From: an uncultured Propionibacterium sp.
GTDB lineage: Bacteria; Actinomycetota; Actinomycetes; Propionibacteriales; Propionibacteriaceae
Direction: 5' to 3'
Length of the DNA: 39,194 nt
NCBI GenBank assembly: GCA_937867175.1
Contig: CALMKG010000457.1
Coordinates: forward strand, 1-39,194
Positions 1 through 39,194 of the stretch are shown piece after piece (within the stretch, counting starts at the first letter, position 1; each line of letters begins with the position of its first letter). Under the pieces are notes generated by a model. The model was not told the DNA's origin and did no database searches. It saw only the letters and a list, made by a program, of their open reading frames with translations. The position numbers were made by a program, and so were the translations under genes.

Positions 1-19
1 CGTGTCGCCGGGGGAGGGC

Positions 20-736
20 TCAGGACGCTCCAGTTGGTGCGGTCAATAGATCGTGAGCGAGTGTCTTGACCTGGGCAGCGTCGTCCATGTCCATGCGCAC
101 CGAGACCTCGCGGGTCAGGTAGTCGGTGAGTCCGTTGGCGCCACCGATCGTTCTCGCATCGGAGACAAGTCGCAGCTCGAAGCCGTGGGCAGTGATCTGA
201 TCGGCCAGTCCATCCCACAGGCCCTCGGGAGCCTGGCCTTGCAGCAGCGTCGGCCGAGGCGGCTCGGGGATCGGTTCGCCGTCGGTCTGATAGACGTCCC
301 AGACGTGAGCGGGCTTGAGGCCGACCAGCTTCGACCGGACTGCCTCCCCGGGGCTCGGCTTCTCGCCTCGGGCCAGACGCCTCCACGACTCGGGCTCTGC
401 AGGGGTTCGGGAGGCAAACCGTGCCGTGACGGGGGCGAGGATCGCGTACCCGGACTGTCCCTTCATCACCGCGCGGTTGAGACTTTGCCACTGGCGGAAG
501 CCGGCGACGTAGGTCGGCATCGGGTCGGGCACCCGGCCTTCTTGGAAGGCGGCGTAGTGCTGGACCGCGATTAGCATCGTGTTCCCGAAGCTGCGTCCGC
601 GGAACTTCGCAGCGAACTCCAGCGCACGCTTCCAATCCTCGCCGCTCACTAGCGCTCCCACTGACTCGGTGAGCTTCTGCTGGAGTGCTTGGAGCTTCTC
701 CTCGCGAGCCGCGAGGTTCCGGGCCTGTGGTCGCAT
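20..736 (-). CDS. ArdC-type antirestriction protein, C-terminally truncated
   Basis: A 238-residue protein. Residues ~10-110 match the ArdC N-terminal single-stranded-DNA-binding domain: an RSFGNTMLI stretch, then the AGFRQWQSLNRAVMKGQSGY region typical of the family. Such proteins protect incoming plasmid DNA from host restriction and often sit on conjugative elements. Family members usually continue into a zinc-metalloprotease domain beginning at TLAHE-x-x-H. Here the reading runs to KTLAHD and then into an unrelated tail (LLTAPTGAS) before a stop, so the second zinc-binding half is lost. The start is supported by AGGAGG seven bases upstream of the ATG. The truncation may mark a recombination junction near the window edge. 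The DNA-binding part could still work. The family call is firm; activity is unknown. Confidence 0.8.
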   Translation of the reverse strand: MRPQARNLAAREEKLQALQQKLTESVGALVSGEDWKRALEFAAKFRGRSFGNTMLIAVQHYAAFQEGRVPDPMPTYVAGFRQWQSLNRAVMKGQSGYAILAPVTARFASRTPAEPESWRRLARGEKPSPGEAVRSKLVGLKPAHVWDVYQTDGEPIPEPPRPTLLQGQAPEGLWDGLADQITAHGFELRLVSDARTIGGANGLTDYLTREVSVRMDMDDAAQVKTLAHDLLTAPTGAS

Positions 737-989
737 CGCCGATCCTCCTGACAGTGGTTGTCGGGGGACAGGTGTGCAGGCAGCGTTCTTCTAACGCCCG
801 GGCCGCCGTCGCGGGCGTAGATGTCGCTAGGCGAAGGACGGAGACGAGGGCCAGGTGCGGCGGAGGCGCTCCCAGAGCCCGGAGTTGGCCGTCGGCTCAA
901 GGTCGCCCAGGAATCCCAACGGCCCGCGCGTGGTCACACACTCAGGTGTTGGGGCATTCCGGAAGACGACTCTCATGCGGCGCACGGAG
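737..989. other. non-coding gap between ardC-like gene and multicopper oxidase gene
   Basis: About 250 bases between the start of the leftward antirestriction gene and the stop of the leftward oxidase gene. It holds the AGGAGG ribosome-binding site of the former at its left edge. I see no convincing gene, strong hairpin terminator or repeat in the rest. Confidence 0.5.
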
Positions 990-2498
990 TCACGACCGGT
1001 AGTTCATCGCGATCATCATGCCCGCTTCGGCGTGGTAGATGTTGTGGCAGTGCACCATCCAGCTGCCGGGGTTGTCGGCGTCGAGGTCCAGGGCGGTGGA
1101 TCGCATCGGGGGCACGAGCACGGTGTCCTTCCGGAGTCCGCTGGGCAGGGCGAAGGTGTGGCCGTGGACGTGCATGGGGTGGGTCATGGCCGTCATGTTC
1201 ATGATCGAGAGGCGGACCCGCTGGCCCTGGTCGATGGGTAGGGGGTCGTTCTTGCCGTAGGGGGCGCCGTTGATGCCCCAGGCGTAGGGGGACATCTGCC
1301 CGTTGAGGTGGAGCCCCAAGTCTGTGTCGACAGCCCTGGACGGCAGGAGCGTGGATTCGGCTGGTTCGAGGGTCGAGCCGAGAAGGATCGGGCCGTCGAG
1401 CTCGCCCGGGCGGACGTCGGAAGGGGGCCCCGCGCCGGCTCCGGTGCGGACGAGCGCGAGCGCCTGGCCGTCCTTGCCGAAGGGCTCGGCGACGAGGGGG
1501 AAGACGCCGTCGTCGAGGGTGACGGTGGCGTCATATCGCTCTCCCATGCCGAGGTAGAGTGCGCCGACCTCCCGCGGCTTGACGGCGTACCCGTCGGTGT
1601 GGGTGACGGTGAGCCGGTGCCCGCCGAGGGCGACGGCGAAGATTGTGTCCGAGGCGGCGTTGATGATCCTGATCCGGACCCTCTGTCCTGGCTTGGCGCG
1701 CAGGACGTCGGGGGACGCGGGGATGCGGCCGTTGATGAGGAAGTGGGGGTACTCGACGTCGCCGGCGTCGCCGAACGGCGCGGACCCGCCGCCCATCCCC
1801 ATGCCGCCGTGATCCATGCCGCCCATGGAGCCCATCCCGTCCATGGACCCGCCGTTGCCGCTGCTGTCCCCGGTGAGGGCGGCGAGGACGTCGTCGGGGG
1901 TGGTGCCGGTGCCGTCGAGCCAGTCGTCGAGGACGACGATCCATTCGGCGTCGTAGTCGCCGGGCTCGTTGGGGTCGTCGACGATCAGGGGCCCGTAGAG
2001 GCCGCGGTCGAGCTGGACTCCGACGTGGGGGTGGAAGAAGTAGGTGCCGGGGTCGGGGACGGTGAACTCGTAGGTGTACGTCGCGCCGGCGGCGATCGGG
2101 TCCTGGGTGAGGCCGGGGACGCCGTCGGCGACGTTACGTAGCCGGATGCCGTGCCAGTGCACGGTGGTCTCGGTGGGGAGCTGGTTGTCGACGTGTATCC
2201 GCATCAGGTCACCAGCGGTGGCCCGCAGCAGCGGGCCCGGGAGGTTCTCTCCGTAGGCCCAGGTCCCGACCTCGACCCCGCCGAGGTCGAGGGTCACCGG
2301 GCGGGGGGTCAGCGTCTTCTCGACGACTCGCTGCCCGGGGCTCGGGGCGAGCGTCGGGGCGGCGGGGAACCCACCGGCGGTCCGGGTCGTGGCGGAGCCT
2401 GAGCAGGCAGCCAGGGTGCCGGTGGCGGCCACGGCGAGCCCTCCGGCCAGCAGGGATCGCCGGGAGAGGGCGCGGTGGCCGAGCGGAGGCGGGGTCAC
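990..2498 (-). CDS. multicopper oxidase (exported, copper resistance)
   Basis: A 502-residue protein with a Tat-type leader (SRRSLLAGG, twin arginines at 13-14) ending in a lipobox-like LAAC (Cys32), so it is probably exported folded and lipid-anchored. All four copper motifs of the three-cupredoxin family are visible: HWHG, HPHVG, HPMHVHGHTF and HCHNIYHAEAGM near the C-terminus. The last carries the type 1 copper Cys with a Met axial ligand. Residues ~215-240 form a Met/Gly/His-rich insert (GSMDGMGSMGGMDHGGMGMG), as in CueO-like oxidases that bind and oxidise Cu(I). It starts inside the stop of the upstream SHOCT gene (ATGA overlap), so the two are translationally coupled. The role inferred is periplasmic Cu(I) detoxification. 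A laccase with another substrate is possible but less likely here. Confidence 0.93.
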   Translation of the reverse strand: MTPPPLGHRALSRRSLLAGGLAVAATGTLAACSGSATTRTAGGFPAAPTLAPSPGQRVVEKTLTPRPVTLDLGGVEVGTWAYGENLPGPLLRATAGDLMRIHVDNQLPTETTVHWHGIRLRNVADGVPGLTQDPIAAGATYTYEFTVPDPGTYFFHPHVGVQLDRGLYGPLIVDDPNEPGDYDAEWIVVLDDWLDGTGTTPDDVLAALTGDSSGNGGSMDGMGSMGGMDHGGMGMGGGSAPFGDAGDVEYPHFLINGRIPASPDVLRAKPGQRVRIRIINAASDTIFAVALGGHRLTVTHTDGYAVKPREVGALYLGMGERYDATVTLDDGVFPLVAEPFGKDGQALALVRTGAGAGPPSDVRPGELDGPILLGSTLEPAESTLLPSRAVDTDLGLHLNGQMSPYAWGINGAPYGKNDPLPIDQGQRVRLSIMNMTAMTHPMHVHGHTFALPSGLRKDTVLVPPMRSTALDLDADNPGSWMVHCHNIYHAEAGMMIAMNYRS

Positions 2499-2755
2499 CG
2501 GCGTCGCTCCGCGGCGAGCACGGCCTTGCGGGCCTGGTACTCATCGGCGTCGATCTCGCCGCGGGCGAACCGCTCGTCGAGGATCCTGCCCGGGGCACCA
2601 GCGGAGCCGCCGGGGTCCTTCCGCGTGCTGCCACCAGAGCGCCGCACGACGGCCACGACCGCCGCGGCGACAAGGGCCCACAAGCCCACCATCATCAGGA
2701 TCATGAGGACCCAGCCGCCCCACCCGGGGGAACCGTCGTAGTACCCATCCATCAT
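2495..2755 (-). CDS. small membrane protein with SHOCT domain
   Basis: An 86-residue protein with one membrane segment (about residues 14-38, WVLMILMMVGLWALVAAAVVAVV). A C-terminal SHOCT motif follows: ILDERFARGEIDADEYQARK. SHOCT is a short domain at the ends of many small membrane proteins, and its function is unknown. The ATG at 2755 is preferred because GAGGAG lies nine bases upstream; an in-frame ATG at 2764 touches that site, and longer upstream starts lack one. It is the first gene of the leftward copper unit, overlaps the oxidase start by four bases, and faces the CopR-like boxes. Its N-terminus is Met-rich. A role in copper handling is inferred only from context. Confidence 0.78.
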   Translation of the reverse strand: MMDGYYDGSPGWGGWVLMILMMVGLWALVAAAVVAVVRRSGGSTRKDPGGSAGAPGRILDERFARGEIDADEYQARKAVLAAERRR

Positions 2756-2851
2756 CGTGGTCATCTCCTCGGTGTCCGCCGATCGCCCGCCGATCGACTC
2801 CGTTCTCATCTCCCAGACTGCGAGGCGGTCATGGTGGTTGCGTGGTCGGTT

Positions 2852-2869
2852 GACGAAGGTTCGATGAAG
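2852..2869 (-). promoter_or_regulatory. candidate response-regulator box for the leftward copper genes
   Basis: The + strand reads GACGAAGgttcGATGAAG. These are two 7-bp half sites (6 of 7 identical) repeated directly with an 11-bp period, the geometry bound by OmpR/PhoB-family regulators. It resembles the tandem TGAAGATTT repeat that I recall for CopR of Corynebacterium glutamicum. It lies about 100 bases upstream of the SHOCT-oxidase unit and is oriented opposite to the second box. I could not assign a convincing -10 element. Confidence 0.5.
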
Positions 2870-2897
2870 GTCTTTGGACCGTAGCCGGCGACGAGGG

Positions 2898-2915
2898 CTT
2901 CATCGGATCTTCATC
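2898..2915 (+). promoter_or_regulatory. candidate response-regulator box for the rightward copper operon
   Basis: The + strand reads CTTCATCggatCTTCATC, a perfect 7-bp direct repeat with an 11-bp period. It is the inverted counterpart of the box at 2852-2869. Its position 70 bases upstream of the first rightward gene fits autoregulation of the two-component system and activation of the exporter. No clear -10 hexamer is visible behind it. Confidence 0.55.
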
Positions 2916-2984
2916 CTTTCCGTGGGGGACCTTGATCGGGCCGCAGGACGATTGCGGGGAAAGAGACATGGACAGGTGGTTGCG

Positions 2985-3203
2985 ATGAACGCGATGCAGC
3001 ATCCGCGCTGGATGGTCGTCGCCGCGGGGGCGGTCCTGGCCGCGGTGTCGCTCGGTGCATCCACTTCGGTCGCGGTCTACGTGGCTGCGGTGTCCATTTG
3101 CCCCGTCATGATGGTGGTCATGATGGGCAGCCACACCAACAACGACGACCGCCAGGCCCCGCCACGGTCGAGCACGCGAGACGGCCACAGGCACGGCGCA
3201 TGA
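2985..3203 (+). CDS. small Met-rich membrane peptide coupled to the copper response regulator
   Basis: A 72-residue product starting at ATG 2985, with AGGTGG about eight bases upstream. It has two short hydrophobic stretches (WMVVAAGAVLAAVSLGAS and VAVYVAAVSICPVMMVVMMG) followed by a hydrophilic His/Arg tail. The second stretch carries one Cys and four Met in thirteen residues, side chains that commonly bind Cu(I). Its stop overlaps the start of the response regulator (ATGA), so it is the first cistron of the copper operon. I do not recognise a family. It may be a copper-binding or sensor-modulating peptide, or simply a translational leader. Confidence 0.62.
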   Translation: MNAMQHPRWMVVAAGAVLAAVSLGASTSVAVYVAAVSICPVMMVVMMGSHTNNDDRQAPPRSSTRDGHRHGA

Positions 3204-3970
3204 CCACCCCCATTCCAAGCCAGACGTCCACAGCCGCCCATGTTGGGTTCGGCGCGGGTCTGCGCGCCCTGGTGGTCGAGGACGAGACGCAGCTCGCCGA
3301 GCTGGTCGCGAGCTACTTGGAGCGCGACGGCTTCGAAGTCACCGTCACCGGCAACGGCGCCGAGGCGGTCGGTCTAGCGCGCCAGGTGGACCCGGACGTG
3401 ATCCTGCTCGACCTCGGACTTCCCGGGTTGGACGGGGTGGAGGTCTGCCGGCAGGTGCGGACGTTCTCCGATGCCTACGTGGTCATGGTGACCGCACGCA
3501 CCGACGAAGTCGACACGCTGATCGGCCTGTCGGTCGGCGCGGACGACTACGTCACCAAGCCGTTCAGCCCGCGGGAGGTGTTGGCCCGTATCCAGGCGAT
3601 GCTGCGCCGTCCCCGTCCGCTTCATGAACCCAGTCAAAGGCCCGATGCCGCCGCTGCGCCACGGGAGCACCGCGTGTTCGGCGACCTGGTCGTGGACCCC
3701 CTCGGGCGGGACGTGTGGCTCAGCGGGGAGCCGGTCGCGCTGACCCGCACCGAGTTCGAGTTGTTGGCGACGCTGTCGGCCCAGCCACGCATGGCGTTCT
3801 CTCGCCGCCAGCTCATCGACGCGGTCTGGGACGAGGCGTGGGTCGGCGACGAGCACCTGGTCGACGTCCACATCGGGCATCTTCGCCGCAAGCTGGGGGA
3901 CGACGCCATCACGGGCCGATACGTCCGCACCATCCGCGGTGTCGGGTATCGGATGGGGACCGGCCGGTGA
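3200..3970 (+). CDS. OmpR/PhoB-family response regulator, CopR-like
   Basis: A 256-residue regulator. It has a ~21-residue N-terminal extension, then a receiver domain with acidic pocket VVEDE, phosphoacceptor Asp71 (ILLDLGLPG), the switch Thr in MVTART, and Lys120 in YVTKPFSP. The C-terminal winged-helix DNA-binding domain (about 155-250) contains LTRTEFELLATL and VDVHIGHLRRKLGDD, ending in YVRTIRGVGYRMG. ATG 3200 is chosen over longer versions because it overlaps the preceding stop by four bases and the protein then has family length. Its gene overlaps the partner kinase (GTGA). Location between the two divergent copper units suggests it binds the repeats at 2852-2869 and 2898-2915 and responds to copper. 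The metal is inferred from neighbours. Confidence 0.9.
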   Translation: MTTPIPSQTSTAAHVGFGAGLRALVVEDETQLAELVASYLERDGFEVTVTGNGAEAVGLARQVDPDVILLDLGLPGLDGVEVCRQVRTFSDAYVVMVTARTDEVDTLIGLSVGADDYVTKPFSPREVLARIQAMLRRPRPLHEPSQRPDAAAAPREHRVFGDLVVDPLGRDVWLSGEPVALTRTEFELLATLSAQPRMAFSRRQLIDAVWDEAWVGDEHLVDVHIGHLRRKLGDDAITGRYVRTIRGVGYRMGTGR

Positions 3971-5091
3971 CCCCCGGTCCTCATCAGGGCGACGTCCGTC
4001 GAGGCTCCGGCTTCGCGGGTCGGCTGCTGCTGGCCCAAGCGCTGGTCCTCGGCGCGGGCGCCGCGACGACGTGGGCGGTCGCCACCGCAGTTGGACCGGC
4101 CATCTTTCACACCCACCTGCGCCGCGCGCAGGTGCCCCACACCGACGCCGAGGCACGCCACGTCGAGCAGGCGTTCAACTCGGCGCTACTGCTGTCGATC
4201 TCGGTGGCGGTGGTGACCTCGGTCGCGGCTGCGCTGCTGGTGTCCTGGTACTTCACCCGCCGCGTCCGTGGCTCGATCGCCGCGGTCAGCCAGGGCGCAT
4301 CGGGGATCGCAGCGGGCCGGTACGACGCCCGCGTGCCCGACCCGGGTCTTGGGGCGGAGTTCACGACCCTCGCTGCCTCGTACAACCAGCTCGCCGAACG
4401 CCTCGGGGCCACCGAGACCACCCGCCGACGGCTGCTGTCCAACCTCGCCCACGAGCTGCGCACACCGTTGACGACGATCGACGCGCACGTGGAGGCCATC
4501 GAGGACGGTGTTCGCCAAGCCGATCACGACACCCTTGGGGTGATCCGCTCCAGCACCCGCAGGATCCGACGGCTGGCCGAGGACCTCAGCGCCCTCTCCC
4601 GGGCCGAAGAGGGCGGGCTCCCCCTCGACGTTCACGTCGTGACCGCCCGCTCGCTCGCCGAGGCGGGAATTGCCGCGGCCGCAGAGAGGTTCCGCGCCGC
4701 CGACGTCGAACTCACCCTTGCGGCCTCCACCGACGCCCGCGTGCAGGTAGACACCGAGCGCGTTGGCCAGGTCTTGGGCAACCTGCTCGACAATGCGCTG
4801 CGGCACACCCCGGCTGGCGGGCGCGTCACGGTGACGGTGGAGCGCGACGGTGCCGAGGTCACCATCGCCGTGGCTGACGACGGGGACGGCATCGCCGCCG
4901 AGCACCTCGACCATGTCTTCGAGCGCTTCTACCGCACTGACACCGCCCGTGACCGCGATCATGGCGGCTCAGGGATCGGGCTCAGCATCGCCCGCGCGCT
5001 GGTCGAGTCCCTCGACGGCAGCCTCACCGCTGCCAGCGACGGACCCGGCGCCGGCGCGATGTTCACCCTCCGCCTGCCCCTCGCGACCTGA
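3967..5091 (+). CDS. sensor histidine kinase, CopS-like
   Basis: A 374-residue membrane kinase starting at a GTG that overlaps the regulator's stop. It has two membrane segments (residues ~17-45 and ~72-98) around a very short, ~30-residue extracytoplasmic loop containing His residues ([20 protein letters not shown]). A HAMP linker follows, then a HisKA domain with phosphoacceptor His162 (NLAHELRTP), an N box ([12 protein letters not shown]), and G1/G2 boxes ([23 protein letters not shown]) of the ATPase domain. The short His-bearing sensor loop is consistent with direct sensing of periplasmic metal, inferred to be Cu(I). It phosphorylates the regulator encoded immediately upstream. Confidence 0.9.
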
Positions 5092-5107
5092 GACGAGGAG
5101 ACACCAG

Positions 5108-7558
5108 ATGGACCAGCACCGGGAACAGCACGGTCACGCCCACCACCCCGGCCACAGCCCGGCCGAAGGCCAGACGGTCGTGCTGGAGCTGGCCGGGGTC
5201 TCGTGGTCCAGCAGCAAGGCCACCGCGGAGGCGGTCCTGGCTCGGCGGGACGGCGTCCTCGCGGTGGAGGCGAACCCGGTCGCCCAGACGGCGACGCTCA
5301 CCTACGACCCATCCCGCACCAGCGTCGGCGAGCTCGCCGGCTGGGTCCGGGACTGTGGCTACCACTGCGCTGGCCAGTCCGTGCCACGGCACCTCTGCGA
5401 CCCGCTCGCCGAGCCGCAACACCACGGCCACGTGCAGCCGGGGCACGAGGCTGGTCAGCACGCGAGCCACGGGTCCGGTGAGGCAACCGAGATGGCCGAG
5501 CACACCGGCCACGACGCGGGTGCCCCGGCAATGTCGCCGCACGACGCGATGGGGCACGGCGGACACGGGTCGATGTCGATGGCCGACATGGTCGCCGACA
5601 TGCGCCGCCGGTTCCTGGTGGCCGCGGTGCTCTCGGTCCCGATCCTGCTGTACTCCCCGATCGGCCGCGACGTCATCGGCTACGACGCCGCGGCCCCGTT
5701 CGGGCTGCGCGACGACGCGTTCAGCCTGCTGCTGTCTTTGCCCGTGGTCTTCTACTCCGCCTGGATCTTCTTCGACGGCGGCTACCGCGCACTGCGGGCA
5801 CGGACCCTGGACATGATGGTGCTGGTCGCAGTCGCCGTGGGCGCCGGCTGGCTGTTCTCCCTCGGCGTCACCCTCACCGGCGGCGGCGAGGTCTTCTACG
5901 AGGCCGCCACCGTCCTCACCGCCTTCGTGCTGCTCGGGCACTGGTTCGAGATGCGGGCGCGCGGCGGAGCCAACGACGCCATCCGCACGCTGCTCGACCT
6001 CGCCCCACCCCAGGCCGTGGTGCTGCGGGACGGGAAACCGGTCGAGATCCCCACCGCCGAGGTCACCGTCGGGGACCTGCTGCTGGTCCGCCCCGGGACC
6101 AAGATCGCCACCGACGGCGTCGTCGAGGACGGCGAGTCCGAGGTCGACGAGTCCATGGTCACCGGCGAGAGCCTGCCGGTCCACAAGTCCCCCGGCGACC
6201 CCGTCATCGGTGCCACGGTGAACAGCTCCGGCACGCTGCGCATCCGTGCCAGCAAAGTCGGCGCCGACACCGCCCTGGCCCAGATCGTGTCGCTGGTCCA
6301 GCAGGCCCAGAACTCCAAGGCACCCGGGCAACGCCTGGCCGACAAGGCCGCCTTCTGGCTGGTGCTGGTCGCCCTCATCGGCGGCACCGTGACATTCTTG
6401 GCGTGGCTCGCCGCCGGCCTAGCTGTCAACGAGGCACTGCTCTTCGCGATCACGGTCGTGGTGATCACCTGCCCCGACGCCCTCGGACTGGCCACCCCGA
6501 CCGCGATCATGGTCGGCTCCGGCCTCGGCGCCCAACGCGGGATCCTGTTCAAGAACGCCACCGCACTGGAGACCTCCGCCCGCGTCGACACCGTCGTGAT
6601 GGACAAGACCGGCACCCTCACCAAGGGCGAGCCCGAGGTCACAGACCTGGAGGTCGACGGTATCGAACCCGACCGCCTCCTCGCCCTGGTCGCCGCCGTG
6701 GAACGCGAATCCGAGCACCCACTCGCGCGGGCCGTGGTCCAGCACGCCGAGGCTGTAGGCGCCGCCGCGCTTACCGCCACCGGGTTCCGTAACGTCGCCG
6801 GGCACGGCGCGCTCGCTGAGGTCGAGGGCACGGTCGTCGCCGTCGGCAACCGTCGCCTGCTCGAACGCGAGGGCATCGACCTCGGCCGGCTCGGCCCACG
6901 TCGCGACGCGATCGCCGCCGAGGGCAAGACCGCCGTGCTCGTAGCCGTCGACGGCCGCGCCGTCGCCGTGATCGGGATCGCGGATGCCGTCCGGCCCACC
7001 TCCGCCGCCGCCGTCCGCGCCCTGCACGACGCCGGAGTCACCGTGGTCATGCTCACCGGCGACAACCAGGCCACCGCCGACCGGATCGCCGCCGAGCTCG
7101 GCATCGACCAGGTCATCGCCGAGGTCCTCCCCGAGGACAAGGCCAGCAAGGTCAGCGAGCTCCAGTCCGCCGGGCATACCGTCGCGATGGTCGGCGATGG
7201 CGTCAACGACGCCCCCGCGCTAGCCGCCGCCGACCTCGGCATCGCCATCGGCACCGGGACCGACGTCGCCATCGAGACCGCAGACCTCGTCCTGATGCGT
7301 TCCGACCCCCTCGACGTCGCCACCGCCATCGCCATCGGACGCGGCACCCTTCGCAAGATGCGGCAGAACCTCGGCTGGGCCGTCGGCTACAACACCATCG
7401 CCCTCCCCATCGCGGCTGGCGTCTTCGAGCCCGCCTTCGGGCTGGTCCTGCGACCCGAGATCGCCGCCCTGTCCATGTCCGGGTCGAGCTTCCTCGTCGC
7501 CGTGAACGCCCTGCTGCTCAAACGACTCCAACTCCCTGACCCCGAGCCGTCGTCCTGA
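5108..7558 (+). CDS. P1B-type metal-translocating ATPase with unusual CPD motif
   Basis: An 816-residue pump starting at ATG 5108 behind GAGGAG. The N-terminus is His-rich. Residues ~20-95 have a heavy-metal-associated fold pattern, but the usual metal-binding M-x-C-x-x-C loop reads GVSWSSSKA and has no cysteines. A His/Met-rich linker follows (~110-165). The catalytic core is complete: TGES actuator loop, DKTGT with phosphorylated Asp499, [16 protein letters not shown] and [10 protein letters not shown]. The intramembrane ion motif is Cys455-Pro456-Asp457 ([14 protein letters not shown]) rather than CPC, CPH or SPC. The His-rich linker and copper operon favour a CopB-like Cu exporter, but the CPD site makes specificity uncertain. 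It follows the kinase gene by 16 bases. Confidence 0.9.
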
Positions 7559-7593
7559 CCACGGAGCGAACCCCACCCGTCAAGGAGATCCCC

Positions 7594-8490
7594 GTGCAGC
7601 CCGCCCCGACCGAGCCGACGACCGTCCCATCCCGTACGACGTCGCCGCGGGCCCGAAGACTCGTTAGGGCCTTCCCCGTGCTCGCCGCCACGGCGGTCCT
7701 CGCGGGATGCGGCGCCGCCGACACCGCGGAGCAGGGCCCTCCCGACGCCGAGCTGATGGGCCACATCCACGGCATCGGCGTCGATCCCGCCGACGACACG
7801 GTCTACGTGGGCGCCCACTACGGGGTCTTCCGCCTCGACGGGGACACCGCCACCCGGATCGCCGACCGCTGGCAGGACACCATGAGCTTCACGGTCGTCG
7901 GCGAGAACCACTTCCTCGCCAGCGGCCACCCCGCCCTCGACGAGGACCTCCCCACCCATCTCGGCCTGATCGAGTCCACCGACGCCGGCGAGACCTGGAC
8001 CCCTCGTGCGCTGCAGGGCGACGCGGACTTCCACGCCCTCGAACCAGCCGACGGCGTCCTCTACGGCTTCGACTCCCAAAGCGGGGAGATCTACGCCTCC
8101 GAGGACTGGACCACCTTCCGCAGAGTCGGACGCTTCAACGCCTTCGACCTCGCCGCCGACCCCACCGACCCGACGCGACTCATGGCCACCACCCCCGACG
8201 GCATCGCTCTCGTGGACACCTCGAACGCGACCTCGTCCACGCTCGACGCGCCAGCCCTGGCGTTTCTCGACTGGCCACGTGCCGACACCCTCGTCGGCCT
8301 GGCCCCCGATGGCCGCGTCTACCTGAGCCCCGACCAAGGCCGCTCCTGGACAACCGGCGGCCGAGTCCCGGGGGAACCGTCGGCCCTTGAGGTCTCCGAC
8401 GACGAATGGTTTGCCGCAACGAGCACCGGCCTTTACCGGTCCGCGGACGACGGCTCCACCTGGGACCTGATCCATGCGCTCGAGCACTGA
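7594..8490 (+). CDS. exported beta-propeller lipoprotein (BNR/sialidase-like repeats, F510_1955-type)
   Basis: A 298-residue protein with a basic N-terminal leader and lipobox (VLAGC), so probably a lipid-anchored surface protein. The mature part has repeated propeller blades: HIHGIGVDPADDTVYVGAHYGVFRL, ESTDAGETWTPR, YLSPDQGRSWTTGG and YRSADDGSTWDLIH, that is, several Asp-box (S-x-D-x-G-x-T-W) motifs. These occur in sialidases and in propellers of unknown function. I see no evidence for real sialidase activity. Start GTG 7594 has AAGGAG six bases upstream. It is the last gene of the copper operon, 35 bases after the ATPase. A role in copper binding at the cell surface is only contextual. Confidence 0.8.
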   Translation: MQPAPTEPTTVPSRTTSPRARRLVRAFPVLAATAVLAGCGAADTAEQGPPDAELMGHIHGIGVDPADDTVYVGAHYGVFRLDGDTATRIADRWQDTMSFTVVGENHFLASGHPALDEDLPTHLGLIESTDAGETWTPRALQGDADFHALEPADGVLYGFDSQSGEIYASEDWTTFRRVGRFNAFDLAADPTDPTRLMATTPDGIALVDTSNATSSTLDAPALAFLDWPRADTLVGLAPDGRVYLSPDQGRSWTTGGRVPGEPSALEVSDDEWFAATSTGLYRSADDGSTWDLIHALEH

Positions 8491-8507
8491 TTCGCCGAGG
8501 TGAATCC

Positions 8508-8627
8508 ATGGGTGAGGTCCACCGGGACGGCGCCTATGCCAGCAAGCATCCGGACGAGGTCAGGTGGTGCCAGTCGGCGCCGGAAACTTCGCTCCGGCTG
8601 ATCTCCGCAGCGCTCCCCTCGGGCGGA
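8508..8627 (+). pseudogene. remnant of a class I SAM-dependent methyltransferase (N-terminus only)
   Basis: From ATG 8508 about 40 codons read like the start of a small class I methyltransferase: EVHRDGAYASKHPDEVRWCQ then PETSLRLISAALPSGG. The family usually reads W-x-x-Y-x-x-x-x-x-x-x-x-V-S-W-(F/Y)-Q, then P-x-x-S-L-x-L-I. Immediately after, where the glycine-rich SAM-binding motif should come, the reading becomes unrelated low-complexity sequence. The aromatic residue before Gln is Cys here. The fragment is therefore a decayed leftover of a deletion or rearrangement between the copper operon and the ArsR unit. The identification is by pattern memory only. Confidence 0.5.
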
Positions 8628-8672
8628 CAACCAGCAGCCAGCCCCAGAACCGAACCGGTCCCGCTGAACGAG

Positions 8673-8703
8673 TTGACATTCTCACCGCGACTGGCGCTAA
8701 CAT
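8673..8703 (+). promoter_or_regulatory. promoter of the CmtR-like ArsR operon, probably leaderless
   Basis: A perfect -35 TTGACA lies at 8673-8678, and TAACAT at 8698-8703 fits the -10 T-A-n-n-n-T pattern with a 19-base spacer (GCTAAC at 17 bases is an alternative). The -10 ends six bases before the ATG at 8710, so transcription would start at or next to the start codon and there is no Shine-Dalgarno sequence. A leaderless message is likely. Confidence 0.55.
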
Positions 8704-8718
8704 CGCTATATGGCGATG
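8701..8718. promoter_or_regulatory. ArsR-family operator palindrome overlapping -10 and start codon
   Basis: CATCGCTATATGGCGATG is an 18-bp palindrome with one mismatched pair (arms CATCGC/GCGATG, centre ATAT). It covers the end of the -10 element and the ATG of the ArsR gene. Autorepressors of the ArsR/SmtB family bind imperfect palindromes exactly here, so it is the natural operator of the downstream gene. Confidence 0.55.
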
Positions 8719-9087
8719 ACAGCAAAGGCGGTGTCCACAGGCATCGACGGCCTCGACGAAGCGGCGGCCGGGCGGGCAGCAGCCTGCCTGTTCCGCGGGA
8801 TGAGCGACCCGTCTCGGGTAGCGATCCTGCGCCACCTGCTGCGCGGTGAGCACAACGTGGCCGAACTGACCGCTCACCTGGGGCTGGCCCAGTCGACGGT
8901 CTCCAAGCACTTGGCCTGCTTGCGCGACTGTGGGCTCGTGGACTCCCGTCCCGCCGGTCGCGCGTCGGTGTTCTCGCTGACCCACCCCGACGCGGTGCTG
9001 AAGGTGTTCGCCGCCGCCGAAGAGCTGCTCGCCGCCACCGGCGACGCCGTGGTGCTGTGCCCCAACTACGGCGAGCGAACCGCCTGA
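8710..9087 (+). CDS. ArsR/SmtB-family metal sensor, CmtR-like (Cd/Pb)
   Basis: A 125-residue winged-helix repressor (MSDPSRVAILRHLL, then recognition helix LAQSTVSKHLACLRDCGLV). The metal site resembles mycobacterial CmtR: a Cys-x3-Cys pair in the recognition helix (Cys70, Cys74) plus a distal C-terminal Cys117. CmtR uses Cys57, Cys61 and Cys102 for Cd(II)/Pb(II), with the same spacing in the first pair. A fourth Cys26 is present near the N-terminus. The gene probably is leaderless and lies on its own operator. One base separates its stop from the next gene, so it likely controls the two CDF exporters downstream and derepresses them on soft-metal binding. Confidence 0.87.
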   Translation: MAMTAKAVSTGIDGLDEAAAGRAAACLFRGMSDPSRVAILRHLLRGEHNVAELTAHLGLAQSTVSKHLACLRDCGLVDSRPAGRASVFSLTHPDAVLKVFAAAEELLAATGDAVVLCPNYGERTA

Positions 9088-9088
9088 C

Positions 9089-9838
9089 ATGACCATCCAT
9101 ACCGACGGCCATGCCCACGCCGCCACCTACGTCGAGGACCCGGCCCGACGCCGGCAGCTCGGCCGCCGTGCCCAACTGCTCGCCGCCGCCTCGGTCTCCT
9201 ACAACGTGATCGAGGCCGTCATCGCGATCACGGCCGGTTTGATCGCCGGGTCGATCGCGCTCGTCGGGTTCGGGCTGGACTCCATCGTCGAGGTCAGCAG
9301 CGGACTGATCATCTTGTGGCAGTTCCGCAACCCACTGCCCGAGTCCCGCGAACGGCAAGCGCTGCGGCTGATGGCGTTGTCCTTCTTCGCGCTGGCCGCC
9401 TACGTCACCTTCGAATCGATTCGCGCGCTGTCCACCGGACACGATCCAGATCCCTCGCCGGTGGGTATCGGGCTGGCGATCGCGTCGCTGCTGATCATGC
9501 CGTTCCTGTCCTGGGCCCAGCGCCGCACCGGCAGAAGCCTCGGCTCCAACGCGGTGGTTGCCGACTCCGCCCAGACCTTGCTGTGTACCTACCTCTCCGC
9601 CGTCCTGCTGGTCGGTCTGGTACTTGACGCGACCCTGGGCTGGTCCTGGGCCGACCCGATCGCCGGTCTGGTCATCGCCGCCGTCGCCGTCCGCGAAGGA
9701 CTTGAGGCCTGGCGCGGCGACGGCTGCGCCTGCGGCCCATCCTTGGTCGATGACCCTCGCGCGGACACCCCCACGGACGAAACCTGCGCGGATGGCTGCT
9801 GCGGCGATGCTGTAGCCGGACGCCGGGAAGGTGCCTGA
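9089..9838 (+). CDS. CDF-family cation efflux protein, short form without cytoplasmic domain
   Basis: A 249-residue protein with six predicted membrane segments. TM2 carries GLDSIVEVSSG and TM5 VVADSAQTLLCTYLS, the acidic metal-site positions of a compact CDF subgroup. It ends soon after TM6 and lacks the usual cytoplasmic dimerisation domain. Instead the tail is rich in cysteines (CACGPS, then CADGCC), with His residues at the N-terminus (HTDGHAHA). That fits a carrier for soft or thiophilic metal and matches the Cys-type sensor encoded just upstream. It is co-transcribed with that sensor (one-base gap) and is followed three bases later by a second CDF gene. Confidence 0.85.
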   Translation: MTIHTDGHAHAATYVEDPARRRQLGRRAQLLAAASVSYNVIEAVIAITAGLIAGSIALVGFGLDSIVEVSSGLIILWQFRNPLPESRERQALRLMALSFFALAAYVTFESIRALSTGHDPDPSPVGIGLAIASLLIMPFLSWAQRRTGRSLGSNAVVADSAQTLLCTYLSAVLLVGLVLDATLGWSWADPIAGLVIAAVAVREGLEAWRGDGCACGPSLVDDPRADTPTDETCADGCCGDAVAGRREGA

Positions 9839-9841
9839 CTG

Positions 9842-10759
9842 ATGGGTGCCGGACACGGACATGGGCATGCAACCCCGTCGGCACACGCAGGCGGACGCCA
9901 CCGCTGGCGGCTGGCGGTCACCTTCGCGATGGTCGCCGTCTTCCTGGTTGTCGAGCTGGTCGCCGGGCTGCTGTCCGGCTCGCTCGCACTGATCTCCGAC
10001 GCCGGCCACATGACAGCTGATGTCGTCGCCCTCGGGGCCGCCCTGGTGGCCACCAAGATCGCGACCCGCCCCGACACCACGGGCCGGCGCTCCTACGGGT
10101 CCTACCGGGCCGAGGTGTTCGCCTCTGGGCTCACCGTTCTGATCATGCTCGGCGTGGCCGTCTATGTCGTGGTCGAAGCGATCGGCCGCATCGGTGAGGA
10201 GCCGCAGGTCCAGACCGGGGCGATGCTGGTCGTCGGCAGCATCGGCCTGGGCGTCAACATAGCCTCGATGATGCTCCTGCGTCAGGGCTCCACCGAGTCG
10301 CTCAACGTCAAGGGCGCCTACTTCGAGGTCGTGGCCGACGCCGCCGGAAGCGTCGGCGTGATCGTTGCGGGCCTGCTGGTCGCCTGGACCGAGCAGTCGT
10401 GGTGGGACACCCTCGTCGCGGTTGCCATCGGTGTGTTCGTCGCCGTACGTGCTGTCGTGCTCGGCCGGCAGGTCCTCTCCGTCCTTGGACAGCACGTGCC
10501 CCACGACATCGAAATTGAGCGGGTCACCGCCGACCTCGAAGGCGTCCCCGGAGTCGGCGGAGTCCATGACCTCCACGTCTGGACCCTGACTTCGGGCATG
10601 AACGTCGCCACCGCCCACCTCGTCGTTGACGACGGGGCGGACGCCCAGACGGTACTGACCAGCGCCCAGTCGGTACTGGCGGTTCAACACCGGATCGAGC
10701 ACGCGACCCTGCAGGTCGAAGCCACCCCAACAAAGCAGTGCCACGAGGTCACATGGTGA
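9842..10759 (+). CDS. CDF-family cation efflux protein, CzcD/ZitB type
   Basis: A 305-residue carrier. It has a short His-rich N-terminus (GHGHGH), six membrane segments and a full C-terminal dimerisation domain (HDIEIERVTADLEGVPGVGGVHDLHVWTLTSG) typical of zinc/cadmium antiporters. TM2 has the zinc-type His-x3-Asp pair (SDAGHMTADVVAL). At the matching TM5 position the sequence is FEVVADAAGSVGV, with Glu in place of the usual His; this may alter metal selectivity. It is the last gene of the ArsR-controlled unit and exports divalent metal in exchange for protons. The family assignment is firm; the exact metal is not known. Confidence 0.9.
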   Translation: MGAGHGHGHATPSAHAGGRHRWRLAVTFAMVAVFLVVELVAGLLSGSLALISDAGHMTADVVALGAALVATKIATRPDTTGRRSYGSYRAEVFASGLTVLIMLGVAVYVVVEAIGRIGEEPQVQTGAMLVVGSIGLGVNIASMMLLRQGSTESLNVKGAYFEVVADAAGSVGVIVAGLLVAWTEQSWWDTLVAVAIGVFVAVRAVVLGRQVLSVLGQHVPHDIEIERVTADLEGVPGVGGVHDLHVWTLTSGMNVATAHLVVDDGADAQTVLTSAQSVLAVQHRIEHATLQVEATPTKQCHEVTW

Positions 10760-10780
10760 GCAGGCCACTCCGCTGAAGGC

Positions 10781-10800
10781 CGACCCGAGCCGACCCGAGC
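10781..10800. repeat. tandem duplication of a 10-bp unit
   Basis: CGACCCGAGC occurs twice in direct tandem just after the CDF gene. It is a small local duplication in the 338-base non-coding stretch 10760-11097. Apart from this and the CAGGTT array (10832-10950), I see only a possible nine-codon leader (11069-11098) in that stretch. Confidence 0.6.
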
Positions 10801-10831
10801 AAGCACTGCCCGTGGCCGTCACCCGCGGATC

Positions 10832-10950
10832 CAGGTTCCCCGAACCTGACCTCCCACGTACGCTCTGAGCGTCGTCGGCACTCAGGTCCGCATGAAACCG
10901 TCGATTTTCATGCGAGCTTCTAACCTGCTGTCTCTAGGCACTCAGGTTCG
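10832..10950. repeat. left CAGGTT array, candidate recombination end of mobile cassette
   Basis: Five CAGGTT-type motifs occur in alternating orientation: a palindrome CAGGTTCCCCGAACCTG (10832-10848), CTCAGGTCCG (10881-10890), TAACCTG (10921-10927) and CTCAGGTTCG (10941-10950). Segment 10832-10927 aligns to 17214-17310 at about 79% identity by hand count, in the same orientation and with one single-base gap. The shared blocks include CCACGTACGCTC and TTCATGCGA. It lies 148 bases upstream of the recombinase gene. It is probably a binding array for the recombinase and its accessory protein, or an attachment-site arm. Confidence 0.7.
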
Positions 10951-11097
10951 GTCCGCGGCATTTGCGGCCTCGAATCGCGTTTGTGCAGGTGACGTCAGTT
11001 CCCCACCCTCTTGGGCGTCGAGTGATGAACCTTCACCCTGAATGACGGTTTCGCTGTAGCATCGACGCATGGTCGGCTCCTCTGAAGTCGGTGACTG

Positions 11098-12183
11098 ATG
11101 GGTCTGGTGGCGCTGCCGGGTGGCGGCGCCGGGGATCTGGTGTTGTCGAGTGCGCAGGCGGCCGAGGACTTCGAGCAGGAGGTCGTCGACCAGTACGCGC
11201 TGGCGATGTCGGCGGCGGGCCTGAGTGACGGGCACATCCGGCAGACCCGGGCGGTGGTGATCGAGTTCGCCCGGTCGTTGACGAAGCCGGTGTGGGAGGC
11301 GACCTGTGCGGACGCGGACGAGTTCATGGCCGAGCAGCGCCGGCTGGGGCACACCGTGGCGACGAGGGCAGGCAAGGCCGGGACGTTGTCGCTGTTCTAC
11401 GAGTTCGTGATCGCCCGTTACGAGGGCACGATCCGCCGTGCGACCGGCGTGCTCGTCGAGCAGCCGATCGATGAGTTCAACCGCCAGTCCGGGGCATCGC
11501 TGGCGAAGGTTCGCGTCCCGCCCTCGGATCAGGAGATCGACTCGTTGTTCACCGCCTGGCGTGGCTCGATCCCACAGGCCCGCAAGTACCTGCCCGCGGC
11601 CCGGGACTACTTCGCGGCATCGCTGTGGCGTCGGCTCGGGTTGCGGATCAACGAGACCGTCATGCTCGACATCCGCGACTGGCGTCCCGATCTGGGCGAG
11701 TTCGGCAAGCTTCATGTCCGCTTCGGCAAGGGCAGCCGCGGCCGCGGGCACAAGCCACGGCTGGTGCCCGCGATCAACGGCGCCGACCTGCTGATCGACT
11801 GGTGGCTGGCCGAGGTCCGCCACCAGTACGGCACGGACTGGGACCAGCCGGACGCGCCGATGCTTCCCTCCGAGCGGTTCGACCGCGACCTGGGTCGGTG
11901 CGGCCGCGTGGGCACCAACGCGTTGCGGCGTGGCCTGGCTATCCACGTCGACCAGTGGCTGCCGGCCTGGTCGGACCGGATGACGCCGCATGTCCTTCGG
12001 CACTACTGCGCCTCGTCGCTCTACGCGGTCGGCATGGACATCAAGGCGATCCAGGAGCTGCTGGGCCACCAGTGGCTGGCCACCACCTCGGGCTACATCC
12101 ACGTACGCAGCGAGCACATCGTCCACGCATGGAACAGCGCCAACCTTCGTGTCGAAGCCCGCCTGGGACTCCAGACCGACTGA
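11098..12183 (+). CDS. tyrosine recombinase/integrase
   Basis: A 361-residue recombinase. The N-terminal SAM-like core-binding domain (about 25-125) is followed by a catalytic domain with the full active-site set: Arg183 (GLRINETVMLDI), a Lys loop (GKGSRGRGHKPR), His298-x-x-Arg301 (TPHVLRHYCASS), His324 (LGHQWLATTSGY) and nucleophile Tyr333. It should therefore be catalytically competent for strand exchange. There is no strong ribosome-binding site at ATG 11098; its ATG overlaps the stop of a nine-codon reading frame at 11069. It is the first gene of a three-gene module and lies just inside the left CAGGTT array. A Tn554 TnpA-like role is inferred from size and company. Confidence 0.9.
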   Translation: MGLVALPGGGAGDLVLSSAQAAEDFEQEVVDQYALAMSAAGLSDGHIRQTRAVVIEFARSLTKPVWEATCADADEFMAEQRRLGHTVATRAGKAGTLSLFYEFVIARYEGTIRRATGVLVEQPIDEFNRQSGASLAKVRVPPSDQEIDSLFTAWRGSIPQARKYLPAARDYFAASLWRRLGLRINETVMLDIRDWRPDLGEFGKLHVRFGKGSRGRGHKPRLVPAINGADLLIDWWLAEVRHQYGTDWDQPDAPMLPSERFDRDLGRCGRVGTNALRRGLAIHVDQWLPAWSDRMTPHVLRHYCASSLYAVGMDIKAIQELLGHQWLATTSGYIHVRSEHIVHAWNSANLRVEARLGLQTD

Positions 12184-12211
12184 ATCCCGACGACCCAAGG
12201 AGAGGATCAAG

Positions 12212-12568
12212 ATGCAGTGGAGCCTGCGGCTTCGGGCCGCCGAGCGAGGGATCTGGAAGTCGGCGCAGCTGCGCCGGATGCTGGCCGACGCGGGCCTTGA
12301 GATCAGCGCCGGGAAGATGTCGTCGTGGTGGGCGGGCACCCCGCCCACGATGCGGCTGGAGGAGCTCGACGTGCTGTGCGCGGTGCTCGACTGCACGCCC
12401 AACGACCTGATGACCCCCGAGCCCGACAAGGTCGCCGCCCGCCGCGTGCGCGACGCCGACACAGTCAACGGGGGCAACGGGAACGGCGATGACAAGCCGA
12501 ACGGTGGCGGGAACAGCCCGGCGGTGAGCCCGCGGTTCAGTAAGCCGCGCTCGACCCCGCCGCTGTAG
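12212..12568 (+). CDS. small helix-turn-helix protein of the recombination module
   Basis: A 118-residue product starting at ATG 12212 behind AAGGAG. Residues ~1-70 look like an XRE/Cro-type helix-turn-helix: LRAAERGIWKSAQLRRMLADAG, then ISAGKMSSWWAGTPPTMRLEELDVLCAVLDCTPNDLM. The rest is a disordered Gly/Asn/Pro-rich tail. It lies 28 bases after the recombinase and 50 bases before the large zinc-ribbon protein, on the same strand. Possible roles are directionality factor, accessory DNA-binding protein for the flanking arrays, or repressor of the module. It occupies the place of a TnpC-like small partner, with no proven homology. Confidence 0.75.
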   Translation: MQWSLRLRAAERGIWKSAQLRRMLADAGLEISAGKMSSWWAGTPPTMRLEELDVLCAVLDCTPNDLMTPEPDKVAARRVRDADTVNGGNGNGDDKPNGGGNSPAVSPRFSKPRSTPPL

Positions 12569-12618
12569 ACGCTCTCTGCGATACCGACGACGTTGACCAC
12601 AGATGAGACGAGGACTGC

Positions 12619-14457
12619 GTGCCGGCGCCGGGACCTGACGCGTCGTTGCGGCTGCCGCCGCGGTGCAACAGGTGCCAGGCCAACCCGGTCGCGTGGACCA
12701 GTCCGCGGGTCGACTTCTGCTACCAGTGCCTGCCCGGTGGCCCGTTTCCCGCTCCGCCGTGCCGGTGGTGCGGGACGGCGAAGAGCTACTTCAGCCAGGG
12801 GCTGTGCATCTTGTGCCATCCCCGTAGCCCGCAACGGCCCGGGGCCTGCAAGGGCTGCATGGCCTGGGGTGTCTACCCGCGCTACAACTGGACCTGCTGG
12901 CCGTGCCGCTGGTGGCGCACCCACTACCCCGAAGGGGTGTGCGACTTCTGCGGACGGCTGGCGCGGATCGGGAACTCCGGGGCTTGTCGATTGTGTGTCG
13001 AGCAGGCCCAGATCACCCAAGAACCCGGGCGGGCCCTCGACTACGCCGGCGCCAACCGGCACAGCCAGCAGCTCTTCTTGGCCAACATGCTGTTCAAGAA
13101 GCGCATCACCCCACGCCTGGCACCCGAGCCCAGCCTGCGACCTGGACCGCGTGGTCGACAGGCGAGCACGGCGAGCGTTCGAACCGGCACCGAGCCGTGG
13201 AAGAGCCGCTACAAGAACCAGTTGCCCTATCCCGCCGGGACCGGCTTCGACGACGAGGCATCGGTGCAGCTGGCCCTGTTCGACATGGCCCCCGACTACG
13301 AAGCCGTCCGCCGACGTGTCCTGATCGCGGACAGCGAACTGACTCGCTTCTGCGCCGCGATCGTCGACGAGCACGCCGAGCGCTACGGGTGGTCGGTACG
13401 GCAACGCAACGACGTGACCCGCTCGCTGCGGCTGCTGCAGACGCTGCGCGAAACCCCGACCGCGAAGATCCGCGCCAGCGACGTCATGCAGCTGCCGCGC
13501 TACGACGGCAACATCATCTCCACCATCGACGTCCTCGCCGAAGCCGAGCTGCTCATCGAGGACCGCCCCAGCCGGGTTGAGGTCTACTTCGCCGCCAGGA
13601 CTGCCAGCCTTCCGCCGCTGATGCGCGAGCACCTCGAGCTGTGGCTGCAGGTCATGCTCGACGGCTCCCGACTCGCACCCCGGCAGGTGCCCCGCGATCC
13701 CCAGACCGTCCGGGTCCAGATCATGGGCCTGGTCACCGTGGTCGACGCGTGGGTCGAGGCCGGTTATGAGTCCTTCGCCCAGGTCACCCGCATTGACATC
13801 GAAAGTGCCTTGGCGCCGCTGGCCCCGGGACGGCGTCACGCTGCCGAGCTTGCGTTGAGGTCGCTGTTCAAGACCCTCAAGGGCCGGCGCCTGATCTTCG
13901 CCAACCCCATGCGCGGGATGAAGCACACGCCGGTCGCGGGCACCATCCCGCTCGCGCTGGACCCCGCCGTGATCCGTGCCGAGCTCAACCATCCCGACCC
14001 GGTGGTCGCACTCGCCGTCGCGCTCGTCGCGTTCCACGCTCTGACCGGAAAGCAGTTGCGAGCAGTCCTGCTGACCGACATCGTCGATGGCCGGCTCACG
14101 ATCGGCGATCGTGAGATTCCGTTGGCTGCGCCCGTCCGGACCCGACTCGCGGCCTGGCTCGACCATCGCAACCGTCGCTGGCCGGGCTGCATCAACCCCC
14201 ACCTGCTGGTCAGCAGGCGCACCGCACCACGCCTGGTGCCCGTGGGCCACAGCTTCCCCTGGAAGGGCATCACCCTTCGTCCGCAGGCGCTGCGTGAAGA
14301 CCGCATCCTGCACGAGATCCATGCCACCGGCGGCGACGTCCGCCGCATCTGCGACTTGTTCGGCCTCGGCGTCGAAGGCGCCACCCGCTACCTGAAGACC
14401 CTGGAGCACCCCGACCTCGCCAACGGGGGCGAGCGGGCATCCAGTCCAGGTTCGTGA
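12619..14457 (+). CDS. zinc-ribbon protein with degenerate tyrosine-recombinase fold
   Basis: A 612-residue protein starting at GTG. Residues ~15-140 hold four successive Cys-x2-Cys pair sets (CNRC/CYQC, CRWC/CILC, CKGC/CWPC, CDFC/CRLC), that is, a tandem zinc-ribbon array. The C-terminal half (~340-600) follows the tyrosine-recombinase plan: a helical core-binding region, HALTGKQLRAVLLTDIVDG where box I should be, QALREDRILHEI at box II, and DLFGLGVEGATRYLKTLEHP with Tyr591. The box I Arg appears replaced and the box II His is Gln, while the box II Arg and the Tyr remain. It is probably a non-catalytic or half-site partner of the active recombinase, analogous to Tn554 TnpB. The fold assignment is by pattern, not a search. 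Confidence 0.75.
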   Translation: MPAPGPDASLRLPPRCNRCQANPVAWTSPRVDFCYQCLPGGPFPAPPCRWCGTAKSYFSQGLCILCHPRSPQRPGACKGCMAWGVYPRYNWTCWPCRWWRTHYPEGVCDFCGRLARIGNSGACRLCVEQAQITQEPGRALDYAGANRHSQQLFLANMLFKKRITPRLAPEPSLRPGPRGRQASTASVRTGTEPWKSRYKNQLPYPAGTGFDDEASVQLALFDMAPDYEAVRRRVLIADSELTRFCAAIVDEHAERYGWSVRQRNDVTRSLRLLQTLRETPTAKIRASDVMQLPRYDGNIISTIDVLAEAELLIEDRPSRVEVYFAARTASLPPLMREHLELWLQVMLDGSRLAPRQVPRDPQTVRVQIMGLVTVVDAWVEAGYESFAQVTRIDIESALAPLAPGRRHAAELALRSLFKTLKGRRLIFANPMRGMKHTPVAGTIPLALDPAVIRAELNHPDPVVALAVALVAFHALTGKQLRAVLLTDIVDGRLTIGDREIPLAAPVRTRLAAWLDHRNRRWPGCINPHLLVSRRTAPRLVPVGHSFPWKGITLRPQALREDRILHEIHATGGDVRRICDLFGLGVEGATRYLKTLEHPDLANGGERASSPGS

Positions 14458-14493
14458 CCCAAGAAGTGGGCACCGGACCAAGTGTGTGATCAT

Positions 14494-14871
14494 ATGCGCA
14501 TGCGTGCACGTGTGGGTGAGGAGTTGCTGCCGGGCGACGAGCAGGTGGATCTGGCGGTCGAGGTGTTCCGGATGCTCGCCGACCCCACGCGGGTACGGAT
14601 CCTGTGGGTGCTGCTCGATACCGAGCGAGCGGTGAACGCGATTGTCGAGATCCTCGGCAAGCCGCAGAGCGCGGTCTCCCAGCACCTGGCCAAGCTGCGC
14701 CTTGCCCGCTTGGTGCTGCCGCGCAAGGAGGGCAGCCAGGTCTTCTACCGTGTCGCCAACGACCACGTACGCCAACTGGTGGCCGACGCGGTGCATCACG
14801 CGGAACATGCCGGCCCCGGTGTCCCGGCCCACCACCGCGGCGCCGCCGTCGATCTCAAGGAAGCCCGATGA
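14494..14871 (+). CDS. ArsR/SmtB-family metal sensor, NmtR/SmtB-like alpha-5 site
   Basis: A 125-residue winged-helix repressor (MLADPTRVRILWVLL, recognition helix KPQSAVSQHLAKLRL). The C-terminal helix reads NDHVRQLVADAVHHAEH. His91, His102 and His105 have the spacing of the His ligands in the alpha-5 site of NmtR and SmtB (H-x10-H-x2-H), with Asn/Asp89-90 near the usual Asp, and two further His at 113-114. This fits a Ni/Co or Zn sensor, unlike the Cys-type sensor at 8710. Starts at GTG 14482, ATG 14494 and ATG 14500 are possible; none has a clear ribosome-binding site. A short palindrome ATGCGCAT overlaps the start. The stop overlaps the next ATG, so it controls the adjacent exporter. Confidence 0.85.
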   Translation: MRMRARVGEELLPGDEQVDLAVEVFRMLADPTRVRILWVLLDTERAVNAIVEILGKPQSAVSQHLAKLRLARLVLPRKEGSQVFYRVANDHVRQLVADAVHHAEHAGPGVPAHHRGAAVDLKEAR

Positions 14872-15992
14872 GCCGCGAGCCCCAGCCCGGCGACCACGAG
14901 ATGGACCCCGAACTCGCCGAAGCGTTGGCGGCGCACGAGGCCGCCCACACCGGCGGCACCCACGGCCACGGGCACGGGCATGGCCACGGTCATGAGCACC
15001 GCGGTGGGGTCCGAGGTTTCCTCGCCGAGACGTTCCGAGCGCACAGTCATGACAGCGCCGACTCGGTCGACTCCGCCCTGGAGTCCAGCGCGCTGGGAAT
15101 CCGAGCGGTGAAGATCAGTCTGCTGGCGCTTGGTGTTACCGCCATCGCGCAGGCGGTCATCGTGGTGCTGACCGGATCGGTAGCGCTCCTGGCCGACACG
15201 ATCCACAACTTTTCCGACGCGCTGACGGCGATCCCGTTGTGGATCGCCTTCGTCCTCGGCCGCCGGCGACCGACCAAGGCGTACACCTATGGCTACGGTC
15301 GCGCGGAAGACCTGGCCGGGATCTTCATCGTCGCGATGATCGCCCTGTCCGCGGTGGTCGCTGGCTATGAGTCGGTACGCAAACTCATCGATCCCCAGCC
15401 CATCTCGTATCCGTGGGTCGTGGTCGTCGCCGGGCTGATCGGCTTCGCTGGCAACGAGCTCGTCGCGCTTTACCGGATCCGGGTCGGTCGGCAGATCGGC
15501 TCCGCGGCACTGGTTGCCGACGGGCTGCACGCCCGCACCGATGGGTTCACCTCGCTGGCCGTCGTGCTCGGCGCCTTCGGAGTGCTGCTCGGTTTCCCGC
15601 TGGCCGACCCGATCGTCGGGCTGCTGATCACCGTCGCGATCCTGCTCGTGTTGCGCGACGCTGCCCGCGACGTCTACCGGCGGCTCATGGACGCCGTCGA
15701 CCCCGAACTCACCACCACCGCCGAGGCCACCCTCCGCGACACCGACGGCGTCCGCGACATCGAGCAGGTACGGCTGCGCTGGATCGGGCACCGCCTGCGC
15801 GCCGAGGCCGGGATCGTCGTGGACAGCGGCCTGGATATCGTCGCAGCGCACGCGATCGCCACCGATGCCCACCACCGGCTGCTCCACGCGATCCCCAAGC
15901 TCGTCGGCGCCACCGTGCACGTCAGTCCCAGCGACGAGAACGGCGACCCGCACCAGGTGCTGGCCCACCACCACGTCTCGCCCCGCGACTGA
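14868..15992 (+). CDS. CDF-family cation exporter with His-rich N-terminus
   Basis: A 374-residue carrier translationally coupled to the ArsR gene (ATGA overlap). The N-terminus contains an alternating His-Gly run (HGHGHGHGHGHEH), which could bind metal in the cytoplasm. Six membrane segments follow. Both metal-site pairs are intact His-x3-Asp: DTIHNFSDALTAIP in TM2 and LHARTDGFTSLAVV in TM5. The C-terminal domain (about 265-360) has the dimerisation pattern and a His-rich tail (VLAHHHVSPRD). Exports divalent metal by proton antiport. With the His-type sensor and a HupE permease in the same operon, Ni/Co or Zn is the likely substrate. Confidence 0.9.
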   Translation: MSREPQPGDHEMDPELAEALAAHEAAHTGGTHGHGHGHGHGHEHRGGVRGFLAETFRAHSHDSADSVDSALESSALGIRAVKISLLALGVTAIAQAVIVVLTGSVALLADTIHNFSDALTAIPLWIAFVLGRRRPTKAYTYGYGRAEDLAGIFIVAMIALSAVVAGYESVRKLIDPQPISYPWVVVVAGLIGFAGNELVALYRIRVGRQIGSAALVADGLHARTDGFTSLAVVLGAFGVLLGFPLADPIVGLLITVAILLVLRDAARDVYRRLMDAVDPELTTTAEATLRDTDGVRDIEQVRLRWIGHRLRAEAGIVVDSGLDIVAAHAIATDAHHRLLHAIPKLVGATVHVSPSDENGDPHQVLAHHHVSPRD

Positions 15993-16037
15993 CCCCACCA
16001 CGAGCCCGCCACGGCCAGACACGAGCCAGGAACATCC

Positions 16038-17129
16038 ATGCTGAACACCGACCACGACCGACGACCCACGTTGCGCCGGCGCATGCTGCTCGGGGCGACC
16101 GCGGCAGTCGCCCTGTCGCTGCTCACCGCCGCTCCGGCGGCCGCGCACGGCATCAGCGGGGACGCCACCGAACGCTCCACCCTGGGATTCATCTCCGTCG
16201 GGATCGAGCACATGATGCTCGGCTGGGACCACCTGCTCTTCATCGCCGGCGTCCTGCTGCTGGCCCGCCAGATGCGCAGGGCGGCCAAGCTGATCAGCAT
16301 CTTCGCCCTCGGCCACAGCCTCACCCTGATCTGCGCCACCCTCGCCGGCTGGCATGTCAACGCCGACCTCGTCGACGTCGTCATCGTGCTCAGCGTCGCG
16401 TTCGTCGGCGGCGTCGGGCTCTTCGGACAACCCAAACGGTGGGACCTCCTCGGCGCCGCCATCTTCGGGTTCGGCCTCATCCACGGCCTGGGACTGGCCA
16501 CCCGCCTGCAAACGCTGGGACTGCCCGATGACGGGCTCATCTGGAAGGTCATCTGCTTCAACATCGGCGTCGAGATCGGCCAGGTCACCGCCATCGTCGG
16601 CATGCTCGGCCTCGCCGCAATCGTGGCCATGGCGATCGGCCAAGCCCGCGAACAGACCGCAATCAAGGCCGGCGCGGTCGTCCTGTTCAACCTCGGCGCC
16701 ATCGCCGCACCCGTGATGGCCTTCAACGCGTTCACCGCCCAGCCCGGCAGCCCCACCGGCTTCGAGCTCGCCGCCGACAGCAGCTGCGAACTCGGCCCGC
16801 GCACCGTCGACATGCCCGCCACCGGCGAACACACCGACAAGCGGTTCTACGAACCCACCGAGGACGCCCCACTCGCCGACTTCGGCCACTCCCTCGGCGA
16901 CGGCTTCGTGGTCATCCTCTACCCCAGCGACCTCGCCGATCCCGACATCGACGCTCTGAGGGACTTCGTCGGCAACCACCCCACCAAGGGCGTGCTCGCC
17001 GGTCCCGCCGACGGCGACGGACTGCGCGTGCTCACCACACGAGAGACCCTGTCCTGCACGCGAATGGAGCTCCCCACCATCGACGGCTTCAGCCGGCTCT
17101 GGTTCAAGTCCCTGGGCTACGACACCTGA
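16038..17129 (+). CDS. HupE/UreJ-type metal permease fused to a DUF3105-like domain
   Basis: A 363-residue protein with an N-terminal leader ending near AAPAAAHG, then a HupE/UreJ membrane domain (~40-235). Family motifs are present: GIEHMMLGWDHLLFIAGV, FALGHSLTL and GLIHGLGLA. This family includes nickel/cobalt permeases. After the last membrane segment comes a soluble domain (~250-363: EHTDKRFYEPTEDAPLADFG, then GHSLGDGFVVILYP and TRETLSCTRM). It resembles DUF3105 proteins, normally separate exported proteins. The fusion is unusual. It follows the CDF gene by 45 bases with AGGA upstream of the ATG, and is the last cargo gene of the cassette. Confidence 0.82.
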   Translation: MLNTDHDRRPTLRRRMLLGATAAVALSLLTAAPAAAHGISGDATERSTLGFISVGIEHMMLGWDHLLFIAGVLLLARQMRRAAKLISIFALGHSLTLICATLAGWHVNADLVDVVIVLSVAFVGGVGLFGQPKRWDLLGAAIFGFGLIHGLGLATRLQTLGLPDDGLIWKVICFNIGVEIGQVTAIVGMLGLAAIVAMAIGQAREQTAIKAGAVVLFNLGAIAAPVMAFNAFTAQPGSPTGFELAADSSCELGPRTVDMPATGEHTDKRFYEPTEDAPLADFGHSLGDGFVVILYPSDLADPDIDALRDFVGNHPTKGVLAGPADGDGLRVLTTRETLSCTRMELPTIDGFSRLWFKSLGYDT

Positions 17130-17213
17130 CGTGGTCACCGAAGTGCGCTGCAACCCGCCCCTCGGCATCCCGATCAAGTCCTGGGCGCGGCTGAGGCGCG
17201 GCGACTCCTGAAT

Positions 17214-17318
17214 CAGGTTCCGCGAACCTGAGCATCCACGTACGCTCGGAGCACCATGCATGCTCAGGTTCGCCTCGAAACGGTCAATCTTCATGCGAAC
17301 TTCTAACCTGCCAGGTTC
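17214..17318. repeat. right CAGGTT array, candidate recombination end of mobile cassette
   Basis: Five motifs occur in the same order and orientation as in the left array: palindrome CAGGTTCCGCGAACCTG (17214-17230), CTCAGGTTCG (17263-17272), TAACCTG (17304-17310) and CAGGTTC (17312-17318). About 79% identity over 96-97 positions to 10832-10927. A 14-base stretch present between the last two motifs of the left array is absent here. The array overlaps the end of the VirB4-like gene: its TAACCTG supplies that gene's TAG stop on the opposite strand. This is what an insertion at that gene's 3' end would leave. Confidence 0.7.
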
Positions 17319-18793
17319 ATCCGGCCCGTTGTGTCGAAGAGCTCCAGCTCGGCAGGGTGGAGCTGATGCTGGACAACGAACGACCTGTGCTTGATCCGCC
17401 ACAGGCCCTGTCCGGTGCCGAGTGTCGGGAGGAGCGACTGTTCGGTGCGAGTTAGCCCGAGCGCGGCGGCCGTTGTACCGAGCTGGTCGGACTCTTGCCG
17501 GTAGACCACCCGGGTCTCGGCGTTGGCCAACAACGATGAGGCGAGCGCCCGCATGGCGGAGCCCTGGTCGCCGACGTTGTCGAGGTCGGAGAGCTTGTGG
17601 AAGATCAGCATGTTCGCGATCCCGTAGTGCCGGGCCAGCCGCCAGTGCGCGTCCATGCGCCGCAGGAGCGCGGGATGGGACATCAGCCGCCACGCCTCGT
17701 CGTACACGACCCACCGTTGACCGCCGTCGGGGTCGAGGAGGGCCGATTCCATCCATGCTGACGCGCAGGTCATCAACACCGAGATGAGGGTCGCGTTCTC
17801 GGTCACCCGCGACAGGTCGAGGGAGATCATCGGCAGCGTGGGGTCGAATCGGACCGTGCTGGGGCCGTCGAAGAGCCCGGCGAGGTCGCCGGCGACGAGG
17901 CGGCGCAACGCGTGACCAACCAGGCGGCCGTCCTCGGCCAGTCGACCGTCGGTGTCCGTCCTCTGTTCGGGTGTGAGCAATCGTTCGACCACCATCGGAA
18001 GTACCGGTACGTCGGTCGAGCGGACCGCGTCCGCGAGCGCGACGTCGATGGCCGTGTGCTCCAACGGGGTGAGCCGGCGGTCGAGGACCGTCTCGGCCAG
18101 GGCACCGAGGAGGTCGCGGCGCCGCGAGGTGACCTGAGCCGCCCACTGGATGTCATCGAGCCCGGCAGGCCGGTGGCCCTCGTCGAGCGGGTTGAGGCGG
18201 TTTGGCATCCCGTGCCCGAGTGCGATGGCTCTGCCGCCGACGGCTACGGCGACAGCGGTGTGTTCACCCTTGGGGTCGCCAGGAACGTAGACACGGCGGC
18301 CGAAGGGGATCGAGCGGGTGTAGAGGCTCTTGGCCAGGGCCGACTTGCCGGCCCCGACGATCCCCGCGAGCACGAGGTTGGGCGCGGTGATCAGGCCGCG
18401 CGCATAGAGAACCCATGGGTCGTAGACAAACGAGCTGCCTGAGTAGAGGTCCTGCCCGACGAAGACTCCGTCACTGCCGAGGCCGCCCTCAGCGAGGAAC
18501 GGGTACGCGCCGGCCAGGGTGGCGGACGTGTCCTGGTGACGAGGCAACCGAAGGCGGCCGGGCGTACGCAGGGCGGCGGCACCATGCTCGCCAGCCTTCG
18601 GCAACACGACGGTCGCGCGGCGCTCGGCCGCCAGCTCGTCGGACTTCGCCTTCGCGAGTGTTCTGCGCGCGTCGCGGTCCTCGGCGAGCCGGGACTTCGC
18701 TGCCGCCTTGCGTGCGCGTCGGTCACGTCGACGCTCACGACGAGGCGACACGAGCACCGCACTGTGCAGACGGCTCTCGTCGAAGTCCTTCAC
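17303..18793 (-). CDS. VirB4-like conjugation ATPase
   Basis: A 496-residue ATPase without membrane segments. It has a charged, Arg/Lys-rich N-terminal part (~15-60), a Walker A loop (LAGIVGAGKSALAKSLY, about residue 140), PGDPKGEHTAVA, and a Walker B (RWVVYDEAWRLM), then YGIANMLIFHKLSDL and VVYRQESDQL. This is the VirB4/TraC-type motor pattern of actinobacterial type IV secretion. The GTG at 18793 overlaps the stop of the upstream gene and gives the expected start; longer versions would run through that gene. Its last codons and stop lie inside the right CAGGTT array, so the C-terminus may have been altered by the cassette. It is the last gene of a long leftward transfer operon. Confidence 0.88.
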   Translation of the reverse strand: MKDFDESRLHSAVLVSPRRERRRDRRARKAAAKSRLAEDRDARRTLAKAKSDELAAERRATVVLPKAGEHGAAALRTPGRLRLPRHQDTSATLAGAYPFLAEGGLGSDGVFVGQDLYSGSSFVYDPWVLYARGLITAPNLVLAGIVGAGKSALAKSLYTRSIPFGRRVYVPGDPKGEHTAVAVAVGGRAIALGHGMPNRLNPLDEGHRPAGLDDIQWAAQVTSRRRDLLGALAETVLDRRLTPLEHTAIDVALADAVRSTDVPVLPMVVERLLTPEQRTDTDGRLAEDGRLVGHALRRLVAGDLAGLFDGPSTVRFDPTLPMISLDLSRVTENATLISVLMTCASAWMESALLDPDGGQRWVVYDEAWRLMSHPALLRRMDAHWRLARHYGIANMLIFHKLSDLDNVGDQGSAMRALASSLLANAETRVVYRQESDQLGTTAAALGLTRTEQSLLPTLGTGQGLWRIKHRSFVVQHQLHPAELELFDTTGRMNLAG

Positions 18794-19191
18794 AGCGACA
18801 GCCCGCGGTCGACCGGGGAGCCAGACACCTGTGGCTCTGGGAACTCGCGGTGGTAGGTGAGCATCGCCTCCGCCTCGTGTGCGTTCCCGATGACGACGCC
18901 GACCTGACCGAGCATCTCGCCAGCTCGATGGAGATCCCACGAGACTCGGTAGGCGGCCGAGCGAGCCTTCGGCGAGTCAGTCGGCGCCCACGGCGCATTG
19001 CGCTGACGTCCGTCGTGGTACTGCGCGATCTGATGGAGCGACTGGCTCAGCGACGCGACGGCCGAGGTGAGCGAGCCAAGGACCGAGTAGATCTGGCGCG
19101 GGTCGTCGATCGAGCGGGTTGCGTGCGCAAGGGCCCGCAGTGCGGTCTGTACTTCGTCGGCGTCGGCCGCCGGGTTCTCGAACGTTGGCAT
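18790..19191 (-). CDS. unrecognised helical protein of the transfer operon
   Basis: A 133-residue protein starting at ATG 19191 with AAGGAG six bases upstream. It is predicted helical throughout (ADEVQTALRALAHATRSIDDPRQIYSVLGSLTSAVASLSQSLHQIAQ), with no leader, membrane segment or cysteine cluster. It has a short His/Glu stretch near the end (NAHEAEAMLTYHREF). Its stop overlaps the GTG of the VirB4-like gene, and it begins 52 bases after the SCO6880-family gene, so it is part of the same operon. Small cytoplasmic helical proteins at this place are common in actinobacterial conjugative elements, but I cannot name a function. Confidence 0.72.
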   Translation of the reverse strand: MPTFENPAADADEVQTALRALAHATRSIDDPRQIYSVLGSLTSAVASLSQSLHQIAQYHDGRQRNAPWAPTDSPKARSAAYRVSWDLHRAGEMLGQVGVVIGNAHEAEAMLTYHREFPEPQVSGSPVDRGLSL

Positions 19192-19243
19192 GGCAAGCTC
19201 CTTCTCGAGCGACACGATCGAGAAGGAGGTGTGCAGATTCGGC

Positions 19244-20707
19244 TCAGAGAGCGCGGCAGAGTGGGAGCGCCGCAGCGCTGAATGCCTGGGCCTGCTGGCC
19301 CCACAGACGCCGCGTCTCGCAGGAGGCTTGAATCGCTGCCTGTTCGATGTCGGCCACGGCGCGTTCGAGTTCGTCGGGATCTTGGGCGCTAACGGCGATG
19401 AGCCCGGTGGTGCGAAGGATGCCGTGACCGGCGGTGAGTTCCGCTTCCTGTTGGAGGACGTCGTTGTACTCGGCCGACTGTTGGGCGTCCTCGATCTGCC
19501 CGATGCGCTGGCGCTGGGCGGCGTCGGAGACGTACTCGGTCTTCTTCTTGCGGATGTCGCGGGCGGCTTGGTCGGTCCGCATGGGTGTGTAGAGCAGCGT
19601 GAAGGTGCGGCGCACGCCCGACGAGAGGAGCACGGGTGCGAGGAAGCCCGGGTAGACGAGGGACCGCGGCCACTCGCTGATCCAGAGCACGCAGTGGTGA
19701 GCGGAGTCGGAGCGCACGCTCGACCAGGTCTCGGTGACGGCGACCGGTCCCGCGGTGGCGAGATCGCGGCCCAGTTCGCCGTGTCGTTCGAGAGCACCCG
19801 CGACGACGGGGTCGTACGCGGAACGCAGGATGACGGCGAGGTCGCCGGGATCCAACCATCCTGCCGGTGCGAGGTCGGCGGCCCGCAGCGCGGCAGTCAT
19901 TGTGGACATCTCTTGGCGCAGCACGGCCGCGGCACCGCGGTTGCCGCCACCGGCAGCGCGGATCGCCCGACCGGCTGCCTTCATGTCGAGTGAGATCGAG
20001 ACGGTGCTGGCGTGACGCTCGCCGGCTGGTCCGGCGCGGTCGATGAGCTCGTCGTACGTCGTCGATGTCCAGGAGTCGTCGTGGTGGCCGTGCTGGTCCC
20101 ACCAGTCCGCCAGGCCCTTGCCGGAGTCGGGCAGGGTCCGCTCCATCACCTGCAACGCGGCGACGCGACCAGAGCGGCAGGCGGTGGCGAGCACTCGGCC
20201 CCAGCTCGTGACGCGACGCTGCTGCTCGACCGGATCGAGCAGGATGAACGCTGGATGCGTGACGCCGACAATCGCGGTCAGGGTCGCGGCGTGCGGATCG
20301 TGGACCATGACCGCGCCGCTCTCCGGATCGAACCACTGCCGCAGGCGGGCCGCGTCGCCCGGCAGTGAGAGGGTGCCCGCAGGGCGGGGCCTGACGATGT
20401 GGCGGCGGAACAGCAGTTGCCCGCCGGTGGATCGCCAGATCCAGCGGCTCACGATCGGGAGCCATTCGATGAACTTGCGACCGCCGATGCCGATGAACGC
20501 AAGTGCCGCGCATGCCAGGAGCACTGGGACGACGTAGATCAGGGATGGCCCGCCGCCGAAGTACAAGGCGAACACGAGGGCGATCGCGCCGAAGCCGACG
20601 ACGACGAGCTGCGACCCCGAGAGCCCCAGGAGCACCCCTCGGCGTGTGAGGCGGGAGAACTTCACCGTGGCGAGTTCATGGTCGTTCGTCGTCGATGGGC
20701 TGCTCAT
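19244..20707 (-). CDS. SCO6880-family conjugation protein
   Basis: A 487-residue protein with two close membrane segments near the N-terminus (~33-52 and 56-76) and a large cytoplasmic part. Recognisable family stretches are RLRQWFDPESGAVMVHDPHAATLTAI, the SISLDMKAAGRAIRAAGGG region and RRTFTLLYTPMRTDQAARDIRKKKTEY. This SCO6880 family accompanies VirB4-like ATPases in actinobacterial type IV secretion systems. It appears to correspond to a VirB3/VirB4 N-terminal-like (PrgI-plus) component that docks the ATPase at the membrane; that role is inferred. It begins three bases after the stop of the VirB6-like gene. Confidence 0.85.
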   Translation of the reverse strand: MSSPSTTNDHELATVKFSRLTRRGVLLGLSGSQLVVVGFGAIALVFALYFGGGPSLIYVVPVLLACAALAFIGIGGRKFIEWLPIVSRWIWRSTGGQLLFRRHIVRPRPAGTLSLPGDAARLRQWFDPESGAVMVHDPHAATLTAIVGVTHPAFILLDPVEQQRRVTSWGRVLATACRSGRVAALQVMERTLPDSGKGLADWWDQHGHHDDSWTSTTYDELIDRAGPAGERHASTVSISLDMKAAGRAIRAAGGGNRGAAAVLRQEMSTMTAALRAADLAPAGWLDPGDLAVILRSAYDPVVAGALERHGELGRDLATAGPVAVTETWSSVRSDSAHHCVLWISEWPRSLVYPGFLAPVLLSSGVRRTFTLLYTPMRTDQAARDIRKKKTEYVSDAAQRQRIGQIEDAQQSAEYNDVLQQEAELTAGHGILRTTGLIAVSAQDPDELERAVADIEQAAIQASCETRRLWGQQAQAFSAAALPLCRAL

Positions 20708-20710
20708 GGG

Positions 20711-22039
20711 TCAGTGCCTCGTGCGGCTGGGTTGGGAGGGAACCGAGTCCGGCACGTGCTGGGGGAGCGGCGCCCCGGAGGTAGATGCCGGCGTCTGCTG
20801 TGCTGCGTCGGTCTGCTGGGAGACGGCTCCGCCGACGGCCTTTCCGGTCCGCACTCCTGCGGCGGCGGCCTCCTTCGCCACGACGATGCCTGCGGCGACG
20901 CCACCCGCAGCCGCGCCCCCGCCGGCACCCGCCCCGCTTCCGGCGGAGCCCCCGCCCGAGACCGCGCCGCCACCCGGTGATGCACCAGTGCTACCGGTCG
21001 ATGGTCCCGAGCCCGCCGGCGCCGGGTGAGCCGAGGAGCCGCCACCCGAACCTTGTGCTGAGCCGCCGTCGAGAACCTTGCTCGGCTGCGAGCCCGGTGC
21101 GCGGTTCATCGGAATCGGAAGGGGCCGGTTGAGGGCGGACTTGCCTTCTTGTTCGGCCGACATCGCGTGGTACATGTCGAACCCCATGAAGCTGATGGCC
21201 TTGTAGGTCATGTACGGCGCGAACCCCGCCATGAGCATGAGCACGACGCCCGCGATCGGTTCACTCACCGATTGGATGTCGCTGTCGATGGGTGCTGAGA
21301 CCTGGGCGGTTGCGAGCAGGAAGATCACCACCAGGACGACCTTTGACAAGATCAGGGCGATCACGAACGACGCCCACTTGCTCACCCAGCCGCGGGTGTG
21401 GTCCCAGCTCGACCCGGCCAGAGCGATCGGGGCGAACACGATCGCGATCAGTAGCAGCGCCTTGCGGATCAGCAGGCTGATCCACACGATCGCCGCAGCA
21501 CCGATAGCGAGCCCGGCGATGAACATGGTGATGACCGCGCCGGCGCCGGGGGCGGCGATGTTGAGCCCGACCAGGCCGGTGGTCAGCAGGGCGATGCGGT
21601 CGCCCATCTGCTCCATGTTGGTCCCGGCAGCGTTGACGATGCCGATGCAAAGCTGGTCGGTGACCTCCAAGGCGGTGGCGAGGAGTGCGAGAGCGACGAA
21701 GGAGCCGAGGATCGACTTGGCCAGCCCGAGGGCCGCGCGCGACAGGGCGGCTGGTTCTCGTCGGATCATGCCGCCGATGACCTGGAGCATGAAGAAGCCG
21801 AGCATCACGAAGACGGCGACGCCGAAGAGGATGTTGTAGACCTTCGTGTATTGGCCGCTGGTGACGTCGACCATCGTGGTCGAGTCGAAGACCGTCCAGA
21901 CCGCCTCGAACATCCACCCGGCTGCGTGGCCCATGCCTTGGGCGAGCCAATCGAAGGGTGCCGCGACCAGAGAGCCGGCGGCGTCTCCTGCGACGTCGCA
22001 CACGCTGGAGATGACCGGTACTCCGCAGACGTCAACCAT
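20711..22039 (-). CDS. VirB6/TrbL-like polytopic conjugation protein
   Basis: A 442-residue protein. After an amphipathic start with two Cys (VCGVPVISSVCD) there are about seven membrane segments between residues ~60 and ~290, for example YNILFGVAVFVMLGFFMLQV, SILGSFVALALLATALEV and WASFVIALILSKVVLVVIFLL. The last ~130 residues are a soluble, low-complexity Gly/Ser/Ala/Pro tail. This is the architecture of VirB6/TrbL channel proteins of type IV secretion. The call rests on topology and neighbours (VirB4-like, SCO6880 family, DUF6112-like) more than on motifs. GAGGACAGGG precedes the ATG. Confidence 0.82.
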   Translation of the reverse strand: MVDVCGVPVISSVCDVAGDAAGSLVAAPFDWLAQGMGHAAGWMFEAVWTVFDSTTMVDVTSGQYTKVYNILFGVAVFVMLGFFMLQVIGGMIRREPAALSRAALGLAKSILGSFVALALLATALEVTDQLCIGIVNAAGTNMEQMGDRIALLTTGLVGLNIAAPGAGAVITMFIAGLAIGAAAIVWISLLIRKALLLIAIVFAPIALAGSSWDHTRGWVSKWASFVIALILSKVVLVVIFLLATAQVSAPIDSDIQSVSEPIAGVVLMLMAGFAPYMTYKAISFMGFDMYHAMSAEQEGKSALNRPLPIPMNRAPGSQPSKVLDGGSAQGSGGGSSAHPAPAGSGPSTGSTGASPGGGAVSGGGSAGSGAGAGGGAAAGGVAAGIVVAKEAAAAGVRTGKAVGGAVSQQTDAAQQTPASTSGAPLPQHVPDSVPSQPSRTRH

Positions 22040-22066
22040 CGCCCTGTCCTCGCGCTCTCGCGGTCC

Positions 22067-22384
22067 TCAGACCGACTGGCCGACGTTCCAGAAGAAGTTG
22101 ACCAGCGCCACCGAGGCCCCGGTCACGATCGCCGCACCCAAGCCCACGAGGACGCCGAACTTGCCGCGTCCGGCGAGGTGAGGGTTGGACGAGTTCGCGC
22201 CAAGCGCCCACACGACTGCAGAGACGATGAGCCCGAGCACAGCGAGGATCAGGCCGATCGTCATGGAGGCGCCGACGATGCTTTTGAGCTGGCTGATGCC
22301 GGGCAGGCCGTTGGAGTTCGGGCCGATGTTGATGTCCTGCGGCAGCAGGGTGACGACCGTGGTGGGCAGACCGAGGTTGATCAC
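22067..22384 (-). CDS. small two-helix membrane protein, VirB2-like
   Basis: A 105-residue protein starting at GTG 22384 just behind GGAGGA. It has two membrane segments (about 38-62, IGLILAVLGLIVSAVVWALGA, and 77-98, FGVLVGLGAAIVTGASVALVNFFW) separated by a short polar loop. ISQLKSIVGASMTIG before the first helix parallels SQLRSIIGALLTYG in the gene at 22830, so the two are paralogues. Two-helix proteins of this size next to VirB6-like genes are candidates for the VirB2-type pilin or channel subunit. There is no cleavable leader. Same leftward operon, 27 bases before the VirB6-like gene. Confidence 0.75.
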   Translation of the reverse strand: MINLGLPTTVVTLLPQDINIGPNSNGLPGISQLKSIVGASMTIGLILAVLGLIVSAVVWALGANSSNPHLAGRGKFGVLVGLGAAIVTGASVALVNFFWNVGQSV

Positions 22385-22456
22385 GATTCCTCCGGAGTGA
22401 GTAGCGGGTTCACTCGGTCAGGTGTGCGGTCCACGCCCGGTTCGCGGTGACCTCGA

Positions 22457-22462
22457 TAGCGT
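22457..22462 (+). promoter_or_regulatory. candidate -10 element of the DUF3024 gene
   Basis: TAGCGT ends seven bases before GTG 22470. With start of transcription at that GTG the mRNA would be leaderless, common in actinobacteria. No convincing -35 is visible, so support is modest. Confidence 0.35.
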
Positions 22463-22469
22463 TGTGGTT

Positions 22470-22802
22470 GTGGCGCTACCCGAGACAGACCTGGCACGGA
22501 CCAAGAAGTGGTGCGACTCCATCTGGCCCAAGCACATGTGGGACCAGGCGAAGGTCGAGGCCGACGTCGCGCCGACGCATGTCACTATCGTGGAGGTGCG
22601 GCCGGACTGGCGGGGCGGCCCGGAGTCGACAAGGTTCCCGATCGCTCGGCTGCGGTACACGAAGACCACCGGCCAGTGGGCCATCTACTGGCGCGACCGC
22701 AACCTGAAGTTCCACGAGTACCAGCACCAGCGACCCTCGAAGAACGTCCAGTCGCTCCTCGACTACATCCGCGACAGCAAGGACCCGATCTTCTTCGGCT
22801 GA
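22470..22802 (+). CDS. DUF3024-family protein, opposite strand to the transfer operon
   Basis: A 110-residue cytoplasmic protein (126 residues if the GTG at 22422 is used). It matches the DUF3024 pattern: PTHVTIVEVRPDWRGG, then TRFPIARLRYTKTTGQWAIYWRDRNLKFHEY and a C-terminal Asp-x-x-x-D-P-I-F-F-G. The function of the family is unknown. It is the only rightward gene between 17.3 and 39.1 kb and sits between the two VirB2-like paralogues. It therefore interrupts the transfer operon on the other strand. GTG 22470 is preferred because a -10-like TAGCGT lies at the right distance for a leaderless start. Confidence 0.8.
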   Translation: MALPETDLARTKKWCDSIWPKHMWDQAKVEADVAPTHVTIVEVRPDWRGGPESTRFPIARLRYTKTTGQWAIYWRDRNLKFHEYQHQRPSKNVQSLLDYIRDSKDPIFFG

Positions 22803-22829
22803 CAAGGCCTGGATCGAGCTCGGCGCCGT

Positions 22830-23114
22830 TCAGAGCCTTGCTCCGAGTTCGAGGAGCCAGCTTGCCCAGGCGAGCGCGCCGCCGGTGAGGACGGCTCCGC
22901 CGAGCGCGACGAAGAGGCCGGTCTTGGCTTTGCTCGCGGTCTGCCAGCTGCCGTTCGACGAGCCGATGGCCCAGGCGGCTGCGCACACGATGACCATGAG
23001 CGCGGAGATGATGAGGCCGTAGGTGAGCAGTGCGCCGATGATCGAACGGAGCTGGCTGGAGCCACCGACCGCACCGAAGTCGGGTCCGACGAGCGGGAGT
23101 ACACGCCTGGTCAT
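22830..23114 (-). CDS. DUF6112-like small membrane protein of the transfer operon
   Basis: A 94-residue protein with two membrane segments (about 31-50, YGLIISALMVIVCAAAWAIG, and 65-88, TGLFVALGGAVLTGGALAWASWLL). Between them is a loop SSNGSWQTASKAKTG that matches the family (DUF6112) found beside SCO6880-type genes, as I recall it. SQLRSIIGALLTYG before the first helix is shared with the paralogue at 22067-22384. Probably a VirB2/VirB3-like membrane component of the secretion channel. It lies 16 bases after the NlpC/P60 gene in the same operon. Confidence 0.78.
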   Translation of the reverse strand: MTRRVLPLVGPDFGAVGGSSQLRSIIGALLTYGLIISALMVIVCAAAWAIGSSNGSWQTASKAKTGLFVALGGAVLTGGALAWASWLLELGARL

Positions 23115-23130
23115 GGTCTACAGGTGTCTC

Positions 23131-24237
23131 TCACGCACCCAACCGCCGCAGAGTCATGGTCTCGCCGACGAACTCCGAGACGGTGCCGAACCGCACGTTG
23201 TCGCCGGTGTGCGGTGCCTGGAGGATCCTGCCGTCCCCGACATAGATCGCGACGTGATGTGGCGCGGACGATCCGGGATGGGTGAAGAAGATGAGGTCGC
23301 CGGGCTGCTTGTCGTCCCAACCGACCGAGCGACCGAAGGTGATCTGGGCCCCGGAGTAGTGCGGCAGCCGGAGCTTCCCGTCGGATGCGTGGTAGGCGGC
23401 GTACATGACGAGTCCGGAGCAGTCGAAGCCCGGGCCGCGACCGTCTGAGCCGACTCCGGAGGGCCCGGTGTAGGTGCCGCCGCCCCACACGTAGGGCTTC
23501 CCGAGTTGCGTCTTCGCTGCGGCGATCAGCGCGCCGGCGAACCCTGACGCCAGGGGAACGCCTCCGTCCTGTTCGTCTCCACACGAGCCGGACGCGGAGC
23601 CTGATGCCAGCGAGTCCACGATCGCTGCGGCGACGGGCTCGTAGGCGGCGTACCTGTCGGGGAAGGCGGAGACCTCGACGGCCTGAGCGGCTGCGCCCTT
23701 GGGCAGCAGCTTCCAGTCTGGGATGTCGAGCAGTCCGCGGGGTGAGCCGTGGTTGGGTCCGGCGGGGCCGCCGAAGAACGCCCGGGCCTGGTACTCGGCG
23801 TCCATGAGGTCGGCGACGCTGCCCCAGCCGGTGCTGGGCCGCATCTGGAACAGGCCCAGTGAGTCGTGGTCGCCGCCGTCGCCATCGTTCGGGTAGGTGG
23901 CCGAGGCTGGGTAGGCACTGGTGTTGGAGAGCATTCGCAGGCTCGACTCGGTCAGCGCGGCCATCAGCGCGATGACGATGCCGTCGCGGCCGACGTCCTT
24001 GGTGCCCGAACCGACGCTGACGATGGTGGCGGCGCGAGTGAGCTGTGCCTGGCCGAGGGTGACCGTGATTCCATCGGTCCGGGTCGCGGTCAGGTGGTCG
24101 GGGGTCTGTTCGACCACGGGACTCGACGGGAGACACGAGGCTTGGGCGGCAGGGTTCATGAGGGCGCCGAGTCCGAGCAGCAGGCTTGCTGGGCCGAGCA
24201 AGACGGCGACCAGTGCGGCGGCGACGATCTTGCCCAT
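23131..24237 (-). CDS. secreted cell-wall hydrolase: lysozyme-like plus NlpC/P60 domains
   Basis: A 368-residue exported protein. An N-terminal leader or membrane anchor (~3-33, ending AAQAS) is followed by a lysozyme/transglycosylase-like domain (~65-170: IVIALMAALTESSLRM with the likely catalytic Glu, HDSLGLFQMRPSTGWG). A C-terminal NlpC/P60 domain (~235-368) has Cys in GFDCSGLVMYA, His in APHHVAIYVG and a third polar His in QAPHTGDNV. Conjugation systems use such enzymes to open peptidoglycan for the channel, the VirB1/TcpG role in Gram-positives. ATG 24237 follows the upstream stop by two bases; the start has no strong ribosome-binding site, suggesting coupling. Confidence 0.9.
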   Translation of the reverse strand: MGKIVAAALVAVLLGPASLLLGLGALMNPAAQASCLPSSPVVEQTPDHLTATRTDGITVTLGQAQLTRAATIVSVGSGTKDVGRDGIVIALMAALTESSLRMLSNTSAYPASATYPNDGDGGDHDSLGLFQMRPSTGWGSVADLMDAEYQARAFFGGPAGPNHGSPRGLLDIPDWKLLPKGAAAQAVEVSAFPDRYAAYEPVAAAIVDSLASGSASGSCGDEQDGGVPLASGFAGALIAAAKTQLGKPYVWGGGTYTGPSGVGSDGRGPGFDCSGLVMYAAYHASDGKLRLPHYSGAQITFGRSVGWDDKQPGDLIFFTHPGSSAPHHVAIYVGDGRILQAPHTGDNVRFGTVSEFVGETMTLRRLGA

Positions 24238-24239
24238 GT

Positions 24240-24923
24240 TCAGTTCAGCGGGTTGTCGAGCTCGGAGAGTCGGAGCAGGCGGCACGTCGGATAGGACGGG
24301 CCGCAGACGATGAAGACGGTGAAGGCGACGCTGTGTTCGGAGCTCACCGGTTCGCCTGCCCATACCCCTGCGCGGTGACGGGTGCCGTGGATCGTGTAGG
24401 CGGTCGTTCCGGGCAAGAGTGCGTCGCCGGCCTGCGCTTCGGCCTCGGCCCACTTGGTGGGGACCGAGACCGTGTCGAGGGAGAGCCACTGGCGGGTGGC
24501 GTACTTCGTCAGCTCGGCCCAGGCGTCCGGTGTCGGCAGGTAGTTGCCGAGATCGGAGAGGAGCCCGACGGTGGACTCGCCGGTCGGGTCGCCGAGCCTG
24601 ATGAGCTGCTCGATGTGGTCGCCACGGCCGATGAGGGTCGCGGTGTCCCACGCGAAGAGCGCCTCGGCGACCTGGCGAGCGAAGGACTCCGGGTCTGACG
24701 TCGCGCGCAGCGTCGGGAGCTGGGTGGCGCCAATGGCCTCCTCGACGGGTGTTGGCTCGACGGAGCCCGCTGACTGGGTCTCGGGGCGGGGAGGGCTCGG
24801 CGTGTGGCCCCGGTGGACGAGCACCGCGTAGGTGACGACCGCGATCAGGAGTAACGCCGTCGTGATGCCGGCGACGATCAGACGACGCTGGCGGAGGTCG
24901 TCGGGAGTTCTCGGGTAGAGCAT
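24240..24923 (-). CDS. single-pass membrane protein, VirB8/TcpC-like by context
   Basis: A 227-residue protein with a short cytoplasmic N-terminus, one membrane segment (~15-36, LIVAGITTALLLIAVVTYAVLV), a Pro/Ser/Glu linker and an extracellular domain (~75-227) with two Cys near the end (VCGPSYPTC) that could form a disulfide. This layout is that of VirB8/TcpC scaffold proteins, whose external NTF2-like domain bridges the channel. Sequence similarity by eye is not decisive. It is placed between the ParB-like gene (28-base gap) and the peptidoglycan hydrolase, as VirB8-like genes often are. Confidence 0.7.
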   Translation of the reverse strand: MLYPRTPDDLRQRRLIVAGITTALLLIAVVTYAVLVHRGHTPSPPRPETQSAGSVEPTPVEEAIGATQLPTLRATSDPESFARQVAEALFAWDTATLIGRGDHIEQLIRLGDPTGESTVGLLSDLGNYLPTPDAWAELTKYATRQWLSLDTVSVPTKWAEAEAQAGDALLPGTTAYTIHGTRHRAGVWAGEPVSSEHSVAFTVFIVCGPSYPTCRLLRLSELDNPLN

Positions 24924-24951
24924 CGGCGGGGCCTTCGGTGAGTCGGTGGGG

Positions 24952-25944
24952 TCACGACTCAGGTGTGTCGCCGGACTCGCGCGCGAGAGCGACCGCGTCG
25001 GCGAACGACTTGGTCTCGTCGATGACGCGGAGGAAGAGCGCCCAGTCGTCGGGCTTGATCTCGCGGGCGATCTGGTCGACGTCGTACTTCTTGGACCAGC
25101 CGTCCATCTCGGCCCACTTGAGGTTGAAGGAGCGCGTGGAGCGCTTGTGATTGGCGGCCTCTTCCTCGCGCCGCCGCTTCTTCTCTTGGATGCGGCGGCG
25201 CCGGTCCGCCTTGGCTTGCTGGAGGGCCTTCTCGGCTTCCTCGTTGAGCTCGTCCTCGGCTCCCGGAGCCATCATCGCCGCGATGCTCTTGGCGGCCATC
25301 ACGCGTTGGTAGCCAGGATCGACCGGACCGCCGTTACGGATCGCAGCCAGTTCGACGTCGGCGACCTTGCGGACGTGCTGCGGGAGGTCGCGGTCGGCCG
25401 CCACGCGCTCCATCGCCAGGATCTGCTCCAGACGGGCGTACGACGCTTTGCCTGTGACCATTTCGGCAGCCCGCCGGCGGGCGTCTCCGAGGCCACACGT
25501 CTCCGGCCCCGCTGAATCAGCGGGGCCGTGCTGACCTGCGGTTTCGTCGGTTTTGGAACCGAACTGCGTGGCCCTCATCCGCCGCTGGGCGTCCTCGTCG
25601 ATCAGCACTCGCAGTTCGGCGTAGAGCTTCGCTGCCTCATCAGCGGCTAGCGGCTTGTGCGTGGTGTTCTCGTCCCGCTCTGCGAGGAGCCGGGTCAGCT
25701 CGTCGCTGATTCCGGACCGCACCCACACCCGCAAGGTGTGCCAGCCGAGCTTCTTGGCCGCTTGCAGGCGGCGGTAGCCGCAGATGAGGTAGCCGTCGGG
25801 GGTGATGGTGACGGGCTGGAGCAGTCCGACGCGTTTCAGCGAATCCATGAGCGGAGTGAGGTCGCCCGGGTCTCGGCGGTGACGTTCGCCCACGACGATG
25901 GACCCGACGGAGCGGTCGAGCTCGATGTGTCCGCGTTCAGACAT
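24952..25944 (-). CDS. ParB-like protein (ParB/Srx nuclease-fold N-terminal domain)
   Basis: A 330-residue protein. Residues ~5-90 match the ParB N-terminal domain: DRSVGSIVVGERHRRD, LMDSLKRVGLLQPVTITPD and ICGYRRLQAAKKLGW, which contains the G-x-R-R nucleotide-binding motif. The middle is helical, and ~235-275 is a highly charged Arg/Lys/Glu coiled region (QAKADRRRRIQEKKRRREEEA). There is no neighbouring ParA of the classical type in view, so plasmid partition is unproven. A DNA-binding regulator of transfer or replication is equally possible. Its ATG overlaps the upstream gene by eight bases. The motif cluster at 28107-28312 is a candidate binding region. Confidence 0.82.
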   Translation of the reverse strand: MSERGHIELDRSVGSIVVGERHRRDPGDLTPLMDSLKRVGLLQPVTITPDGYLICGYRRLQAAKKLGWHTLRVWVRSGISDELTRLLAERDENTTHKPLAADEAAKLYAELRVLIDEDAQRRMRATQFGSKTDETAGQHGPADSAGPETCGLGDARRRAAEMVTGKASYARLEQILAMERVAADRDLPQHVRKVADVELAAIRNGGPVDPGYQRVMAAKSIAAMMAPGAEDELNEEAEKALQQAKADRRRRIQEKKRRREEEAANHKRSTRSFNLKWAEMDGWSKKYDVDQIAREIKPDDWALFLRVIDETKSFADAVALARESGDTPES

Positions 25945-26788
25945 AGCTTTCACCTGGCTCGTTGTCGAAGTCCGGTGCCGCCGCCTCGACGATCTGGACG
26001 AGCCCGCGATCGTCGAAGAGCTCGGTGACGGGGAAGCCCATTGCTGCTTGCTTGAGGAGTCCGTGGCTCCGCGTGGTGCCCTCGAAGTCGGGGTGTGAGT
26101 CACCGAGTACGGCGCGTAGCACGTCGATCCACGCGTCCTGCCCGATGTCTAGGAAGCCCGGGCCGTCGCCTTCTCGGAGCAGCGACTTGTAGGCGATCTC
26201 GGGCTTGCCGCAGCGACTGAGCCGAGCGGCGATGTACTCCATCGCGAGCCGCGCACTGGCGGGCGGCCAACCGAGGTCGACGAAGAACTCCACGACGGTG
26301 TCGAGCGCGAAGAACGCGTTGGTCGGCTCACCGTCCGGCGGGTCCTTCGGGGCGGGCGCGAACGGGTCGGTCATCGTGGCGAAGAAGTGGAACGCCGGGT
26401 GATAGTCCGCGATCTCCGATTCGCGATCCGCGAATCGCTCGGCGTCGTGGTAGTCGTGGCCGGCCGTCTTACGTGCTTGCCCGGACGAGCAGAGCAGGCC
26501 CTCGGCGCGCGATTCGTAGATGAGCGTCAGCTCGACTGCGTGCGTGACGACCGCCCACGGGTCCTCGGCAACGCGTGTGGCGCGCATCCGCATCACCTCG
26601 AAGGCGGCCGAGGCGGCGTCGGTGGGCTCCATGCCGTACTTGTTGGCAAGGCCGGCGTACTTGTCCATCGTGTAGGTCATCAGCTCGGCCGCGTCGGGGC
26701 TGGTCTGCCACGCGCGCGGTCCGGCGTAGGCGAGGTCGAGCAGGAGGAGCCTCAGCCCCTCGGCGGTTGCAAAGGCGGGCAGGTTCAT
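25937..26788 (-). CDS. conserved protein of unknown function in the transfer/replication operon
   Basis: A 283-residue soluble protein, mostly helical, with no leader or membrane segment. Distinct stretches are ELMTYTMDKYAGLANKYGMEPTDAASAAFEVMR near the N-terminus, DPWAVVTHAVELTLIYE, and WPPASARLAMEYIAARLSRCG. The pattern recalls helix-turn-helix-rich replication or regulatory proteins of actinobacterial mobile elements, but I recognise no defined family. It overlaps the gene before it (ATGA, four bases) and the ParB-like gene after it (eight bases), so all three are translated together. A role in replication or maintenance is suggested only by the neighbouring primase and ParB-like genes. 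Confidence 0.72.
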   Translation of the reverse strand: MNLPAFATAEGLRLLLLDLAYAGPRAWQTSPDAAELMTYTMDKYAGLANKYGMEPTDAASAAFEVMRMRATRVAEDPWAVVTHAVELTLIYESRAEGLLCSSGQARKTAGHDYHDAERFADRESEIADYHPAFHFFATMTDPFAPAPKDPPDGEPTNAFFALDTVVEFFVDLGWPPASARLAMEYIAARLSRCGKPEIAYKSLLREGDGPGFLDIGQDAWIDVLRAVLGDSHPDFEGTTRSHGLLKQAAMGFPVTELFDDRGLVQIVEAAAPDFDNEPGESYV

Positions 26789-27159
26789 AGCCCGAGTCCT
26801 TCCTGCTCGGTGATGGTGGGGCTCGCCGGATCAGGTCGAGCGATCGAGGTGCGAGTGATGCGGCGCGACGCCTTCGAGACGGCGGCGCCGGGGGTACGCC
26901 ATGCGCGGCGGGTGAGCTCGGCCTGGAGGTCGATGCCGCGGCGGACGAACTTGGAGCCGAGCAAGGTCGGCACTTCGCTGGGCCTGACCCACGCCACACT
27001 CGGCTGCGAGCGGTCGGGGTCCTGGTTGGCTTCAACGGACGGCACGGACGGATCGCGGTGGACGGCCAGAGCTTCGAGGGCCGTGTCGGCTTCGGGCGTA
27101 GGAGCGGGTTCGGGAAGCGTGCGGTCGAGGCGGCGCTCGTAGAGGTCCGGCGTGTTCAC
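26785..27159 (-). CDS. small unrecognised protein coupled to the primase gene
   Basis: A 124-residue protein starting at a GTG that overlaps the primase stop (GTGA). The N-terminal half is Pro/Glu/Ala-rich and probably disordered. The C-terminal half (VRPSEVPTLLGSKFVRRGIDLQAELTRRAW, then SKASRRITRTSIARP) is basic and could contact nucleic acid. No family is recognised. It sits between the primase and the 283-residue protein with four-base overlaps on both sides, which strongly supports that it is a real gene. Confidence 0.68.
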   Translation of the reverse strand: MNTPDLYERRLDRTLPEPAPTPEADTALEALAVHRDPSVPSVEANQDPDRSQPSVAWVRPSEVPTLLGSKFVRRGIDLQAELTRRAWRTPGAAVSKASRRITRTSIARPDPASPTITEQEGLGL

Positions 27160-28073
27160 AGCCCCACCGCCTCAACCGCATTCGTAGGGCGCGGATCGGT
27201 CACCGGACCGAGCCGCCTCGCGATCCGGTACGCCGACCTGATTGTCGCCAGCGCTTCCCGCTCCGGCAGGCCCGCGGTGTACGCCGCCTCGCCGAGGAGC
27301 GACGTCGTGGCGCTGAGGTCGTGGCCTTCCTCGGCCATCCGACAGGCGGCCCAGAACAACCCACCGTTGCGGGCACCCTCCGGTCGTGAGGCGACCCAGG
27401 CGGCCAGCTTGTCGGGGCGGGCTCCGACGGCGGGGAGGTCTGGCGGCGGGCGCATCGGCCGGGGCGGATCGAGGAAGCCACGCAGGCCGGCGGCGTCGAC
27501 CGGCCCGGGGCGGCGATCTTCCGCGACGGCTATCTGCTGGTAGCTGCGACTGATGCCGTCGTCGCCGGTGACCTGGGAGGGCGGCACGATGATGTAGCCG
27601 CCGTCGCCTCGGAAGTCGATGTGCTTTCCGGGTACTTGCCAGGAGCGCTGCTGGCGATGGTCGGTGCGAAGAAAGTAGGCGTGGAGACCGCCGGACGGAG
27701 TCCGCACCATCCACGCCCATCCCTCGACGAACCCGGCACGCCGCGCATGCTCGAATGCGGCGTACCCGGAACCGGTGTCGTGGACATCGACGTCGACCAC
27801 GTCGATCCCACCGACTGCTCCGGTCGGGACGCCGATGTTCGCATCGGGTTGGCGCCGCCACCATGAGTCGATGACGCCGAGGTCAGCACTGGCGTCCTGG
27901 AAGCCGTGCGGCGTGAGCGGGCGCTTGCCACCTGGGACGCATGGGAAGACCGGGATGGCACCGCTCCCGAGAAGCTCGGCCGCGGTCGCGAGGTCCGGCG
28001 CGCCGGCGACGTCGCTCAGGAGCTGCGGACTCCACCGTGCTGTTGGGGCCGCCGATTGGTGCACGTTGTTCAT
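27156..28073 (-). CDS. bifunctional DNA primase/polymerase, archaeo-eukaryotic type
   Basis: A 305-residue protein. Residues ~35-205 form the Prim-Pol domain: GAIPVFPCVPGGKRPLTPHG, PDANIGVPTG, the catalytic acidic strand VDVDVHDTG, SGGLHAYF, and IDFRGDGGYIIVPPS. Such enzymes prime and extend DNA on plasmids and integrative elements. The C-terminal ~90 residues (ARNGGLFWAACRMAEEGHD, then YTAGLPEREALATIRSAYR) are the helical PriCT-like segment; no helicase domain is present. ATG 28073 is preferred over an upstream TTG because GAGGA lies 11 bases before it. The gene is first in its leftward operon and is preceded by the motif cluster 28107-28312, so it may be the element's replication initiator or primase. 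Confidence 0.88.
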   Translation of the reverse strand: MNNVHQSAAPTARWSPQLLSDVAGAPDLATAAELLGSGAIPVFPCVPGGKRPLTPHGFQDASADLGVIDSWWRRQPDANIGVPTGAVGGIDVVDVDVHDTGSGYAAFEHARRAGFVEGWAWMVRTPSGGLHAYFLRTDHRQQRSWQVPGKHIDFRGDGGYIIVPPSQVTGDDGISRSYQQIAVAEDRRPGPVDAAGLRGFLDPPRPMRPPPDLPAVGARPDKLAAWVASRPEGARNGGLFWAACRMAEEGHDLSATTSLLGEAAYTAGLPEREALATIRSAYRIARRLGPVTDPRPTNAVEAVGL

Positions 28074-28106
28074 GCACCCGACTGTCCTCAGGCAAAGCAC
28101 CAATTC

Positions 28107-28312
28107 TCGCCCGTCCTGATGGCGTCTTCACGGGACGGGCGAAGGACGGGCGTAGCGCTTCAGGGGTCGTTTGTGCAGGTCACGGGCCGTGTGTGCATCG
28201 CCCGTCCGAAAGTTGAAAGAATATTGGGGCGGTGCTGCGACTGTCTGGGATCAGGCGGACGGGCGACGCCTGTTGGTGCCCCAGCCCTCCTTGCCGACCA
28301 CATCGCCCGTCC
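28107..28312. repeat. cluster of six 10-bp motifs (TCGCCCGTCC / GGACGGGCGA), iteron- or operator-like
   Basis: Copies lie at 28107-28116 (-), 28133-28142 (+), 28144-28153 (+, last base differs), 28198-28207 (-), 28257-28266 (+) and 28303-28312 (-). The first two form an inverted pair with a 16-base gap. An unusually AT-rich patch (GTTGAAAGAATATTGG, about 28212-28227) lies between the fourth and fifth. The cluster spans the 177-base gap upstream of the primase gene and runs into the end of the LysM-BTAD gene. It may be a replication origin or a repressor/ParB binding region. More scattered 9-bp copies occur at 29468, 30884, 30905 and 30950, and a pair at 33787-33820. Confidence 0.6.
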
Positions 28313-31300
28313 TCTCAGGGAGGCCGATCGGCGGCAGGTAGTCGTCGGTGCGATTGAAGATGTTGTCTTTGAGCAGCTGATCGGCGGCCTCGCCGTGCCC
28401 CTCGGCCGCGGCGACCTTCACCAGATCGAGTCGGCAGATGTCGTCGTACGGCGCTGCCGTGCAGGCGGACTCAGCAGCTTGTCGCGCAACCACAAGATCA
28501 CCCCGCGCCATGGCATCGACAACGATGATGTGCGCGGCGTCCACGATCGCATGGCCGACGGTCTCGTGAAGTCGCTCAGTGTCGAGCAGCCAACTCCAGC
28601 CCTTCTCGCGGAGGTTGCCGAACGGGACGCCCGCGACCAGGCTCACAGCGGTCCTGAGGTCCGTGAGGCCATCAGCTCCGCGCGCCTGCCCACGGGTGCG
28701 CAGCCGACGGAACAGGTCGACATCGCACAACACGTCCTGGACCTGATAGGTCCGAACTCCGGTCTCCTTGAATGCCGGCGACCTGTACGCCTGGGGCAGG
28801 TACTCCTGTCCCGATCGGGGGTTCATACCCAGCCAGTCGCGCAGCGTCCCGAGGTCGGTTCGCGCACGGGAGGGAGCCACCGCGAAGGCGTCCGCAACCG
28901 CGGCGCCGGTGGCTCCCTTGGGGTGGAGCACGAGGTAGGCGAGCATCTCCACGAAGTACGGTTTGCGCTTCGTGATGGCGGTACCGACCACCCCGTGCGC
29001 CTCGGCGCTCACCGCGCCGAAGAGCGTCAGGCGGGGCCGGCTGCACTCGGGGTCAAACCAGTCGGCAATGTCCTCGTCGAGCGTGGGGTCGGCTTCCTCG
29101 ACGGTGTGGCGAACCTGCTCCGGAACGACCGGGGCGAGAGTCTCGATGTCCTCGACGGTGGTGGCGGCGGCATCGACGTACTCCTCGGCCGAACCAGGCA
29201 GGAGTGAGCCTTCGCCGGCCGATCCTTCCTCGCGTACGTCGGTCAGCGCTTCACGCAGTGCTCCGGCTTGGTCGGCGAGTGCTCGCCACCCGTCGGCAGC
29301 CTGCTCGAAGACCGGGATCTTCACGGGCTCGCTCTCGCGGGTGAGGTCGACGATGGCGGCGCACGCCTTCGCCTCCTCGCTGGTGAGTCCAGCGGACTGG
29401 AGCTCGAGTCCGATGGCGGGCGCGCACAGCAGGCCGGACTGGTCGACGTCGAAGATCGTGGATTCAGGGACGGGCGCAGCCAGTGACACCAGGGCTGTCC
29501 CGATCGGGGACGAGGGTGAGAGGAGGAGGGGCGCGAGTTCGGCCGACCCATCGCCGGTCGTGATGACTACGCGGTAGGGGTCTGGGTCGCCCCACCCGTT
29601 CTCCAACGATACCGCGACCTCTCGGGCGATCGCTGGCACCACCTGCTCCCCGTCTGGCTGGTGGCGCAGCCGGAGCGTGTCGAGCTCGGCGAGTTCTTCC
29701 CCGAGGCCGATGATGTCGACTTCGACGATGGTCGACCACGGGTTGAGTGCCAGTTCGGCGGCGAGGTGGCGGGAGAGCGCCCTTGTGCGCTCCGGGTCGC
29801 CGGCGAGCGTCACGACGCCGAGGTGTTCCAGGTTCACCAGCTGGAGGCCGTCGTCGTTCTGGCCGACGGTGACGAGCAGCGGATAGGGCGGCAAGACGTC
29901 ACCTCGATCCCGCAGCGCTTCGCTGAGGTCGAGAGACCACTCGGTGTCTGTGCCCGTCCACGGTTCGGGGAGGTCGGCACCTGCGGCCAGATGGAGGGTC
30001 ACGGTGCCTTTGGTGAGCGTCGCGGTGACGACCTGGGGCAACGCGGTGCCGGAGTCGGCGCATTCGCCGGCGAGGTGCCGCAGTGCCCGGTCGAGATCTC
30101 CGACGGTGGTGGTCAGCGGAGCGCCGGAGACGAAGGCTGTCTTCTCGACCGCTCGGAGCTCGGGTGGAGGAGGGGCGATGGTCTGTCCGGGTCGGCGGTA
30201 GCGGAGTTGGGTGTTGCGGTGGGCGCGGACGGTGAGCAGGACAAGCGCGGCCAGCGCTGCGCCACCGCCCGTCAGCCCAGGTAGCAGCCAGCCGGGGGAG
30301 GACGGGTCGACTTCGGTGTCCCCTGCGTCGTGCGATTCGGTAGCTTGCGACAGTTGTGGATCGGCGGTCGCGGTCGGCTCGGGTGTCGGCTCCTCGGATG
30401 GCGTGTCACCGGGTGGTTGGTGCGCCGGTGGATCGACGGTGGCGGGCGGCTCAGTGGGAACCCCGGCCTTGTGCTTGGCCTGCCCGGGGATTGTGATCCG
30501 CCAGCCGGGCCGGATGAGGTCGGGATCGGTCAATCGCGCGCCGTCGGGCTGCACAGTGGCCCGGGAGGCTTCGAAGAGCTCGGGGTAGCGCAGGGGGTCG
30601 CCGAGTTCGGCCTCGGCGATTTCCGACAGGGTGTCTGCGGGCTGGACGACGTACACGCCCGCTCGACTATCCGGAACGGGCTCGGTGGCTTCGTGGGGCA
30701 CCTTCAGCACGGTGCCGGCGAGGATGAAGTCGGGTCGCCCGTTGAGCACGGACTGGTTCAACTCGACGATCTCTGGGAACCGGGTGCCGTCGCCGAGCAG
30801 CCGTTCGGCGATCTTCCACAGGCTGTCGCCACGTTTGACCGTGTAGTCGATGGTCGAGGTGTGGTTGGTCGGGGTCTTGACCAGGACGGGCGCAGCGTGG
30901 GGGAGGACGGGCGCAGCCTCGACGATCGCGGGATGCGGAGCCTCGTCGGGGACGGGCGTAGCAGCCGCTGTCGCGTGGGCGGGCGGGGTCGGGAAGGCGC
31001 CGAGGATGGTCGGGGCGGCGACGAAGAGCAGGGCCGCGACGGCGACGAGCTGACCGGCCACCCTTTGCGGTCCACCAAGGCCGGGGAGCGAAGGAGCAGG
31101 CAGCCCCCGAATCTGGGAGATGACTTCGAGCACCACCGAGACGGCGACCACGAGCCATGCGATCCAAGCGACCGCGGCGATGACGGCCATAGCGAGGGTG
31201 CCGTCGTCGGGGCTGGCCAGCAGGGTGCCGAGCTCGCTCAGGTTGGCGTTCCACGGCGCGGCGCCGATGGCGACGAGCAGGAAGGGCACACCGGCGACGA

Positions 31301-31364
31301 GGAGCAGGATGACGAGCGTGGCCGCGAGACCTCGCAGCCGCTGGCCAAGGGTGGGTTGGGTCAT
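28251..31364 (-). CDS. large membrane protein with two LysM domains and a cytoplasmic BTAD-like domain
   Basis: A 1037-residue protein. Three membrane segments (~12-35, 58-80, 103-122) are followed by an extracytoplasmic part with two LysM repeats: YTVKRGDSLWKIAERLLGDG at ~170-220, and YVVQPADTLSEIAEAELGDP at ~235-290. Then come a Pro/Thr/Glu linker and a fourth membrane segment (~355-378, LPGLTGGGAALAALVLLTV). The large cytoplasmic C-terminal part ends (~800-1000) in a winged-helix plus helical-repeat region resembling BTAD regulators of the SARP/AfsR type (RPRLTLFGAVSAEA, YFVEMLAYLVLHP, RARTDLGTLRDWLG). It could sense peptidoglycan and signal inside. Its start overlaps the TadG stop, making it the last gene of the pilus operon. 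Confidence 0.85.
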   Translation of the reverse strand: MTQPTLGQRLRGLAATLVILLLVAGVPFLLVAIGAAPWNANLSELGTLLASPDDGTLAMAVIAAVAWIAWLVVAVSVVLEVISQIRGLPAPSLPGLGGPQRVAGQLVAVAALLFVAAPTILGAFPTPPAHATAAATPVPDEAPHPAIVEAAPVLPHAAPVLVKTPTNHTSTIDYTVKRGDSLWKIAERLLGDGTRFPEIVELNQSVLNGRPDFILAGTVLKVPHEATEPVPDSRAGVYVVQPADTLSEIAEAELGDPLRYPELFEASRATVQPDGARLTDPDLIRPGWRITIPGQAKHKAGVPTEPPATVDPPAHQPPGDTPSEEPTPEPTATADPQLSQATESHDAGDTEVDPSSPGWLLPGLTGGGAALAALVLLTVRAHRNTQLRYRRPGQTIAPPPPELRAVEKTAFVSGAPLTTTVGDLDRALRHLAGECADSGTALPQVVTATLTKGTVTLHLAAGADLPEPWTGTDTEWSLDLSEALRDRGDVLPPYPLLVTVGQNDDGLQLVNLEHLGVVTLAGDPERTRALSRHLAAELALNPWSTIVEVDIIGLGEELAELDTLRLRHQPDGEQVVPAIAREVAVSLENGWGDPDPYRVVITTGDGSAELAPLLLSPSSPIGTALVSLAAPVPESTIFDVDQSGLLCAPAIGLELQSAGLTSEEAKACAAIVDLTRESEPVKIPVFEQAADGWRALADQAGALREALTDVREEGSAGEGSLLPGSAEEYVDAAATTVEDIETLAPVVPEQVRHTVEEADPTLDEDIADWFDPECSRPRLTLFGAVSAEAHGVVGTAITKRKPYFVEMLAYLVLHPKGATGAAVADAFAVAPSRARTDLGTLRDWLGMNPRSGQEYLPQAYRSPAFKETGVRTYQVQDVLCDVDLFRRLRTRGQARGADGLTDLRTAVSLVAGVPFGNLREKGWSWLLDTERLHETVGHAIVDAAHIIVVDAMARGDLVVARQAAESACTAAPYDDICRLDLVKVAAAEGHGEAADQLLKDNIFNRTDDYLPPIGLPERTGDVVGKEGWGTNRRRPSA

Positions 31365-31786
31365 CGTTCGTTGCCTCCGAGGCTTCGGATCAATCGGGCC
31401 GAGGCTTGGCTGCTGACGCTCAGGTCGCCGATGCCGATGAAGCTGAGGAACTTCGGCCGGTAGGTGTCGGTCACGTGGACGGTGATCGTGTCGCCGCCTG
31501 TGATGGTGACGGTCCCGGAGACACCTGATGTCGCGAGGTAGGCCTCTGCTGCGTGGCGTGCGGCGATCGGGTTCACCGCGACGTAGTCGCCTTGGATGGC
31601 GGGGGCGGCCTGCACCTGTTCGCCGCCGGTCCGGGCTGCCTCGGCCGCGATGTCGTGTGCTCGTTGCTTGGCGTGGACCTGCCCACCGAGATCGACCGCG
31701 ATCCCGACCAGCATCATCATCACGAACGCGGACAACGCCAGCCAGATGCTAATGGAGCCACGCTCATCGCGAGGAGGGCGCTTCAT
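31361..31786 (-). CDS. TadG/TadE-like pseudopilin
   Basis: A 141-residue protein with a short basic N-terminus, the processing-site-like motif DERGS, and a membrane segment directly after it (SIWLALSAFVMMMLVGIAVDLGG). An external domain follows (AKQRAHDIAAEAARTGGEQVQ, typical of TadE/TadG-like proteins). Unlike the neighbouring pilin-like proteins it lacks Glu at position +5 after the Gly (GSISIW), as is usual for TadG proteins. It starts within the stop of the preceding TadE gene and overlaps the LysM-BTAD gene. Part of the Tad pilus operon; probably a minor pilus component. Confidence 0.82.
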   Translation of the reverse strand: MKRPPRDERGSISIWLALSAFVMMMLVGIAVDLGGQVHAKQRAHDIAAEAARTGGEQVQAAPAIQGDYVAVNPIAARHAAEAYLATSGVSGTVTITGGDTITVHVTDTYRPKFLSFIGIGDLSVSSQASARLIRSLGGNER

Positions 31787-32220
31787 TCGCGTTCCCTCCA
31801 TGTGTCCAGTGGGGAGGTGCTCGCGGCTTTGACCATGCGACTGCCTGGGACGCCCGGTACCGACAGGTCGGCCAGGTCGAGGAGGCATTCGACGGTTGCC
31901 GTGACCGTTCCGGCTGTTCCGACGGGCTTGCTGAAGTCGCCGACGTCCACGACCACCTGCACGTTCAGGCAGTGGATGTCTTGGTTGGCCAGGCTCGCCT
32001 CTGCGGCAGCGACCGCTTCCTGTCTCGCCTCGGAGCTGGAGCGGGCGATCGAGGCCGTGCGGGCAGCGTCGGCGGCAGCGGCCTCGACTGCCGCGTGGGT
32101 GGTGGCGGTGCGCCCGCCGAAGATGATCAACCCGACGAACAACACGAACGCGGGTACGCCGATGATGGCCTCGATCGCCGCCGATCCTCGCTCGTCGTGC
32201 CTCCTGGTCCACGTCCTCAC
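31783..32220 (-). CDS. TadE-like minor pilin
   Basis: A 145-residue protein starting at GTG 32220, which overlaps the upstream stop. The N-terminus RRHDERGSAAIEAIIGVPAFVLFVGL has the class III prepilin layout: DERG, cleavage after Gly, Glu at +5, then a hydrophobic helix. The external domain follows the TadE pattern (THAAVEAAAADAARTASIAR) and has two Cys (HCLNVQ, ECLLDL) that may pair. Minor pilins of this family assemble with the Flp pilin. No prepilin peptidase gene is seen in the window. Confidence 0.82.
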   Translation of the reverse strand: MRTWTRRHDERGSAAIEAIIGVPAFVLFVGLIIFGGRTATTHAAVEAAAADAARTASIARSSSEARQEAVAAAEASLANQDIHCLNVQVVVDVGDFSKPVGTAGTVTATVECLLDLADLSVPGVPGSRMVKAASTSPLDTWRERE

Positions 32221-32597
32221 GGTGCGGTCAGCCTCTCCACCGGCAACGACGCAGACTGGATGATCACCGGATTCCACCCCGGGATAACGCTGAGGCTGTG
32301 TCCGGTGACAGTCACCGTGACCGTGGTGGCGGTCCGGTTGGCGGTCGAGCTCGCGCCTTTCAGCACGTCGTCACCGCCGGCTTCGTCGATGAAGGCGTTG
32401 GCGGCCGAGACGCCGTCGGTCTCCTTGCCCGTCTCCCCGCCGGCAGCTTTCGCGCCCTCGGTCGCGGCAGCGATGGCCACAGTCCGGGCGTGGTAAAACA
32501 ACGCGGCCTGCATCCCCAGGAACATCACCGCGAACAGGGCGGGCAGCAGGATGACGAGCTCGATCGTGGCCGAGCCGCGTTCGTCCCTCGTGCGCAT
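32217..32597 (-). CDS. TadE-like minor pilin
   Basis: A 126-residue protein from ATG 32597, eight bases after the Flp-like gene. TRDERGSATIELVILLPALFAVMFLGMQAALFYHAR shows the DERG|SATIE processing pattern and the TadE hydrophobic helix. A compact external domain (VAIAAATEGAKAAGGE, then TATTVTVTVTGHSLSVIPGW) follows, typical of actinobacterial TadE proteins. No cysteines. It is the first of three consecutive TadE/TadG-type genes, coupled to the next by a GTGA overlap. Confidence 0.83.
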   Translation of the reverse strand: MRTRDERGSATIELVILLPALFAVMFLGMQAALFYHARTVAIAAATEGAKAAGGETGKETDGVSAANAFIDEAGGDDVLKGASSTANRTATTVTVTVTGHSLSVIPGWNPVIIQSASLPVERLTAP

Positions 32598-32605
32598 GGG
32601 GCCGG

Positions 32606-32806
32606 CTACTTGATGTTGCCGGCCTGGCTGGAGACGTACGCCTTCAGGGCGGCGACCACGATGCCCACGATGGCGATGACAGCCACCGCCCACAGCACAT
32701 GCTCGGTCGTGACCGAGCCACGCTCGTCGCGGGGACGCAGACGCGCGTCGGCCCAGTCGTCGGCACTGAGATGCAGCGTCAGCAGAAGTGCGAGCAGTCG
32801 GTTCAT
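32606..32806 (-). CDS. Flp-like major pilin candidate (DUF4244-like)
   Basis: A 66-residue protein. A 28-residue N-terminal part with some hydrophobic character (MNRLLALLLTLHLSADDWAD) precedes DERGSVTTEH, where cleavage after Gly would leave Glu at +5, and one hydrophobic helix (VLWAVAVIAIVGIVVAAL), ending in a short polar tail. Length, single helix and the Gly/Glu motif match Flp-type pilins. The gene lies between the TadC and TadE genes, the usual position. AAGGGA precedes the ATG. It is the best candidate for the main pilus subunit of this operon. Confidence 0.8.
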   Translation of the reverse strand: MNRLLALLLTLHLSADDWADARLRPRDERGSVTTEHVLWAVAVIAIVGIVVAALKAYVSSQAGNIK

Positions 32807-32855
32807 AGATGTTTCCCTTTCCTCGATGGGTTCCCTTTCGTAGGGGTGGTGGTTG

Positions 32856-33761
32856 TTAGGTGTTGCTGAACATCCGCAGCACGGACGGGGCGACCAGGAG
32901 CGCCATGAAGATGACCCCGAGCAACGAGCCGGGGATGGTCATGCGCTCACCGACCGCGTTGGCTTCGGCGATCTCGTCGTTGAGCATCGCCGTGCGCATC
33001 GCCGCGGAGCGGGCACGCAGGTTGGTGTAGACCGAGGCGCCCTCTTCTCCGGAGAGCCTCATGATGTCGGCGAAGTCGTCGAGCTCGGGCAGCCCCAGTT
33101 CGTCGGCCAACGCGTGCAGGGCGTCCCAGGGTGGTTGGCCGGACCAGCGGGAGCGGGTCAGCTCTTCGGAGAGTCGGGTGAAGACCCACGAGTCACCGAC
33201 CTCGGCGGCCGACTCCATGGCTTGGCGAACCCCGGAGCCGTTGTTTCGCTCCAGGGCGACCAGGTCGATGTAGGCCCCGAGTGCGCGCGCGAACTCGAGC
33301 CGTGCCTTGCGGGCGTCGTCGACGGCGTTGTAGTTGGGGAGGAAGAACATCACCACCGCGAGTCCGAGCGAGGCGATGGCCGGGACCGCCACCGGGAAGC
33401 CGAGGCCGATGGTCGCGAAGAAGAACGCGAGCAGCGGCGGGATGACCAGGCCCATGAGAGCCATCACGATCTTGTCGCCGTAGAACCGGGCGAGCGGGAT
33501 CCGCAGTAGCGCCAGCTCCCGGGTCGGGGTCCTAATCCACATGGCTGGCGGCAGAACCTTGATCGCCCACACGCCGATCCGTTCCTTACCCGTGGTGGTC
33601 GTAACGGGTCCGATGCTGGTTGTCCGTGCTCGGGCGGGCGTGAGGCGGCCCAGCGCTTCGGCGAGATCCGGCTCGGCCGGCAGGAGCCGAGCAACCAGCA
33701 GCACGACGCCGAGACCCAGAAGCGCGCCGGCGAGCAGGGCGAGCTGGAGTCCGGTGGTCAT
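32856..33761 (-). CDS. tadC: TadC-like type II/IV secretion inner-membrane platform protein
   Basis: A 301-residue protein starting at ATG 33761, overlapping the TadB stop (ATGA). Membrane segments lie at ~5-25, 100-125, 127-148 and at the C-terminus (~275-295). The GspF/TadC-type cytoplasmic helical domain lies between (FARALGAYIDLVALERNNGSGVRQAMESAA, then RLSGEEGASVYTNLRARSAAMRTAML). With TadB it forms the platform on which the TadA ATPase drives pilin assembly. The order TadA-TadB-TadC is the standard one. Confidence 0.85.
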   Translation of the reverse strand: MTTGLQLALLAGALLGLGVVLLVARLLPAEPDLAEALGRLTPARARTTSIGPVTTTTGKERIGVWAIKVLPPAMWIRTPTRELALLRIPLARFYGDKIVMALMGLVIPPLLAFFFATIGLGFPVAVPAIASLGLAVVMFFLPNYNAVDDARKARLEFARALGAYIDLVALERNNGSGVRQAMESAAEVGDSWVFTRLSEELTRSRWSGQPPWDALHALADELGLPELDDFADIMRLSGEEGASVYTNLRARSAAMRTAMLNDEIAEANAVGERMTIPGSLLGVIFMALLVAPSVLRMFSNT

Positions 33762-34618
33762 GCTGCGCCCTCCCTGGTCGCGGTGGGGACGGGCGATAGG
33801 AATCTGGGCATCGCCCGTCCTATCGCCATCCGCTTCATCCACACGAGCGTCGCGACGTACATCGCCAACAACGCGACGAGGATGACTTGGCCCAGTGGGC
33901 TCTGGTACGGCTCGACGTAGGTTCCTGACACGGCGAGGATCACCAGCACCCCCACGCTGATGAGGGTCACCCATCGTGCGGTCGCGCGTGGCTTGGCGCG
34001 GTCGGCCTCGACCTGACGGCGGGCGCGCACGTCGGCGGCGACCGATTCAGCCAGTCCTTCCAGGACGCTGGCCAGCCCTGCGCCCCTCCTGCGTGCACCC
34101 AGGATCAGGTTCGCGGCGACCAGGTCGCCGGTGGCGTCGTCGAGCTCGTCGGCGAACGCACGCAACGCGTCCTCGGTGTTCCAGCGGGCCCGCAGACGGG
34201 CGACCAGGCGGGTAACCTCGGGGGAGATCGCGGCTGGGGTTGAGCGGAGCGTGGCGACCAAGGCTTGCTCCAGACCGACCCCGACGGTGAGGACACCGGA
34301 GAGTGATCGGGTCCATTCCTCCATCGCCTCCAACCGTTGGATCCGCTGCGCGGCCGAGGACGAGGACAGCAGGACCGGAAGGCCCACGAAGGCCACCGGC
34401 ACGACGGCCAGGGCGAGCACCCACCCGGTGACCAGGAACGCCACGACCCCCGCGGCGACCCCGGCGAGGAGGAGCATGCGGGTCTGTTTGGTCAGCTTCC
34501 GGACTCGGTGCGGGCGGGAGGGGCGCTCGACCACGGGGGAGGGGTGCAGCCCGACCACGAGCGCGATGAGGCCGCCCACGACCAGGGCGCCGGCCAGAGC
34601 CGGGACGACAACGATCAC
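33758..34618 (-). CDS. tadB: TadB-like type II/IV secretion inner-membrane platform protein
   Basis: A 286-residue GspF-domain protein from a GTG that overlaps the TadA stop and has AGGAGG upstream. Membrane segments are at ~5-25, 48-85 (two) and ~225-262 (two). The cytoplasmic domain has the family pattern (EEWTRSLSGVLTVGVGLEQALVATLRSTP, FADELDDATGDLVAANLILGARRRGAGLASVLEGLAESVAADVRARRQVEADRAK split over ~110-215). Partner of TadC. The last ~20 codons overlie a nested inverted repeat with the GGACGGGCGA motif (33787-33827). Confidence 0.87.
   Translation of the reverse strand: MIVVVPALAGALVVGGLIALVVGLHPSPVVERPSRPHRVRKLTKQTRMLLLAGVAAGVVAFLVTGWVLALAVVPVAFVGLPVLLSSSSAAQRIQRLEAMEEWTRSLSGVLTVGVGLEQALVATLRSTPAAISPEVTRLVARLRARWNTEDALRAFADELDDATGDLVAANLILGARRRGAGLASVLEGLAESVAADVRARRQVEADRAKPRATARWVTLISVGVLVILAVSGTYVEPYQSPLGQVILVALLAMYVATLVWMKRMAIGRAMPRFLSPVPTATREGAA
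33787..33827. repeat. nested inverted repeats built on the GGACGGGCGA motif
   Basis: GGACGGGCGAT (33787-33797) pairs with ATCGCCCGTCC (33810-33820). GGCGATAGG (33792-33800) pairs with CCTATCGCC (33819-33827). The two pairings overlap and exclude each other. The element lies inside the 3' end of the TadB gene, about 26 bases before the TadC start. The same 10-mer forms the cluster at 28107-28312. It could be a protein-binding site or an RNA switch between the coupled genes. Confidence 0.5.
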
Positions 34619-36099
34619 GACCGCACCTCCTGCTGCGCCAAGTAGGTGTTGAGGTCGAATCCGTACCCAGTGAGTGCGCGGTAGGCGTCGGGCAGCACCG
34701 TCGGGACTGCGGTGCCGTCGGGACCGGGGGAGAAGACGTGCGTGGTGGCGTATCCGGTCTCGCGCTCGCCGGGGTCCAGGGCGATGATCTCGGCGACTCT
34801 GCGTCGTCGGGTCGGGCGCCCGCCCTCGGTGAGGGTGCGCATGTCGAGGTGGACGATCACGTCGACGGTGGAGGCGAGCTTGCTGGTGGCCAACCCGTGG
34901 GTGACGTGCGGCCCGGCCTCCATCGCGCAGGTGACCAGCTTGCGGATCGCTGCGACCGCGTCGGAGGCGTGGGTGGTGGAGATCGAGCCGGTGCCGGACT
35001 CCATCGCCTTGATCATCGCCCAGACCTCCTTGCCCCGGACCTCGCCGACGATCTGGCGGGCGAGGTTGAAGCGGAAGGAGTCGACCAGGGCGTCATCGAG
35101 GGTGAACTCACCCGCCATCCGGCCGTCGACCCCGCGTTCGCCGGAGCCCGGACGGGCCTCCCACGGGTGCACGATCCGGTGCCGACCGAGCTCGTGCAGG
35201 TGCAGCTCGTACTCGGTCTCGAAGGTGCCGATGGCCTCCAGCGGGTCGATCTCGGCGCACAACGCCCGGACCAGGGTCGTCTTCCCCGCACCCTGAGAGC
35301 CGGAGACCACGATCGACTTGCGAGCCCGCACCGCCGCCCGGAGGAACGACGCGGCGACGGGAGTGAGCATCTGGCGGTCGACGAGATCGTCGAGGGTGAT
35401 CTCCATGAGTCGGTGCCGCCTGATGACCACCGACGGGCGAGGAGTCACCCACGCTGCGGCCGCCAGGCGCGAGCCACCGTCGAGCCGCAGGTGGAGGCGC
35501 GGTTGTGCTTCGGAGAATCCGCGGGCATTGACCTCGGAGCGGGAGGCGATGAAGACCAGGAAGTCGATCAGCTCATCATCGGAGTCAGCCACGGGCGGCC
35601 CATCGACCAGGCTGCCGTCGACGAGTTCGAGCAGGACGTTGTCGTGGCCGGTGATGATGATGTTCTCGACCCGGTCGTCGTCGACGAGCGGTTGGAGCCG
35701 GCCGAGTCGGAACAGCGAATCGAACACCGCTCGGGCCAGCGCGTCTTGATCGGACCCGGGCAGGGTCGTCATTCCGGCGTTCACCCGGTCGGAGACGGTG
35801 CCCTCGATCAGGTCGAGCACGATCGTGCGTCCCAGCTCCTCTTGGGCGATCTTGTCCATGCGTCCACGGTCGGCCGCGACCGCCTGACTCAGCTGCTCGG
35901 ATGCCTGCGCCCGCAACGCCGAGACCAGTGACCAGTCGACGGTGCTGCCGAGAGGTGTGGTGCCCACAGCCGTCAGGTGTGCCACCGTCCCCACCGGGCG
36001 GCTGACACCGTTCGGTTCGCCCACGGGCGGAACTGTCTGGACGAAGAGCGGCAGTCCCGTAAGCGGAGTCTTGAGGTCCTCAGAGCGTTCCGTGGTCAT
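34615..36099 (-). CDS. tadA: TadA/CpaF-type pilus assembly ATPase
   Basis: A 494-residue secretion ATPase. The N-terminal domain (~1-150) is followed by LGRLQPLVDDDRVENIIITGHDNV and the catalytic core: Walker A VVSGSQGAGKTTLVRALCAEI, an acidic box with FETEYELHLHELGRH, Walker B-like RQIVGEVRGKEVWAMIKAMESGTGSISTTHASDA (split motif including the His box), and a C-terminal VDVIVHLDM region. This is the family that powers Flp/Tad pilus extrusion and type II/IV secretion. Its ATG overlaps the TadZ-like stop and has GGAG seven bases upstream; its stop overlaps TadB. Confidence 0.92.
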   Translation of the reverse strand: MTTERSEDLKTPLTGLPLFVQTVPPVGEPNGVSRPVGTVAHLTAVGTTPLGSTVDWSLVSALRAQASEQLSQAVAADRGRMDKIAQEELGRTIVLDLIEGTVSDRVNAGMTTLPGSDQDALARAVFDSLFRLGRLQPLVDDDRVENIIITGHDNVLLELVDGSLVDGPPVADSDDELIDFLVFIASRSEVNARGFSEAQPRLHLRLDGGSRLAAAAWVTPRPSVVIRRHRLMEITLDDLVDRQMLTPVAASFLRAAVRARKSIVVSGSQGAGKTTLVRALCAEIDPLEAIGTFETEYELHLHELGRHRIVHPWEARPGSGERGVDGRMAGEFTLDDALVDSFRFNLARQIVGEVRGKEVWAMIKAMESGTGSISTTHASDAVAAIRKLVTCAMEAGPHVTHGLATSKLASTVDVIVHLDMRTLTEGGRPTRRRRVAEIIALDPGERETGYATTHVFSPGPDGTAVPTVLPDAYRALTGYGFDLNTYLAQQEVRS

Positions 36100-36863
36100 G
36101 ATCGGGCTCCTTCGAGGAGCTCGGTACGACGGCGGGTGATCGTCGAGTGGATCGAGGCGATCGCTGAGTTGAGCCCGCGGATGAGGGGACTGGACTCGTG
36201 ACGTTTCGGCGGCTGTGCCCCTCGCGAGAACACCGCGGCCGTCTCGGGATCGTCGGGAAGCGCCGCGATGACGGGCAGGCTGACGGCGCCGGCGACGTCG
36301 CGTGCGTTGTAGGGCTGGCCCTCGCCGACGAGCACGATGCCCGACTGGTGCCAGTCCAGTGCCGGGCGCTGGAATGCCTCGGCCCAGGACCGCAGGGCCG
36401 ACAGGTTGGGCAGCGTTGTGCCGCTGACGAGTAGGGCAAGGTCGGCGGCGTCGAGCAGCGGTTGCGGGGAGCCGTGGAGGCCGAGGCGGCCGGCGTCCAC
36501 GATGACGTCCTGCCCCGTGGACTCAAGGTCGCCGAGCGCGTGGGCGAGCGGCTCCCACAGATCCCTCAGTGCACCGGCCTGGGTATGTGACCGTGTCCCG
36601 GCGACGAACGAGACGGTCGTGTCGTCGAGGGATTGGGCGACGTCCGCAAGAGCCTCGCCGAGGTCGCTGGCGGTGAGAGCCAGCTCGATCAGTCCCGCGT
36701 CGTACTCGCGCGTGCCGCGGAAGTAGCCCGCAAGCAGGTTCGAGCCACCGGTTGGATCGGCCTCGACCAGCAGCACGGGGCGTGGCCACAGCAACGCGAG
36801 TCCGAGTGCCGTGGTGGTCACGCCGGGGGACCCGGAAGCAGAAGAGAGGGTGACGACGGCCAT
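36096..36863 (-). CDS. TadZ/CpaE-like ParA-family protein with degenerate P-loop
   Basis: A 255-residue protein with the MinD/ParA fold: an N-terminal strand and loop VVTLSSASGSPGVTTTALGLAL, then VLLVEADPTGGSNLL, DVIVDAGRLG and ALLVSGTTLPNLSALRSW. The loop aligns with the deviant Walker A (KGGxGKTT), but both lysines are absent (SGSPGVTTT). ATP hydrolysis may therefore be impaired or absent. TadZ/CpaE proteins position the Tad pilus at the membrane, and the location directly before the TadA gene supports that. ATG 36863 overlaps the upstream stop by one base with GGGAG ahead of it. Confidence 0.8.
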   Translation of the reverse strand: MAVVTLSSASGSPGVTTTALGLALLWPRPVLLVEADPTGGSNLLAGYFRGTREYDAGLIELALTASDLGEALADVAQSLDDTTVSFVAGTRSHTQAGALRDLWEPLAHALGDLESTGQDVIVDAGRLGLHGSPQPLLDAADLALLVSGTTLPNLSALRSWAEAFQRPALDWHQSGIVLVGEGQPYNARDVAGAVSLPVIAALPDDPETAAVFSRGAQPPKRHESSPLIRGLNSAIASIHSTITRRRTELLEGARS

Positions 36864-37531
36864 CAACGCTCCCTGGAGTCCAGGATGAGGGCGATGTTGC
36901 CGGTGGCGATGCGGGTGGCGAGCACGGCGGCGTCGGTCTTCGCGACGAGGAGGTCGACCACGGTCTGGCCGGTCTCGTCGGAGATGTGGACGCCGACGAC
37001 CGTGGCGTCGCTGGTGAGCGGTGCGCCGGCGGGAAGGTCGTCGCCCTGCGCCGGTGTGGCGACGACGCGGACCTTGTCGCCGTACTGGAGGTCGAGGCCT
37101 GGAGCCTGTGCTGGCGTCAGTGCCACGCCCACCACTGACTGGCCCTCACCTGGGACGACCGTGTCGGTGAACGATCCGGGGGTCAGCATCCCGCCCTCGG
37201 CGATGTCCACGGCTGCGCGTTGGCCGACGACCTGGTCGAGCTCCGAGCCGGCGACCGGCTTGAGAGCCGGGTCGGCGCTGAGCCGCACGCGGGCGAGGTC
37301 GTCTGCCTCGATTACCGAGCCGCGCTCGATGCTGTGCCGGGCGACGAGGACCTCTTGGGTGTTCGTGGTCGCTGTCCAGGCCCAGCCGGCGAGCAGGGCG
37401 CCGATACAGATGGCGCCGATCGCGGCGGCCACGAGGGCGGGACGTCGGCGCAGCTTCGGCGGCGGCGCGAGCGGTGTCGCGGCCGGACCCTGCGTGCTGA
37501 GAGTCCCGTCGACTCCGGTGGCTGTACTCAT
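36863..37531 (-). CDS. SAF-domain protein, CpaB/RcpC-like
   Basis: A 222-residue protein with one membrane segment (~30-52, PALVAAAIGAICIGALLAGWAW) and an external SAF domain: EVLVARHSIERGSVIEADDLARVRL. A RcpC-like second half follows (LDLQYGDKVRVVATPAQG, then VVDLLVAKTDAAVLATRIATGNIALIL). Pilus-associated SAF proteins are assembly factors that may bind peptidoglycan. ATG 37531 fits GAGAGG eight bases upstream better than GTG 37537. The gene begins 22 bases after the secreted-protein gene and runs into the TadZ-like gene. Confidence 0.85.
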   Translation of the reverse strand: MSTATGVDGTLSTQGPAATPLAPPPKLRRRPALVAAAIGAICIGALLAGWAWTATTNTQEVLVARHSIERGSVIEADDLARVRLSADPALKPVAGSELDQVVGQRAAVDIAEGGMLTPGSFTDTVVPGEGQSVVGVALTPAQAPGLDLQYGDKVRVVATPAQGDDLPAGAPLTSDATVVGVHISDETGQTVVDLLVAKTDAAVLATRIATGNIALILDSRER

Positions 37532-37553
37532 ACTCACTGCCTCTCCGCGCCCG

Positions 37554-38513
37554 CTACTGCACGAGCACCTGCGCTTCCCCGACCGAGATCGCGGTCGTCC
37601 GTGTGAGGCCGTTCAGCAGGATGGTTCCTGTCTGTCCGGCGCCTTCCCAGGTGATGACCCAGTCCGAGGTGGCGGTCACGGTGTACTTCCCGTCCGACTG
37701 CGACGAGCTGGACTTCTCATAGGTGTGCCCGCAGTCCGGGGACGACTTGTCGCCGTACGCCGCCTTGTACGGCGTGCCGGCGGTCGTGCACACGACCTCG
37801 GTGCCGTCGCCCATGCTCCAAGTGACCTGGCGGACCTGTGCCGTCGCCGTGACGGTGATGCCTCCGGCTGTCGCGGACTCGGTGATCGGTCCCCAGGTGT
37901 GCTCGTTCGGCGCGGCGACCCAGAGCCAGACCGGCATGCCGACGATCCCGATGCTGTCCTCACCTGGCTCAGGTGTGATGCCGATGTCGATGGCGCGCAA
38001 CGCCATCTGCTCGATCGCGAGCTGAGCGACCTCACGGGGTGTTGGGCCGGTGCCGGAGTTCGGCGGTGGATCGGCCGCCCACACCAGGATCAGTAGGTCG
38101 GTCTGAGGTTGGTAGCAGTTGTAGACCGCGCCATCCCCGGGCTCGTGGCCCTGCCAACTCGGGTCGCCTGCCGGCGGTTGGGGATCGACCGCCGCGATGT
38201 AGCAGTTGTAGGCGTTCGACCAGTAGCCCGCCTCGCTTGAGCAGGGGACCGGACCGGGCGGTGGCTTCGAGATCCCTTGGTCTGTGCCGTCCCAGTAGCA
38301 GGCAGAGCCCGTGCCGGTGTCCGTCGGGCCGTCACCTCCGCCGTTGCCCGGATCCGACGGATTTCCCGGTACCTCGACCCAGATCAGACACTCGCCCGTA
38401 GTCGGGTTGGTCTGCTGGCAGACCGTGTCCGCCTGCGCGCGGATCTGTCCCCCGGCGACGATTCCGCCGGTGGTGATCAGGATCGCGACGATCCGGATCA
38501 CGAGGCGTCGCAT
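37554..38513 (-). CDS. secreted protein of unknown function in the pilus operon
   Basis: A 319-residue exported protein with a classic leader (MRRLVIRIVAILITTGGIVAGGQIRAQA, split here by description: basic start, hydrophobic core, cleavage after AQA). The mature part is Gly/Pro-rich at first and has about nine cysteines (VCQQ, ECLIW, ACYWD, PCSSE, NCYIA, NCYQP, VCTTA, DCGHT), suggesting several disulfides. The second half (AGGITVTATAQVRQVTWSMGDG, VTATSDWVITWEG) looks like beta-sandwich repeats of the PKD type. Similar proteins precede Tad genes in actinobacterial elements, where they are often mislabelled ATP/GTP-binding; no P-loop is visible here. Confidence 0.75.
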   Translation of the reverse strand: MRRLVIRIVAILITTGGIVAGGQIRAQADTVCQQTNPTTGECLIWVEVPGNPSDPGNGGGDGPTDTGTGSACYWDGTDQGISKPPPGPVPCSSEAGYWSNAYNCYIAAVDPQPPAGDPSWQGHEPGDGAVYNCYQPQTDLLILVWAADPPPNSGTGPTPREVAQLAIEQMALRAIDIGITPEPGEDSIGIVGMPVWLWVAAPNEHTWGPITESATAGGITVTATAQVRQVTWSMGDGTEVVCTTAGTPYKAAYGDKSSPDCGHTYEKSSSSQSDGKYTVTATSDWVITWEGAGQTGTILLNGLTRTTAISVGEAQVLVQ

Positions 38514-39124
38514 GGGTCCTTCTTGAGGTCTTGACCGGTGGCCACCCGCCAGCCCCCGGTCGGGTTGGCGGCGTAGTGGTAGTTGGCGACGGTTAGACGG
38601 GTCCAGCCGGTGTCGGGGCGGCTGCTGCTGACGATGGACTTGCCGGTCGCATCGACCACGTCAACCTGGCTGACGTCCCAGCAGACATCGATCTGGACCG
38701 TGGGAACCTTGCCCGCCTTCGGATCGGAGTTGTCGAGGTTGACCGATTGGACGTCGAGCTTGGTGATCTTGGTGTCGCCGACCTGCTTCTGGTTGGCCTC
38801 GCGCTGACTCTTCAAGGCGGTCTGCTGGGCAGACAGCTGCACTCCGGTCGCGACCGTAGAGAGCGCGCCGAGTGATTCGCTCGGCTGCTGTCCAAGCCGG
38901 TCCACGGTGGCGTAGTACTTCGCGACAAGCGCCGACGCCGCCTCTGATGCGATATCGCTGTCGGACTGCGGCGTCGGGGAAGTGGTGGTCGGGGCGGGCG
39001 AGCTCGAACTCGAGGTGGGGGTCGGGGTCGCCTCCGGATCATTGCCGTCGGAGGCACAACCTCCCATTGCGATCGCCACCGCGGTAGCGGTCGCCAGGAG
39101 CGAGAAGCGTCGTGCGTTCGTCAT
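38498..39124 (-). CDS. lipoprotein of the pilus/transfer operon
   Basis: A 208-residue protein with a lipoprotein leader (basic start, LLATATAVAIAMGGC lipobox) and a long Ser/Thr/Pro linker (~30-55). A globular domain follows (~60-208: IASEAASALVAKYYATVDRLGQ, then VQIDVCWDVSQVDVVDATGKSI and NYHYAANPTGGWRVATGQDLKKDPC). The pattern resembles NTF2-like extracellular domains of surface lipoproteins; two Cys may pair. It is the first gene of the leftward operon visible in the window and overlaps the next gene by 16 bases. The function is unknown; surface anchoring of the pilus system is plausible. Confidence 0.75.
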   Translation of the reverse strand: MTNARRFSLLATATAVAIAMGGCASDGNDPEATPTPTSSSSSPAPTTTSPTPQSDSDIASEAASALVAKYYATVDRLGQQPSESLGALSTVATGVQLSAQQTALKSQREANQKQVGDTKITKLDVQSVNLDNSDPKAGKVPTVQIDVCWDVSQVDVVDATGKSIVSSSRPDTGWTRLTVANYHYAANPTGGWRVATGQDLKKDPCDAS

Positions 39125-39194
39125 GGCCGAGTCCTGGTCGCCTTCGCGAGAACACCCCGAGAAGGACGCGTACGGCGCCCTGACGGCGGGCCGA

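Follow-up and report, generated by a model that had tools for sequence, protein, structure and literature searches.

The window analysed here, a 39,194-nt stretch of DNA from an uncultured Propionibacterium sp., contains a three-gene recombination module that is followed by three cargo genes, all on the + strand. The first gene of the module, tnpA (11098–12183), encodes a 361-residue tyrosine recombinase that matches PF00589 (E 3e-15), scores as XerC/XerD-like and keeps its catalytic motifs: R183, H298, R301, H324, and Y333 are invariant in all 12 aligned sequences. It is followed by the gene of a 118-residue Cro/C1-type helix-turn-helix (HTH) protein (HTH_26, 12212–12568) and by tnpB (12619–14457). 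The 612-residue TnpB has no match in Pfam or NCBIfam. Its N-terminal part is Cys-rich and zinc-ribbon-like, and residues 329–606 display a tyrosine recombinase fold, the structure matches spanning this C-terminal domain only. The box I Arg and both His are absent from TnpB (47 sequences). The cargo consists of genes for an ArsR-family metalloregulator (14482–14871), a CDF cation-efflux transporter (14868–15992), and a HupE/UreJ-family membrane protein (16038–17129). The gene content agrees with an earlier, sequence-only reading, which had described a three-gene recombination module and a three-gene metal operon.

The stretch from 10929 to 17311 is very probably a copy of a site-specific actinobacterial transposon, inserted at the 3′ end of the conjugation ATPase gene virB4 (17303–18940, − strand) and immediately adjoining the right end that a previous insertion left. 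Its left end, LE (10929–11097, + strand), starts with TGTCTCTAGGCACTCAGGTTCG and runs up to the start of tnpA. Its right end, RE2 (17214–17311, + strand), carries three half-sites and terminates in CTTCTA (17300–17305), followed by a carried hexamer, ACCTGC (17306–17311). The stop codon of virB4 (17303–17305) lies inside RE2, so that the right end supplies it.

The CAGGTT arrays and the earlier insertion

The window contains 22 CAGGTT motifs where 8.55 would be expected, and none of 100 shuffles reached 22. Exact copies cluster at 10832–10948 (four) and 17214–17317 (five). The sequence-only reading had taken these clusters for two homologous arrays of five motifs in the same order, which bracket the element. 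The homology stands: 10832–10928 and 17214–17311 are 81% identical (E 4.4e-18), and two ungapped blocks of 69 and 35 nt are 74% and 89% identical, respectively. The left array, however, consists of four exact CAGGTT and one CAGGTC, and only four of the five positions have a partner in the other array because the homology does not extend past the hexamer ACCTGC. Of the fifth motifs, the left one (10943) is located inside the element's own LE and the right one (17312) in virB4 codons. Other insertions mostly have an array at their right end only. The reading of the arrays as paired ends was rejected, and each array is best described as the multi-site right end of an element, with the left one belonging to the earlier insertion.

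This left array, RE1 (10832–10928, + strand), is 97 nt long, has the same three half-sites as RE2, and ends in CTTCTA-ACCTGC, with LE following at 10929. The RE match here scores 31.7, with exactly 6 nt separating it from LE. The remainder of the earlier insertion, which we call element 1, occupies 778–10831 and carries metal cargo without recombinase genes: a heavy-metal P-type ATPase gene, an ArsR gene (8710–9087), and two CDF genes (9089–9838 and 9842–10759). An ArdC-like gene (20–736, − strand; an ORF named by eye from an annotated homologue and its position) is the left neighbor of the whole insert. No complete element 1 could be made out: the window contains one tnpA, one tnpB, and no second copy of either, and a left end is suggested only by a doubtful resemblance, seen by eye, near 788–834. 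A search for an intact relative of the element 1 cargo returned partial metal-gene matches only.

The arrangement recurs in other genomes. Among 65 left flanks, a set that excludes loci without a clear LE, eight have an RE-like 25-mer 5–7 nt before LE that scores above the 99.9% background level, where about 0.2 would be expected. Such RE-6 nt-LE junctions point to repeated tandem accretion. An improbable alternative is that the RE-like sequence is simply the natural target site, with no accretion involved. It draws on a same-genus genome (G003) in which virB4 and the gene after it are separated by a solo RE-like stretch, with no tnp genes in the part read. Against it, in 57 of the 65 flanks no RE ahead of LE reaches the threshold, the uninterrupted operons that were read lack an RE, and in the window RE1 measures 97 nt, shows the same three half-sites, and is preceded by a 10-kb cargo block. 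Arrays without recombinase genes, which the sequence-only reading had counted against a transposon, do occur (RE1 and the solo RE-like stretch of G003), and we take them for remnants of accretion or loss.

The virB4 target, empty sites, and element ends

The sequence-only reading had missed the main feature of the locus, its seat at the 3′ terminus of virB4. Among 90 module loci, which include near-duplicates and are not independent, a convergent virB4 lies beyond tnpB in 57. At a cutoff of E 1e-8 these 57 have no virB4 at any other position, upstream included, and VirB4 was not seen in the other 33. The left neighbor is a type IV secretion system (T4SS) or tad gene in 63 of the 86 loci with tnpA, in some of them several kilobases away. 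Counting either side, a T4SS or tad gene is present in 75 of the 90 loci and was not found in 15, of which 11 are limited by contig ends; L057, L083, L097, and L102 show none within at least 8.6 kb to the left and 10 kb to the right. A distant clade sits in tad operons, at T2SF genes. The common left flank of L019, L034, L079, and L085 proved to be one near-identical stretch with a DUF4145 gene, and it was rejected as another target.

An empty site is found in the same assembly on contig C130, where an ArdC-like homologue directly follows virB4 and where the homology to the window ends at 777. This site is closely homologous to the target in the window without being the same allele or the exact state before insertion, as the two edges of homology are separated by 15 nt that the window lacks. 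Operons of G002, G005, and L020–L024 are likewise uninterrupted. A second copy appears to occupy another virB4 of this assembly, as deduced from contig ends in a fragmented assembly (607 contigs, contamination estimate 7.8). Its junctions are a contig pair, C198 at the left end and C586 at the right end, which carry identical 55-nt pieces of both ends, and the two virB4 targets that share these ends are only 31% identical to each other.

Base-exact ends could be derived from near-identical elements in unrelated flanks (L067/L068, 99.9% identical; L085/L086; L050/L100; L011/L055). Exact ends and an empty site, like the intact catalytic recombinase, are features that it shares with tyrosine-recombinase mobile elements. 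A single LE pattern failed to match, or matched elsewhere, at a number of loci, and some of the LE positions used for the 65 left flanks were assigned by hand from the element comparisons; a single RE consensus overlooked distant clades. No target duplication was seen. The hexamer to the right of the C586 copy equals the hexamer to the left of the window copy, in agreement with the rule described for Tn554 and SE elements, although this is the only pair of copies that tests it: in several single insertions the hexamers on the two sides are not the same, which the rule permits.

These data bear on another interpretation, in which the gene trio is an immobile, fixed module of the plasmid backbone beside virB4, serving dimer resolution or conjugation control. 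The XerC/XerD-like character of TnpA fits this interpretation, as do many cargo-free copies that hold the same place in Arthrobacter plasmids. It is nevertheless very improbable given the base-exact ends in unrelated flanks, the empty sites both in this genome and within its genus, the same ends at two such divergent virB4 targets, the tad target of the distant clade, and the presence of 99.9% identical copies in different genera.

Relatives and a proposed mechanism

Relatives of the element are found in many actinobacteria. The large protein is matched by 92 plasmid records, and relatives were also found at at least 80 genome loci; within the order they occur in 14 of 293 genomes and within the phylum in 3 of 396, both counts including the genome of the window. 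Cargo is absent in several members, and a further copy in this genome has a gene for an FnIII/beta-helix protein (named by eye). Empty sites (C130, G002/G005) and copies with different cargo, for which the sequence-only reading had proposed to search, both exist, as do cargo-free copies. Of the actinobacterial family of site-specific metal-resistance transposons that it had envisaged, a site-specific mobile element with metal genes and with relatives in many actinobacteria is retained, but the family is not specific to metals.

We propose the following model. TnpA would perform strand exchange, while TnpB and the HTH protein would bind the repeated GAACCTG-type half-sites in the ends and select the target. 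By analogy to SE elements and Tn554, the element would move via a circle, and the 6 nt flanking it on the left at the donor site would be carried along to flank it on the right at the new one. By residing in a conjugation operon, the element, itself non-conjugative, could be transferred together with its carrier. The RE-virB4 junction could be reused as a target, such that blocks of cargo stack. We lean, with some reserve, toward seeing these elements as hitchhiker transposons, a class that is specialized for the 3′ ends of secretion and pilus genes (virB4 and, in the distant clade, tad T2SF), combines one complete recombinase with a zinc-ribbon pseudo-recombinase for target choice, re-terminates the entered gene, stacks in tandem, and builds resistance islands in the conjugative elements' own transfer operon. 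If correct, this model accounts for the repeated entry of metal-handling and other cargo into actinobacterial transfer regions with virB4 left nearly intact, and for the stacking of such cargo. Defined ends, a defined target, a close-homologue empty site, and pairs of closely related elements allow direct tests of mobility, of target choice, and of what the pseudo-recombinase does. In the open-licence literature, judged by title and the start of the abstract, we found no report of a virB4-targeting transposon, its ends, the supply of a stop codon, or accretion.

Comparison with known systems

As described in passages of PMC3414803, Tn554 and its actinobacterial relatives are likewise site-specific, non-conjugative tyrosine-recombinase transposons and encode one ordinary and one large protein, but they have two catalytically complete recombinases and TnpC (DUF6262 in our reference, one Mycolicibacterium plasmid whose small recombinase is truncated by an insertion sequence). 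We give next to no credence to a Tn554 family member with altered gene order and reject membership on gene content and profile comparison with this one reference: similar protein sizes (noted by the sequence-only reading), one ordinary and one large protein of recombinase fold, a profile match of TnpA to the catalytic region of the Tn554-like large recombinase (E 1e-11), the lack of a visible target duplication, and the hexamers of one pair of copies speak for it, but the TnpB profile does not match that recombinase (E 0.28), which keeps its catalytic residues (by eye), the gene order differs, and the third protein is an HTH protein with no BLAST match to the reference DUF6262 protein. The earlier judgment that the protein sizes recall Tn554 while gene order and zinc ribbons differ, i.e. 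resemblance and not membership, agrees with this outcome.

RIT elements are defined in the same source (PMC3414803, in part) by three adjacent tyrosine recombinase genes; here the second gene encodes an HTH protein and the third product is devoid of most catalytic residues. IMEs that enter oriT or traG of ICEs are, in passages of PMC5704250, also non-conjugative and also invade the transfer region of a conjugative element. They use other recombinases and other targets, and their traG insertions interrupt the gene, whereas virB4 is nearly full length and re-terminated. SE elements, in the published passages drawn on here reported from Gammaproteobacteria only, resemble the element in that they encode a partner protein (Tfp) whose recombinase fold is without the catalytic motif, carry a 6-nt hexamer along, and prefer certain targets. 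They differ in their four core genes, intA-tfp-intB-srap, which encode two complete recombinases (IntA and IntB) and Srap; the window has three genes and one complete recombinase.

The gene trio itself is already known as the ‘XER modules’ reported in 2018 in Antarctic Arthrobacter plasmids, which in passages of PMC6305408 comprise a tyrosine recombinase, an XRE-type regulator, a third recombinase-like gene, and then variable cargo. This gene order is found in the window and its relatives; a close protein relationship and a umuDC insertion are not. The pA40H2 module is only 27% identical in the recombinase and 30% in the HTH protein, its third protein (828 residues) gives a weak partial profile match, and it sits between umuD and umuC, while the element described here targets virB4 and its distant clade tad. 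Ends, a virB4 target, and accretion are not described in those passages. The present comparison places what was an isolated remark of 2018 in a broad set of relatives.

Ends of the element and the CAGGTT clusters

The hexamer CAGGTT occurs 22 times in the window against 8.55 expected, a count reached in none of 100 shuffles, and 10832-10928 is homologous to 17214-17311 (81% identity, with ungapped blocks). The sequence-only reading had proposed two homologous five-motif arrays that bracket a metal-gene cassette. The clusters and their likeness hold, but the homology stops at the hexamer ACCTGC, after which the two sides differ (left, TGTCTCTAGG; right, CAGGTTCATCC, which belongs to the coding sequence of virB4, 17303-18940 on the minus strand), so that the fifth motifs of the left and right sets are non-homologous, and one position of the left set reads CAGGTC rather than CAGGTT. 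The idea of a matched bracketing pair was abandoned: in the plasmid and genome loci examined among the matches listed, array-like sequence lies downstream of tnpB, adjoining the target gene, and in most of these loci none was seen upstream of tnpA.

We read 10 plasmid loci with the trio of tnpA, HTH protein gene and tnpB, selected among 92 matching records, and 80 genome loci among the matches listed (L-numbers denote compared loci). The left end (LE) has the form [TAC][AG]TCTC[CT]A and lies upstream of tnpA, ~168-173 nt before its start codon in most loci where the terminus was found. Its limit is exact, as near-identical elements in different genomes (L067/L068, L085/L086, L050/L100, L011/L055, L035/L036, L019/L077 and others) agree from LE inward and differ outside. 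At the right end (RE), L026 and L027 agree to RE plus six nucleotides, where contig L027 ends, as do L009, L039 and L074, each compared with L040, to the end of contig L040. The raw alignments of L085/L086 and L050/L100 end elsewhere, in or beyond virB4, and that of L067/L068 ends elsewhere without explanation; these three pairs thus inform the left end only. One half-site recurs in the aligned right ends in three versions, GAACCTGAG, CTCAGGTTC and, at the terminus, GAACTTCTA; only part of these ends keep the full CAGGTTC-N3-GAACCTG palindrome. Given the position of the array downstream of tnpB in relatives, the exact element limits and the common half-sites, we identify the left "array" of the window, on sequence grounds, as the right end of a preceding insertion (10832-10928), followed by the LE of the present element (10929-17311).

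Tandem insertion, empty sites and probable further copies

A weight matrix derived from 26 right ends was scored on 65 left flanks. In eight, a 25-mer resembling RE and scoring over the 99.9% background level lies 5-7 nt ahead of LE (expected number about 0.2); the other 57 contain none before LE above that level. The highest scores, 31.7-34.8, belong to L032, L029 and the window, all with a gap of exactly 6; the 99.99% background level is 0.08. As judged from these flanks, elements have thus inserted behind older right ends in several lineages. Degenerate RE-like sequences also lie exactly 6 nt before LE at L128 (contig C198 of the same assembly, G000; score 15.9) and L010 (score 9.0), which suggests older, decayed insertions in those operons. 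L052 contains two REs: a 144-nt virB4 fragment follows one, a full virB4 the other. The fragment corresponds to codons 495-542 and is separated from the second RE by about 4.7 kb; this arrangement (14887-19850) is possibly a capture of the target gene's end.

Contig C130 of the same assembly carries a virB4 91% identical to that of the window and free of an insert, which runs on to GVAPAAHLSPGETGAIR and overlaps an ArdC-like gene by ATGA; in the window these two genes are 16.5 kb apart. Homology of the window to C130 breaks off at 777 and is picked up again near 17315; about 15 nt of C130, lying between these edges, have no counterpart in the window. The next gene directly follows virB4 in two genomes of the same genus (G002, G005), no RE is present where virB4 ends on contig C483 of the window's own assembly, plasmids L020-L024 carry uninterrupted operons, and in genome G003 a lone RE-like stretch separates virB4 from the gene after it.

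The terminal 55 nt of contig C198, behind another T4SS-type gene, match 10928-10982 exactly. Those of C586 match 17258-17312 exactly and lie before a virB4 that shares only 31% identity with the window's gene. Most simply read, another transfer operon holds a second copy of this element, which the assembler collapsed. A third element is suggested by contigs C308 and C376, with a TnpB of 68% identity; it has an RE of its own, at a virB4 of 80% identity, and its cargo is an FnIII/beta-helix protein gene named by eye. The same genome holds a more distant trio (L017, contig C261, 2539-5820; tnpA 59% and tnpB 37% identical) and, at L018 (contig C428, 9435-9569), a 43-codon tnpB C-terminal remnant that overlaps 25 nt resembling LE on the opposite strand, either a deletion relic or chance. 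A trio whose TnpB is 94% identical to the window's occurs in a MAG labelled Anaerolineales (L025), a label that is probably a binning error.

The virB4 and tad target genes

We counted neighbours at 90 module loci among the matches listed (the window, L007-L014, L016, L019 and L025-L104 minus L078), near-duplicates included; the count excludes L078 (a duplicate of L019), L015 (a shorter duplicate) and two copies from the window's own genome, L002 and L017. A VirB4 homologue lies beyond tnpB in 57 of the 90, always convergent and 39 bp to 11.3 kb away, and none of the 90 has a VirB4 match at E 1e-8 elsewhere. On the left, 63 of the 86 loci with tnpA have a minus-strand T4SS or tad gene, in some cases several kb distant. 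Either side taken, and L098 of the tad set counted in, 75 of the 90 have such a neighbour. It was not found in 15. In 11 of these a contig end cuts the view short on one side or both; the others, not so limited, are L057, L083, L097 and L102. In the window and pTC1, RE begins at the last virB4 codons and provides the stop codon.

In a distant clade (L016, L092, L096, L099) the element is followed on the right by a T2SF gene of a tad operon, its 3′ end nearest. The window has tad-type genes of this operon kind at 32865-36012, matching two T2SF proteins and one T2SE protein of L016, with no trio there. Left flanks that are nearly identical and carry a DUF4145 gene (L019 1-3780, L034 4547-8326, and those of L079 and L085) occur in different genera beside different elements of the family.

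Proteins, proposed route and known systems

TnpA keeps the recombinase motifs. In 47 aligned TnpB sequences 16 cysteines are invariant, as are R559, R562 and Y591 (47/47); the box I arginine and two histidine positions are not conserved. Residues 329-606 of an AlphaFold2 model of TnpB (mean pLDDT 76.5, pTM 0.43) match XerH (Z 15.6), Tn1549 integrase (Z 13.3) and lambda integrase (Z 13.2). We read TnpB as a DNA-binding partner with catalysis largely lost, the kept tyrosine speaking for caution.

We hold with high confidence, from sequence comparison, that this is a mobile element, and equally that it targets virB4 with stop-codon supply and tandem accretion. In the proposed mechanism TnpA would cut at LE and RE, and the HTH protein and TnpB would bind the half-sites and choose the virB4 end. 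At the C586 junction the right-hand hexamer is ACCTGC, the same as that left of the window copy, as predicted by the rule described for SEs and Tn554 (PMC10214605) if the window copy, or a similar one, was the donor; the left hexamer of C198 is GGCCTC. This match, in one pair only, is a hint of an SE/Tn554-type route, and our confidence in the route and in the division of labour among the proteins is moderate to low.

The same gene order has been reported as "XER modules" between umuC and umuD on three Antarctic Arthrobacter plasmids (PMC6305408). In the one compared, pA40H2, TnpA is 27% and the HTH protein 30% identical to those of the window, and the third protein gives a weak partial profile match. 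Related trios, whole or partly annotated, occur on plasmids of Streptomyces, Mycobacterium, Mycolicibacterium and Rhodococcus. On a Mycolicibacterium plasmid, a Tn554-like trio with DUF6262 has a large protein of a different lineage from TnpB; the catalytic part of that protein is similar to TnpA. Nocardioides JS614 pNOCA01 and Arthrobacter FB24 plasmid 1 are named among Tn554-like pairs without TnpC (PMC3414803). IMEs lodging in the oriT or traG of ICEs offer a functional parallel (PMC5704250).
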